Below, in pieces: positions 1 to 64,000 of a DNA stretch of 64,000 nt; within the stretch, counting starts at the first letter, position 1; the number at the start of each line of letters is the position of its first letter. Below the pieces are notes generated by a model. That model was not told where the DNA came from, made no database searches, and saw only the letters and a list, made by a program, of their open reading frames with translations. A program made the position numbers and the translations under genes. This DNA is from Liolophura sinensis. Its lineage: Eukaryota; Mollusca; Polyplacophora; Chitonida; Chitonidae. The stretch lies in the NCBI RefSeq assembly GCF_032854445.1, contig NC_088298.1:16885976-16949975 (forward strand). Reading direction: 5' to 3'.

Positions 1-309
1 GGGACAGTGGAAGCAGGGCAATCATGAAAATTACTTGTCTTAAGCCGTGATTGATCGTGCAGCTCGCGTGTCGAAAGAAATACAAGGCCAATTGGCTCAA
101 TCAGAGCTTTCTTAAGACACCTGATGCATTTGGCGCCGTCTTGGCCATAGCCAATCGAGAGTGATCAGTGGAGACCGTTGATACCGGATGACAAGTGAGA
201 CATCTTCTAAAGAAGTATCTCTGCGTGGAAACAGAACAGTCTACTGAGTGGAAAGTGGATAAAACGTGGGAACATTAAAAAATACCCCCCTCCCCCGGAA
301 AGAAATGAT

Positions 310-527
310 AAGCAATATTGTCAATAATTTGGAACACTGGTGTAATTAAGCAATATTCTGCGATAATTCGAATTCAGGTGTAAGTGAACAATATTCTTTT
401 TGATTTATGGAAGATAGGCGTAATATTCCATGTTCCTTGGAACATATAGGTGCTACAAAACATAAATGGAACAAAGGGATAACTTAACAATATTACCCTC
501 GTAATTTGGAACATAGGAGTTTAGCAA
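310..527. repeat. Degenerate ~38-bp minisatellite
   Basis: About five or six diverged copies of a unit of roughly 38 bp, each opening with a/gcaatatt and carrying a taatttggaacat core followed by a short aggtgtaa-like stretch. The copies are old and differ by small indels. No gene overlaps the array. The bases before it (1-300) show no feature I can support. Confidence 0.5.
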
Positions 528-540
528 TATCCATTGGTAG

Positions 541-1090
541 TTGCGACAAGATTGTAGGAATTCCGAATATCTTCCAGTGATACTTTCACTCTGATGTTAA
601 AGATTATGCATTCCAGTGTTACTGAAATTTAAGTTAACTTTAAAAACAGAAGCTTTCTTTGACAGCCACCACAGAAGGATGCTAGAGAAATGTGCACGTG
701 AGTTTTAATAAACTCACAAAAATAAAATGCCAGAATTGCGCTGGCAATGTCCGGTTTTCATTTCACGTACAGCAGTCACGTGGCCACGTGACAACAATGA
801 CGGCATTGGTGTGTATTTGTGGTAGGCGTTATTATGTTAATAGACAACACGTGTACTGAAATAAATCGCTCTAGGAAAAAAAAGAAAATGTTTTCCTATT
901 TCTTTTCTAAGGTTGAACATTGCGTACAGCATCTCGACGGGGTTTTAATATAACACGAATAACTACAAAAATATCTACTTATCTAGGAAGTAACACATTA
1001 TGTCAATCTAATTTAAAATCTAATTAACTGACACCCTAACAGTTGAAATTAAATCGTGACTGAGATACATATTTTCATTACTGACAACTT
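541..1090. other. No recognisable feature
   Basis: AT-rich sequence with short ORFs only, no splice-flanked coding stretch and no repeat that I can link to another part of the window. Confidence 0.5.
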
Positions 1091-1095
1091 ACATT

Positions 1096-1130
1096 TATGT
1101 ATTTATTTGATTGGTGTTTTACGCCGTTGA
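1096..1130 (-). mobile_element. Solo SINE-1 3' tail
   Basis: The stretch reads tatttatttgattggtgttt followed by tacgccgtt, which is the antisense of the 3' end of SINE-1. Only the last ~30 bases of the element are present. This fits extreme 5' truncation on insertion or erosion of an older copy. Confidence 0.55.
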
Positions 1131-1312
1131 CAACATATACACTAGCATGATACGCGACTTGGATACTGATTCAACCACTTGTCTTGAACATTCCTTGCGT
1201 CTTTGCAGCACCATTGACAATTGCTGTTCGCTTCTCTTTGCATGATTCCCTCCAAATTTCGTACTTTATATACGTTCTTTGCCCTTTAGCGGCTGTGTTA
1301 AACGTTGCTTTA

Positions 1313-1357
1313 TGTATTTATTTGTTTGATTAGTGCTTTACGCCTTACTCAAGAATA
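1313..1357 (-). mobile_element. Solo SINE-1 3' tail
   Basis: A second short antisense SINE-1 tail: a TATTTATTTGTTTGATT-type A/T tail followed by the diverged gccttactcaagaata. It lies about 200 bp from the preceding solo tail and 150 bp from a full copy. Confidence 0.55.
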
Positions 1358-1497
1358 GCGTTGTTTTAAGATTTGGCCTAGCGGTTATTGACCCGGGATG
1401 TCCATTTTGGATGACGACTAGTATACCAACGTGAGTTTTGACGCATAGATTACGGGGAATAACCTAAGTACCTATGACTATTTGAGTAGTTATTGGT

Positions 1498-1769
1498 ATT
1501 TATATTATTTATTTGATTGGTGTTTTAAGCAGTACTCAAGAATATTTCACTTATACGACGGCGGCCAGCATTATGGTGGGAGGAAACCAGGCACAGCCCG
1601 GGGGAAACCCACGACCATCCGCACGTTGCTGGCAGACATTCCCACGTACGGCCAGAGAGGAAGCCAGCACGAGCTGGACTTGAACTCACAGCGACCGCAT
1701 TGGTGAGAGACTCCTGGGGCATTACGCAGCGCTAGCGCGCTAACCGACTGAGCCAGTGAGGCCCCTATT
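1498..1769 (-). mobile_element. SINE-1, near full length
   Basis: Read on the - strand, the element starts at the right with a tRNA-like head: gaggggcctc...ctggctcag, ggttagcgcgctagcgc (box A region) and gagttcaagtcc (box B region). It continues through a conserved body (ctggcttcctctctggccg, ggtttcccccgggctgtgcc) to a tail ending in caccaatcaaataaat. RNA polymerase III promoter boxes are recognisable. Such elements are mobilised in trans by LINE reverse transcriptase. Assignment to a published SINE family was not possible without a search. Confidence 0.85.
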
Positions 1770-2123
1770 GGAGTAGGGACGAACATTATATTGGTGGGAG
1801 ACAAGTGGGCTTCAAAGTATGTACAACACCGTAAATGGGCCTCGTTTCCAACTTTGGTCGCTTAGAACTGACAAACTTTGAAATCTAAGGATTTTTTCTT
1901 CACGCCCAAAATCAAAGCTGCACCTCGTGTGCCAGCCTTTGGGAGTTAAGCATAACAGTGTACGAAATGTCTGAACATATTGGTGTGAACATGTTGATGG
2001 TATGAATGCTAAAGGGGAAGATTCTAGGAAACATGGGTACCCCGAGGTATCTACTGGTGACTGGATTTGACCACGCAACCCAAAAGCTGTGGGACATAAA
2101 AGTCTTAAGGCATAGAGAGTAAA

Positions 2124-2195
2124 ACCACAGCAGCAAAGGCAGTGTGACAGTTGGCAAATGGTCTCACCTGATCGGTGAAATATATCCTCTCGTCC
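2124..2195 (-). repeat. Dispersed repeat, short copy
   Basis: On the - strand this reads tttcacc..., a variable stretch, then gaccatttgccaactgtcac. The same phrase occurs, diverged, at 8946-9052 and 63721-63790 on the + strand. It is probably an old interspersed element of unknown type. Confidence 0.4.
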
Positions 2196-2344
2196 GTTTA
2201 CTTCAGTTAAGGTTTACTCTGTTTGCTCATGTAAATGTCTAAACAATAGCAAATTGTACGCCCCCTAGCACCGGACGTAAACAGGATAAGGGGAGGTTAA
2301 AGAAAAATACAAGTTGCAATCCATTAGACGTTACTGGTCTAGAA

Positions 2345-3740
2345 TTGCATGCACACAAAATGTTGTGTTGTGGTCACGTTACATGTACACAAAGTGTTGT
2401 GTTGTGGTCACATCACATGTACACAAAATGTTGTGTTGTGGTCACGTTACATGTACACAAAATGTTGTGTTGTGGTCAAGTTACAAGCACACAAAATGTT
2501 GTGTGTTGTGGTCACATTACATGTACACAAAATGTTGTGTTGTGGTCACATTACATGTACACAAAATGTTGTGTTCTGGTCAAGTTACAAGCACACAAAA
2601 TGTTGTGTGTTGTGGTCACATTACATGTACACAAAATGTTGTGATGTGGTCACGTTACAAGCACAAAATGTTGTGTTTACGTCGCATTACATGTACACAA
2701 AATGCTGTGTTGTGGTCAAGTTACAAGCACACAAAATGTTGTGTGTTGTGGTCACATTACATGTACACAAAATGTTGTGATGTGGTCACGTTACAAGCAC
2801 AAAATGTTGTGTTTACGTCGCATTACATGTACACAAAATGCTGTGTTGTGGTCAAGTTACAAGCACACAAAATGCTGTGTTGTAGTCACATTACATGTAC
2901 ACAAAATGCTGTGTTGTGGTCACATTACATATTCACAAAATGCTGTGTTGTGGTCACATTACATATTCACAAAATGTTGTGTTGTGGTCACGTTAAATGT
3001 ACACAAAATGTTGTGTTGTGGTCACATTGTATGTACACAAAATGTTGTGTTGTGGTCACATTACATGAACACAAAATGCTGTGTTGTGGTCACATTTCAT
3101 GTACACAAAATGCTGTGCTGTGGTCACATTACAAGCGCACAAAATGCTGTGCTGTGGTTACATTACATGTACACAAAGTGCTGTGTTGTGGTCTTATTAC
3201 AAGCACACAAAATTCTGTGTTGTGGCTACATTACATGAACACAAAATGCTGTGTTGTGGTTACATTACATGTACACAAAATGCTGTGTTGTGGTTACATT
3301 ACATGTACACAAAATGCTGTGCTGTGGTCACATTACAAGCACACAATATGCTGTGCTGTGGTCACATTACATGAACACAAAATGCTGTGTTGTGGTTACA
3401 TTACATGTACACAAAATGCTGTGTTGTGGTTACATTACATGTACACAAAAAGCTGTGTTGTGGTCAAGTTACAAGCACACAAAATGCTGTGTTGTGGTCC
3501 CATTACATGTACACAAAATGCCGTGTTGTGGTCACGTTACAAACACACAAACCGCTGTGTTGTGGTCGCATTACATGTACACAAAATGCTGTGTTGTGTT
3601 CACATCACATGTACACAAAATGCTGTGTTGTGTTCACGTTACGCGTACACAAAATGCTGTGTTGTGGTCCCATTACATGTACACAAAATGTTGTGTTGTG
3701 GACAAATTACATGTACACAAAATGCTGTGTTGTGGCCAGC
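2345..3740 (+). repeat. 34-bp minisatellite, about 41 copies
   Basis: A tandem array with a 34-bp unit, gttacatgtacacaaaatg followed by ytgtgttgtggtcac. A variant unit carries acaagcacac in place of acatgtacac. Units in the first half mostly have atgttgtg, those in the second half atgctgtg. A higher-order block of four units (136 bp) is repeated near 2650 and 2786. Because 34 is not a multiple of three and the unit lacks stops on the + strand, a 512-codon frame (2314-3852) stays open and reads all three registers in turn as a 34-residue peptide repeat. I regard that frame as a by-product of the repeat rather than a gene. Confidence 0.92.
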
Positions 3741-4139
3741 CAGGTCCCTTTTATCAAACTCACAAGCTCAATTTATACCCATCCAAGATACATCACTTGT
3801 TCACTCTCTAGATACTGTCAATAGAAATCACTTTGGTAATATCCAGAAATGATAAGTCTCATTTCCAAATAGCTATTGTCAGCTTGAACAGATTGATTGG
3901 CTGTATCGGGGGTGAGATAGCCTCTCTGGATGGTATAATATAAATTGCCTTATGGGATTTGAGATTTGGGAAGATAAGCTTTATCCGACATGTGGTATGT
4001 ACGTATACAAGTCACCCGCTTGCGGGGTAGATAGGGTGAAAAAGGACATTGGGGTCTAATGATTAGACCAAAATTTACTGCTGCTTTGAGACTGAAAGGT
4101 ACATGCAAGAACAAGAAAGCAGAACAGGTTGATCCAGTA

Positions 4140-4283
4140 TCAATGCAATGTGACCACATCTTCGGCATGACAACTGACACAGTGGTGGCGGCATTTTTGG
4201 CGGCATGGACTTGCCCTGCCACAAGAAGACACAGTATGTGTACACACAATGAATGACCCCTCATCGTCTTATGACTGAAAAAT
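4140..4283 (+). mobile_element. SINE-3 3' part
   Basis: Matches the body and tail of the copy at 56491-56848: ggcggcatggacttgccct, then ccacaagaagacacagtat, then catcgtcttatgactgaaaa. The tRNA head is missing or eroded. The upstream 4000-4140 may be a rearranged part of the same insertion. Confidence 0.6.
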
Positions 4284-4385
4284 GATCAAGTAGAATACCT
4301 GCTCATTTACAGAGCATGGGAAATCGCGACAATAAAAGTTATTTATCAACAAAGCTCGGAAACAACTGCACACTGGGTTATAGTT

Positions 4386-4527
4386 ACAATATAGACCTTC
4401 CCACTTACGACCGGAGAGGAAGCCAGCATGAGCTGGACTTGAACTCACAGCGACCGCATTGATGAGAGGCTCCTGGGTCATTCCGCTGCGCTAGCGCGCT
4501 AACAAACTGAGCCACGGAGGCCCCCTA
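4386..4527 (-). mobile_element. SINE-1 5' half without tail
   Basis: Antisense copy containing only the tRNA-derived head and the first part of the body (gaagccagcatgagctggac, gaactcacagcgaccgcatt, gctagcgcgctaac, ctgagccacggaggcccc). The 3' tail domain is absent, the opposite of the usual 5' truncation. This suggests a later deletion or recombination. Confidence 0.75.
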
Positions 4528-6029
4528 ATTTAATATTGAGTACATAGCTTCTGTGGAACGTAAGAAACACTTTCGTGTATCACATTGCTACATTACACAA
4601 AAAAGGTAAATGACAGACAGGAATCGTTTTGCTGATGTTACATCTAAGTTGTCCATCAGACAACACCTTAGTTCCCGTTTCTACTTGCAAAGTCAACGCC
4701 CTTTATTCCGGTTTTGAACTGAATTATAAAGCCTGTGGTGTGGAGAGAATGCAAAGAAAGATTGTGTCTAGTTTTATGCGAATCTGCTGAATTACAGAAC
4801 ACTAAAAACAAACAAGAAAAAAAAAGAGGAAACCCGGGATTTTACTCGCATTCTCATCAGTGGTCCCAGGATATGCATGGACACCCGGGATTCATCGCTT
4901 GCGCCTAAGTAATCGCTGAATCCGCCTGGGTATAACAAATTCACTCACGTGGACGGCAAACAGCCGACTGACGTATGTGACCCATTAAATAACACATACC
5001 CCACACACCTGGAGCTCATTTAGAATCCTCCTGTGTCCTTTTGGCAAATGCGTGTTTATACTTGGCCGATACTGTCCGTATCCACGTACAGGAAGAGAAA
5101 GTTATAGCATTTTATAGGCACCCAAGGGAAATGGGTTTCGGGCAGTCGGGTCTCAATCGCGCCGATACAAGTGTCGAGATCACTTGGTGTAAGGTTAGCA
5201 AGTGTTAAAGAACAAAGTAGTAGAAGACGAAGCCGTGAAGTTACAAGGGCTCTGAGGGTGCGAGGTGGGGGCTACAGTGACCTGTGTCGACTAGTTACTG
5301 GCGAGACCAGACAGCACTCTAATGAGAAACACATGACCACACCAGGTGAATCAAAAGAGAGGAAGCGTCAGTAAAATAGGGTAAAATTAGTTAAGACTGT
5401 ATGTAGCACTGTGGTGCTAAAACAGCCATTATTAACACCGGACTTAGACCTTTATGTGAAATTCTTTGGACATTTGGGTATTTCGTTATTAGGGTCGAAT
5501 GGCCTTAAAACTTCAAGAAAAGTTGTTGTTTTTCCGGAAACTTTTCTCAGCTGAAAATTTTATGTCGTTTTTAACATTACGTCGACAATTTTCAGGCGGT
5601 GTTTCCCAGGAACTTCACATTAGCTTCATAAGTATAAATTGTTTCTTCCTTCCTGAAACATCTTCTCGGAAACCAGTGTTTGACCTTATCGTCAAGGTGC
5701 AAAGAAGTCACAGTAACGGTCTTGTCCCTTCCCTTACTTTAACAACAATGCCGATATTGCTTGAATGGTTTACAATGCCCACTTAGCCTTAAGATAAACG
5801 TACCAGCTAATAATATAAAAAGATAAAGAACATCGACGAGAGTGAAAATGGCTAAACGTCAATTTACTTTACCTAAAGATTCAATCTAACTGGTCATTTA
5901 AATTCTCAAATAATAACTACCTGGCAAGCCCCTACAGAAAAATGGTTAAAGAAGAAATGTGTAAGTTAGTTACTGTTTATTGGACTCACTCGTCTATTTA
6001 CTATCGTTAGGAGCGACTTGCCATTAAAC
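4528..6029. other. No recognisable feature
   Basis: Mixed-composition sequence with short, unsupported ORFs (for example around 5171-5374 and 5499-5786) that begin at non-ATG codons or lack splice context. No repeats found. Confidence 0.45.
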
Positions 6030-6320
6030 GGCAAACAAAACACCAAAATGAAGAATACATTAGATGAAACACCATTAAAAACTGTCCAGGAAAATAGTTT
6101 AGTTTATATTTTCAGAAATGTCGTAACCGATTAAAATGAAGTAGAATCGATACAGGGTTCTGTATGACCCAGATGGTGTCATGTTATTTCAAAGTTTTAA
6201 AGGCATCTCACTGGGTTGAAAAAAAATCTGAAGAGCAAATAATAAAAGGAATAATTTCTCTGAACGGTATTTAATAAACTTTCATGCAACATATGCTTCA
6301 CGTTATCTTTTTATTTCCAT
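6030..6320 (+). repeat. Old dispersed repeat, copy 1
   Basis: Shares an ordered series of short blocks with 35200-35630: caccaaaatga/cactaaaatga, then accattaaaaactgtc/accattaaacactgtc, aaaatagttt, a ttcatgcaacatatgctt-like block, and finally cttcacgtta. Spacing differs between the copies. Divergence is high, so this is an old repeat; type unknown. Confidence 0.4.
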
Positions 6321-8945
6321 TGAACGTTTAAAGGATATTATCGAAGTCACGTATTACACATGACATGCCCCACGCTGTATCTAAATTTTAGAGCATTCCA
6401 CCAGAAACGCCTTTTTTATATATTGCATAATTTGTCCACATAAAATAGAGACTTTTGCTTATAAAAATCTAGCCCGAGAACCCTATGCATAATCAGTGAT
6501 GTCACCTTGACGTCACTATGACGTATTTGGTGAATGGACACGCTGGATCAAACCGGTATAATAGCTTCCTCGCAAGTAGTAACCTTGCGTGGATGAAGCG
6601 GTTATCCACAACACGTGGAACAACAACCTTTCAGTGGTTATCACGTGGTCACGAACTGATTTTATAAACCCACCATTTAGACACCGCTGTGGTTGTATGA
6701 ATAACATGTCTGGCTTCGACGAAATGCCTCCTGGCAAATATGAGAATGTCGGTCAATTACTGACAAGAAAGTCCTGTGAGAATCGACATACTGTTGATCT
6801 ACATTTTCAACAAGCGAATTCGCCGATGGCGATTTTTGATGTAAGAAGTTTGCTGTCATCCTATTGTGTGTACATCCAATATAAAGATAGACTTTACGTG
6901 GGTGTTCCCAAGGACATAGAGTGAGCGGGCATTCATGGTGATGGCCACACGTCAACTGAAGTTTTCAGAATCACATTTGACGGATTCTGAACATCCAAAA
7001 TCCATTTTATTTGGCAAATGTAATCTCATTATTCAGGGCGACAGATCTTCAAATCAAACAGATTTTTTTTTAAAAATCGTGCTCATTTCCGAAGGCAAAA
7101 GACCCCAAAACGAATTCCAAAAGATGTCAACATGCAAGAAACAGATGAATAATACATAGGAAGAAGATGAAAAAAAATTGTGAAATTTGAAATATATCAA
7201 GATGAAATGAAACAAAGTGGGCCCACGATTAGAGATGATACAACAAAAAACTGTTCTACTGAAACGATATGACATACCTCAAAAACACTAATACGAACTG
7301 AAGAAATATTGCTTTTAGTTCTTACATGTAGCAAGTCATTTCTCGTCAAAAGATAAGTGAATAGGGAAAAACAAATCAAAACGCTAAACGTGCACGCCCT
7401 CAATGGCAGAAGAAAATGAAAATGTAACCCCATGATACTATAGTCCCTATCCATTTTAAGCGAGGCAAAACATTCAAATAGGGTTCACTCTTATGTTACT
7501 CATGAAAATATTTTATACGTGTCCCCATACAACGTGTCCTCATACAATGTGTCTCTCTTTTATGAGCACAGCCCTAACTCCAGCTTCAAATCAGTTAGTT
7601 GTTTGGCCTGGGACTATTTTAGTGATCTCAAAGACACATCTGAGAAGATTTGAGTGGTAGAGCGCCCGAAAAGGACAATGGCTAAAACTACTTTCATTCG
7701 TACGTGAGAAGAAAGCCACAGTGTTAGAAACAAAAAGGGTGTTAATTTTACTGACTAGATTATAATGCATACACCTACAACATTACCCCCCTGATAACAG
7801 GTTCATGTCATCCAGTTTAAAATCAAAGTCTTAAGATATCTTGATGACATGCTCCTTGCGGTTTTGATGGTTGGATGCTCTGTAATTTAAGCTATGTTTC
7901 TTTCGAATCGTTGGCCAGAAGGAAATCCATTATACAGGGAGACGAGGGATTGTGCGTGAAATGTATCGGAGGACATATTTCCACAAAAAATATACGGGCA
8001 ATCCTTTGTTAGCATGAAAAGAATCCAATGACGCAGTTGGTTAGAAAAAAGGCGATTCTCTGAAGTTTTCCTCTCTTTGTACTTCTATTATTTGACATAT
8101 AGAAATTTAAATATTTAAAACATTATTGTATAAGAATAATGTGATTTCCAAATATACCTGATTTTGATATATATTTTTTTTATTCTTTTTATAAAGCATA
8201 TTTCCTGTTTCTTCTGGCTTTGAATGCTATTATTATTCTAATGTCAGAACTCTTCTGATTCTAAACCGTTCTCGCCACTCCATATTGTTAAAATACTGCC
8301 AATTCTGCATAAAACCATAATCATCCCTTCTGTTTACCATCATTAGACAGGTAATTCAATTTTTGTGGTGATGAAAAGGCATAATCATCATCGGAACAAT
8401 TACAAACCGAATCTCACTTCTTTCTCTCAACCATTCCGTAGTCGTACCCCGCCCTCACTCTCCTCACTTCCAGTCATGCCCACTTATACCACTGACTTTT
8501 AAGGACCGTCTGCTCTTTGATCCCATCAATCAAACCCAGCTGTGACCTGTCCCAGAAAACTACGATCGATCTTCTTTAACCAAGGCAGCATATCCGCCTA
8601 TCGCGTAACAACTTGGTAACTGTTACAGAGAAACTATTCGAGGTAAATGCTTTTGTCTTGATAATGCCACATTTGCCAGTGGACTTTCAAAGCAATGTGC
8701 AGATTTATTTTTTGGTTTTGTGTTCTGGTATAGTGTAGATAAAACGACTGGGCGCAAGAAAATATAGTGACTGATTGTTTTAAAGCTTTACTCCATTGCA
8801 CCAGGACGAGACGCCTAAATTCGCGTGTGTTTTGGTTGAGCTATAAATGAATGTACAACGTTGGACAGTGGGTAAAAGGGAATCGGAGGGACTCTGTTTT
8901 GTGACTCACTGAGTGAAAATGTTAAGAGTTGGAATAAAATCCTTA
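6321..8945. other. No recognisable feature
   Basis: AT-rich sequence. The 111-codon open frame at 6589-6924 starts at GTG, matches no family I know and has no supporting splice sites. The rest holds only short ORFs. Confidence 0.45.
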
Positions 8946-9052
8946 CTCAGGTAACTTGACAAGTGGTCGGATTTCACCAGTAACACATGTGACCACTTGC
9001 CAACTATCACACTTCACCATGCACGTGCCCATTTGCCAACTATCACACTGTC
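8946..9052 (+). repeat. Dispersed repeat copy
   Basis: Contains gatttcaccagtaacacatg, then tgaccacttgccaactatca. The phrase atttgccaactatcacac is then repeated ~45 bp further on. Similar order is seen at 63721-63790 and, inverted, at 2124-2195. Confidence 0.45.
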
Positions 9053-10787
9053 GTCATTACTCTGGTTTTAATCTCTACGCTATAGTCTTTTATATTAATT
9101 TAAGCATATGCCTGACATATTACAAAAAACTTGCTGGCTTTTTGACAGCAATTCGTCCTTCTTTGTTTAGGGCTGATTAACGGCAAAATACGTATCTGGT
9201 TGTAGGCCCACAGACTGTACGATGATAGCAAGGCAAGACAACTGCATACTAAAAGGCGATTGTCCAAAAATTCCTTTCGAAACAGCGCATATCACTTAGA
9301 AGTTTGGCTTAATCTACTCGAGAATGACAAAAAATCTCGGATGACTGATCACCACTGAAATTACGACCCACAACGTCGAATGTCATTTTACAATATGCAC
9401 AAAGACTTGTATGATTACAACATCTGCAAACAGAGAAGACAAACAGAGGCCTCTAAAAAGCATGACATTTATCCACTTCTAAATGATTAATATGTTCAAA
9501 GCTCCGCTTGCATCCACACCGCGTAGTGCAAGTTAGCGAACTCCTCTTCGGATTTATGTGCAAACTACTATGTAACCAATTCTTGTGATCTCAAAAGGAA
9601 AGAATGACTGTCAGGAATTGATTTAGTTCTTTTGGACACGAGCCAAGATTATACGGGAGTTCATAACGAGAGCTGACCACGAACGACCGCAGTCCCCAGG
9701 GATATGGTATAACCGTCTAATTCCGTCCAATACGACCTTGATTTGATCTTGATAATGCTCCAGTCTTGTGACCCTTTGCTGAAGGTTAACTTGGCGGCCA
9801 GAAGTCTTTAAAATATGGAATTAGTTTCTCAAGAAGGGCGCCAGTACCCATAAGCTATAGATCAATGTATCTAAGCAGTTCGCGAAGTGTATCGAGTGCT
9901 TAACAAAATATTAGGTTGAAATTTGTATTCTCCTTGGAAATCTCGCGTTGCTTATGATATCCACGTTAGATTGAATCTGTGCTCTACTATTTTATGGTTG
10001 GTCAAGCAGATTATATTTTTTTTTATAAAAGTCAAGCTCCACATGTTACATCAAGCATCAGTAAATCATGCATGTATGAATGGTGGAAAAAATATAGGCA
10101 TTTTGTTGCTTCAGTGGAGTTTACATAGATTGCTTACTGACCCTTACATTCGTTGAGTTACAAATTAACTTACGAGAATGCGTAGAATTATTGATTAATT
10201 TAGTAAAGGTTATGCCATTATGTCCCGTGAGATGTTCCTGTGAACATAATGTAGATTGTACATTCCACACATCATCTGTAAAGGTTTAAAGAAAGGTTTT
10301 CTGATAAGCTTTATTCTTAACAGCTTACTAAGAATTTAATTCTGCTAGAATACACACTACGCGTCAGTGCGATCCTGAGCAAATTATAGCACGTGAGCGG
10401 TCTTTGCCAACATCTACTTAACTGGGGCAAATGCTTAAATAACAGCAACCTGCTGGTCCCTAGCACCAGGGCTTCAGCAGAATTAGCTAACAAATTATTT
10501 CATTTTAATAGAAAGGTATGAGGCGTCACTGACACAGATATATGACATTTCTCAGTACAGTTTTTGCAGCGAATGAGGCTTGAATGAGGTTGATGTATCT
10601 TTAATATCCCCCATATACGGTGATATTACATATACATAGGCGTCAGGCTGTCGACTATTCTTCGAACTCAAGATATCATTGTTAAAACAGATACGAAGTA
10701 AGATTGAAAAATCAGAATCCCGAAGCTTTATCCAAATAATTAGCTAATTAAGAAGCAATTAGGAATTAATCCTTTTATGAATGAACC
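9053..10787. other. No recognisable feature
   Basis: Unique-looking AT-rich DNA. No convincing exon, SINE or tandem repeat was found here. Confidence 0.45.
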
Positions 10788-11005
10788 TGACATTTTACCT
10801 ACAACAAAGGAAGTCGCCATCTATATTTACACCATCAGCTGCTCATTAGCAATTTGCCCAGATACGGGGAAATAATCCTTCCATAAATTAACACGACGTT
10901 TTACCTACATTTAAGGAAGACGTCGCCCATATTATTCATACAAATCACCTGCACACCAGCAATTTGACCCACACGAAGGTAAATGATCCTTTCATAAAAT
11001 CAACA
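10788..11005. repeat. Two diverged ~109-bp tandem units
   Basis: Unit 1 (about 10788-10897) and unit 2 (about 10898-11005) share the order: ttttacctac, aaggaag-cgtcgcc, a cat(c/a)a..acc segment, agcaatttg, atccttycataaa, and taa/tcaacacgac. The units are diverged. Unit 2 also belongs to the longer duplicated block seen again at 14671. Confidence 0.55.
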
Positions 11006-11203
11006 CGACCATTTAGCAAACTCTAAGAGCTCGCCTGTGTCACGCTAACCGCTATTGTCACTAATACAGAAATGCCTCAATAATTTCAATGCGGTGTAAT
11101 AGTGGTCCGATAAACCCACACTCACATCCCATTCATAATTCACCAGGGGTGCCCGTAATATCAGAATTAGGCGACCCGTGCTTTAGGCATGGGCGGAGTG
11201 GTA
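10899..11203. repeat. 300-bp duplicated block, copy 1
   Basis: Nearly identical to 14671-14973 in the same orientation over about 300 bp, including ctacatttaaggaagacgtc, gctaaccgctattgtcacta and caggggtgcccgtaatatca. Differences are a few substitutions, an 11-bp insertion in copy 2 after aatacaga and a ~14-bp indel near the middle. High identity means a recent duplication or two young copies of one unclassified element. Confidence 0.85.
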
Positions 11204-12144
11204 TACGTGCAGCTATCACGTACGCCATGAGAGCCCGTTATCGATTGGCTAAACAAGATTGTCGTAATAGATACACATGCACAATGACGCTCTAGAGGAG
11301 AGGCTCTAGAGGAGAGGCATCAAAAGATATTCCCTCCCAAAACGGTTGAGCATTTTAGATGTACTCTTTTACTGAACACTGTTTGAATGTTAAACTGGTT
11401 AGTTTTGGAAAGTGCTTTTCCCGGAATGGTTTTTAAAACAATGTCTACTAAAGATTACTTGGGAATATCTAATTGATCGACCTTTCAAGAATGGCTTTAA
11501 AATGTATATAACATAAGAAACTGAAAGAAGAAATATTTCAGAGTACGATTTCTGACGGTTAGTACATTAATAGTGAAAGACGAAATCTTGTATTACCTGT
11601 GAAGTCTCCGGAAAGTTCTCAGAATTGTCGTGATATAATCGATTTTCAGTTTAAAAAGAGTTCTGCTAAAACATACGTTGATTTATTAGTATAGAAAAAT
11701 CTGTCTTTCCATATATATTTTATCCCCCCGTGTATTTCTTAAAGTGCAGAATGAGCACAGAATTTATTAATTCAGTTATTAATTGGTGTTTTCTGCCTAC
11801 CAAATGTTGTAGTGACGCAGCTTTCAGGAAGACATTCGAAAAAAAAACAGTTAGAATCTGTGGACAACTATCACACTTAATTACCTGCCGTAATGTCGCA
11901 GTTTTACTGTCTATTCTTTACTGGCCAAGGTCGAGTGGTCCACAAAAAGTAAACTAAGACGTCGTGGCTCTAACTTGCAGAGTATATAGTGGAACAACTC
12001 AGGAATAACAGAAATGGTCCCTCAGCAAATTTTAAAGTGAATTTCACAGAGTATGCAAGCACTGCATAGGGATCTCTCGATGACGCTAGATTATATGAAA
12101 TTTTATGATATTTTAAGAAGCCAATAAAATAAAAAAAAACTTAC
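11204..12144. other. No recognisable feature
   Basis: AT-rich, with a short direct repeat (ctctagaggagagg twice near 11290-11318) and nothing else I can support. Confidence 0.4.
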
Positions 12145-12310
12145 CTCATTGCTGGTTAGCGGAACTGACGACTCCGCCATCAGCGATTGGTTCTTTAGGC
12201 TGTCCAGTTTTGCCACCTCTTTTCCTGTCCTCAACTTTCAGTTTCGTTTTCTCTGCTGTTGTTCTTATTGGATCCAACACGTGATCGTGAAAATCCTCGT
12301 CCTGCTCGCT
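12145..12310 (-). CDS. Candidate exon, unrecognised lysine-rich peptide
   Basis: On the - strand a 54-codon open frame (SEQDEDFHDH...VVSSANQQ) ends at a TGA that lies one base before a consensus splice donor, GAG|GTAAGT. The peptide is rich in K, R, E and D, with a basic centre (KVEDRKRGGKTGQPKEP), and looks more like coding sequence than its surroundings. If the donor is used, the stop sits at the exon edge and the next exon would be 3' UTR. The upstream boundary is unclear, because a TAA precedes the frame and nearby AG sites lack a good pyrimidine tract. No ATG lies within the frame. Family unknown; no partner exons were found. Confidence 0.35.
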
Positions 12311-12907
12311 TTACGAATCGGTGACGAATCGGTTCACCGATGAGATGCCAGAGACTGCTCCAAAATCGTTATCCTTTATCTAAAGCCAGGCAGTGTTTGT
12401 TTTATGTTGAGAATAAATATGTCAAATAAATATAATCGTTCGATGCTGATTTTTGGTTGGTGACGAAGTATTTCAACATGAAGTTTATTAGGCTCAAATG
12501 AAACTCTTGAAAAAGTTTTCTCAAATTGTGAACGGTGGTTTGGGTCGTAGATTCATGTAATTCCGCCACCGTCGACTCTTTAAAGTGCCTTTAACAGATG
12601 AAAACTCTACTTCACCAATCCTCCGAATCTTTTCCCGTCCTGTATGAGGGGAAAAGACTAATTAAATATACCCGCTGCTTTGCTCAATAGACTTCCAGAA
12701 AACCATTGGGAACATCGGGTTAAAATTTGTCACAATATTTCTGATCTTTGGTAGACATTCGAGCTGATAATCAACACAAATGTACGTCAATACGTTACGA
12801 CGGCAATGGATCCTGTAAGGAAAAGAAAAGAAACATAATTTAACAATAAACTTGGAATTACACGGGTGGAGTTGCGCAAGCTTTTCTCCGCATTATTTAA
12901 CATTACA

Positions 12908-12910
<3 letters not shown>

Positions 12911-12980
<70 letters not shown>
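12911..12980. repeat. (TA)n microsatellite, ~70 bp
   Basis: An uninterrupted alternating TA tract. It produces spurious open frames encoding Tyr-Ile repeats. Confidence 0.98.
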
Positions 12981-12986
<6 letters not shown>

Positions 12987-14670
12987 ATGAATTCGAATTT
13001 TTGAGAGACGATAATGTAGTTGTTTGTTAAACAGTTTACTGATACATAATAGAGCAATTTAGAAATGATTGAAAGGAAAGACAACAGTGTTGCCTGGGCA
13101 CACGCTCAAACAGATACGTGTAGAAAAGAGCTTTTGAAAAGCAAAAGTTCTGCACTCGGAAGATAATTATCATTCAATTAATACACAAAAGTCAGACTTT
13201 TGTTTTCACTCACGTTGTTATATAAAGCCATTTAGGCATAGTCTATACTTTTTAGCAGGAATAGGCGTTATCACGCAGGTCAAACATTACTTCCAACAAA
13301 ACTAAATACGACCACGAAGCCGCGTGAATTACCACGAGAACTTTCGGAAAAGTGATATTAACTCTGAGCTCAGGTCGTCTTTTTGAAGAGAACACGGGCC
13401 GAATAATTGAGGCACGTTGCCAGATTGTGTAATTTGCCGTCTCAGCACGACATGGGGTGTATGCTTTTAGTGTGTTGTTTATTTTTTAGGTCAGACCGAC
13501 CTGCCCTAAACACTAGGTCATTATAGACAAGCATGACAAGGGTAAGCCAAAACTCTTTTTCCATCAGGGTTTGATCTGAACTCGGATTGCCACCTCTGAC
13601 CGACTGAGGGCGATGCGGTACGAGACAGTGTTAGTGTTACATTCGTAGATTCTATTTGGCCAGGTGTGTTTAATGACCGTTGCTTCAATAAAGATCCTTG
13701 AGTTACACAATCATTTCGAATCTGAGGTAGAAATGATTTTTCTACCAATCTAGATTATTATATATAAATTCATTTACATGAAATATATTTTTACAATATA
13801 CATTAATTTAACTAGGCCTCCATAATACCACGAATCACGCATGCATGCCTCGTCAGTTGAAGATATATACCACACATTTCTTATTTATGATATATTCCTC
13901 TGTTTTATTACCTGAAATTTATCCTCCCACAAATAAAATGTGTTAAAAATAACTCTGGGGAACAAATTAAAAATTTTCTTATTTAAGTTTTGAATCTTTG
14001 CAATTGATACAAAATTTGACCTAAGTTTACTATGTGGCTCCAAACATAACTAAGCTAACATGTTTGTTTTTCTTACTGACTCTACTGCTTCACTGCAATT
14101 CCTCCTCCATTGATCCACAAGAAGAGAAAATGTGTTTTCCCAGTTTAAAAAATGAAGAAAAAGTCAAGATGTTTCATGATAAAGAAAATATTTTCCATTA
14201 TTCGGCTACTGTTATCGAAACATGCAAATGGGTCATTATAAGCGCCCATTTCTAAAACTTTTTATCGGAATATTTTGTCAGTAAAGCATTTCTCTCTTCA
14301 TGCACTTGCTAGTCATTATCTAGAAAGATGCCCGGGGAATTCCCAAGGTGAACATGAAATCCCGTAGCTAGCAACTTTATTATTTGGTATACTTTTTACG
14401 TAATGGTTTTAAACAAAACAGGTTCACAACAAAGAAGTCATCATTGCCACGGGTGCTATAAACATCACAAAGTATAACAAAAGCCGTTTTGGCAAATTTC
14501 ATTATTCTGGTAGAATTGTTTTAAAAATGTTGAAAACATTCTGTGTTATAAAGAAATGTTGAGCTATCAAAACGGTTTCCTAAGAACATAAAAACCTAAG
14601 AACAGTAAATTTTATTTTCACATAGAAATAGGGAATCCCCACGCACAATATCGCGTTGCGAGCGTTAATA
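12981..14670. other. No supported gene
   Basis: AT-rich DNA. The frame at 14034-14255 has a hydrophobic start that looks like a signal peptide, but its first in-frame codon is GTG, there is no in-frame ATG before the hydrophobic stretch, and no splice sites frame it. Confidence 0.45.
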
Positions 14671-14973
14671 TCCTACCTACATTTAAGGAAGACGTCGCCC
14701 ATATTATTCATACAAATCACCTGCACACCAGCAATTTGACCCACACGAAGGTAAATGATCCTTTCATAAAATCAACACGACCATTTAGCAAACTCAAAGA
14801 GCTCGCCTGTGTCACGCTAACCGCTATTGTCACTAATACAGATGGCAAATTGAAATGCCTCAATAATTTCAATACGGTGTATAAAGCCACACTCACAGCC
14901 CATTCATAATTCACCAGGGGTGCCCGTAATATCAGAATTAGGCGATCCGTGCTTTAGGCATGGGCGGAGTGGT
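14671..14973. repeat. 300-bp duplicated block, copy 2
   Basis: Second copy of the block at 10899-11203, about 3.8 kb downstream in the same orientation. It starts inside unit 2 of the tandem pair seen at copy 1 (cctacctacatttaaggaag) and ends at gcatgggcggagtggt. No target-site duplication or terminal repeat is obvious. Confidence 0.85.
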
Positions 14974-16369
14974 CTATAAAATTTATAGACTCACTAAAAC
15001 AAAGGGTGCTGGGGAAACTATGAGTCTCGTGTCCTCGACATAAACGGTGTGTACAATGAAAACGTGGACATCAAATCCAGAGTAGCGAAGACAGCGTGAT
15101 ATTTGCCGATGGTCGCACGCACCCAGAGACATCCGGTTTCTTGCCACTTTACCTCAATTTGGGTTTTATCCTATATTTCTTCATGTAAATACAAAAATAG
15201 TAGCAGCCTATACCTAACCTAACAATTCCGCTAAGGCAGAATTTATTTTTAAATGTAGTGATGTTAATGGATATTTATTAGACCTCACTGGTCTAGAAAA
15301 TTACTAAAAGTGCTTTGTCATCAAATTTAGCAAACAATAACATAAAAACAATGCTATGCGACCAGGTTTCGCGGATGCTTTGTCAACCAGCAGAATCATG
15401 GGTTATGCATGCAAATGGTCTTTTGGCATCGGGTTTGCGTGCTTCACATGTTCCATGTTATCGGACAATTCGATAAATAATATGGACCTTTTTTTTCCTT
15501 GTGACTATATAGTATAAAATATTCTGGATTATAATAAATCGAGGGTTTTCTACAACCGTACATACAGTATGTTTGTATTTCAGAACAATGATAATTTCGA
15601 GCAATCTTACGAGGTATAGGCGACTGTTATATATGCTGACGTAATATGGTTAAGGTGAATAGATCAAAATTGCCAACAAACGTTAATGTCTAAGATGATA
15701 AGCTCTATATTAGTCTACCCTAGGGTTACCAATTACTGCAACGAATAAAAATAATAACAACATGCCATTAATTTACAACAGTTTCACAAATATCAGTTCT
15801 GGCGATATCAAATATTTTGCACATTTGCGGTTTTGTTCAGCACAGCACGTTACTTACACGCTTCGTTGAACAACCCACGTCCTTAATGTTGAGGGTTTAA
15901 GCACACCAAACAATTTATGTATCTGTCTAGCGATACTTTAACCATCTCTGTCCAAAATGCTTCGGTATCAGCCAGCAATTCCTAACGGTACTTCCTTCGT
16001 GCTGAGGTTTTCCAAGTAAAGAGAGGATTAAATAGCATGCAACTATTTAGTATCGTTAACATTACCCGCGTAGAGCCAAGTACTACTGGCGATAATAGGT
16101 TCAAGAATACTGAGATCACGCCGAGAAGGGCTGATAGGCTATAAGACGGTAAATAAGGTTTGGATGGCATTTAGACAGCCGGGCCATCTGAAGGTCAAAG
16201 AGAGCGGACAAATGAGAAAAAGATAATCAAATAAAATAAGAGGTGGTGGAACGGTTTAATTTGTTGAGCTCAACCTCAGCCCATGCTACCTGTAATAATA
16301 CAGCTATGTGGATAAGGTGTGGGGCCTTTAATGTTACGTTACTGGTAAGATTTCAGGGTTAACATAAAT
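14974..16369. other. No recognisable feature
   Basis: AT-rich sequence without supported genes or repeats. Confidence 0.45.
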
Positions 16370-16444
16370 GCGTATTTTTCGTTTGTGTATTTTTCGTTTG
16401 TGTATTTTCCGTTTGTGTATTTTCCGTTTGTGTATTTTCTGTTT
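16370..16444. repeat. 15-bp tandem repeat, 5 copies
   Basis: Five copies of a 15-bp unit, gtgtattttycgttt. Because the unit length is a multiple of three, both strands give short open frames with a five-residue repeat; these are not genes. Confidence 0.9.
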
Positions 16445-16450
16445 AAACCT

Positions 16451-16552
16451 ACATGTTTTATCACTAGAAAACATTGTCTTCTATAAGTTACATATAGACC
16501 GACATGTTTTATCACTAGAAAACATTGTTTTCTATAAGTTGCATATATACTG
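16451..16552. repeat. 51-bp direct duplication
   Basis: Two adjacent 51-bp copies beginning acatgttttatcactagaaa and ending in a cataya-gac/tac segment. They lie six bases after the 15-bp array and differ at only a few positions. Confidence 0.9.
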
Positions 16553-18108
16553 GAACTTAGAATGTTACGTGTAACAAAATAGTGTTTCAAACCAGAAACT
16601 GTATTAAATGCACACTGGCAGATTTACCTTATTTAATCAGATTTCACCACAAATAATGCACATAACGTCTTCACCTCAATGTGACCTTTACTTGCAGTCA
16701 TTCTAAGGTTTAACCAATAATAAACTTTACTTTGCTCAATGAAAACAAGCCTCAGCTTGAACAATAGAGGTTGACCATACACAGGTTAACCCTGCTCGCT
16801 ATGTTAATCACCGCTTTGAGAAATTGTATAACCCTCGCTTACATCCCTCTTCTACCCCCAAGCTCCCTGCCGACTACACATGAACACAATAAGCCTTGGT
16901 TTGGTTAGTACATGTGCACATGCATATAATTATTCTATAATATAGACCACCCTAAAGCCATAAATTGCACTCCCCAATACCTTGGGATTTGTGTTGACAC
17001 TATTGAGAGAACAAAGATAGTCACCCATGCGTTAAAGAGCATTGGATTAAATGTCCTCTCGGACACTAAATGGGATTGTACGAGAGTTCATTTGACCTGA
17101 TAGGGTTCCATTGGGAATATCTCCAAGTGGAACCTTGACGATCGAGGAATAATTAAGACTGACGGTAATGATAAAACCTGGCAGGGATTCAACCTTGGGA
17201 TTTGGCGAGACCCTCCGGAACAAACTCTTAAGACAGTTCATGGAATGGTGCCAGAACATTTTCTCATTGGTCACCCCATGCGCCGTTCATTCAGCTCAGC
17301 TTGTCGATAGGTTATTATAGAGTTATGATTGATCAGGCCAGCCTGGATCGATTGTAAGTGGGTGGTAGAGTGAGGAGAGTGGGGGGATGGGAGGGTGTGT
17401 GTGTGTGCTAAAAGTGGTATCTGTTCGGTGTGGTTGAGGCCGCAAGAGGGCGCTGCACGTCGCATGGCGTCAATCGTTACGGACAAATACGTGCATGGTA
17501 GACAAATTGGATGCGTCTGCTTGATTATCGGATAAAGGTGTTAGGCGAATCTATGCGAGAAAATAAGGTACGAGAGATAATAAACCTGTTTCCCTTTGAC
17601 GATATAAATGATGCGTCTATACACAGAGATTATAAACGGCTCACTGGCTAGAAGGCAAGACAGACTATTGTCAAGAAGGAGTTTGTTCCCCGAGTCAAGC
17701 GCGCCTACTTGCACCGCAAGTAAAGCATAGGTTGAAGCTCAAATGAAGATATCTGAGCACAGTGGGTTCAGTCTTAAGTTACACTAATAACGTCTAATAA
17801 ATTGTTGTTAACATCGTTGCACATGTTTTACCAAACTCTGCTAGCGGCACTTTGCTAGAAAGTTGCCATAATCTAAGCTAACACATAAACAGTAGATAGA
17901 TTTTAGGCCGGAACCACAGTGACCATTAGTGGAAGTGGAGATGTTGGGGTGGGGGGGGGAGGGGGTGGTCCCTGGTACAATTCCTCCTTTGGACATGCTT
18001 TGACTTTGAAACAGTCTATTTGTGTAATTCCTGTCTTAACGCTACGCGTAAGGGAATAGACAAAATAGACAAAAGTCAAAGCAACAACATTTTTTTCTCT
18101 AAACGGTT
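16553..18108. other. No recognisable feature
   Basis: Contains a G-rich stretch near 17950-17966 and short ORFs. No supported gene. Confidence 0.4.
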
Positions 18109-18200
18109 AACCTGAATTGATTAGATTGAGTGGTGTTTAACACCGTTTTAGAGAATATTTCAACCATACGACACCAGCTAGAAGTTACAAGTGAATCACC
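18109..18200 (-). mobile_element. Old SINE-1 3' fragment
   Basis: Antisense match to the SINE-1 tail domain with many substitutions: gagtggtgtttaacaccg, then agagaatatttcaac, catacgac and ccagc. It overlaps the 131-codon - strand frame at 18099-18494, which is therefore partly repeat-derived. Confidence 0.5.
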
Positions 18201-18562
18201 GATCTTTCTCAAGTAACTGGGGAATTGTGGTCTACAGATTATCACCATTAAAACGGCCTGAATATTGGTGATCTTTAAAGATGTCATGGAAGACCAATTA
18301 AACGGCCGCAAGAGGGCTTCCAATCGTATATTGATACAAAGAACCTGAGAAAGTGGACGCAATGTTCCCCGTCCGCAGCTGTGACTGATCCAAAACCTTG
18401 AGTGTCCGAGAAATTCGAAGACAGCCGGAAGCCCTTCATGATTCCCAAATAGGGTGCACTGGATACGATATAAGGGCTTTTCATCAACCATCACACTCAG
18501 AATACACGTTCTCTGGAAGCAGAATTGCCTGCCGTACTACATCTCTGTTTTCTTTCTTGCAG

Positions 18563-18673
18563 AAAAAGCTTAAAGGTCAATGGAAATCAGACGCTTTATC
18601 ATTCATGGAAGAGCTTTTAGATGAGCTCTTTCCGGAGTTCGAGGCTTTATCGATCTATTACAATGAAGCTTAA
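18563..18673 (+). CDS. Candidate terminal exon, unrecognised
   Basis: A strong acceptor (pyrimidine-rich tctgttttctttcttgcag) precedes a 36-codon frame, KKLKGQWKSDALSFMEELLD and onward to SIYYNEA, followed by TAA. The peptide is acidic and amphipathic, as in a helix. No upstream exon with a matching phase was identified, and the frame also continues open upstream of the acceptor. I do not recognise a family; a chance acceptor is possible. Confidence 0.3.
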   Translation, partial: KKLKGQWKSDALSFMEELLDELFPEFEALSIYYNEA

Positions 18674-19110
18674 TCGCTGGCAAATCTATCCAAAGAGTGA
18701 AAGCGCACAAGGCTCGTACATTCTGAGATTTTGTTACTATTGCTAGCACCAGATTGGTGGTTGCCATTTAGAAACTGGCTTAATTATCACCTTTATCGTT
18801 ATGTGAGCGTTACACTTTCAGTATTGGAATCTGTGCTTTACCCAGAAGTGTAAATCTCCGATAAAATGCTTACAGCTACTATCGTTTTTATTGTTTTTTT
18901 TTATTGTTTAGCAGGGGTTCATCCCTATTTTGGAACGATTAGACCATTCAGCGGCAATTATTTTTGAAAGAATGGTACACTATAAGAAAACAATGGCTCC
19001 AGGTCAGACTACTTATAGAACTAGTAAATGTTAATAATGTTTTGACCTGACCACGATGTGCATCTGAATTTAAGACTTCACTGATATGCAAAAATGTTCA
19101 AAGCAGATTA

Positions 19111-19430
19111 CCGGCCCCGATAGCACACTTGGTAGAGCGTCCGGTTCGGGAGCGTTAGCTTCTGGGGTCGAATCCAGGGTCGAGCCACACCTAAGGCCTT
19201 AACTTCCTCGCTTGGAAGGGGACAGTGCAACCACTGTTTGACCCGTGCCTTTCTTGCCTTGGGTAAGGCGCCTCAGTGAAATCCGTCCAGCAACAAGGAG
19301 GCACATTACATGGGATTTTCGTGGGTTTTTCCCCGGCTATGTCCACTCACCAAAAATGCTACTGCCATCGTATAAGCGACATATTCTTGAGTAAAACACC
19401 AATCATATAAATAAATAAATCAAAGAAGAC
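19111..19430 (+). mobile_element. Chimeric SINE: SINE-2 head and body with SINE-1 tail
   Basis: The 5' part is SINE-2: ccccgatagcacacttggta, then gagcgtccggttcgggagcg, acttcctcgcttgg, and caacaaggaggcacattaca. At about 19312 it switches to the SINE-1 3' domain (cgtgggtttttccccgg, gtataagcgacatattcttg, agtaaaacaccaatcat, then (AAAT)n). Possible imperfect flanking repeats are ttcaaagcaga on the left and atcaaagaaga on the right. This arrangement fits template switching during reverse transcription, or insertion followed by deletion. Confidence 0.75.
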
Positions 19431-20439
19431 TTGCGACTAGAAGGAAAGGTGTTAATGGAAAGCGCTATTCTCTGGTAACGAAACACAAAGAAGAAACTCA
19501 GAACAAAATAAAATTGCTTGAAACAATGAGAGTAGTGATGTCGTCACAACTGATAACCATGATTGATAGCCTTAAGTGCTAAGCATGCAGTGATCAAAAT
19601 CGCGAAGTGAAGAGAAGGAAAGATTTTTTTAGTAACCTAGACTGGAAAAAAAAAACACTCTCTTGTAAACAGTGGCTACGCAACATTCGGACACCCGTGA
19701 AAAGATTCATGTAGTGATGGCATTGCGTCATCCTTTCGCTATAATGTCGGCCTGCAGGCGTTAGAGAATAGAAGCCGGCAATGGGGGTGGAGTATTTCAA
19801 TATTTCACTGTGATGTAAGGAGAATTCCCATATAAAGTTTTGGCCTCTAAGGAATTAGTTTTTGTAGTTACTTATAGCAAGTTTTCAGCAGATTTCAATT
19901 TCGGTGTTCTCATTTAAAAGTTGATACGCAATCTCACTGTTTGTGGTGCTTTGGACAGGACGATGATGTGGCCACGTGTACAGTGTATAATGTTCGTTGA
20001 AGACCACTTGTCTTTCATAAATACAGCCACACGTGGGAAAGTTTGTCAGAAACTTGCCAGAGGTAGGAGGTTTACGCTGAGTACTGATTTATTCCAACCT
20101 TTCAACTGTCCGCTCTCGTATGAGAAATGGCATTAAACGGCAATCAGATAAATACAGAATTAAATAAACACGACATATCCTCGGTCAATGACGTCGTGTG
20201 CTCCAATCATTTCCCGCTGGATTGGCTACAAATGTAGACCCAAAAGTTTGTCTTGCACATGGCTAGCTAAGACGGATTTCCTCAGGTTTTCTCCAATTCA
20301 ACCCACAAAAACGCACCCACCAAACACTCATCTCCTACCCTCCTTGCATATGCTTTGTAGACTCATATGACTTATTAGTTATGAGTCGAAACTCAAAATG
20401 TATTTAGAAGATTATTGCACATGTATTTAACAGAGCTCT

Positions 20440-20565
20440 TGATTTATTTACATATTTATTTGATTGTTGTTTCTTAATCATACTTCTTTGTAAAATCTCA
20501 CTTACATAACAGTTATCATCTCTATGGGTGGACGAAATAAGAGGCCTCAAAATATATCACAGCCT
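20440..20565 (-). mobile_element. Very old SINE-1-like tail
   Basis: A tttatttacatatttatttg stretch is followed by attgttgtttcttaatcata, then cttctttgtaaaatctcactta, which parallels the antisense SINE-1 tail (gattggtgttttacgccgta, ctcaagaatatttcactta). Identity is low. Confidence 0.3.
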
Positions 20566-22279
20566 TTTGCCAGGTTCCATACACACTTTTGAATTTCAAA
20601 ATTGCAGCCGAAGCTGTGACAGCTGGATTCGAATTTCATGTCTCAAGGGCAAAAAATCGTTTGGCTATACAGAGAACAACACTATTATCAAATTGTAGCT
20701 AGGGCTGTGTGATATAAATCGTAAAACCCAAATAGCCCATCTGTTATGTCATTTGCAATAAAACCACTCCGTTGACCAGGTAATGATCGTCAGTTTAAGC
20801 TTATCTGATGCATTAGGCATGATTAATAAATTTGACAAATGCTATAAAACTACACGAACTTCTTCTAGTACACAGTCACACAATTAGGCTACCTGATACG
20901 CGCAAGACAACTTCATATGGATGTATACATTTCGAAGTATGGAGAAATAATCTATTAAAGACTATGAGCATAATGACGGACATGCCAATAATCTCGCTGT
21001 TATGGTACCAGTAACGTCTAAAACATATTCCCTGTGAAACAGTATGCAATAATATCGAGACACCGACACAGTTTGGAGGATATTATCCACACCTAGCTGT
21101 GCAATGCTTTTAATCATGGTGGGATATACTGGCAGAGTTATTGGCTTGGCGAACAACATTGGTGACTGGAGTCTAAAAGGCTCGTCACGTTGAGAAATAT
21201 GGATTACAGCGTATTGACAAAGGACCATAAAAGGTAAACAAAAACTCGGTTACGTGACGTCTGTCAGGCACACACTTACATTTTAAAAAGGAAAACAGTT
21301 AACCGTTACCCACGTGTCGATGGGGCTATGCACTGAGGAATGTGTGAAGGGTATAAAGACAGACACACAGCAAACAGACAGACCTGCTGTAGACTGGCGG
21401 GGTGGGGGGAGCAAATTGTGTCGACTGCGTCTGGTTCCAAATCATAGCATATGTATTTAAAATGCCCCTGTTCAGCAAGGGACATAACCACGGATATACA
21501 ATATGAAACCCACACGAGCAGCTATTAATCGCCTCTTCAGACGTTTTAGCTTTCCATATTATTTCGCTCAATTCGTGAGAGCGCCTCGTTTCATCAAGCG
21601 GGTCCCAATACGCCCATATTTATAATGGTGGCACTCTGCAACGCCAAGCGATAGGCATCAGGGGGCCAATTATACATAAGCGAGTTCTGACAGAGTTTAA
21701 AACTTCAACATGACACGTAAGGTCAAATTACAACACATTTATGTTTAGATAAATTTTAACGTCAATTGTCCAAAATTTATGGGTTAAAGTAAAATTTAAG
21801 TTTTAGTTTATATTGAAAAAAAAGGAATGGATTAGTTGAATCGCTCTGGTTGGCGTCCCAACCTGCCAAAGTGTACTGATAACGTGTGCAGGAGAAATTT
21901 GGTCTACCGTACTAGTTCTTATAGCGCCAAGCTGAACTAAAATTGTGAAATTTGACCTGTTTGCTATCTTGACATTACGCAGCTTTTGATTTTAGATCAC
22001 TGGAAATGTGCACTTTTTGACGTCATCATTGATTTTCCAAACATTTCTAGTGGTAAAAATTTTCAAGCCAATAAACACATAAAGGTATTTTTTTTTTGTT
22101 AAATCACAAATTGATCTTTGTTTTAACGTCAACTTCAAAGGGTAAAAAATCAATGCTGAATGAAGTAAATTGAGCGTACATTTCATTGGATGAGTCGTCA
22201 TTGCTTTCAGGATATAACCAACCATAATGCACGATGGTGCTGTTCAAATTTGAAATTATCCAGCATAGTACATGACTGT
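20566..22279. other. No recognisable feature
   Basis: Mixed sequence with short ORFs on both strands and no supported gene. It could be the 3' flank of the possible - strand gene at 22280-23730. Confidence 0.35.
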
Positions 22280-22518
22280 TCATGAAAATACTTTTTTGCG
22301 GTAATTGCCTTTTAAAATGCAACTATCCCATTGAAAGCAGTAGGAATTCGTCCTAATTCTAAAATCTGATCTCCCATCGAAGATGCCAAGAGACCAACAG
22401 GGCTTGTGGTGTACTGTTCCATTAATTACGAACATTTTGTGCAAGCAGACTTCTAATAATTCTTTCCTAATTTGTTCAGAATCGATCCTGTGCACGATTA
22501 TTTGAATCTGGAACAAAG
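22280..22518 (-). CDS. Candidate terminal exon of an unrecognised gene
   Basis: Read on the - strand, an AG acceptor (gggggcttgtcag) is followed by a frame entered in phase 1 that runs 78 codons to TGA: LFQIQIIVHRIDSEQIRKEL, four cysteines, and NYRKKVFS at the end. The entry phase fits the donor phase of the candidate exon at 22732-22834 across a 213-bp intron. The pyrimidine tract before the acceptor is poor. No known domain was recognised. Confidence 0.3.
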
Positions 22519-22731
22519 CTGACAAGCCCCCTAGCCGGAATTACATAAACGAACCATTTTCCGGGTCTTGTTTATGAGAAGGAGAATCATGGAACGGCAT
22601 CGAGTGAACGAAAATGACTTCGTTACGACCTCGAACCGCTACACACAAATGCCCCTCAGCATTCATATTATTAATCAAGCATACATAAATAGATTATCAA
22701 TAAATATCAATTAAATATAATTAGTACTCAC

Positions 22732-22834
22732 CATAAATCTGACCAACATATAATTTGACGTGAAGAACAACAGCAGTAACCTCCGAACTTGGCGATGCCA
22801 AGTCGGCCGGCAAAGATACCTCACCAAGCGTCAA
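22732..22834 (-). CDS. Candidate internal exon of an unrecognised gene
   Basis: On the - strand, tgttatatatgctgtag is a possible acceptor and TATG|GTGAGT a good donor. Between them 34 codons are open: LTLGEVSLPADLASPSSEVT then AVVLHVKLYVGQIY, with one base left over (phase 1). The alternation of hydrophobic and polar residues suggests beta strands. The region is more GC-rich than its flanks. I cannot name a family. Other frames are also open across 22789-23253, which lowers certainty. Confidence 0.4.
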
Positions 22835-23216
22835 CTACAGCATATATAACAGAATTGATAAAGGTGTGGAGAACGAATGGCGTAGAAACAACAACAACGA
22901 CAACAATAGAGCCTCTTTGTGTGGACACCATATGGCTTTCGCAAATAAACAGAACCGGCGCACCAAACAAACAAGCATTTCACAGACTGACACTCGGGCC
23001 AAAAACCGGGACTGTCAGGCTGACCGTTGCCCACATAAAAGCAGAAGGGGAACAGTATATAATACTGTATATGGCGGTTATACAAGTGATGATTAGCGAT
23101 TTGCAAATCAAAGCTATGGATCCATTGATTGATTGATTCGAGCTTTGATGGTGAGACATTTTGGCCTAACAACTGAAAACCTCCAAAATCACCACGATAT
23201 GTATAGTAAAGAAACA

Positions 23217-23625
23217 CAGCCGGCCTGGCGTTAAGCCAATGATAAAATTTCATTCATTCAACGGATGTACCATCGATGCAATCAACAACGGTAAACAAAT
23301 TGTACGTTTTCGAGAATCTTCAATTTACCTGTATTTTTTATAGATACTAATATTTCAGATAAACGAATGGCATATACATAGAGATGGTGAGAGATTTATT
23401 GGTTAATAGCCAAATAATATGACAAAAACAGACACCACAATATAGCTAAACGAACATGGCAGACCTTGTGTTAAGCCATTGATAATTATTCTTTCATTCA
23501 ACGAATCTATCATCGATGACATCAACAACAGTAAAGAAATGAGCACAAGTTGTACGTTTTCGAGAAGTTTCAATTTACCTGCATTTTATAGATACAAACA
23601 CTTCAGATAAATCAGGGTTATATAG
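23217..23625. repeat. ~241-bp tandem duplication
   Basis: Blocks starting at about 23217 and 23458 repeat the same series: gttaagccattgataa, tttcattcattcaacg, atcatcgatgacatcaacaa, ttgtacgttttcgagaa, caatttacctg, ttttatagatac and ttcagataaa. The copies differ by substitutions and a few indels. On the - strand each copy contains the 3' end of the exon-like frame at 23579-23730 with its splice donor. Confidence 0.8.
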
Positions 23626-23730
23626 TAAGAGGTGATCTAATCTAGCTGACTGAATAATTAAATCATCTTTGCGAAGGTTCTTCAGCTCAGTCATACAGCA
23701 CAAATCCGGCTTTCTTTTTTCTTGTCTAAT
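23579..23730 (-). CDS. Candidate exon, unrecognised
   Basis: On the - strand an open frame runs from an AG (gtgttaatag) through RQEKRKPDLCCMTELKNLRK, DDLIIQSARLDHLLLYNPDL and SEVFVSIKC to a donor TGCAG|GTAAAT. An ATG lies at 23694; unspliced, the frame meets TAA two codons after the donor. The donor is preserved in the neighbouring tandem copy (ATACAG|GTAAAT at about 23337), where the peptide is related but degraded. The exit phase (2) does not fit the exon at 22732-22834 directly, so another exon would be needed. Function unknown. Confidence 0.35.
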
Positions 23731-25009
23731 CTATTAACACCCTCAGATGCGGATCTTGTCTTACAGATTGTTTAATATAAGGGAAGAAAATGTAACGTTA
23801 TCCGTTGCCATTTCAGATTTGGTACATTCAACTTACGAGCAAAAAATCCCACTACACCTGTATTTACGTATACGTTATGCAGCGGCCAATGTGCATGACC
23901 TCACCAAAATCCCTTCCAGTGACGTCATCTGAAATCATACACTCGCGTTATGTCGTATAGCCTATACAAGTGACGTCAATGAAGTGTTTAACAGAATGGA
24001 CATTTAAAATTGTGGATAATGGAAATTATTATTATTATTTTTATTTATTTTTATTTTTTTTGCCGTGTGATTTTTTTGTTGTCTTTAAATACTGGTTAAA
24101 ACGGAATTCAATTTGATTTCTACTGCTAAGTTCAATAGTATCTAATATAGTGAACGAACAGCCACACATTTAAAAGTAAGCAGAAAAAACATGTATGTGT
24201 GGGATATGAATTTCCGCTTTAGTAGTTGAAGGAGATTCTTAGGAGCTTATACCAGCTATACTAAAAGAATATAGACGATATATAAAGCTATAAGAATCAT
24301 CTCCAAATTTTCCCGCAATTGGGACAATGCAGTTCCATGCCCAGTTCTGATAGCCCCTCAGTTACCTGTGTTTAAACCTCACTCTTGCATGAGAGAACTC
24401 TGTGAAATTCTTACGCGGTAGGTCGGGTCGGCTTGTTGTAGGTGGAATTGGGGCATTAAAGAGTGCAGCCTCAAAGAACGGGACATATTATTTATTAAAT
24501 CAAAAAACAATCATATTTAGGCCAAAATATGACACAAGAACGAAAAGAAAATAATTATAAAGTATCCAGGTAAAAAGAAGAGAAACCAAGTCGAAAAAAA
24601 TTAGTAAACTCCAAATATATTGCCCTCTATGAATCCAACTATAAAACCGCTGTCTGTATTGTTAAAGCAAAACACTTAAAGTGGGCTACGGCCAGAAAGT
24701 AGGACTATACTCTTTGATGCAACGTACACTATGACGTCACGTGTCATTTTAGCGGACGGAATAAACACGAACCTTCCCAATCATTCCCGAACATTTGTTA
24801 CCGGTGTTTTTTTCATTCATGAATCATTTAGGAAATATGAACAGCAATATGTGGCACCAGTACAACTGAAATAACACCTCCACTTGCTAAAAATAATGTT
24901 TGTTTTGTTCTGCTGTGTCCTCGATATCAATTCACAAAAAGTGAAAATGTCACCTTCACTGTAAAGGGTACAGAAATATGACCGTAAATTGCAGCCTGGA
25001 CAACAACCC
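23731..25009. other. No recognisable feature
   Basis: AT-rich, with a T-rich stretch around 24026-24065. No supported gene or repeat. Confidence 0.4.
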
Positions 25010-25080
25010 TACTGCGACATGATCCAGTATGAGGTAGACTTGAACTCACAGCGACCGCACTGGTGACAGACTCCTGGGTG
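25010..25080 (-). mobile_element. SINE-1 internal fragment
   Basis: Antisense piece from the box B region: gacttgaactcacagcgacc, gcactggtgacagactcctg. Both ends are missing. Confidence 0.65.
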
Positions 25081-25944
25081 AACACATTAAGGGTACGATC
25101 ATAAGTGCACATTCAGAGTGTAAAAAAGAGTATCCACAGTCCTTTATCCAACCATTACACATGTGAAGGAAAACATCTTGTTATGAAAGTAGCAATTTTA
25201 TCATTTTTATTATTATTTTATAGCAGGTGCTTAAATAGTTTAATATCTGTGCATTTATAAATATTTAATACTGCAAATGTAATGGCGTAATATGTTTAAA
25301 AGATCATTACCTGTAATGCATCCTTATGAAAAAGAAATAGCGGCACGTTTTATGGCATTACAAGAAAAAAACTGACACCGTTTCCTAGACAAACAAACAG
25401 CATTTTTTATATTAGGTGTTATTGTTGTTCTGTTTTCATGCGCAGCAAACATTCGCCAGGGAATGGAATAACTTAACTGATACAATGATGCATCTCATTG
25501 TCGTTTTACATAATAACATACCATGGTGACGTTCCCGTCAACGACCTCTACTGTATTTACCTACATATGCCTGATTGGCGCTGAACGGCATGCTCGAGAC
25601 TGTCTCACTTATTTGACGGCGTTCAAATTTGTGCGTGAAAGAAAACGACTTTCACCACAAAATTTCCTGACTTAAAGCCACACCCGATCCAGAAAGAGGC
25701 TGGATTGCATTCTGCGCTCTAATTGGTCATTGGCCGATGACATGCTGCGACGCCAACACTTCGGTCGACTAAACCAGCGGAGGCCTGTTGTATGGGCCAG
25801 CAAATCATCTCTAAACTATATACATTTCGCACACGATAAAAATACAGGAGTTATCACAAATCAGGTAGGGATCCCCGATAGTCCCTCCCGACTGGTAATC
25901 GTGATGTGTTTGTCGAGCCCTCCACCAATCACCAAGGCAAGGTA

Positions 25945-26085
25945 TGCCAGCAAAGTGTGGATGGTCGTGGGTTCAAACGCGTTCTATCCGGTTTCCTCCA
26001 ACCATAGTGTTGGTCGCCGATGAATATAAGTAAAATATTCTTTACCACACCCATCAAATAAAAAAATAAATAAATAAATAAATAT
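25945..26085 (+). mobile_element. Old SINE-1 3' half
   Basis: Sense copy: ggatggtcgtgggttc, ccggtttcctccaaccatag, tgttggtcgccg, tataagtaaaatattctt, and a tail of (AAAT)n. The tacggcgtaa block is mutated. Confidence 0.65.
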
Positions 26086-26560
26086 TTTTTCATTTAAGAA
26101 ATGATCAGTGGAGCATTCCATTTATTTTATTCATGGATAGGCCTACGAACATTGCGTTTTACCTGCGCCATTGATCTTCATAATTTCCATCTTACTGACT
26201 GTGTTATTAGAGTGACTCACGCTTTGGTGACGTCGTCATTGACTATTACGCATCGATAGGGAGATTGATTCAGCTAGCACAGAACACAGCGTGTCAGTCC
26301 TGTGATGCGGTACATGCAGTATGTCGCGCGTATCCATCGTCTAACGCATGAAGTAAGCCAATACCGAAAAAGAAAATCAGGGGAGAGTCCTTACATGGCA
26401 TCGATTGTTTTTATACTGAACAATAAAGAAAACGCTCTTTGTGTTAGTAGGGTTTGTACATGTGCTTAGGTATTACGTCGCGCTAACACTAAAAAAGTAA
26501 CTATTTTGTCGTAAGACACGGAGATGTTATTAGGTGTACATGTATTGTATCTTCTCGTGG

Positions 26561-26632
26561 CAGCGTGAGCCTGTTTTGATCCCGGGTCTCCCGATTTATA
26601 GTCGGACGCACTATCCAACAGGCCGCAGAACC
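26561..26632 (-). repeat. tRNA-like sequence (SINE head type)
   Basis: On the - strand: cggcctgttggatagtgcgt, ccgactataaatcgggagac, ccgggatcaaaacagg. Box A-like and box B-like parts and an anticodon-arm-like inverted pair (ccga...tcgg) are visible, but the acceptor ends do not pair. It is a tRNA-derived fragment rather than a tRNA gene. Confidence 0.45.
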
Positions 26633-26639
26633 TACTTCA

Positions 26640-28495
26640 TGTGATTTGTGATCAATGACAATGGTATAAACGCGATGTCGAAAAATTGTCTCGAACATTT
26701 CATCATAAACAGAAGGGAGTCGCGCATGAATGAGTAGTTAAGACTTTTGTTTTTTAATCGAGGTGTGGGTCAAACTTAAGTTTGGGATACAAAATTATGG
26801 ATCCCTCTTTTCCCTCTCCCACCCACCCACCTCGGTCAAATTAGCCTCGTACATGCAATTTGTAGAATCCCCTTCCCCTCCCACCCCTGATCTTACTGTT
26901 GATGACAATCAGCCCATCCAATCAGATTATCCAAAGTCTGTTTGAGCAGACTTACTTTCCTTCCTCTAATATGACGCGTAAGTCGTGGACATGTAAGACG
27001 TGTAACCAATAGTGGGTTATATATGTTAGGAATCTGCACAATTTGGTATTTTCTGATTCGGCACCCAGCAGAAAGGAAGGGCAAGACAAGTACCGTTTTG
27101 TCTGTATGCACGCTGTCATGCCATGCCTTACGTTTCGGCATGGCGTTTAAGTGAGGCAGCGCTGGTCATGACTGAAATCAGCCGGCCCCAAGAAGAGATT
27201 CTTTTGATGTCACCTAAATAAATAGGAACTAACTGTGAGTCCATGTTACAAACAAAGAAACAAAGAAACAAAGAAATCAAATCATTTTCTCATTTCCGAT
27301 TCATAACTTCAATCAACGGGCACTGAACTCCACACCAAACATATTCCTAGAGTGTCCATTCGGAGAAATTCCCGTAAACATGGCGATAAAAAAAGGGCCT
27401 TCTGAATGTACTGAATCAATACACAAGCCGATTACATTACACCCACTCTCCAAATACATCAAATGAAGTTGGCGTTGATTGACTCGACAAACATGGCCTA
27501 CGTCAACACATTCAGTTAATTAATAGCTCCGCTCTTCGATATAAAACGATGGCAACGGCTGCTTCCGGCGTTGAAAGATTCGTGGTGGCTGGGAATCGTT
27601 TATTATTTTGCGGTAATTTATTAATTAGCTGATTGAAAGTCTGATTCATTGACTTCATGACTGGTCGACAGGTAGTCTGAATAGATTGAATGATTTGTTT
27701 ATTGACAGATTTGCTTCATCCAGTTGGTTGGAAGTAACCAAATGAATTGTTTGATTGACTGTTTGATTTCTGCGAGTTGGTTGAATGAAAATAACAGACT
27801 GATCGATAAATTTCAGTGATCAGTTGATCGAGTGGTGGTGTATTGATTACTTCGACGATAGATGTGTTTTAAAAAATTTCATAGACAAATGGAGATATTT
27901 CTGTATCTTGTCTCTGTACTACCTATACATTTATGAATATATTCACGGCTCAAGGCAACGGACCGACAACCAAAGTGCTGAAAAGGGCTCCAAGGCAATT
28001 GCCCAACTCAGGGTATCTGCCAGATTCCATCGGTAAGCCGTGATCAGTTGGAGAAATCGCACCGTCCAGTTTGAAACGAATTAGTTTGGGCGAGACATTT
28101 AGGGGAGAACCTGGCTAAATTGTGCGAGTCGAGCCGAGTGAATGTGCAGCGCCGATGGCCGCCAGTCATAAGAAGAAATCTCCAACTGAATCCGACTGTA
28201 TCGATTCGAATGACCCAATTCACAACACTGGTTCGTCTGACGTAGAGAGATGGGCGTTAATAGATTCGAGGCGTCGAACAGGTCTTTGGCCTATACACCT
28301 TTGATCGACATGAATCAAATGCTCACGCCTGGCAAACCAGATCTTAATAATACATTCAATGTCCAACGATATAGCCCATCCATGTTTATTTAAACTGTCC
28401 CACAGGAAATGAGATTCACAAAATATGAACACTTCAAGCAATCAGCAACCAGAGTATGTCTGGTAGTCTGGAAAACGCGAGGGTGAAATTAGAGT
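26640..28495. other. No supported gene
   Basis: Includes a short (CAAAGAAA)3 run near 27252-27275 and a stretch rich in gattga/ttgatt words at 27600-27830. Open frames here (for example 26893-27141 on the - strand) have no recognisable family or convincing splice context. Confidence 0.35.
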
Positions 28496-28548
28496 AAGTG
28501 AGTGAGTGAGTGCTTAGATTTTAACGTCGTACTTAACAATTTTTCAGT
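28496..28548 (-). mobile_element. SINE-2/3 tail fragment
   Basis: Antisense of the shared tail: gtgagtgagtgagtgctt, then ttaacgtcgtacttaacaat and ttttcag. Only the 3' end is present. It abuts a diverged SINE-1. Confidence 0.7.
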
Positions 28549-28552
28549 TCAG

Positions 28553-28815
28553 TTTATTATTTATTTACTTATTTATTTATTTACCTGTATTTATTTATAT
28601 TGTTGATGTTTTACGCCGTACTCAAGAATATTTCAATAACACAACCGCGGTGAGCTTTATGGTATAGAACCAACGATAAACTCACGACCACCCGCAGGTT
28701 GCGGAAAGACCTCCCCACGTACTATCGGAGAGGAACCTAGCATGAACAGAACAAGCTTACGGCGATCGTATTGGTTAGAGGTTCTAAGGTCAATGTTCTG
28801 AACGAGAACTCTAAC
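28553..28815 (-). mobile_element. Diverged SINE-1
   Basis: Antisense copy with a (TTTA)n tail, gatgttttacgccgtactca, agaatatttca, cacgaccacccgcaggttgc, cggagaggaacctagcatga. The tRNA head end (28760-28815) is barely recognisable. Confidence 0.7.
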
Positions 28816-29064
28816 CACACGGTCAATTGGTTTCACGAACAGCCTGCTACAAGGAGAGACCATTCTGATCAAACCAACACGATGTTTAATTCGACGTCAA
28901 ACACAAAGCAAAGCAAAAACCCTATTAAAACCCATTCAGTACAAGCATAAAACAAGGAATGAACCCACTGGCGTGATGTTTCTTTCTCTGCGCCTAGTTT
29001 TCGTTTTAGGGCACAAACCAGGAAACCACATGCAGAAAAGAGAACAGCACTCCAGTGTTTGTAG

Positions 29065-29135
29065 GTGTTTAGATCAGTTGGTAGAGTGCTCGATTTCTAA
29101 TCAAGAAAACTCAGTTCAAATCCTGTTGTGAAGCA
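29065..29135 (+). repeat. tRNA-like fragment
   Basis: tagatcagttggtagagtgc (box A-like) and cagttcaaatcc (box B-like) are about 30 bp apart, with an interrupted anticodon-arm region. Acceptor ends do not pair. It is probably an eroded SINE-2-type head. Confidence 0.4.
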
Positions 29136-29366
29136 TAACGCCTATCCTTAAAGCATTACACATGACCAAGGCTCTGTTCTATTTGAAGATTTCGGTGTTT
29201 GCATTAGCCAGGGCCATGAAGTATATTATTGGTTCCTTGGACACACGCAATCAGTGATAGCATTGTTCCATTGGCTACATGAAATCGACGATCTTAATTC
29301 TTCAAAAACCAGACGGAATCAAGGACAATATTTGTCCGGCTGGCATTGTATTAGACTATTCCTAGG

Positions 29367-29902
29367 ACGGAATTAGTGATAGTACATCCAGTAGTCAAAT
29401 TGTTAGACATAATTAGTAATAGTATTAGTCTAATTGTTAGGCATAATTAGTAATAGTATTAGTCTAATTGTTAGGCATAATTAGTGATGGTATTACCCTA
29501 CTTGTCGGACTTACTTGTAATTATTAATGGTATTAGCCTATTCGTGCAAAATAATTCGTGATGTTATGGCTCTGTTGGTCAGACTTAACTGGTGCTATTA
29601 ACATATTCGTCAAACTTAATTATTGATGGTTTTAGCATTTTCGTCAGACGGAATTAGTGATGGTGATAGCCTATTCGGAAAACATAAGTAATGATGCTAT
29701 TGGCCTATTTTTCAAATATGGTTAGAGATGGCATCAGCCTATTTTTCAGAAGGAATTAGTGGTGTTATCAGCCTATTCGCCAGACAGATTTAGGAATGCT
29801 ATTAACCTATTCATCACTTATAATTAGTGATTGTCTTAACCTATTCGTCAGACGAATTAGTCACGGTATTAGCCTATTCGCAGATTGAATTAGTGATGAT
29901 GT
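29367..29902. repeat. Diverged ~34-bp minisatellite, about 16 copies
   Basis: Units follow the consensus gacggaattagtgatggtat, then tagcctattcgtca. The first copies (29400-29490) are nearly identical to one another, while later ones are diverged with small indels. No long open frame results. Confidence 0.85.
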
Positions 29903-30851
29903 CGGTCCCATGGTTAATAAGTCAAGACAGAGGATTTGTTGTGCGATAATATGAGAACATTGGATAGGCCCACTACTTGACATGATACAAAGAACAGCAC
30001 AGACTGAGCGAGGTTGTTCGTGTCTGCATGGCCAAATGTTGGCACGAAAATGACGTCATTGTATCTTTTCTTTCATTTAGTTTTCTTTTCATTTCGGCTG
30101 CTTCCGCTAACGAATCAACACTGACATTACACAGGAAACTTCTCACCACGATATAAGCTATAGATTATGCGTATAAATTATTGATTATGATTATCTCTTA
30201 GTCTACGGCATCGCGTGTTCGTATCCAGCTTGCGCTACTTTGTTCACAGTTTAAGGCCGGAGTTTTATTTTTGTACACTTAGTGAAATGCGGTTATGACC
30301 CCATCCCACCCCACATCCTCCGGGGCCTGTCCGATTTCTTAAACCAATAACCCTGGCCGGCTTCATATAAGGAAATCTTGTTAAATGCAAAATAATAAAA
30401 TAAATAATATTAAAACATATAAATAGACAATATCAAACAATACTTCCTTCAATCAATAAACAAATACAAACAATAAACAAATCCATCATTAAATACGTAA
30501 TCAAAAATGTCGTATAAAGTGTAGTAATTAGAAAAGATATCTCTATGAAAAATCTTTCTTACCGAAACGCCGCTTCTGATCTAAATACCATGGGGATTGT
30601 CATTAACGCCACATAACGGCACATCACTTAACGGGGCACCACGCCAGCGTGTGTTGTTAACGACCACGTGGGTACCGCTGGTGATCACTATGAAAGGACG
30701 CAGTAACATTTAATTATTTACCGTGGCAGTGTTATATACGTATAAGCTGTTCGAAAGCCCTTGGGTCACCACATAACATTAGCGGGTTCGTAGGTATTGA
30801 TGTCGCAGCATTTGCCGTGTACAGTAGTAGTTATAATAATAATACTTTATT
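29903..30851. other. No recognisable feature
   Basis: AT-rich, no supported genes. Confidence 0.4.
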
Positions 30852-30958
30852 CCAGATGTAAGCTCATGTATGGAAATTCCAGATGTAAGCTCGTGTATGG
30901 AAATTCCAGATGTAAGCTCATGTATGGAAATTCCAGATATAAGTTCATGTAAGTAAAT
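30852..30958. repeat. 27-bp tandem repeat, 4 copies
   Basis: Four copies of attccagatgtaagctcatg plus tatggaa. The unit is nine codons long, giving an artificial - strand frame with a nine-residue repeat. Confidence 0.9.
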
Positions 30959-31045
30959 TACAATGACACTCACAGCTATGCCAGTACTAAGCTCTATTTA
31001 ACTGAAAGTCTATAAATGCAAAAAACCTGCAATGTTGGCTATGTT

Positions 31046-31048
<3 letters not shown>

Positions 31049-31083
<35 letters not shown>

Positions 31084-31117
31084 TAATATAACAATATGTA
31101 TATATATATATATATAT
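31049..31117. repeat. Interrupted (TA)n tract
   Basis: Two TA runs (31049-31081 and 31096-31117) separated by a short tggtaatataacaa spacer. Confidence 0.9.
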
Positions 31118-31311
31118 TGTATATATTTTTTATTTATTTTATAATTTATTTATTTATTTTCTTACTGGTTAGATCCATTGGTGTTTAAAGCCATATTGTA
31201 GCAGAATAAGTGGAAGTACAAATGCAAACGCATGCAAATGACACGTCTTATACCTTTATCCATAGTCATCGCATAACAAAGTGAGTGAGAACTTTGTCCA
31301 TGTAGTCATTT

Positions 31312-31345
31312 ATTTATCTATTTGATGTTTAACGCTGTAATCGGC
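31312..31345 (-). mobile_element. Solo SINE-1 tail remnant
   Basis: atttatttatctatttgatg, then tttaacgctgta, equals the antisense 3' end of SINE-1. Only ~30 bases remain. Confidence 0.4.
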
Positions 31346-31435
31346 AAGTAAGCGATAATATCGGCTCATCGGCTGTAACGAGACCAACGTTGTACACAAC
31401 TGAGCCAACGAATATCGATGTGTGCTCGTTACTGA

Positions 31436-31478
31436 TTTATTTATTCGATGGGCGCTTTAAGCCGTCCTCAAGAATATT
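31436..31478 (-). mobile_element. Solo SINE-1 tail
   Basis: atttatttattcgatgggcg, then ctttaagccgtcctcaagaa and tatttga: a short antisense 3' end of SINE-1. Confidence 0.6.
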
Positions 31479-32356
31479 TGAGTAACCTTATGATTTTTAA
31501 CCACATCAAACACAAATATATGGATTTCTACGAGCATGTTTGGGTCTGCATGTATATCACAAGGCTAACTTCATCACTTCCTTCAGGTGAGTGTAAGGCA
31601 GGTTAAACAGAGCGCTCAGACAAAATGAGCCAGCCAGCCCTGCATACAACCGCGGCAAGGCTGTAACACTATATGTGCATGGCGTGTTTGGCTGAGGCCT
31701 TAAAAAGACGTGCGCCTGTCGGGCAAGGTTGTATAGGTTAACCTGCATGGTCGCCTCAAGAAGGCTATAGCACTTTGCCCTCTAATATCTCAGACGCCTT
31801 GCCTAGCGGATCAATGCACGAAATGAACAACATTGATCATGATTGACAGGACTACACGGTGGAATAACGGGACACGTGATCCAGAAGAACTTGGGCAACT
31901 TGGAGATACTAGTATACCACCGACTAGCGTCTTCGTATTTCTGTCTTTACGTCGCAACAATTGATTTCTCCCTCGTAAATCAATTAATCATCTTGTGTGA
32001 CCCTTGATTGTTAATGAATTAATTTTTGTGATATATAGACCAGTACATATCTTCACCAACAACTATACTCCTCCACTAATTACCCATTATTAATTAGACC
32101 TAAACTAACTGGTTTGTTTTCATGTCCTCGATTTCAGTGGCACCGTCGAATCTAATTATTGTTCATAAGCGATTTCATCCTGCATTTAGAGGCCGGTTAT
32201 TGACACCAAAGAGCGGGGTTATTGCCTGCATTGTCTATTTGTATATACCGTTTGATTTTAGACGGCCCATTAACAGGTTATGGTGTTATATACAAGGGCT
32301 AAATCAATATGATATATACCATTTCCAATGATTAACATATCAGGCACTGTGTATGT

Positions 32357-32502
32357 ATGAATTTATTCATTTATTTTATTATTTATTTCAATGGTGTTTT
32401 ACGCCGTACTCAAGAATGTTTCACTTATACGACGGCGGCCAGCATTATGGTGGGAGAAAACCGGGCAGAGCCCTGGGGGAACCCACGACCACCCGACAGT
32501 TA
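32357..32502 (-). mobile_element. 5'-truncated SINE-1
   Basis: Antisense 3' half: atggtgttttacgccgtact, caagaatgtttcacttatac, gacggcggccagcattatgg, then ggaacccacgaccacccg, where the match stops. The head and box B are absent, as expected for a 5'-truncated retroposon. Confidence 0.85.
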
Positions 32503-32758
32503 CACTAAACACATATCTCACATAGCGTATCTCTTAATAACCGCATAACTTTACATAGCTACCGAATTATACATGTATAATGTATGATTTCGCTACTCCT
32601 ATAGAAGCAGTCGCATGTATATGTATATATAATTTGGACAGTCTGTCATTATATGGTGGTTTAAGGTTTCACAATCCAGCCGTATTGAAGACTGGCAAAC
32701 CGAGTGTCAAATGGACAAATGTCGACTAGGGCTCATCACGTACATCACACAAAGTCAT

Positions 32759-32808
32759 ATTATTATTATTATTGTTGTTGTTGTTGTTGTTATTATTATT
32801 ATTATCAT
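32759..32808. repeat. Trinucleotide repeat (ATT)n(GTT)n(ATT)n
   Basis: A perfect run of ATT triplets, then about six GTT, then ATT again: a compound microsatellite. Confidence 0.95.
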
Positions 32809-33589
32809 AACTTCAACACCTTAAGAAGCATTACTTGCCAGCGAAGCGGCAAAGGCATACATATATAGCGCGCCGGTCGTGAATAAAGTTTGCCGTGGTG
32901 TGGCGTCAACGGCACAGTAAGTTAGTCAACACTTCAGGATATAGACAATCAATCTCGTTACAAATATACATTCATTTGTTGGGTTACATCGAAAGACTGG
33001 TAGTAACGTGTGTTAAGGAGGAAATAATTATACCATAGCCCTCAACAGTCCCGTTGGAAATGTCAAGATTATCCATCTGTATATGCCTATAACTTATATA
33101 CAGCGTATCTAAGTCTATGATACGCCAGCTTGGCAGTGTTAGTTACTGCCTACAGTTTACCACCTGATTCATTCTTCTTTAGTAGCAATAACACGCCTAA
33201 GTGGTTGCAAATTACTACACCTTTATACGAACTCTAACGGTGTTGTATCGGCGAGCACACCGTGAATCATGCTGACCATATAGGATATAGTGAAGTGAGG
33301 CTTGTTAAGGGAATACCGGCATGTTCGAATGGGGAGATAGCCGTATTGAGCCACACATTCGCGGCTGGCTTGAATGAAGGGAAGAACATCGCTACATGTA
33401 CTACACCGTACAGAACAGCACGAAACGCTAGGCAGGATTGATGAAGGGTTGGCAGTTCCTACTGCCGGTTCGGGAATACATGTTCATTTTGCGAAAGCCG
33501 AGGGGAAATAACTGAAGATGTGAGTCATAAACAATGGGGCCTACTTACCTTAGGTAAAATTCTTCGGTAAGAGTATCAATGCTATCCGT

Positions 33590-33787
33590 ATGGTAGAAAA
33601 CCACTCTCTAAGCCGGTATCGAGAAAAGCACGTTCAACCTCAAGGCTGGACTCGGACAGAAAAAGCCGTTTGCTTCTTGCTTCGACGTCAATGCGGTGTA
33701 TTCCGGTATGCCAAGAACCAGCGAGAGGCTCGCGAGTGGGGGGTCTTGCTAAGCAAAAATCACTACGGCTGTTTTAGAATCGGTTAA
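33590..33787 (+). CDS. Possible short ORF, 65 codons, unrecognised
   Basis: The frame starts at a true ATG (MVENHSLSRYREKHVQPQGW) and ends FRIG-TAA. It is rich in R, Q, E and W and more GC-rich than the surrounding DNA, but the length is within chance expectation and no splice sites or family resemblance support it. Confidence 0.15.
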   Translation: MVENHSLSRYREKHVQPQGWTRTEKAVCFLLRRQCGVFRYAKNQREAREWGVLLSKNHYGCFRIG

Positions 33788-34779
33788 CGCGAGCGATTAG
33801 CCATTGATCTTTATACTTGATACATAGGCGTGGGAAACACGAGCATTAATAATATGCAGCAGAAAATAAGTACACATGTACCCGTTTGTTCAGAACAAAC
33901 GTCAATGCTACGTGTAGCTTACAAACTGGTACTTCTGGTTCTGCCTTGAACGGAAGAAGAATATGGGTGTGAATATGAATTCGAACTCTTTTATAGCTAA
34001 AGGTAAAAACAGTCCCCATTTATCATGCGACTTGTCAAAAGGTTAGACAACCTTTGTTGACATTAATTTACATGATACAGTCGGACTCTTTTTAACTTTA
34101 ACGATTAAACAGAAAATGCTCTATTATATAACATTCTACTTTTCATGGGATAGAACAAGCTCTTGTGAGCTTTATTCCCGCCAAACGTATCCCTCATGTA
34201 TACCTATGTATTCATTTTAAGGTTTATGGTGAATAAATGAAATGAAAAATGAAACAAAACTCAAAAGTAAGAATACGACGACCAACGTTTTTACGCTGCT
34301 TAAGTTTTATCACTCTACATATAACTTGCTCATTGTAATGTGATATTCCAGTTTATGTTGTTTTTCCAAAACACACGGGTGTGAAGACACCACTGACCAT
34401 CAAGCATATTATATGCTGTGCATAAACATGATACAACTTGGGGCCGGTGCACTTTTGAAATTTTCATTCTCATTTGTCCGTCACTTTTTATGCGGTTTAC
34501 ATAAATAACTATTAAAAACTTCATCTGATGTTTATCTAGCTAAAGACATTGAATATCAATAGATGGTTCATGGTGTGTTTTTTTTATGGAAAATCCCAAG
34601 TGAAAGCCTGTAATGAAAGGGCAAATGTTTACTTGTGTGGAGAGGTCCAGTCTGCAACAATTCAATATTACGACGGCAAATATTACTCTTACAACTTTCA
34701 AACGTTTTTCAACCAATACATGTTCGCATCCAATCCTCATCTAAATCATGGACCATTAATTTAAATATATTGGACAGTC

Positions 34780-35012
34780 AGTTTATTTATCAGTATTTCT
34801 CTTATGGCTCGTTTAATCCCATGCATACTCAGAAATATTTCACTTCTATGGTGGGGGTTCGCTCTGAGTTTAAGTCCAGCTTATGCTGGCTTCCTCTCCG
34901 GCCGTACGTGGGAAGATCTGTTAGCAACCTGCGGATAGTCGTGGGTTTCCCTCGGAAGTGAAATATTCCTGAGTACGGCGTAAAACATCAATCAAATAAA
35001 TAAATAAATCTA
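34780..35012 (+). mobile_element. Head-to-head rearranged SINE-1
   Basis: The left part (to about 34856) is an antisense tail piece: tttatttatcagt, then actcagaaatatttcacttc and tatggtggg. It joins a sense copy beginning ggttcgctctgagtttaagt and running through gtgggaagatctgttagcaa to gtacggcgtaaaacatcaat and (AAAT)n. The sense copy lacks about 45 bp between gtgggtttccctcgg and aagtgaaatattcctg. Confidence 0.7.
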
Positions 35013-35199
35013 TGATATTGATCAGGAGGAAACGACTGTATCCCGCGTTAAACCACCAATTTTTTTCTACACGAGAGGCTCAAGAGGGGGATGGGGCGCG
35101 GTGACCTAACCATTCTACTACAGCAATGAAATATAGTTTTGCCTAATTTTTAAAAAAAATTTCAGCACTTACACTCAACACTTGTCCGAATATATCAAC

Positions 35200-35630
35200 A
35201 TAAAGGCAATGAAAACACTAAAATGATGTATAGTTGAGAGGAAAGACCATTAAACACTGTCTTGAAAAAATAGTTTGATATATCATTTAGAACGTTTCCA
35301 TCCAAGCAAAATCAGATTCTACTGTGGTTTTTTATGACCAAAAGTGTATGTTTTTTGCTCAGAGTAGTTCGTTTCAAGGTCCATTCAGCAAACGCATTCA
35401 CAGTTTTATATGTATATGCACAATGATGAAGTCTCTGTGTGTTAAGTGACAAAAACCAAATATAACGTCACTGGTCCCAATATGGTCAGAAAAGACCATA
35501 GTAATCTTTAGTGTTTCATGTGCATTTCATATGCAAAAAAAAAAATGTGAAAAAATAAATCGAACTATTTTTAGGGATAGCTTTTATTGGTTAAACTTGT
35601 ATCTGACATATACTTCACGTTAGCTAGCCG
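35200..35630 (+). repeat. Old dispersed repeat, copy 2
   Basis: Collinear with 6030-6320 through shared blocks (cactaaaatga, accattaaacactgtc, aaaaatagttt, atacttcacgttag). Spacing is longer here because of insertions. Confidence 0.4.
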
Positions 35631-35988
35631 AAGTTTTTTCTTGGCCTATAAAGCGTTGTTAGACGATATAATAGTGCATGGCCATAAATCATTGGCTATA
35701 TATGACTAGAAGCTTGGGACAGGTGGGGGTTGGGGAAGGGGGAGGTAGCAGAGAGGTAGAAACGGAACTGTATAGAGCATTGCATTGGAAACAACTCCAG
35801 GTACACTTATTTTTAATAGTTACATAGGCGGAAGGCAAGCATACTCTCCTCAACACAGGACGTATGAATTCTGAACATACGTGAAGTACTATGCGCCTGA
35901 AACGTGAAACAGTGTATTTATATGCGCGCTCTCCTATCAATGGAAACACTGCATTATAAAATGACAGCATTGTAAATGAGTGCCAGGT

Positions 35989-36267
35989 GTTAGGTATTGT
36001 GTCTCTCTCTCTTGATTGGTGTTTAACGCCGTACTCAAGAATATTTCACTTATACGACGGCGGCCATCATTATGGCGGGTGGAAACCGAGCACGGCCCGG
36101 GGGAAACCCACGACCATCTGCAGATTGCTGGCAGACCTTCCCACTTACGGCCGGAGAGGAAGCCAGCATGAGCTGGACTTGAACTCACAGCGACCGCATT
36201 GGCGAGAGGCTCCTGGGTCATTACGCGCTAACCAGCTGAGCCACAGGGGCCCCGTTAGGTATTGTGT
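35989..36267 (-). mobile_element. Full-length SINE-1 with 14-bp target-site duplication
   Basis: Direct repeats gttaggtattgtgt flank the element at 35989-36002 and 36254-36267 and are identical. Between them lies an antisense SINE-1 from the tail (here ctctctctcttgattggtg) to the tRNA head (ctgagccacaggggcccc). The tail carries a short (GA)n in sense rather than (AAAT)n. The perfect duplication implies a young insertion. Confidence 0.93.
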
Positions 36268-36502
36268 GAAACTATACAACCGGCATGCTTAGGATATGTA
36301 CATGTACCCGAATCATAAATTACTCTCACATGAAGCAAGTGATTGAACAGGGGATAGATATACGCATACGTTTATACGTGGACAAGGACTTATCGGACTG
36401 TTTCCTCTCTGATATACTGTGTGCCTGTAACTTCCTCGGTCGCTTGGTGCTCGCTACTACACTCACAAAACTAGCTTGTTAAATTTTAACAAAATTTTAT
36501 TT

Positions 36503-36506
<4 letters not shown>

Positions 36507-36594
<88 letters not shown>
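36507..36594. repeat. (TA)n microsatellite, ~88 bp
   Basis: An uninterrupted TA tract directly preceding a SINE-3 copy. Confidence 0.97.
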
Positions 36595-36595
<1 letters not shown>

Positions 36596-36597
<2 letters not shown>

Positions 36598-36830
36598 TCC
36601 TGTGTCCTTGCTCTAATCTCTCAGTTCTGAGAGCTAAGCGGGGCAGCAACAAGTACCATTTGTATGTATTTATTTGATTTGTGTTTGTCGCCGTACTCAA
36701 GAATATTTCATTTATACGACAGTGGCCAGCATTATGGTGGGAGCAAACAGGGCAGAGCTCGGGAGAGTACCACATTTAAAGTCTTAGGTACGTCCCGACC
36801 CAGGTAGATAAATCCTTGTCATTATCTTTT
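36596..36830 (-). mobile_element. SINE-3 interrupted by SINE-1
   Basis: Antisense SINE-3 body (gtgtccttgctctaatctct, gcagcaacaagtaccatt) is split by an antisense SINE-1 3' half (about 36664-36768) and resumes with taccacatttaaagtcttag, gtacgtcccgacccaggtag. The near-repeated agtacca on each side could be the target-site duplication. Confidence 0.7.
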
Positions 36831-37445
36831 TACGGATGACTGTTATAAATTTTTTTATAGAAATTCTGTATGACTAACAGTGTAAACAAGAATTAACAAA
36901 CGATATGCCTATACGCAACAAGAATAACTCGGCAACATTTTACCATACACACGGATAACTTCTTATACCCTATTCACGTGCGACGGTATACGAGTTACGT
37001 CCCCTGCTCTAAGCTTGGATGTAATCAGGCATGTGGGCTAACACCACACGGCCAGATGTTCGACTAATGCGCATTTGCCGATATAATTTAGCTTTTGAGA
37101 ATTATCTCAACAATAAATATGATTTACGACATATATATGGCCGTTAAACATATTTTTTTTAAAACGAGAGGGTATAATTTTTGAATATGCTGCACAGTTC
37201 GTAAACGTTTTTGGAGGGCTAAAGACATTCGAGGAGTATAGAAGAACCCGGAGTGCCTGGAGTAAACCACCAACCTTTTGCAGGCTACTCACTTTTCTGT
37301 GACTTACAAATATGCACACTTTATTGGTGGTAAACAACTGATTGTCAACCAAAGTTAGACAGCGCTAAGGTCAGCACGAACTTGATCTACAACTTATACC
37401 ATAGCCTTCCGAACTGTGACAGGGACAGAATCTACAAATTTTCTG

Positions 37446-37788
37446 TCCACGACCGAGTTTGACTGAGTGAGTGAATGCTTGGGGTTTAACTTCGTACATG
37501 TCAATTTATCAGGAATCCTCAGAGTGCATGTTATGTGCCTACTTGTTGCAGCAGGACGGATTTCCACCGCTCTTATCTAGTGCTATCTAATGCTGCTTCA
37601 ATGAGACGCCTTACCGAGGGCAAGTAAGGTGCTAACCAGTATTATCCCCTTCATGCTGAACGCCAAACGAGGAAGTTACAACTTCCTCTTTTAAGGTATT
37701 AGATGTGACTCGACGCAGGACTGACCCTAGATCTACCGCTTCCTAACCAGACGCTCTGCCAACTGTGCTGGCCACAGACCCCCATTAG
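37446..37788 (-). mobile_element. SINE-2, near full length
   Basis: Antisense: tail tgcttggggtttaacttcgt, body gttgcagcaggacggatttc, atccccttcatgctgaacgc, aggaagttacaacttcctct, and tRNA-like head gctctgccaactgtgctggc. The (ACTC)n tail end is near gagtgagtgaatgc. Confidence 0.85.
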
Positions 37789-37905
37789 TTTTCCATAAGC
37801 GACAATGTTAACGTTTAGCGCTGTAGCTCAGTCCCAAACATTCCGAGGCCAATAAGCTTTGGTGCATACCTGGCCCAGCCTGTGAGAAAGAAGCTGTAAA
37901 AATCT
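37774..37905 (+). repeat. Dispersed repeat of unknown type, copy 1
   Basis: cccccattagttttccataa, gcgacaatgtt, gcgctgtagctcagtcccaa, aataagctttggtgcatacc, tggcccagcctgtgagaaag. The same sequence occurs on the - strand at 46546-46664 with few differences. In both places it touches a SINE-2-like head through taatggggg. Confidence 0.8.
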
Positions 37906-38206
37906 TGGCATAGGTTGACCGTCAAAATCTGGACCTTTCCATGCCGGTAGCTGGGAGGGGTGCCTAGCAACGCCAAGGGGACGTCACTCGCAGCCTCATC
38001 ACCACCTGTCTCCTTGTGTCCTCTCGCCCAGAATTTCAAACTTTCACCATTAAAACTCATACCTGCCCAAAGCTTAGACAATTTCCATCATTTTGATACC
38101 AAGCATGCACCTGTACACCAAAAACGGCAGGCTGGCAGCAAAAAAAGACTTTACACCCTAAAATACACAGAACTACAATCGTCCCTACCGAAAAACGGAA
38201 GTTGTA

Positions 38207-38802
38207 ATGGGGGTCTGTGTCCTGCTATTGGAGCCGGTAAGAGCGAGTTTTACACCGTGGATTCATCATAAAGATAACAATCTCATGTCTTTGAGGTGAC
38301 GTTTTGCATGTATGCCTACTTTTTCAATACTGTGACAGTCAGCATGGGGCATGTCCGATCTGCCACAAGGATCGCGATACAGTCCAGTGACCTGACTGAA
38401 AAGTTTTGAAAGGAAATAAGAAAACCCGGCGGTTTAACCCCAGTCAAGCTAGCAAACAAACAAGGGACATGATCCATAAAGCACGGCGGTTGAAAATTAC
38501 GTCAATGGTAGGGGGATGCAAGGTTGTCACTATACAAGTGAACCGGAGTATGTGACAGCCGCATACTTTACTGGCTTGGCGTTCAGCATGAAGGGGATAG
38601 TGCAATGACTGGTAAACCCGTATCAGTATAATGGCTTGGGCGGGGCCGCTGACTTGCCTTCGTTAAGGAGTCTCATTGAAGCAGCACGAGATAAAAGAGC
38701 GCTGGAAATCCGCCCTGCAACAAGGAGGCACATTACATGTACAATGAAAAATTGCTAAGTACGACCTTAAACCCCAAACACCCACTCACTCACTCACTCA
38801 CT
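38207..38802 (+). mobile_element. SINE-2, interrupted or rearranged
   Basis: A possible head at 38207-38250 (taatgggggtctgtg, ggagccggtaagagcg) is separated from a clear body and tail at 38568-38802: cttggcgttcagcatgaagg, ggcttgggcggggccgctga, aaggaggcacattacatgta, then (ACTC)n. The ~300 bp between them is unassigned. It is inverted relative to the SINE-2 at 37446. Confidence 0.65.
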
Positions 38803-39949
38803 CATACTATACTGAGCAACTTTAAGCTGGCTTGGCGATGTTAGAGTCCATGGGAAAAATTAAGTTTTACAAGGATATGTAAAGCAGAGTTACCTTTATT
38901 TCGGTAATGAATTGAAAATATTGACGGTTTTAACCGCGTCAATTAACAAAGGCGGTGAGTAAAACAAATTTTATTCTACATGAAATGTGGCCAGGACATA
39001 AAATCAGTCAGAGAAAATGACACCAAACAATGGTTTTCTAACAAATCAAAAGTTCGTATGTTAAATCAATATTCGCAACGGACAAACACTAAGTTCTGTC
39101 TTTGTACCAACATTTTCGAGAGAGAGAGAGGTGTTTTTGTAAACCAACATTTGATAGGCTAATTTCACAGAAAAGTTAGAGAAGATGAACGACTCTGTTA
39201 AAAACTTATTCGCATTGAGACCAGCTAAATACAAATTAATTATACCTAAGTATTAATTCTTCAGGTTATAAAAAAACAACGAATACACCTTTACGGATTT
39301 TAAAATAACAAGCAGACAACACTGCGATACTTGTAAATAAAAAGCTCGTGTAGGGTACATGGGTCTTTGTAGATTATCTCGTTATGAGCTGTAGAAATAA
39401 TACATGTAAGTTAGAAGATTTAACGTTATAAACAAATCAAGCATTTCATCAACATTTTGGTCTATCGACTTCTATGGGCATTAAGAGGTTTGTGTGTCTT
39501 GATAAATCATATGTAATGTTGCGCACATAGCCTATATTATATACCATTTTGACCAAAGATAAAACAGTAAAATATGTAATTGAAAATATCCAAATCATGG
39601 AATAAACACCTGGTAAAGCTATTGCACCAAACAGAATTAGTCTCGTAAAACCTTGACAATCTTCAGTCTCCTGAATGTTCAGCGTACGCTCTGGTAGTAA
39701 ACGGGTTGAAAAGATTCCAGTATGTATAGACAAATACAACACTTAGCGGTTCAGAACCATCTTCACAAACAATTCTGACTGACTTACTGGTTTTTCCCTC
39801 ATCATTTTTTATGCAAGAAGACGTGTATGCTATTTTAATTTTTAAAATTCGCTGCCCGCTGAACACCAGGCCACGCGAGGCCGTGCGAGATTTTGCGAGA
39901 CTACGACATGCAATTACTGTTCATTTACCATCAAAACATTGCATGGACT

Positions 39950-40188
39950 TTAAAAAAGCTGAAAGTCGCGGTTTTCATCGAGGGATTTGAACAGCAGAGG
40001 AAGAACGGATTCCCAGCGGTTTAACGTCAGGCTGAAGCAGCCCATCTTGACTGACTTTGTCATGAAGCCGGCGTGCACTGTGATTTTGAGACAGGCGCTA
40101 AATGAAGTAGTGGTGATCTGCACATCGTACATTTCCAAGCAGACACGCTTTCCTTTGAAAGTGAAGCAGGGTGGGTCGGGATTCTTGA
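39950..40188 (-). CDS. Secreted cysteine-rich protein (DUF4773-like), exon 4 (terminal)
   Basis: On the - strand a very strong acceptor (ttttcttttttctttttacag) opens a 78-codon frame entered in phase 1: KNPDPPCFTFKGKRVCLEMY, then DVQITTTSFSACLKITVHAG and MTKSVKMGCFSL, ending DFQLF-TAA. The exon is clearly more GC-rich than its flanks. The spacing NP.PPC...(8)...C..MYD...(9)...C...(16)...C resembles my recollection of the C-terminal half of DUF4773 proteins, small secreted invertebrate proteins of unknown function. The junction with exon 3 rebuilds an Ile codon. A possible AATAAA for the - strand lies at 38970-38975. Family assignment is from memory and unverified. Confidence 0.75.
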
Positions 40189-40559
40189 CTGTAAAAAGAA
40201 AAAAAGAAAATTGCACAAGTTTTGCAGTGTACTGTTATTCTGTCTGTTATTTAAGGAACGTCATGTCATCTTGTGTGTATGTGTATACATGAATGTGTTT
40301 TCTTCATTGTTTTCGGGTGTTTTTGTTTTCCGTTCTCCACTAATTCAAATATCCCCTTACTTACTTACTATCCAGTGGGGAAACTTCAGTGAGACACGAG
40401 CCCTAAGTTTGTCCTGTAAAACGTGCTTCATTAACTATTGTCCAGTATTTTCTCACTCTTTTAATTTTCTTAAATTAATGCCTTCGTAGCCTAATATAAT
40501 ATTTAATGTTCATTGAAGACAATTGGCTTCAGCTAACTTGTGAAAAGGAATTATTACCA

Positions 40560-40765
40560 TTACCATATAAGCCTAATCACTTTTCGCTTTATCATGTATT
40601 TACATTATATCATGTATTTACACTTTATCATGTATTTACACTTTATCATGTATTTACATTATATCATGTATTTATACTTTATCATGTATTTATACTTTAT
40701 CATGTATTTACACTTTTGAAATTTAATTTACTTGAAATATAACTAAAATCTGAATTAATTTATTT
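40560..40765. repeat. 17-bp minisatellite, left copy of a flanking pair
   Basis: About eight copies of a 17-bp unit tttatcatgtatttaca, preceded by aatcacttttcgc and followed by ttgaaatttaatttacttga and aatataactaaaat. The entire arrangement recurs at 41520-41660. Confidence 0.9.
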
Positions 40766-41519
40766 TGTTTTATGAACAACTGCCGTCAGCTTCTAAAATT
40801 AGCTTGCCACTGTTTACATATGCTGAGTTCAGGGCCTGCTGTCTGCCTCTGCCTTAGAATGGTCCAGAATACGCTCGGTTCGGGGCTTGTTTGTTTACAA
40901 CAAGTGTTCAAGAATTTTCTTACTCTAGAAAATTCTACCAGTCTATATAAGATCTATGAAAGCAGCTCAAAGGAGGAGAAAGGAGAATTATTGAGAGTTT
41001 TGGATGCTTTCGCTGTGTATTACTTTAGTAGGCCTTTTGTGCTGAATTTTGGTGTCTTTATAGCCTCTGGCTTTGTTATATCATATCTCCACCGAGCACT
41101 TGTTCAGTCTGAACTTGTATATTTAATTTGTGCTCTTGTGTACACAGTGCTTATTAGTACACGGACCCTGTCTGTGGAATTTTGTGTACATTTCGTCATA
41201 CTCTCAGTTATACTGTGGGTTTTCCCTCTTGTGAATATTGCCTCTGTGCATTTTTAAGCATTGTGGAGCATATGCGTCCGTTTGAACTTGACACCGTTGT
41301 ACATGTAAGTACTTTAGTATTTGTATAGATACTGCTATCCTTTCTTGTTAAACTTAAGTACTTTAGTATTTGTATAAGTCTTGTTATCTGTTCTTGTTAA
41401 ACCTAATAAATTGTTGAAAAACAAAATCTGCTGGTTTTGGTTACTTTTTGGTGCGGCTAAAGTGTCGTGTATTTCGAACAAGCCATATCTTTATAATACA
41501 GACAGTTTGGGTCATAACA

Positions 41520-41660
41520 ATTTACTAAATCACTTCTCGCTTTATCTTGTATACATTATATCATGTATTTACATTATATCATGTATTTACACTTTATCAT
41601 GTATTTACACTTTTGAAATTTAATTTACTTGAAATATAACTAAAATTTTAATTTATTTAT
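41520..41660. repeat. 17-bp minisatellite, right copy of a flanking pair
   Basis: Same order as 40560-40765 (aatcacttctcgc, three to four 17-bp units, ttgaaatttaatttacttga, aatataactaaaat). The two copies are direct repeats about 0.9 kb apart and enclose a 161-codon open frame (40772-41257) that I do not recognise. Confidence 0.9.
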
Positions 41661-41705
41661 TTACTAAAACGAAATCTTGCTATCCCATTGTGACCCCTTC
41701 GAAAC

Positions 41706-41873
41706 GTGGTCGTACGTGGGAATTTAAAGTCTGTCAACAGCATACAGAGGGTTGTGGATTTTTCTCGGGTACTGCCCTGCTTCCTCTCACAATAGTGCTG
41801 GCCATCGTCGTGTAAGCGAAATATTCTTGAGTACGGCGTAAAACATCAATGAAATAAAGAAATAAATAAATTG
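41706..41873 (+). mobile_element. Diverged SINE-1 3' half
   Basis: Sense copy from gtcgtacgtgggaa through tgctggccatcgtcgtgtaa to tattcttgagtacggcgtaa, aacatcaatgaaataaag and (AAAT)n. It lies in intron 3 of the DUF4773-like gene. Confidence 0.8.
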
Positions 41874-41967
41874 AACAATTAGAGCACGGTGGTTTCAGCA
41901 GACCCTCATAAGGTGCACATGATTAGAATATGGTCGGTTATGTACGCATTTACCAAAAACAACTCAC

Positions 41968-42063
41968 TTGGAACGTCGATCGTTTTCAGTGTGATGCTGT
42001 CCAAAGTGAAGGATATACTCAGTGTATTCGACGGAGCCATCAAGTACTTCACAACGATACAGC
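41968..42063 (-). CDS. Secreted cysteine-rich protein (DUF4773-like), exon 3
   Basis: A 96-bp exon on the - strand between acceptor ctatgtgtttgcag and donor CCAA|GTGAGT. Both boundaries are phase 1. It encodes CIVVKYLMAPSNTLSISFTL then DSITLKTIDVP. The single Cys followed by a K/TY and a strand-rich stretch resembles the centre of DUF4773 domains. It is too short (31 full codons) to appear as an ORF on its own. Joined to exon 4 it gives DVP-I-KNPDPPC, keeping the frame. Confidence 0.7.
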
Positions 42064-42289
42064 CTGCAAACACATAGCAACTCACCCTTTAAAAATTACA
42101 TATGATCATATTCATGAATAAACGTTTACATGAACCAACACGTCCAGTAGATATGATTTCGTACACTGCATTATAAGTCGAGACCAACGAAAATACCGAC
42201 TCGAGTGAGACAGTAGTATCGCCTTCCTCGATGTATTGGTGTAAGAAATCATATTTCTACGTTGTATTCTCTGCTGATGATTGTAATGT

Positions 42290-42730
42290 TATATAATAAC
42301 ACACACTGTAAACATAACAATGCATCCTGTAAACACAGAATAACACACCTCGTATACATAACGCATCCAACAAACACATAACAAATGTACAATAGCAATA
42401 CACCATGTAAACAAATTACAACACACTTTGTAAACACACGCGTGAAACAAATATATGGCATCGTAACCTGTAAATAAATACGTGTAACACCAGTGAAATA
42501 CATAATAATTAATGCAACCGTCAAACACATAACAACGCCCACTGTGACCACACAAGAATCTAATTTGTAAACACATAACAGGGCATCCGCTAAACAAATA
42601 TAACAGCACTCTCTGTAAACACATAACAGCGCAATCTCTTAAACACATATAACAACACACTGTGTAAACACATAAGAACTTATTCAGTAACCCTAAAACA
42701 ACACACTGTGTAAACACATAAGAACTTATT
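42290..42730. repeat. Diverged minisatellite (taaacacataac-rich)
   Basis: Irregular units of about 20-27 bp built from gtaaacacataacaacac. Near the right end a 46-bp segment (tgtgtaaacacataagaact plus tattcagtaaccctaaaac) is precisely duplicated (42661 and 42707). The long - strand open frames here (42249-42551, 42289-42717) are repeat artefacts. Confidence 0.8.
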
Positions 42731-43023
42731 CAGTAACCCTAAAACAACGAACTCTATGAACTCACAATACATTCCAACTGAAACTAAAATTTAATAACGC
42801 GTGATAATTAACTAAAAAGTGGACGGAGACAAAGCCGTTCGAAAAATGTAGTCAAAAAAGAGCTGTAAGCTGCAATGTTTCTCGCACCACGCCATGAAAC
42901 TGACAAGCACAACGCACAGCAAGCTCGTGACAGCTTTGGTGTTATTGAGTAGTGGTAGCGTTATGTTGACTGATTTATTTACATGTAACTGATTATTGCT
43001 AAACAATGGAACAATGGGTCCAA

Positions 43024-43330
43024 AAATACCGCTTTGGTGACCTAATGCAAGGTCACAGTGTCCACCTCGAAGTCAGGAGACCTCGGGTCAAATCCGGGTA
43101 GGGTAATACCAAAGATTTTTTTAAAAATAGTACTTCTTTTTGTATCGCTTGGTGCACAGTTCTTTATAGGTTAGAGCAAGGGAAATAACTGGTTAGCCCA
43201 GTGTCAGTAAATGATGTGACTGGGTGGGGTGAGCATGTCTGGTGTCTTCGGCATAATACTTCAGTGGCGCCAGCACTTTGGCGACATGGACTCGCCCTGC
43301 CACAAATACACAAAGTATATGTACAATCCT
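43024..43330 (+). mobile_element. SINE-3
   Basis: Sense copy: tRNA-Ser-like head (cacctcgaagtcaggagacc, tcgggtcaaatccggg), then ggtaataccaaagat, actggttagcccagtgtcag, gtgtcttcggcataatactt, ggcgacatggactcgccctg. The tail is truncated after ccacaaatacacaaagtat. It lies within intron 2 of the DUF4773-like gene. Confidence 0.8.
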
Positions 43331-44000
43331 ATGTCATACAGGATGTCTCAGGGATCTTTCTCGGTTTATACACTTACTTTAAATATTCTGTTAAACCAAA
43401 CTGGCTAGCTTTTAGAGTGTGATACTGAGCACTAAACGATCGAAGAAGTTCTACTCACACATTCATGTATATCTGAGCGTAAACAGCCAGATGCGATTTG
43501 TTTCTTTGTAAAGGTATTAGGTATGTAAACATCTATCCTCTGAAAACTTTCTTCCTGTGAGAGTAATTTATGCTTCCCCGTTGTATAGTTGTTCACATAT
43601 GATCCCCAAAATCGACAGCTTATGGTCAGCAAGACTTCATGCAGAAAACTACAAATCCCCTGCACAATGCTGGCATTGAAACCTCGACTATTATTACTTC
43701 GTACAGTTAGGTTATTCTGTTTCGTACGGCATACATACACTTTCGTGATGGCAGTGGTGACTATCACAAGTCGACAAAGCCCGCATAACCGTTTGCGTTG
43801 TCTAACTTTCATTGATGACGATTTGCTTTCCACATATACGGTGTGCATATCTTTACGTAGGAAATACATTAGTAACTTGCTAAAGGTCAGTGGTTTACGC
43901 CGCGCAATCCGGTTTTCCATATACACATATACACATAGAATTTGCCGCCAAAAGGGGACATTTTTGCAGGTAATGAGCAATAACAAATAAGTAAATGAGC

Positions 44001-44086
<86 letters not shown>

Positions 44087-44090
44087 AATC
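44001..44090. repeat. (AACT)n followed by (AAAT)n
   Basis: About eleven AACT tetranucleotides pass directly into about ten AAAT tetranucleotides. Confidence 0.95.
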
Positions 44091-44225
44091 AATAATAGAA
44101 TGTAAATCTAATGAAGTTTTTGGAAACAGATACATCTCTATTATGTCGATCTAACTCTGTATCCATAGTCTTCCTCCATATCACAATGGCATCTGATTAG
44201 TCGTGTCGTGTCGTACAAATAAGAC

Positions 44226-44464
44226 GGGGCCTCCATGGCTCAGTTGGTTAGCACGCTAGCGTAGCGTGATTACCCAGCAGTGGGTGTGAGTTCAAGTCCA
44301 GCTCATGCTGGCTTCCATTCCGCTGGTACGTGGGAAGGTCCATCAGCAACCTCGTGGGTTTCCCGAGTGCTCTGCCCGGTTTCCACCCACCATAATGCTG
44401 GTCGTATAAGTGAAATATTCTTGAGTACGGCGTAAAACACCAATCAAAAAAATAAATAAATAAA
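44226..44464 (+). mobile_element. Full-length SINE-1
   Basis: Sense copy starting at the tRNA-like head: ggggcctccatggctcagtt, ggttagcacgctagc (box A region), gtgagttcaagtcc (box B). It runs through cgtgggtttcccgagtgctc and ttccacccaccataatgctg to ttgagtacggcgtaaaacac and (AAAT)n. It is intact enough to serve as a reference copy for this window. Confidence 0.93.
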
Positions 44465-44669
44465 ACGCCAGTACAATATATAAATAAATACGAATGGGAC
44501 TAAAGATTACCAGCACGTGATGGCCAAATAATTCGACGGGGGTGAGAATAAAGTGGGTGGGGAGGATTGATTCCATCGGTATTTAACGACACTCTGAGAT
44601 GTCATTTAGTGCGTCGTTAAACACAGATTAAGTCTGTCATACCACATGAAATCAATTATATTAGAGTCG

Positions 44670-44818
44670 GTGGGTCAAAGTTGTTGGAGCGTCATTAGCA
44701 CGCCAATGACCCAGGAGCCTCTCACCAATACTGTGAGTTCATGTCCAGCTCATGCTAGCTTCCTCACCCACTGTACTTGGGAAGGTCTGCCAACAACCCG
44801 CGGATGACCGTTGGACAC
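44670..44818 (+). mobile_element. SINE-1 5' half
   Basis: cattagcacgccaatgaccc, aggagcctctcaccaatact, gtgagttcatgtccagctca, gggaaggtctgccaacaacc. The tail is missing. It ends about 20 bp from exon 2 of the DUF4773-like gene, so it sits in the start of intron 2 as the gene is read. Confidence 0.75.
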
Positions 44819-44840
44819 TGGTGTATTCGGAGTAAAATAC

Positions 44841-44915
44841 CTCCTTTGGCAAGAGTGTGACAATTCACCACCAGAAAGGCGTTGCACAGATTTCCACATG
44901 CACATGTGGTCTGCA
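44841..44915 (-). CDS. Secreted cysteine-rich protein (DUF4773-like), exon 2
   Basis: A 75-bp exon proposed on the - strand between an AG acceptor (gacaagtctag, with a weak pyrimidine tract) and donor GGAG|GTATTT. Both ends are phase 1. It encodes QTTCACGNLCNAFLVVNCHT then LAKG: four cysteines in the pattern C-x-C-x3-C-x7-C that my recollection of the family predicts upstream of the exon 3 strand region. Splicing to exon 3 gives KG-G-CIVV. The splice signals are the weakest of the four exons. Exons 1 and 3 could also be joined directly in frame, so this exon might be alternative or wrong. Confidence 0.5.
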
Positions 44916-45865
44916 CTAGACTTGTCATATTCATTTAGTGGAGTATATCCCCAAGATCTTCATGCAAGACCAATCATAACCCTCTTGATGTACGAGCACC
45001 GTTGACCAATTATTAAAACCAGGGCCCCGAGAACTGTGCAGAGAAATCTCCAAAACTGTCTGCTGGGTAGAACCTGGATCTACCGTCTCCCCATAAAGAA
45101 GTAAGTCTAAACGATAAAATTAGTGGGAAAGGCCAGTAAGCAGGACTCATGTATGATTCAGTTTCCGGCATTTCATAATTTATTTCAGTTAGTTTTTGTT
45201 TGTGATACATATAAGTGGGCCTAATGACTGCAATTATACAATGGTCTCAAAAAACATTTATTTTTAATTTGATGCTTATAGCGATTTTCCATCTATACCA
45301 CGGTTGTCAGTTTTATGGGTGGAGGAAATCAGAGTGCAGCGAATAAACCACCGACCTTTGACAAATTTATGGCGAATTTTCCCACGTTTGAAACTAATGG
45401 AAGACTAAACGTCGCCAGCGTGTTTAATGTAAGACCTCACAAAGAGAGCACAATCAAACACTTTATGTCTTTAAGGCCCCAAAAATATTGGAGACAGGAG
45501 AATCTTGCAAACTCACTGTCCGAGTATATTACTGGATCCATGTTTCGTGTGACCTAGATATCCTTTAAAGGTCAAGCACCTTTACCACTCGGCCAGAATC
45601 CTCTGAAAACCTCATCAATCAAAGATGCACGTTGTTACTTCAGAGGGCATATTGTCTGTTAGTGGAAATGGACGGGCAAAACGGGATTTTTGGACTCTAA
45701 AGCCCTCTGCGCAAATGAATTCATGTTTTCCTTTTTTTTCTTCTTCTTTTATTACCACTATGTTAAAAGGTTATTTGAAAATCCGTCAGAGGACAAAAAA
45801 TAAACCACTACATTCCGTGACCTACATTAATGGTTCAGGTTAAAATATTATATAAATATAATATT

Positions 45866-45957
45866 GAAAACAGATCTTTAGTGAAAATAGAGCTTTAGTG
45901 AAAACAGAGCTTTAGTGAAAACAGAGCTTTGGAGAAAACAGAGCTTTGGAGAAAACA
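45866..45957. repeat. 17-bp tandem repeat, 5 copies
   Basis: Five units of gaaaacagagctttagt; the later units carry ggag in place of tagt. Confidence 0.9.
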
Positions 45958-46545
45958 TACTTATAGGCTCTATATATATAATATAATTGAATGTTCATTT
46001 CAGAACAGAGTTATAAAATTTTTAAGGATTTTGTTTTCACAAGGAACAACACTTTACACTTCTGTCCCATCTCTTCACAGTACAACAAATGCAAAGACAT
46101 ACCACAAATTAACGGATTGTTTCACAGCTAAACGATATGCAAAGGTACGGTTCGTGGAGGTTTATTGGTTGGAACCGTTTCAGGAGAGGACTTTGCAGTG
46201 AAAAGAACACATTTCCTGATTATGTGATTTTTTATGTAATCTGTGTGCACATCTAGGTCATCATTCCTAAATAACATCTTTCAAAACAAGGTTATTAATA
46301 TATAATGAGAAAAAAAAAATGTTACAACATGCACATAGGCCTATGTACGGACGTGTAGGTGACGTTTTAAAGTCACACACTGTTGGCGTATATAACACAC
46401 AGTTTAATCTATATGAGTAATTATTCAACGCCAGAGATTTGACAACGCGTGTTGATCTACATGTAACATGACATAGATCACTAATCGTTTGTAAAGAAAA
46501 CATAGTTGAAACTTAAAAAAAAAGAGAAAAATAGAAGATTTTTAT

Positions 46546-46664
46546 GGCTTCTTTCTCACAGGCTGGGCCAGGTATGCACCAAAGCTTATTGGCCACGGAA
46601 TGTTTGGGACTGAGCTACAGCGCTACATGTCAACATTGTCGCTTATGGAAAACTAATGGGGGTT
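46546..46664 (-). repeat. Dispersed repeat of unknown type, copy 2
   Basis: Inverted copy of 37774-37905 with roughly ten differences over ~120 bp. On the + strand it reads ctcacaggctgggccaggta to ggaaaactaatgggggtttg. It is followed by a SINE-2-like head (gtggcctgtggtcagcgcca). Confidence 0.8.
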
Positions 46665-47130
46665 TGTGGCCTGTGGTCAGCGCCAAGGGAGGTAATGAAG
46701 TGGCTACGACAACAAAGCACTTAAAGACCGGGAGAATTCCACGGATCAGGGAAGTTGGATCGGTGCTCAGTTAAGGTACTAGGTTTACACACCGATCTGG
46801 TATACAAGTCACGCGTGGTATAATAAATCCTGTCAATCAACGATTAAGGGTCAGCTTCATATCTAGTAACATCAAACAAGGAAGTTAGCTTTGCCGTTAC
46901 TGGTAGAGTATAGGAGGACAGTCATGCAGGGGGAAATGACCGAATCGAAACCGGGGTTTCGATCAATTACTTGCTCCATTATGAAGTGCCTTTGTGGTAA
47001 TAATACTAATAATTATTATGAGTGGTAACATTTTCCTGAACACGGGTTTAAAGAATCAATTAAATAACCGAAATTACATTACAAATAATAACGATGATAA
47101 TACTTTTTTTGTATAGTTAATTTTTTTTGT

Positions 47131-47450
47131 ATGCTCGAGGTTTTACGTAGTACTTAACAATTTTTCAGTCACATGACTACGAGTCATTAGCTGTGTGTAC
47201 ATATTTTGTATGGCACGAGTCCAGGCCGCCAAAGTGCTGCCGTCACATAAGTATCATGAAGACACCAGACATGACACCCTACCCATTCACATTATACTGA
47301 CACCGTGTCAACCAGTCTTGTTTCCTTGCTCTATCCTCTGGTGTCAGCGATGCAACAACAAGTGATACTTTTAAAGTCTTTGATATGACACGACCTGGAT
47401 TTGATAACAGTTATCCTGTATACGAGGAGAAAGCTCTAACCATTAGATCA
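47131..47450 (-). mobile_element. SINE-3, near full length
   Basis: Antisense: tail ttttacgtagtacttaacaa, tttttcagtcacatgac, body gccaaagtgctgccgtcaca, agacaccagacatgacaccc, aacaagtgatacttttaaag, and an eroded tRNA-like head (aagctctaaccattagatca). It lies in intron 1 of the DUF4773-like gene. Confidence 0.8.
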
Positions 47451-48387
47451 CCGTCGTTTTGGGTTTTTTTTTTGTTTTTTTTTTGGCAATCGTACCTGAG
47501 TGTCCGTACATGGTCACACAACATGACGCGGAAGTCAAAGCTGGAACCATACACGACCCATCCCCAATCTCGTCTATACCTGCAAATTAAAGAGAAAACG
47601 CTTTGATAACTGTACCTATTCCATTATATGTACGTGTGCCCGCCCTGTTACCAAATGTGCCACGAAACTGTAGATTGAATAAAACATTCAATTAAGAACA
47701 AATGAAATTTAAGGTTAAAACATCTCTGGACAAACTGTAAAAAAGGATCATTGCTATACGTGTATTTTAAAGGTGGAGAAAATGTAAAAATTACATGAAT
47801 TTCAGAATTGCGAAAAGTTAGCTGTAAATGTGGTCTACAGTATTTTTTTCAATTTTTCTTTGAGGAGAAAATACACTTGAAAATAATTTTTGTACGGTGG
47901 CTGGGACTAATATAATATATATCACATTAGCCCCAGCATATGGGTATTTTGGATCACTTTTTAATGGTATATATCGTGTTAATAATGGTAATAATGTAAT
48001 AATGTCATAAATGATAATGTAACACGTCTCATAAATGTATTTGGTCTTTTCGGCTAATAAATGTGTTCAACCTGGATTTTGACAATATTTATATTTTAAA
48101 TATATTCATAAATATTATCACAATTCAGATTAAATATATATGTTTGGATATACACAACAACAAATTAACATTCAAATGTATTTTTTATCAGACATGCATC
48201 GCATACATATTTAGAACATTATATGTGCAACGACAATAAACACTAAAAGATGCTCCCAAATACCCACCGTACAAAAATATTTCCAGATACCCTTTTTCCC
48301 AGAATTTTGTAAATAATTTGATGCTCTTTCATTTGATTTGGCATCATTTTTATTTTTTTCTCCTCTGATATATGTTTAGTTTTAATT

Positions 48388-48600
48388 TGTTTATTTATTT
48401 ATTTATTTATTTATTTATTTTATTTATTTAGTTGTTGTACGCCAAACTCAAGAATATTTCACTTATATGACTACCAGCATTATATGGTAGTATCGCAGTG
48501 CTCAAAATTATAATTTCAATTCGCTCATTATTTATTTTTTCTTTCTTTATTTATTTATTTATTTATTTTTGACGTCGTGCTCACGGATATTTCACTTATC
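48388..48600 (-). mobile_element. Two eroded SINE-1 3' ends
   Basis: At 48388-48491 (TTTA)n leads into gttgtacgccaaactcaaga, atatttcacttatatgac, ccagcattatatggtag. At 48541-48600 a second (TTTA)n leads into gacgtcgtgctcacggatat, ttcactta. Both are antisense and diverged. Confidence 0.6.
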
Positions 48601-49422
48601 GTTCCCTTATGTTAGCATACATGAGGAAATCACATGCAGTGCTTTCCCGTCGCTCTTCGCGAGGCTTTTGTGAGACTTATTTGTTTGAGGCCGCAGCTGA
48701 ATGACCCAGAGTTGCAGTCCAGGCTGCGAGCTTATAGGTCAGGGGACAGTCTCGGCTGAGGCGAGAATAACGTTGTTGAATGAAGTAAAGCGCGTACCTT
48801 CGGCTCCTATAATAACTGTTTAAAGTTACATATTCATGTGTAAGTCTATATAGTCTTCAACATATGAAAATCTTTTAAAGGAGGGGAACATAGAAGTGAT
48901 GCGTATGACAGGTCGTATGAGAAAGTATTCGCAAATATCGTCAGCATAGTTAAGTTTAAAATCCAGCACAGTTAAGAACGGAGTAGTCTATTTTGTAATA
49001 AAGTTCATTTATCAACATAATACTCAATTCGCATTGAAGAGCCAGACAGGAGGGCCCGTCTATTTTTCTTTCATTTTATTTTATTTATTTCATTTTGTTC
49101 CTTTAAGCCATTCTGAAGACTTCTTCACTGATATATATACAGGTCGAGGCAATCTTCGTAGATGAAGGAACAGATGTACCCAGAGTAAACCCGTGAACAA
49201 GCGAAGAAGGAAAATTTAGAAAATTTTGTGCCCGGGAATGGGATTGAATTCACGACAAATGTGATCTGTGCATGGCGCATGCTTTATACGAATGGTAACA
49301 CTCTGATAAGTATTTCATTTGCAATTAACTATGCTGAATTAAACAAAACTAAACAAAAAAAAAAACAGACAAAAAAACAACAAATAAAGTGCGCCTGAAG
49401 TCAAAGTATACCACAAAATTAC

Positions 49423-49531
49423 CTTTCAGGTTTGCCTCAAACAGGTTCGCGAGCTGTGCATAACGCAGGTCTTGTGTGGAGACTACCGAAGCGAAGAGTA
49501 CTAAAGCCAGGAGCCCTGTGATCCACGCCAT
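49423..49531 (-). CDS. Secreted cysteine-rich protein (DUF4773-like), exon 1 with signal peptide
   Basis: First exon of a proposed 172-residue protein. The ATG at 49531 starts MAWITGLLALVLFASVVSTQ, a textbook signal peptide (short polar start, hydrophobic core, small residues before a likely cut near STQ), followed by DLRYAQLANLFEANLK. It ends in phase 1 at AAAG|GTAATT. An upstream in-frame TTG adds nothing plausible, so the ATG is chosen. Exon 2 completes a Val codon. The mature product would carry nine cysteines and be secreted. Its role is unknown; DUF4773 proteins have no established function that I know of. The introns (about 4.5, 2.8 and 1.8 kb) are filled with SINEs and minisatellites. 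Confidence 0.75.
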
Positions 49532-49570
49532 ACTAGTCAATTCTACAACTTATACTACTATCAGAGCAAA

Positions 49571-49580
49571 TACTTTTATG
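49571..49580 (-). promoter_or_regulatory. Candidate TATA element for the secreted-protein gene
   Basis: On the - strand CATAAAAGTA lies 40-50 bp upstream of the ATG at 49531, which leaves room for a start site about 30 bp downstream and a very short 5' UTR. A second candidate, CTATAAATATA (about 49640-49650), lies further upstream. Neither has been tested. Confidence 0.35.
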
Positions 49581-49928
49581 CAGTAAACTGCCCTTGTATC
49601 CACAACCTGTTGCAGTGACGTTCTAGGCATTTATGCGCAGTATATTTATAGCCTAGTACATATAAGCTTTATACTTACACTGCAAAAAAAAATTCCGGTT
49701 ACACTATTAAGTTACATGAAAATTGGTTTCAGGTGAATATAAAATCGACCACATTCCTAACCATATTTCTTTTTCGTTATTTTTCAGGCCCTCGGGTGAT
49801 TAAAGGTTACGACATTTATAACCTGGTTTCACAGGTTCATGCTGTCCGTACATATACCTTATCATGTGCAGGGTAGTAAAACTAGAACCCACGGCTCAAA
49901 CAATTACTTCACGTAAAGCATGATGATC

Positions 49929-50019
49929 AGGGTCCCGTTTCACAAAGAGCACGTAGCGCTGCGCTCACGTAACTGCCATGGCGACGTAACGTTACGTTCG
50001 CTTTGTGAAACAAGGCCCT
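49929..50019. mobile_element. 91-bp MITE-like element with terminal inverted repeats
   Basis: The left end AGGGTCCCGTTTCACAAAG pairs with the right end CTTTGTGAAACAAGGCCCT at 17 of 19 positions. The interior is itself nearly palindromic (cacgtagcgc, tgccatggcga, acgtaacgttacgt). The size and structure fit a non-autonomous DNA transposon; similar TTTCACAAAG-ended elements are, as I recall, common in marine invertebrates. The target-site duplication is unclear. Confidence 0.75.
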
Positions 50020-50055
50020 GCTCCTTAAAACAGAAAAAAATATATAGACTTTTAA

Positions 50056-50262
50056 TTTGTACGACTATACGAGTATATAAATTGGTAGGCCGTGGCTTTG
50101 TTCGACTATACGACTAAATATATTGATAGGCCGTGGCTTTGTACAAATATACGACTATATATATTGGTAGGCCGTGGCTTGTACGACTGTACGACTCTAT
50201 GTATTGGTAAGGCGTGGCTTTGTACAACTATACGGACTGTATATATATTGCAGACCGTGGCT
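50056..50262. repeat. ~48-bp minisatellite, about 4.5 copies
   Basis: The unit contains attggtaggccgtggctttg, then tacgactatacgactatata. It directly follows the MITE-like element after a ~37-bp spacer. The open frames in this array are artefacts of the repeat. Confidence 0.88.
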
Positions 50263-50911
50263 AGAACGGATATAAACGAAAGTATTTTTTCAGTGTACAT
50301 GAATTATTTCCGAATACAATACATGTGACCATTTACCCATTGTTTTACTCCCTGGATCCGGTTGTTAATGCAGCCAAATTGTGGATATAAACTATGATAT
50401 AATTACACATGTCTTACAATATCAAGAGTTGAAAAACAATGCAGCGATAATTAGACCCATGCAGGGTTTCCAGTGTTACAAAAATGGTACTTTACGCGGA
50501 AGTATGGACTTCTGGTATACGATACACGGTCACTCGGTCACATTTAACATAGATCAGTGTATAAACGCAATAGATACACACGATGGCCGTGATTCTAGTG
50601 TATTTCTCGTAACATAAAAATCGGCGCTCTATTTAAGCTGAAATATTATATTAACTTGTAACAGTTTATGGCAAAGGTGGGAAAGTGCATAATTTTAGAT
50701 TTTACCACTTAGTGAAGTGTTAGAGAAGTAAAACTTTAGGCTAGGCATACCCGTCTTCGGAGAGATCACCCCCATCTTCTAATCACACGTAAATAAATAA
50801 ATAAACAAATAAATAAATAAAGCAGCATATCAAGATGATAGGTACTTATAATTTCGTAGGCCTAGTACTGAATCTAAATATTATTGCAGATTGTTAACTG
50901 TTATGTCATGA

Positions 50912-51113
50912 GACCAACTGTCATGTTATATACCCAACTGTCATGTTATATACCCAACTGTTATGTTATATACCCAACTGTTATGTTATATACCCAAACG
51001 ATTATGTTATATAATATATATGTTATATGACCAACTGTTATGTACATACCCAACTGTCATGTTATATACCCAACTGTTTTATTATATGACCAACCGTTAT
51101 GTTATATATTTAT
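50912..51113. repeat. 20-bp minisatellite, left arm
   Basis: Copies of caactgttatgttatatacc, with tgacc and tcatg variants. The array is continued at 51373 after a SINE-1 insertion. Confidence 0.93.
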
Positions 51114-51372
51114 TCATTTTATTTATTGATTTGATTGGTGTTTACGCTGTACTCAAGACTATTTCACTTCCTCGACGGCGGCCAGCATTATGATGGATGG
51201 AAACCTGGCAGAGCCCGGGGGAAACCCACACCCATCCGCAGGTTGCTGGCCGACCTTCCCACGGCCGGAGAGGAAGCCAGCATGAGCTGGACTCACAGCG
51301 ACCGCGTTGGTGAGAGACTGCTGGGTAATCACACTACGCTATCGTGCTAACCAACTGAGCCACGAAGGCCCC
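51114..51372 (-). mobile_element. SINE-1 inserted in a minisatellite
   Basis: Antisense, near full length: (TTTA)-rich tail, gattggtgtttacgctgtac, gcggccagcattatgatgga, cgcaggttgctggccgacct, cgctatcgtgctaacc, ctgagccacgaaggcccc. It is bounded on both sides by ttatgttatata, which may be the target-site duplication but is also part of the host repeat unit. Confidence 0.9.
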
Positions 51373-51683
51373 TTATGTTATATACCCAATTGTTATGTTA
51401 TATGACCAACTGTTATATTATATACCCAACTGTTATGTTATACACCCAAATGCCATGTTATATGACCAGCTGTTATGTATATACCCAATTGTTATGTTAT
51501 ATACCCAGTTGTTATGTTATGTACCCAACTGTCATGTTGTATGACAAACTGTTATGTTATATACCCAACTGTTATGTTATATACCCAACCGTCATGTTGT
51601 ATGACAAACTGTTATGTTATATTCCCAACTGTTATGTTATATATCCAACTGTTATATTTCCAACTGTTATGTTATACACTCAG
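51373..51683. repeat. 20-bp minisatellite, right arm
   Basis: About 15 copies of the same 20-bp unit as 50912-51113. Higher-order pairing is visible: a three-unit block with gtcatgttgtatgacaaact occurs twice (near 51531 and 51591). Confidence 0.93.
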
Positions 51684-52387
51684 TTAAAATCAATGTACTA
51701 GAGTTTTGTTTAGTTTTTAAAGAACATTCGCTATTTTCTCCAGGTTGACTGCACAACCCTGAAATGCACGTTACGACGGAAATAAAATAGGAGCTTGCAT
51801 ATGTCCTTTACTGTGTGCCCTGCGTAACGTCAGTCAGCTTTGAGCTCAAGCTATATTTTGATTTTGTTATATAGTATTATATGAGTTTTTGCTGGGAATT
51901 ATGTCGTTTTGTTGATGTCGTCAATTTTACTATAGAAATGAGAAGGAGCGATGGGATGCAGGTTGGGTGAAGTAGGGTGAGGTAATCCAGTCTACCTGCA
52001 TGTTTAGCAGCCTTGGAGCTCTTCTGTGAAAAGAGGAGCGATTAGTAGTCAACCTTACGATTTTGTAATACTGCGAGATGTTTTCAAAAGAAAATAGGGT
52101 TACATGTAAACAAAAACTATGCCGGGAATCGCCTAAGTTTCACAGAAAACAGCGTAAAATGAATCACCTTTAAAATGTCAGACTCGAGGTTTTTGACATC
52201 GGAAGGGAGAATTGTTCCAGTACTGAGCCGAGATGACATACCAAAGTATTGTGCCTTACACAAGTGTGTTCATAGGTCGGTCTTGTTTTCATTTCCTATT
52301 TTCATTTTCACATTTTAGATTGTTCAGTATTTATACTTCTTTGAACAGCTGTTTATTATTACTTTTTGTCTGGAGGCAAAAGGGTAG

Positions 52388-52448
52388 CTCAGCTAGCTGA
52401 ACACTCCAAACGACCTACGTAATCGTAGGTAGTCTCCAGCTAGCTGAG
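52388..52448. other. Two-stem inverted repeat (hairpin)
   Basis: A perfect outer 12-bp pair, CTCAGCTAGCTG (52388-52399) and CAGCTAGCTGAG (52437-52448), encloses a perfect inner 6-bp stem CCTACG-TAAT-CGTAGG (52414-52429). The left arm resembles a tRNA box A (tagctcagctagctgaac). It could be a small foldback element or a transcribed hairpin; there is no evidence for either. Confidence 0.7.
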
Positions 52449-52799
52449 ATAGGCAAAGACAATTGTTACGTCAGGGCAGGGTTTATGATTTGTCATGTTT
52501 GTTTGTCCTTGATCCGCTTCTCAGAAGTTTATTATGGAAACGAGATTCTTGAATGAATTGACCTCACTCTATCACGGCAACAAACCAGTTCTTACTACAG
52601 CCAGGAAAAAAAAAGAAACAAGATATTTTTGAGGTTGTAATTATTGAGTAGTTAGCGAATTTGTACCGTCCTCCCTCCAGATGAAGCATACAGTTAGAGA
52701 ATTTTTCGTGTGTATGTGTATATACATGTACTAGGTGTTCACAACCAATAAAAACAGTCATTAATGTAGGAAGTCACTGGCAAATGTTTAATTCAATTT

Positions 52800-52945
52800 C
52801 TTGATTTATTTGATTGGTGTTTTACACCATACTCAAGAATATTTCTCTTGTATGAGAGTGGCCAGCATTATGGTGGGATTGAGGAAACCGGTCATAGCCC
52901 GGAGGAAACACATGAAAATCTGCAGGTTCATGGCAGACCCTCTTT
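52800..52945 (-). mobile_element. 5'-truncated SINE-1
   Basis: Antisense: tttatttgattggtgtttta, caccatactcaagaatattt, ggccagcattatggtgggat, tagcccggaggaaacacatg, ctgcaggttcatggcagacc. The head is absent. Confidence 0.85.
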
Positions 52946-53018
52946 GATTCAAGGGTAGGGCCTAATGACTGGATGAAAAACCCTGCGAAGTGAAGATAAA
53001 ATTGAATGAGAGGCTTCA

Positions 53019-53174
53019 AAGGCAGTTATAAATGCTGATCGCAGGAAAGCTATCTCCTAAATTAAGTCAAACTCAGTGGATTCTTTGCTGTCAATACATG
53101 CTTCTTTCCAAATCCGTTGAGTTTGGTTTGATTTACGAGATAGATCCCCTGCAATCAGCATTGATATCTGCCTT
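53019..53174. mobile_element. Foldback element with ~62-bp imperfect arms
   Basis: The left arm (53019-53082: ggcagttataaatgctgatc, gcaggaaagctatctcctaa, attaagtcaaactcagtgga) is the imperfect reverse complement of the right arm (53111-53174: aatccgttgagtttggtttg, atttacgagatagatcccct, gcaatcagcattgatatctg). Around 80% of positions pair, with a ~28-bp loop. It could be a MITE or a hairpin RNA source; no second copy is seen in this window. Confidence 0.75.
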
Positions 53175-54853
53175 GGTATCTTCTCCTTGAACTGGTTTTT
53201 CTATAATCCACGTTTTGTATCTGATCATTAGGGCATACCTGATTCAAGACCATCACAAGGCATGAAATGTGCAACTACAACAACCAAGTGTCAAAAATGT
53301 ATTGATTGCAATAAGACCTGTTCCTAATGAAGGATATTTTGCATGCGATTTCTTCAAACAAGGCCAAATATAGCATTATAAGGTTGTGTCCTGGAAATGT
53401 CACCTTATTAGTGGGATTTTTCCTAACTGTTAGCATTCAAATACATTGTACAACTACTGCTGACTGTAGCGAAAGAAGACGTATCCCTTTTATTTGAAGA
53501 AATCGTGCAAAATAACCCTCTTTGGGATTATGTCACATTACGTCATTTCGCATTGTAACTCTTGTGTCTGCTTGACATGAGTCAGAGTTACCTTACTTGT
53601 TTGGAGCTTTGTCAGACAACAGCCGAAAGACATCATAGACAGGTCATGTAGGCCTGTCTGTATTGAACGCACAAGTGAAGCTATTATTAACACACTGTAT
53701 CCTGCCCTTTCCCTTATCCCATGCCATATTTCAAACAGGTTCAGATAGAATTTATAAGAGGATTAACCCTAGCAAAATACTAACTCAGCTGTTTTTGTTT
53801 CAGTTAAAAAAGAGTTCTCAATAATTTATTAAACTAGGTTATTGAACTGCTAAGCAAAAGGGTTCTCTGGCTATCTACAAAGTTAGCAAACCTTTTTACT
53901 CATAAAGCAGCAGTGCCTACCTATATATGTACTTGAATAACAATATAATTTATAACTTTTCATGACAAGTTGTTATGTTAACTATCAAAACCATTGATAC
54001 CCTAACATCTTCAACGTTTCATCATAAGAAATCATCATACAAATTCCTCATACGAAAGAGCAACTTTCAGTGCAGTTTATGCACATTTATTTTGATTTTG
54101 GAAACAAAGCTACCTTGGTTTGGGTTGGCTAATTTCAGGGCTTCAAAAAAGGAATCATAATTATATCAGTCTGTAGAGAATAATGCCTTCAGAAAATACT
54201 TGAATGAGCACCTTGCAAACATGGTTGAAGGTTGAAGTCATGTCCATGTAGGAAGAGGGCACTGCTGTTTTTCATTTATGAGTCATAACAGTTGTTTCCT
54301 TTTGTAGAGGGCTGGCGAACTCTATTTATGTTAAGAAGAAGTTTGCTGGAAATTGTTTTATGACTCATGCGCAAGCCATGAGTTAATGTAGTTAAAAATA
54401 TCCTTTACAGGCTCCAAGATTACATGAATTTACGATTAGTTAATTATTTAATGTGTGTTTTACTTGTCGTGCTTGTGGCCAATACAAACCTGTTTCCGAT
54501 CACTTTATGCCTTCTTCACTTGCCCCCGGGCATTGCCCAAATCACCTGGCGTGCATAATTCATAATATACATGTATACTGTGAAACTTGCAAGAGATGTG
54601 CAATCTGTTAATATACATACATTGTGCAGAGAGGAACATTATAGTTACTGCAAGTGACACATTTTGATTGATTCATTCCATCCTGTAAGGGCCACTTAAG
54701 AGTTTATTGTGAAAGCTGAGTAAGTTTAATGATTAGAAAATTTACGTGTAAGCACACAAAAGTATCGCTTTCAGGTCTTTATGTGCATTTCTGTAAGTCA
54801 GTATTGCTGCTGAACCATATTTTTATAATTATTTTCGTGCTTTCACTTCACAG

Positions 54854-55815
54854 ACGCAGACTGGAAAGATTTCGCCCATGCAGCAAGAGAATGTGTGGTG
54901 CAGTCAGGTGACAGGAAGTCTTTGATAAAGGAGATAGAGAAAATGTGGACCAATGACCAAAACCCAAACTTTGTCCTCCCTTGTCTGTCAGTACGAAGTG
55001 GCCTTGACCTTTACTTGAAGGTCAAGCAGTTTCCTGCTGGGTCAGAGGTCATTATGTCAGCCATAAACATTCCCGACATGGTTCAGATCGTACGACACCA
55101 TGGACTGCGCATTTTGTCCCTGGATATTGACCTGGAAACAACGTCGCCTAAAATTGAGCTCTTGGAAAGTTTAATATCAAAGAAAACAGTTGCCATTCTT
55201 TTGGCGCACATTTATGGGAAACTGTTTGACATGGAGCCTTTTGTGTGTGTCGCTAAGAGACATGGTCTCTGCATTATTGAAGATTGTGCTGAAGGCTTTG
55301 CGGGTTTGCAGTACTTGGGACACCCGAAGAGCGACATATCACTATTCAGTTTTGGCGTTATAAAATTTTACACAGCGTTTGGAGGAGCCATATTGAAAAT
55401 TCGCAGCGAAGATATATTCTCAAAAATGCACCAGCAGCAAAACCGACAAAGTGTGCAATCAAACAGAGCTTTTCTACAAAAGGTCATAAAGTATTCCTTC
55501 ATTTATGTTCTCTTAAACTGTCCACGTTTTATTAAACCAGGAATGTATCTGACTAGGGCAGTGGGCTTGGATCACCAGCAATTAGTTGTGAAAATGTTGC
55601 GAGGATTTCCAGAAGATCTAATCAGCCGAATTCAGTACCGTCCGTCTACTCCTCTTTTACACATGATGTGCAAACGTGTGCAAGGGTTTTCTGAAGCAGA
55701 TTTTAACCTGAGCAGAATGAAAGGAGAATACGTGAGTCAGAGACTGCCAGAAAACATCACCATCGTCGGGGTCAAAGCAGAGGTGAACAACTATTGGCTG
55801 TACCCCATTATTGTG
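54854..55815 (+). CDS. DegT/DnrJ/EryC1/StrS aminotransferase-like protein, internal exon
   Basis: A large exon between acceptor ctttcacttcacag and donor ATTGTG|GTGAGT. The frame is entered with two bases of a split codon and reads ADWKDFAHAARECVVQSGDR at its start. It shows the fold-type I PLP enzyme landmarks of the DegT family: a strand-loop CLSVRSGLDLYL, EVIMSAINIPDMVQIVRHHG, IYGKLFDMEPFVCVAKRHGL, IIEDCAEGFAG (PLP-ring Asp, codon at 55282) and FSFGVIKFYTAFGGAI with the Schiff-base Lys (AAA at 55363). Family members transfer an amino group to keto-sugars or act as sugar dehydratases. The substrate here is unknown, and the segment after the lysine is diverged from bacterial enzymes. The N-terminus is missing; earlier exons must lie upstream. 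Confidence 0.9.
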
Positions 55816-56490
55816 GTGAGTGCAATGTGCACATATGTTTACTTGTTGTTAGGGTTTTATTTTGTGAAACACCCTCAAAGTCAGTTGGTGATGGTGTTGA
55901 AGTATTCATGGTGCCGCCTCAATGAATTACCATTACAAGACATCCGTAATGAAGTGTGTGTCTGAGATATATGTAACTTGAGTGATTCTGCTTTTCAAAA
56001 ATGGGTTGGGCTAGTTTGGAAATTAGTTTTTTATTTGTTTTTAGTGACTGCCATGTTCATAACCTTGAAGATTAATGCTGAAAAAATTTTAGGAAGAAGA
56101 CAAATAGAGGAATAAATCAGTATGGCTTTCATAACTTCTAAAAATTTAGCAAGAAATTGAAGAAAAAAAAAGACAAAACTACCATTCTTCTTGAGGCCAG
56201 TAAAAACTTTTGAGCAGGTATGGATTTGTTGGGTTGTTTCTGGTTGGAATACACAAGATGCTCATATTTTTAAGGATGGCCGTGTATGTTCACAGTGATG
56301 AGTACACATGCACTGACTTGGCATTCCACTGGGGCATCATCATGATATGACCTACATGATATTGAAAGCAATGTTCATATCATTCCCATCAATTCTAGCC
56401 CATGTCTCACAACTTAGCATAGGTCAGTGGTTTACTCCAGGCATTCTGGTTTTCTTCTCCCATAAACCAGCCCCCATCATATAATTGAAA

Positions 56491-56848
56491 AGAGACTGCT
56501 TCGTTGGCCAAGTGGTTAGAGTTTCCGACTTGAAGTCGGGAGACCTGGGTTCAAACCCGGGTGGGGTCATACCCAAGACTTTAAAAATGGTACTTGTTGC
56601 TGCCTTGCTTGGCGCTCAGGAAACAGGCCTGGTTGGCCTGGTGTCAGTATATTGTAACTGGGTAGGGTGTCATGTCTGGTGTCTTTCGCATGAAATTACA
56701 GTGGCAACAGCACTTTGGCGGCATGTATTCGCCCTACCATAAGAAGACACAGTATATTTACTCGCACCTGATGACTCCTCGTCATCATATGACTGAAAAA
56801 TTGTTATGAACGACATTAAACCCCAAGCATACACACAGCATATGTGCA
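56491..56848 (+). mobile_element. Full-length SINE-3 in an intron
   Basis: tRNA-Ser-like head: ttggccaagtggttagag (box A), tccgacttgaagtcgggaga (anticodon arm with a TGA-type loop), gggttcaaacccggg (box B). Body: tacttgttgctgccttgctt, ggtgtcagtatattgtaact, ggcggcatgtattcgccct. Tail: ttattatgactgaaaaatt-like, cgacattaaaccccaagc and a short (ACAC)n. It lies in the same orientation as the host gene, inside the intron between the two aminotransferase exons. Confidence 0.9.
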
Positions 56849-57061
56849 GACATGTACATATAATTGAAAAAAAGGACATTTTTGAGTATAGTGTAATAGG
56901 CAAGAAGCAGGTAAATGTATCAATCATTGTATTAATGTGTTGTTAATTCAATAGAAATATAAAAAATAATGATAGTATTTCAATCAATAAACCAGTCGCT
57001 TATTCTTCCAACAGGCTTTTCCATCATACACTACATGTATGTCTGTTCTTGTATCTGGCAG

Positions 57062-57412
57062 AATAACCCTGACAGCTTTGTGCGGACCCTTAACTCGCTT
57101 GGAGTGGACGCTTACCGAGGCGCAACGCAGCTCAACATCATCGAGCCTGACAACGGCAATGATGACTTGTACATGAAATACCTGACCTCGCCCAATGTCA
57201 TGCACCACTATCCTCACGAGGCAAAGTACCTCATTGACCATGTCGTTTACCTGCCCATTAACAAAACCGTGCCTTTCTGCGAACTTGATCGTATTTGTGC
57301 AGCTGTCCAGAAAGCTATGATGCTAGAGGGGAAAGATGGGACAAAAATCAGTGTGAAGTTACAAGGGAAAGATGGGGCAAAGATCAACCTGAAGCTACAG
57401 TCGAAGCTTTGA
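57062..57412 (+). CDS. DegT/DnrJ/EryC1/StrS aminotransferase-like protein, last exon
   Basis: Begins after acceptor cttgtatctggcag in phase 0, matching the donor at 55815, and reads NNPDSFVRTLNSLGVDAYRG, then ATQLNIIEPDNGNDDLYMKY and YLIDHVVYLPINKTVPFCEL. It ends with RICAAVQKAMML, the usual C-terminal helix of the fold. After this helix come two tandem 12-residue units (GKDGTKISVKLQ and GKDGAKINLKLQ) and SKL-TGA. The final SKL would be a classical type 1 peroxisomal targeting signal if accessible, but it lies in repeat-derived sequence, so this is only a hint. The window contains 436 codons of this protein in two exons. Confidence 0.9.
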   Translation, partial: NNPDSFVRTLNSLGVDAYRGATQLNIIEPDNGNDDLYMKYLTSPNVMHHYPHEAKYLIDHVVYLPINKTVPFCELDRICAAVQKAMMLEGKDGTKISVKLQGKDGAKINLKLQSKL

Positions 57413-57560
57413 ACTGGTATGATTTCAGTACCTCTGTCTAACTTGATTTTTATGCTGAAAGCTATGAAGTTGGAGTCGAAAGATGGGCAAACAGCAACGT
57501 GAAGTTACACTCAAAAGGTGGGGCAAAAATCAACATGAAGTTACAGTCGAAAGGTCTGGC
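57311..57560 (+). repeat. Tandem duplication spanning the aminotransferase stop codon
   Basis: Two exact-length 36-bp units (57329-57364 and 57365-57400) are coding. A second, non-coding pair follows at about 57475-57546 (tcgaaagatgggcaaacagc, ttacactcaaaaggtggggc). The flanking phrase aaagctatga precedes both pairs (57311 and 57459), so a segment of about 150 bp was duplicated and the stop codon lies between the copies. Confidence 0.85.
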
Positions 57561-57599
57561 AGTAGAAAGTGCTTGTTTCGTTGTGTTTAGATGGCGGGC

Positions 57600-59322
57600 T
57601 TCTGCTGTAAGCTTTTGTCCCGTGTTTTTATTTGTGACATTTTGGATGTGCAATCTGCAGGTATATGTATTTCTTTCAGGACAAGGGCACCCTTCCAAAA
57701 AAATAGTATCAAAGTATCAAAACATTCTACTGAGGAAAAAAAAAACAGGCTTCGTTTGTAGGGAAATATTTTTAATTTACTGAGAGCAAATTAAAAAAAA
57801 AAAGAGATTCTATCAAATGACCAATAATAACTTTATAGTAGGCCTGTTTATTTGGAAGGTAGGTCCGGTGACGTTTTGTGACAGCTATCAACTCCTGGTA
57901 CTACCCTTACTTTTCAACCTCTTCAACCACCCCAGCTGCCAATATTTTGAAACATTATGAGGGTGTAGAGAAATAATGTGCACGGTTTTATGAAGCTTGC
58001 AAGCAAATCTATTTTGGTGTCATTTTCATAGTAATTCTATGCATAAATTCCACAGAAAAAAAGCGCAAATACTGGTTGAAACGGTAGAAGATGTACGGTA
58101 AATTTTCAATATCCAAGGCAGCACTGATTTAGCTTGGTGCTTTATCGACAAGTCAACACTAAAAATCCCAAAAAATAAAAAACCAAACTGAAAATCCATC
58201 ATTTTCTCAATCTTTATTTTTTTTTTTTTTATGATTTTCCTGCCTGTCAAGGTTTTCCGATCATGTAAGTGTGTATTTAACGGGAACAATTGCTGGGGCA
58301 GTCCACATCTCCAACAATTAAATGAATTTTCAGATTTTATTGTTATTTTCTACCCTCCGCAGACATTGAAAAAATATTCATTCTGCCCATGAAGCAAAAT
58401 GTTTCATTGGGGTGGCTTACTTATTAAGCTTTTCGTGGATTTTATCTTTAGGAGTTTGTACATATATGCTTGCTTGCCTGCATTGTCACTGTTGCTATAT
58501 ACAGTATTTTTATTTTATTTGAGCAGCTGTGAAAAAACGCCTGTGGCTTGAGTCCATCAATCGGGCAAAACTCAATGCGAAGCTTCCATTGAAAATTTGT
58601 AGATGAGATGGAGTTGTTCTACTTTCATGTATTGCCTTCTATTTTTTGTTTTTGTTTTTTGGGAGGTTTTTTTTTTTTTTTGGTCACAATTTTGGCATCC
58701 CTTTCCTTCTACATGATCTCATGCACTGTCATTTTCAGTCATGGTATATTATTCGTATCTGTACCAATTAAAATGCTGTTAAGTTTTTAAAGATTTTGTC
58801 TTTAGTCGTGAAATCATTAGTATCGCTTACATATATGTTCAGTTTGTTGCCACAAAGTTTGACTAATTTTTTTACATTGACGTTTTTTTTTCTGAGGCCT
58901 AATATATTTTAATGCACTGTGCTGTCTTACTGATTGATGCTGGTGGTACTTCCCTGCATTCAAATGACAAGAATTGCCTCCCTTGTTATATTTTGGGGCT
59001 TTCCCAGGTCTGAGGCTTATGGCTTGAAGAGAACGGCCCATCATACATTGTCATCTGGCTGGGGCTGGGGATTTCCTCTAATAAAATCAAAACTTGAATT
59101 GATATAAAATTGTTAAATGATCAGATCACTGATAAATACTTAAGTATCAAGGTACAATATAGCCCTTGATCTTTTTTTTTTTTTTTTTTTACAGAATTTT
59201 TCTTCCAAAATGTGATAGATCTCTATGTAGTATTAATGACATACGTCTTGTGTTACTTTTCCCCACATTATCCACCAGAATTTGGTGTAAATTTGAAACT
59301 TTTTTTCAAAAAACAATTCCCC
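57600..59322. other. T-rich non-coding DNA
   Basis: Downstream flank of the aminotransferase gene, possibly partly 3' UTR. No unambiguous poly(A) signal could be assigned; AATAAA-like words occur at about 58168 and 59080. Homopolymer A and T runs are frequent. Confidence 0.4.
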
Positions 59323-59420
59323 TGGGCTGTGCCCGGTTTCTGCCCACCATAATGCTGGCCGCCAGCGTATAAGTGAAATATTCTTGAGTATGGCGTAAAA
59401 CACCAATCAAAAAAAAAAAT
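59323..59420 (+). mobile_element. Severely 5'-truncated SINE-1
   Basis: Sense 3' end only: gggctgtgcccggtttctgc, ccaccataatgctggccgcc, gtataagtgaaatattcttg, agtatggcgtaaaacaccaa, tcaaaaaa. The match begins abruptly. Confidence 0.88.
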
Positions 59421-59589
59421 CAAAAACCGAAACCGTTTTAAAAATATTTTTAAATTTAGCTACAATGAAATAATATTTTCGTCTGGTCATGGTTTATTAT
59501 TATCATAATTATTATTATTACTACATACACTGAATATCATTATGCTACTCTATGTTATCAGTGGTGTAAAATTTTTATAGCAGTTGACT

Positions 59590-60170
59590 AAATAATTTAA
59601 ATATTTGCAATATTTAGTTTTTAATCCGTTAATATGTTTGGTGCTTGGAGTCTGTACATTTGTGCTTGTTTCTCAGTGCTATGATCTTCCTATGGGTCCA
59701 ACCCGATAGCACAGTTTGTAGAGCGTTTGCTTCGGGAGCGGTAGGTCCAGGGTCAATCCCGGGTCAAGTCACACCTCAGGCTTTAAAAGAGGAAGTTCTA
59801 ACTTCCTCGCTTGGTGTTCAGCATGAAGGGGATACTGCACCGACTGGTTGACCCGTACCAATATAATGGTTCGGGCGGGGCGGCTTACTTGCTTAAGGTG
59901 TCTCAGTGAATCTGCACTAGATAAAAGAGCGGTGAAAATCTGTCCTGCAACATGGAGGCACATTACATGCACTCTAAGGATTCTTTCATCATCTTATGAC
60001 CGAAAAATTGTTAAGTGCTACGTTGAACCCGAAGCACTCACTCACTCCTATGGGTCCTTTGCCTAGATATTGCTGCTACATTGCCGAAGTTGCCTAAAGC
60101 TATTACCGTTCTTATAGATCAATGAAATACAGCTATTTATGTTTGGACGAAAAGGAAAATGTATTTCAAA
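59590..60170 (+). repeat. Diverged duplication, copy 1 (carries a SINE-2)
   Basis: Blocks ttgcaatatttagttttt, tgtttggtgctt, gctacattgccgaagttgcc, taaagctattaccgttctta and ggaaaatgtatttcaaa are collinear with 62480-62665. The SINE-2 at 59700-60045 interrupts the order here. Confidence 0.65.
59700..60045 (+). mobile_element. Full-length SINE-2 with 12-bp target-site duplication
   Basis: Flanked by perfect direct repeats tcctatgggtcc (59688-59699 and 60046-60057). Head: aacccgatagcacagtttgt, agagcgtttgcttcgggagc (anticodon arm with a tRNA-Pro CGG-type loop), ccagggtcaatcccgggtca (box B). Body: gaggaagttctaacttcctc, gttcagcatgaaggggatac, ggttcgggcggggcggctta, tgtcctgcaacatggaggca. Tail: aaaaattgttaagtgctacg and (ACTC)n. 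It is one of the clearest young insertions in the window. Confidence 0.93.
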
Positions 60171-61332
60171 TCTGAAGCAGATGCCACTTTTTTTTTAACG
60201 TTTTAATTTGAAGATGGCCTCTTTGAAAACAGAAATGACATAATTTCCTTTTTTGTTGAGAGCAAATCAAAAGCAGGTGTTTCTGTGTTGGAATAGTATT
60301 TTGCAGTTTAGCCTGTGAAAACAGTCTTTCAGAACTCGGCAGCACACTTAGGGCAGAAAACAGTGGTTTTTATGCTAATTTTTTTAATGCTAAAGTTCAC
60401 AAACTAGTCACAGATGGCCCTATAAGGACGAGAAATTGAAGCATATTCAAAATTTATATTGTCAAATGGTGCTTTAAGTGTGCTAACATGATAAAATTGG
60501 CTCAGTTTGAAATTCTTTTGGTTTTATTAAAAATGCTGTATATTGTAAGATTTTTTAAATGTAGATATTGCACATATTCTGGTTATACGGCCTTGCAAAT
60601 ACAAGCTCGCCAAATGTAGATACTTGTTTCTCAATGTTATGTACCTATTGATGGGTCAACTGTAAACTGCAAGCTGTATCTAAGGACCTTAGCGAAGGAA
60701 AAGGAACATTGAATCACATCACTGAAAACAATGCCATTTAATTGAACCTTAAAAAGCAGTATTGGAATTGTATTTGCTTGCCTTTTGTATTGAAATTAAA
60801 ATTTGTAATGTTTGGGTCAGTGGACCCATATGTATTTTGGTACAAATCACTCACAGAATTATGACGTGATATTCTCAGTGTGCTACCAGTTGATATTACA
60901 GGATTAGTTTTTCTTTTCCTGGCCTTGAAATGCAGTATTTTTAGTTAAAGAGTAGAGAATTGCCGCCGAATGGTTTACAATGGAAATGGGATTTTTTTGG
61001 GAGTTAAACCCAGCAGCCTTAGTCATCCTTGAATTAATCTATACCAAACCTAAAATTCAAATTAACCTGAACATACCTGGAATTGCATATCTCTCACTAT
61101 AGCCAGTCAGCGATTTATTTCAAATCTCATCTTTTGTATTAAAATATTCAGATTATCTTAATCACGCAAATATAAGCTCAATACAGTGAGCATTGGTCAA
61201 CTGGTGTCCATGCATCCTTTGTGTAAGGCCATCTTTAAAAGCTCATGGCTGTGCTTAACCCAATTCTATCAGCTTAAAATAGAACAGGTCAGGAAGAAAT
61301 TCTTTTTTTATATGGATATATAAAATTTAGAA
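60171..61332. other. No recognisable feature
   Basis: T-rich, low-complexity non-coding DNA. A block at about 60620-60660 (gtagatacttgtttctcaat, gttatg) resembles the start of the duplication at 59640. Confidence 0.4.
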
Positions 61333-61344
61333 CGTTTTTAATGA

Positions 61345-61579
61345 CTGATTTATTTATTTATTTGATTGGTGTTTTTACGCCGTACTCAAGAATATTTCAC
61401 TTATACGAGGGCAGCCAGCATTATGGTGGGTGGAAACCGGGCACAGCCCGGGGGAAACCCACGACCATCCGCAGGTTGCTGCCAGACCTTCCCACTTACG
61501 GCCGGAGAGGAAGCCAGCATGAGCTGGACTTGAACTCACAGCGACCGCATTGGTGAGAGGCTCCTGGGTCATTACGCTG
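61345..61579 (-). mobile_element. SINE-1 with 12-bp target-site duplication, 5'-truncated
   Basis: Antisense copy from the (TTTA)n tail through agccagcattatggtgggtg and cgcattggtgagaggctcct to gggtcattacgctg, where it stops before the box A region. It is flanked by perfect cgtttttaatga repeats (61333-61344 and 61580-61591). Loss of the pol III promoter start by truncation together with an exact duplication supports target-primed reverse transcription. Confidence 0.93.
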
Positions 61580-61591
61580 CGTTTTTAATGA

Positions 61592-63720
61592 ATAGTTGCT
61601 TATATGCACATGTATGCCTATGTACTGTAGATATACATATATATGTACTACCACATATAAACAAGGGGAAATGCACTGCTGGATACAACAGCAAATCTCA
61701 GTACAAATTATTAATCGTGAATCACATTTCTTGTAAACCATTTCTTTGTATTATTCCCTGAACAGTATTCATCTTTATTCCCTGAACAGTATTCAGCTTC
61801 ATATATTTTCAAATTCTGAGTTGCTAGTCCATGTGTGTATACATCTACATACCACCTACGCAGCAGGTGAGCGACAGATTTGCATAGAAAACCAATTAAG
61901 TGCAGATTTAATATCACCTGTTACATTTCTCCACCTTATTTCAATGCTACTTTAAAGCATGGTTTTGTACCTTTGTTTTGTCATTTTTACTCACTATTAT
62001 TATTTTATTCCAGACAACTGTTTTCTGTATAATGTTTACCAACCATTATTAGTTTGATGCTTGATTGGTGTTTTTTTTTTTTTGTTTGATTTTTTTTCTT
62101 TGGAACAATATGTTAATAGTATTATGGTCTGCACATGACTTATTACAATTATTATATTATTATGTTTGGAATGCAATTTTCATTTGCAATTTATAGTTTT
62201 TAACGTGGGTTTGCTTAAAGCTTGTTCATTCTCTGATATGCTCCCAAGTTATGAGCAACTTAACGTAGGTTAGCAGGATTCTTTGGAAGACAAGATAATG
62301 CATCTCAAACTTGAAACACAAAACATTGCCGAACCATGAAAAGAATTATTTGAACCATATTTTTTCTGCTAAAATAATTTAATTACATGTTTTTCTTTCG
62401 TTTTCTCAGCAACCTCATGTTATTGGCTGGACTTATTGTTATTATTTTATTGGGAATGATGTGAATTTTTGTAACAATGGAGTATAATTTAGATACTTGC
62501 TTTTGCAATATTTAGTCTTCACTGTATGTGGTGCTTTCCTTTGGGTGAGTCACCCGGATACATCGGCAATATTGCCGAATCTGTGTAAAGCTATAACCGT
62601 CCTTATGGGTCCAATGTATACAGCAACTTGTGTTGTAATGGAAAAGAAAATACTTCTCAAAACTCAAAAAAAAAAAAAAAAAACAAGACTTTATTGAACA
62701 ACGAAAATCAGTATTTGAACTGTTCTTTCTTGCCTTTTTAAATTGTGTCAAGTATGTTTTAAATATATTTATTAATAATCTGTTAGCATGTGTTAAATTT
62801 ATGGTGGGTGTTAATAGACCATACCATTCTCTTTCTCTTGTATGACCATGGCGTTCACATACATGTGTGCATAGAGTGAATATGTTTTTTGTTTTTGTTG
62901 TTATTTTGTTTTCAGTTTTAGGTTCTTCCAGAATTTTCCTAGAGCTGTTTTCGTTGTACAGGTATTTACTCTCTAGAAGCCTTGGGACAAGATACTTTGT
63001 TATATTACCCGTGTCACACACATGTATTTATGGGTGAAGAGTTCTGGTGTATTACCCTATACTTTTTTTTCTTATTTTTGTGCTTTTGGAGAATTGTATC
63101 CATGCAATGCTGACCAAAACACTGTGTTGATGTTGTCGGTTTTACAGCTACACGCATGCATGCTTGTTCTAGTTTTTACGTATATGTTGAATAATTCAAT
63201 TTTGTACCGAGAAATATATTTGGTTAAACATTATCCTCTTGTTCTTGTTTGTTTGTTGTTTTTTTTTTTTTTTTTCTTTTTTTTTTATCAACTACTGTGA
63301 TTGAGGAACGAGAATGCCCACCTCAATCTGAGTTGGCACTCCTGATAATACATCCCTGATTATAGAGTGACGCTTGAGTCCCTTTGCATTTTTCAATTTG
63401 ATTGTATGTTAAATGTGATGAAAACAAAGCATTTTTAGGCTGGACTCATCACCTCTGGATTTCTTTTTACCTGATTCTGCTTAAGTGGATTCTGATTAGC
63501 TGGTGTGAGATAGGTAGGTCCAGACTAAGCCTAGCGTAACGTGAATTTTAGATATGGCAGATTTATTTTAGCATGACCAAGGCTGTGGGAATTAACCCAG
63601 GAAACCCTATCTCCACTGTGAGCCAATCAGCGTCGATTCTGGAGTTATGATGCTAGGGGGCATGTAAGTTGCTACTTTTCAGGCATATACATGAACGGTT
63701 GAAGTGAAACCCTATCTGAG
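61592..63720. other. T-rich non-coding DNA
   Basis: Includes poly(A) near 62668-62684 and a T-rich run at about 63258-63287. The - strand 169-codon frame at 62512-63021 crosses the poly(A) run and the duplicated block and is not credible as a gene. Confidence 0.4.
62480..62665 (+). repeat. Diverged duplication, copy 2
   Basis: Same order of blocks as 59590-60170 without the SINE: ttgcaatatttagtcttc, tgtggtgctt, gcaatattgccgaatctgtg, taaagctataaccgtcctta, tgggtcca, ggaaaagaaaatacttctca. Confidence 0.65.
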
Positions 63721-63790
63721 GTAAACTGTCAGGTGACCGGGTTTCACCAGTAATACTTGTAACCATTTATCAGCTATTACAACGTCTACA
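63721..63790 (+). repeat. Dispersed repeat copy
   Basis: gtcaggtgaccgggtttcac, cagtaatacttgtaaccatt, tatcagctattac parallels 8946-9052 over about 65 bp at roughly three quarters identity by eye. Confidence 0.45.
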
Positions 63791-64000
63791 TGTATGCTGG
63801 AAGTCTTATATTGATGGGACGTCATCCAGTGTGTGCAAAATGGCGACGGATTTTATCAGTAAAGCAGAACTGTAAAAATATCTGCCTCAAGAACACGTTT
63901 ATAGACGAATCGGTTGTGATGTGACAGAAATAATTCTCATAGCGACGTTTGAATGCTAGGAACGGGAAACATTTTCCGCTTCAAGTAATTCGGGCTTAAA

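Follow-up and report, generated by a model that had tools for sequence, protein, structure and literature searches.

The window, by which we mean the whole 64,000-nucleotide stretch of Liolophura sinensis DNA that was analysed, very probably encodes a small and probably secreted protein of DUF4773, a protein family that is known but functionally uncharacterised. The candidate gene lies on the minus strand and has four exons of 109, 75, 96, and 239 nt (the last including the stop codon), separated by GT..AG introns that are in phase 1 at all three junctions, and the joined frame encodes 172 amino acids. We re-derived the exon coordinates, strand, intron borders, intron phases, and frame length reported in an earlier note, and all agreed. 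That note had also presented the four exons as one gene. There is good support for linking exon 3 with exon 4, and exon 1 is plausible, but exon 2 is unproven, and we put the chance that the exact four-exon model is right at about even.

Membership in DUF4773 and the 3′ exons

A profile search bears out the family assignment made in that note: the joined 172-aa product matched Pfam DUF4773 (PF15998) once, over positions 8–115 of the 118-position profile, at 37.3 bits (E 4.2e-9), above the curated gathering cut-off of 27 bits. The product almost certainly belongs to the family, and the gene is a new, otherwise ordinary member of it. Exons 3 and 4 carry most of this match. Exon 4 (39950–40188, minus strand) encodes four cysteines, in the contexts NPDPPC, VC, SAC, and GCF, followed by the stop codon; alone it scored 23.7 bits, below the cut-off, and adding exon 3 (41968–42063, minus strand, 96 nt) raised the score to 35.4 bits with exons 1 and 2 left out. 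Exon 3 is beta-strand-like and contains a single central cysteine, then a YLP-like strand, and then a second strand. When each of the two exons was compared with its counterpart in a paralog of the same genome, described below, none of 2000 shuffles reached the observed score in either comparison. Both exons are well supported, as is their joining in one gene.

A structure predicted for exon 4 alone consisted of four beta strands and a helix, with a mean pLDDT of 74.7 and block means of 78–90 over residues 1–50. On the minus strand, 111 nt past the stop codon, there is an ATTAAA (39834–39839) that might serve as a polyadenylation signal, though so short a motif is weak evidence.

Searches for relatives outside the family returned little. 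Against solved structures, the joined product found no relative; the one row reported was a designed repeat protein (E 0.0046) in which no stretch passes alone, and we took it as chance. A two-sequence profile gave five rows, the best at E 0.17, and again no relative. Viral contigs gave thirty pattern matches, none of which was confirmed as a relative. An internal duplication of the domain was rejected because 907–1954 of 3000 shuffles scored as well in five comparisons of the first half with the second. In the open literature searched, the name DUF4773 occurred in only three papers and the accession PF15998 in none, and among the ten papers listed of 14 that matched a spelled-out family name, nothing was evidently on DUF4773, as judged from the listing.

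Paralogs in the same genome

A profile search of the genome (609 Mb) listed eight DUF4773 matches, among which exon 4 ranked second (24.4 bits, E 0.016, below the cut-off by itself). Weak matches at C1:3549-3551 kb (three rows) and C2:1271 kb (one row) fell in tandem-repeat frames and were not counted as members. The genome holds at least three DUF4773 loci, one of them strongly diverged.

One of these is a paralog that we assembled in this analysis at C4:13543382-13552057 (plus strand), on the same contig as the window gene and 3.4 Mb from it. Its 187-aa product scored 97.1 bits against PF15998, so that the window product, although above the cut-off over most of the profile, is a much weaker match. 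Compared as a pair of sequences, the two products aligned over 110 aa with 34.5% identity (E 2.5e-17). As modelled, both genes have four exons, introns that are all in phase 1, a signal-like exon 1, and a 96-nt exon 3; the exon lengths otherwise differ (127/114/96/227 nt in the paralog), exon 2 having 114 nt against 75. The domain of the paralog has ten cysteines, whereas the four-exon model of the earlier note has nine in total. The first exon of the paralog was chosen by the same crude signal-peptide score that we applied to the window gene; one candidate of the same span scored slightly higher (2.86 vs. 2.85), and higher scores on the control strand there lay inside a repeat (3.39).

The second paralog, on contig C11, has its last exon from 377467, preceded by a phase-1 intron at the same place. 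It differs from the window gene in having a long open frame ahead of the domain and in that its Cys-rich block runs on into the following strand uninterrupted by an intron, the donor lying further on. Its two pieces, scored separately, gave 21.3 and 25.3 bits, each below the cut-off. The window gene and both paralogs share the site of a phase-1 intron just ahead of their last exon, so that phase-1 splicing there is usual for DUF4773 in this genome. From these three genes we derived a C-terminal pattern, NPxP.C ... C ... SxC ... GCF, to which the window gene and the C4 paralog both conform; at the corresponding positions the C11 paralog has HPPKIC, SGC, and GCF. The N-terminal C.C....C.CC block of both paralogs, in contrast, was not recovered in the window gene.

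The 5′ exons and rival gene models

Exon 1 (49423–49531, minus strand) consists of an ATG, a putative signal peptide, a short linker, and a phase-1 donor (AAG|GTAATT). Its crude signal-peptide score of 3.04 ranked first among 29 phase-1 ATG-to-donor candidates on the minus strand, and it is, by this score, a good signal-like exon in phase with the domain exons, with a similar exon in the C4 paralog. A TATA-like TATAAATA (from 49650) and an initiator-like TCACT (A at 49616) occupy 49614–49650 on the same strand, 85–119 nt upstream of the ATG. We regard this pair as a weak indication of a promoter; such pairs preceded 8 of the 2629 ATGs in the window (both strands, that of exon 1 counted), in a count for which the pair had been selected only after it was noticed. 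It is therefore plausible that exon 1 is the first exon of the DUF4773 gene.

Exon 2 (44841–44915, minus strand) has four cysteines and is in phase 1 at both ends. It added 2.8 bits to exons 3 and 4 (38.2 vs. 35.4), yet with exon 1 present it changed the score by −1.0 (37.3 vs. 38.3). Placed on exons 3 and 4 of the C4 paralog, it gave 72.1 vs. 64.4 bits, a gain of 7.7, and when the paralog's own exon 2 was substituted for it in the window gene the gain was 28.3 bits. Of 2000 shuffles, 878 scored at least as high against the paralog's exon 2 as exon 2 itself did. With the junction as anchor, exon 2 ranked fifth among the 235 donors of the stretch; elsewhere, 120 donors out of 6250 were equal or better. 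Its cysteines follow C.C...C only, without the C.CC of both paralogs. When the stretch was simulated 400 times with a Markov model, at least one exon with this loose pattern arose in 43 runs. The acceptor is poor (5 of 13 pyrimidines). Among 11 exons joined to exons 3 and 4, exon 2 had the highest score; nine of the other ten, which were picked by eye from a list of 38 further candidates having two or more cysteines and each trimmed to the last 30 residues, gave 31.3–35.3 bits, no better than no exon at all. Given the small gain in bits compared with that from the paralog's exon, the poor acceptor, and the occurrence of like exons by chance, exon 2 is not established as the second exon. We also considered whether it is part of a repeat, and rejected this since a 180-base stretch comprising exon 2 and 95 bases upstream matched only itself genome-wide in a search that passes over very common words. 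Downstream of exon 2, at a distance of 27 nt, a common interspersed repeat begins.

The tenth of those alternatives, at 47496–47579 on the minus strand, has phase 1 at both ends and three cysteines including a CC pair, and it is conceivable, if somewhat doubtful, that it replaces exon 2 or is used in addition to it. Since all candidate exons are in phase 1, the frame is kept in any combination of the two. It was the sole candidate among 311 (many nested) to pass both splice-signal thresholds used, both paralogs have a CC pair as well, and its use together with exon 2 would bring the cysteines to 12, an even number. Joined to exons 3 and 4 it gave 37.3 bits, between the scores without it and with exon 2. 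Yet its CC is followed by the next cysteine after 8 residues instead of the 14 in both paralogs, and in the presence of exon 1 the score was 36.4 bits, or 36.8 with exon 2 too, compared with 38.3 with neither.

It is less likely that exons 1 and 2 are both chance finds, with only exons 3 and 4 right and the true 5′ exons elsewhere, perhaps too diverged for recognition. Exon 2 does fall within chance expectation, and the control strand over the same span holds, among 44 candidates, one signal-like exon that outscores exon 1 (3.47 vs. 3.04). Exon 1, however, has the expected phase and order, a counterpart in the C4 paralog, and the TATA/initiator-like signals ahead of it, and a CxCx(2-6)CxCC motif was not found on the minus strand from 42064 to 54800. 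Least likely, and in our view improbable, is that the window gene is a pseudogene, a decayed copy of the C4 paralog: the low identity to the paralog and the partly lost cysteine pattern of exon 2 would fit decay, but the frame is open, the introns keep their GT..AG borders, all four cysteines of exon 4 are retained, and so is the length of exon 3.

Proposed product and role

The reading that we prefer is that of a gene with one DUF4773 domain, to which exons 3 and 4 at least contribute, meeting at the phase-1 intron that computation places in the two paralogs as well. The gene would also have a first exon for a signal peptide and an N-terminal Cys-rich exon. The protein would be exported and fold into a disulphide-bonded beta-strand domain, and most likely it would act as an extracellular, non-enzymatic binding protein from blood cells (haemocytes) or secretory epithelia. 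The likeliest role, in defence or mucus, is a tentative suggestion drawn from the expression or abundance of other DUF4773 members in three papers. In oyster, a DUF4773 protein is among the markers of haemocyte cluster 1, as the cluster appears in a flattened table, and the authors assign this cluster to macrophage-like cells, their discussion writing ML/BGC (PMC12064177). Octopus skin mucus contains a DUF4773 protein (PMC11431876). In the secreting pleuropodia of locust, DUF4773 is among the most abundant upregulated transcripts, at 9112 RPKM vs. 15 in legs (PMC6966819).

A more speculative and rather unlikely idea is that the window gene encodes a remodelled DUF4773 protein, in which the N-terminal cysteine block was rebuilt to nine cysteines or, with the exon at 47496–47579, twelve. 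A block so rebuilt would imply partners or a binding site different from those of the ten-Cys paralog, and the odd number of nine would leave a free thiol or allow a disulphide-linked dimer.

For gene annotation, these data indicate that a family assignment can stand on two exons while the 5′ gene model remains uncertain. DUF4773 proteins occur in invertebrate cells that secrete or serve immunity, and a genome that holds few of them offers a practicable setting in which to study their function.

A proposed four-exon gene of the DUF4773 family

The earlier note had proposed, from the sequence alone, a secreted cysteine-rich gene of four exons on the minus strand and had assigned it to DUF4773 (Pfam PF15998). 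We excised the four stretches, spliced them together and translated them: exon 1 (49531-49423, 109 nt) runs from the ATG to AAAG/gtaatt, exon 2 (44915-44841, 75 nt) from tctag/TGCAG to GGAG/gtattt, exon 3 (42063-41968, 96 nt) from ttgcag/GCTG to CCAA/gtgagt, and exon 4 (40188-39950, 239 nt with the stop included) from ttacag/TCAAG to TTTTAA. Every proposed border matched, and all three introns were in phase 1. The joined product of 172 aa scored 37.3 bits against PF15998 (E 4.2e-9; residues 40-148, profile positions 8-115 of 118), above the Pfam cut-off of 27 bits, showing that the assignment was right and that the gene belongs to this family.

Exon 4 by itself scored 23.7 bits, below the cut-off, and exons 2 and 3 without exon 4 gave no PF15998 match at E <= 10 in the Pfam scan. 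Exons 1, 2 and 4 scored 20.4 bits. Exons 3 and 4 alone reached 35.4 bits, and 38.3 bits together with exon 1, so neither exon 1 nor exon 2 is needed for the assignment. No enzyme family had a meaningful score in the Pfam scan of the product, the second row, AIRS_C, lying below its own cut-off.

By a crude score of hydrophobicity and cleavage, exon 1 ranked top among 29 phase-1 ATG-to-donor candidates in 44916-54800; on the opposite strand, one of 44 candidates outscored it. TATAAATA at 49650 and TCACT (A at 49616) lie 85-119 nt upstream of its ATG. A TATA box by itself is frequent at this distance (upstream of 603 of 2629 ATGs); the two motifs together, a pair selected post hoc, are rare (8 of 2629, exon 1 included).

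Related loci in the genome

The window occupies C4:16885976-16949975. A six-frame search of the 609-Mb genome with the DUF4773 profile (E <= 10) returned 8 rows; it reads exon by exon and scores the best candidates alone, so that members may go undetected. The only row above the cut-off was the last exon of a paralog about 3.4 Mb away on the same contig, C4 (C4:13551782, plus strand, 44.1 bits), whose match extends partly into an intron. Next came the window gene's exon 4 with 24.4 bits, the last exon of a C11 locus with 23.6 bits and exon 2 of the C4 paralog (C4:13546020, plus strand) with 18.4 bits; the other four rows were located in tandem-repeat frames and were rejected. One tandem repeat, at C1:3548-3553 kb, has Cys/His-rich open frames of 277, 602 and 1764 aa and gives weak false DUF4773 matches.

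We built a gene model of the C4 paralog from genome stretches, with plus-strand exons at 13543382-13543508 (signal-like), 13545979-13546092, 13548663-13548758 and 13551831-13552057. Its introns are all in phase 1, and its product of 187 aa scored 97.1 bits against DUF4773, a score that bears on exons 2-4, since the match covers residues 57-171. The paralog's exon 1 was chosen by a crude signal score, as second in the span (2.85 vs 2.86, 64 candidates); the control strand gave higher scores (3.39), inside a repeat. The two products were 34.5% identical over 110 aa (two-sequence BLASTP, E 2.5e-17), and exon 3 is 96 nt long in both genes. Against the paralog, exon 3 scored 55 and exon 4 scored 98, values matched by none of 2000 shuffles each (maxima 47 and 45), and exon 2 scored 22, matched by 878 of 2000.

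The C11 locus (374.5-377.8 kb) is a third member of DUF4773, whose introns are arranged differently and whose domain is preceded by a long open frame; its Cys-rich block and the following strand share one open frame. Ahead of its last exon it has a phase-1 intron at the same position as the window gene, and a likely middle exon (376282-376339) was picked by eye, unscored, from 15 listed candidates. Its two pieces scored 21.3 and 25.3 bits, both below the cut-off. We conclude that the window gene is a genuine gene of a known family, diverged in sequence.

The proposed second exon

The Cys block of the paralogs reads C.C....C.CC, followed by 14 residues and a Cys, whereas exon 2 reads C.C...C. 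With its third Cys placed opposite the leading Cys of the CC pair, exon 2 keeps the paralogs' distance to the Cys of exon 3 (15 residues); it then lacks one member of the pair and one earlier Cys and has one new Cys, giving nine in total vs ten. Adding exon 2 lowered the profile score from 38.3 to 37.3 bits when exon 1 was present and raised that of exons 3 and 4 to 38.2 bits when it was absent; substituting exon 2 of the C4 paralog there gave 63.7 bits. In favour of exon 2, it raised exons 3-4 of the C4 paralog from 64.4 to 72.1 bits, had the top Pfam score of 11 exons tried, and was the sole place with C.C.{2,6}C among 110 candidates on its strand (two nested forms), with none among 127 on the opposite strand. 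Ranked by likeness to the paralogs over the final 15 residues, its donor came fifth of 235 in 42064-49422; outside this stretch, 120 of 6250 donors scored at least as well, in a set containing a Cys-rich tandem repeat that yields many of the top rows shown. Its loose Cys pattern occurred in 25 of 4040 candidate exons (308 kb of strand), of which one is exon 2 itself, four represent the true paralog exon in different forms and several others are nested or of low complexity, and in an exon of 43 of 400 Markov sequences modelled on the stretch.

The exon 2 acceptor has 5 of 13 pyrimidines. Another minus-strand candidate, 47579-47496, was the sole one of 311, many of them nested, to pass both splice-signal thresholds; it is in phase 1 on both sides and has a CC pair. 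With exons 3 and 4 it scored 37.3 bits, with exons 1, 3 and 4 36.4 bits, and 36.8 bits when exon 2 was also included, the frame being kept in each combination. It may substitute for exon 2, accompany it or be a chance occurrence. For exon 2 as proposed, we consider the case evenly balanced.

Neighbouring features and a possible role

The intron ahead of exon 4 carries an 18-bp tandem repeat (40587-40716). Copies of an interspersed repeat lie at 44695-44814, 1608-1723, 36107-36231, 61458-61573 and elsewhere; the longer matches are about 70-82% alike over 100-126 nt, and the repeat was present in 8 of 10 sequences searched. Judging by its interspersed repeat, the organism is probably a mollusc. 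At 2344-3735 a 34-bp unit is repeated about 41 times, with several frames open simultaneously (up to 520 aa); this looks like a minisatellite rather than a gene. In a long open frame at 54829-55965 (plus strand), a sugar aminotransferase domain of the DegT/DnrJ/EryC1/StrS type scored 88.9 bits; such enzymes are largely bacterial, and this one sits in an animal genome. The solved chains scoring best were perosamine synthetases. The open frame at 56963-57412 (plus strand), a piece of which had no Pfam match, may contain its C-terminal part.

From an alignment of the three last exons, exon 4 was predicted to form four beta strands with one helix (mean pLDDT 74.7, pTM 0.52). Because exon 4 is half a domain, this model indicates only a beta-rich unit. 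Sequence search found no solved relative. In published reports, DUF4773 is a marker in oyster haemocytes (cluster 1 by a flattened table, assigned by the authors to macrophage-like cells; PMC12064177), a DUF4773 protein of octopus skin mucus is listed as down-regulated in a time course (PMC11431876), and DUF4773 is among the top upregulated transcripts of secreting locust pleuropodia (9112 RPKM vs 15 in legs; PMC6966819). The window gene is an ordinary one; by analogy with these reports, we infer that its product would be a secreted binding protein, stabilised by disulphide bonds and made in haemocytes or secretory epithelia.
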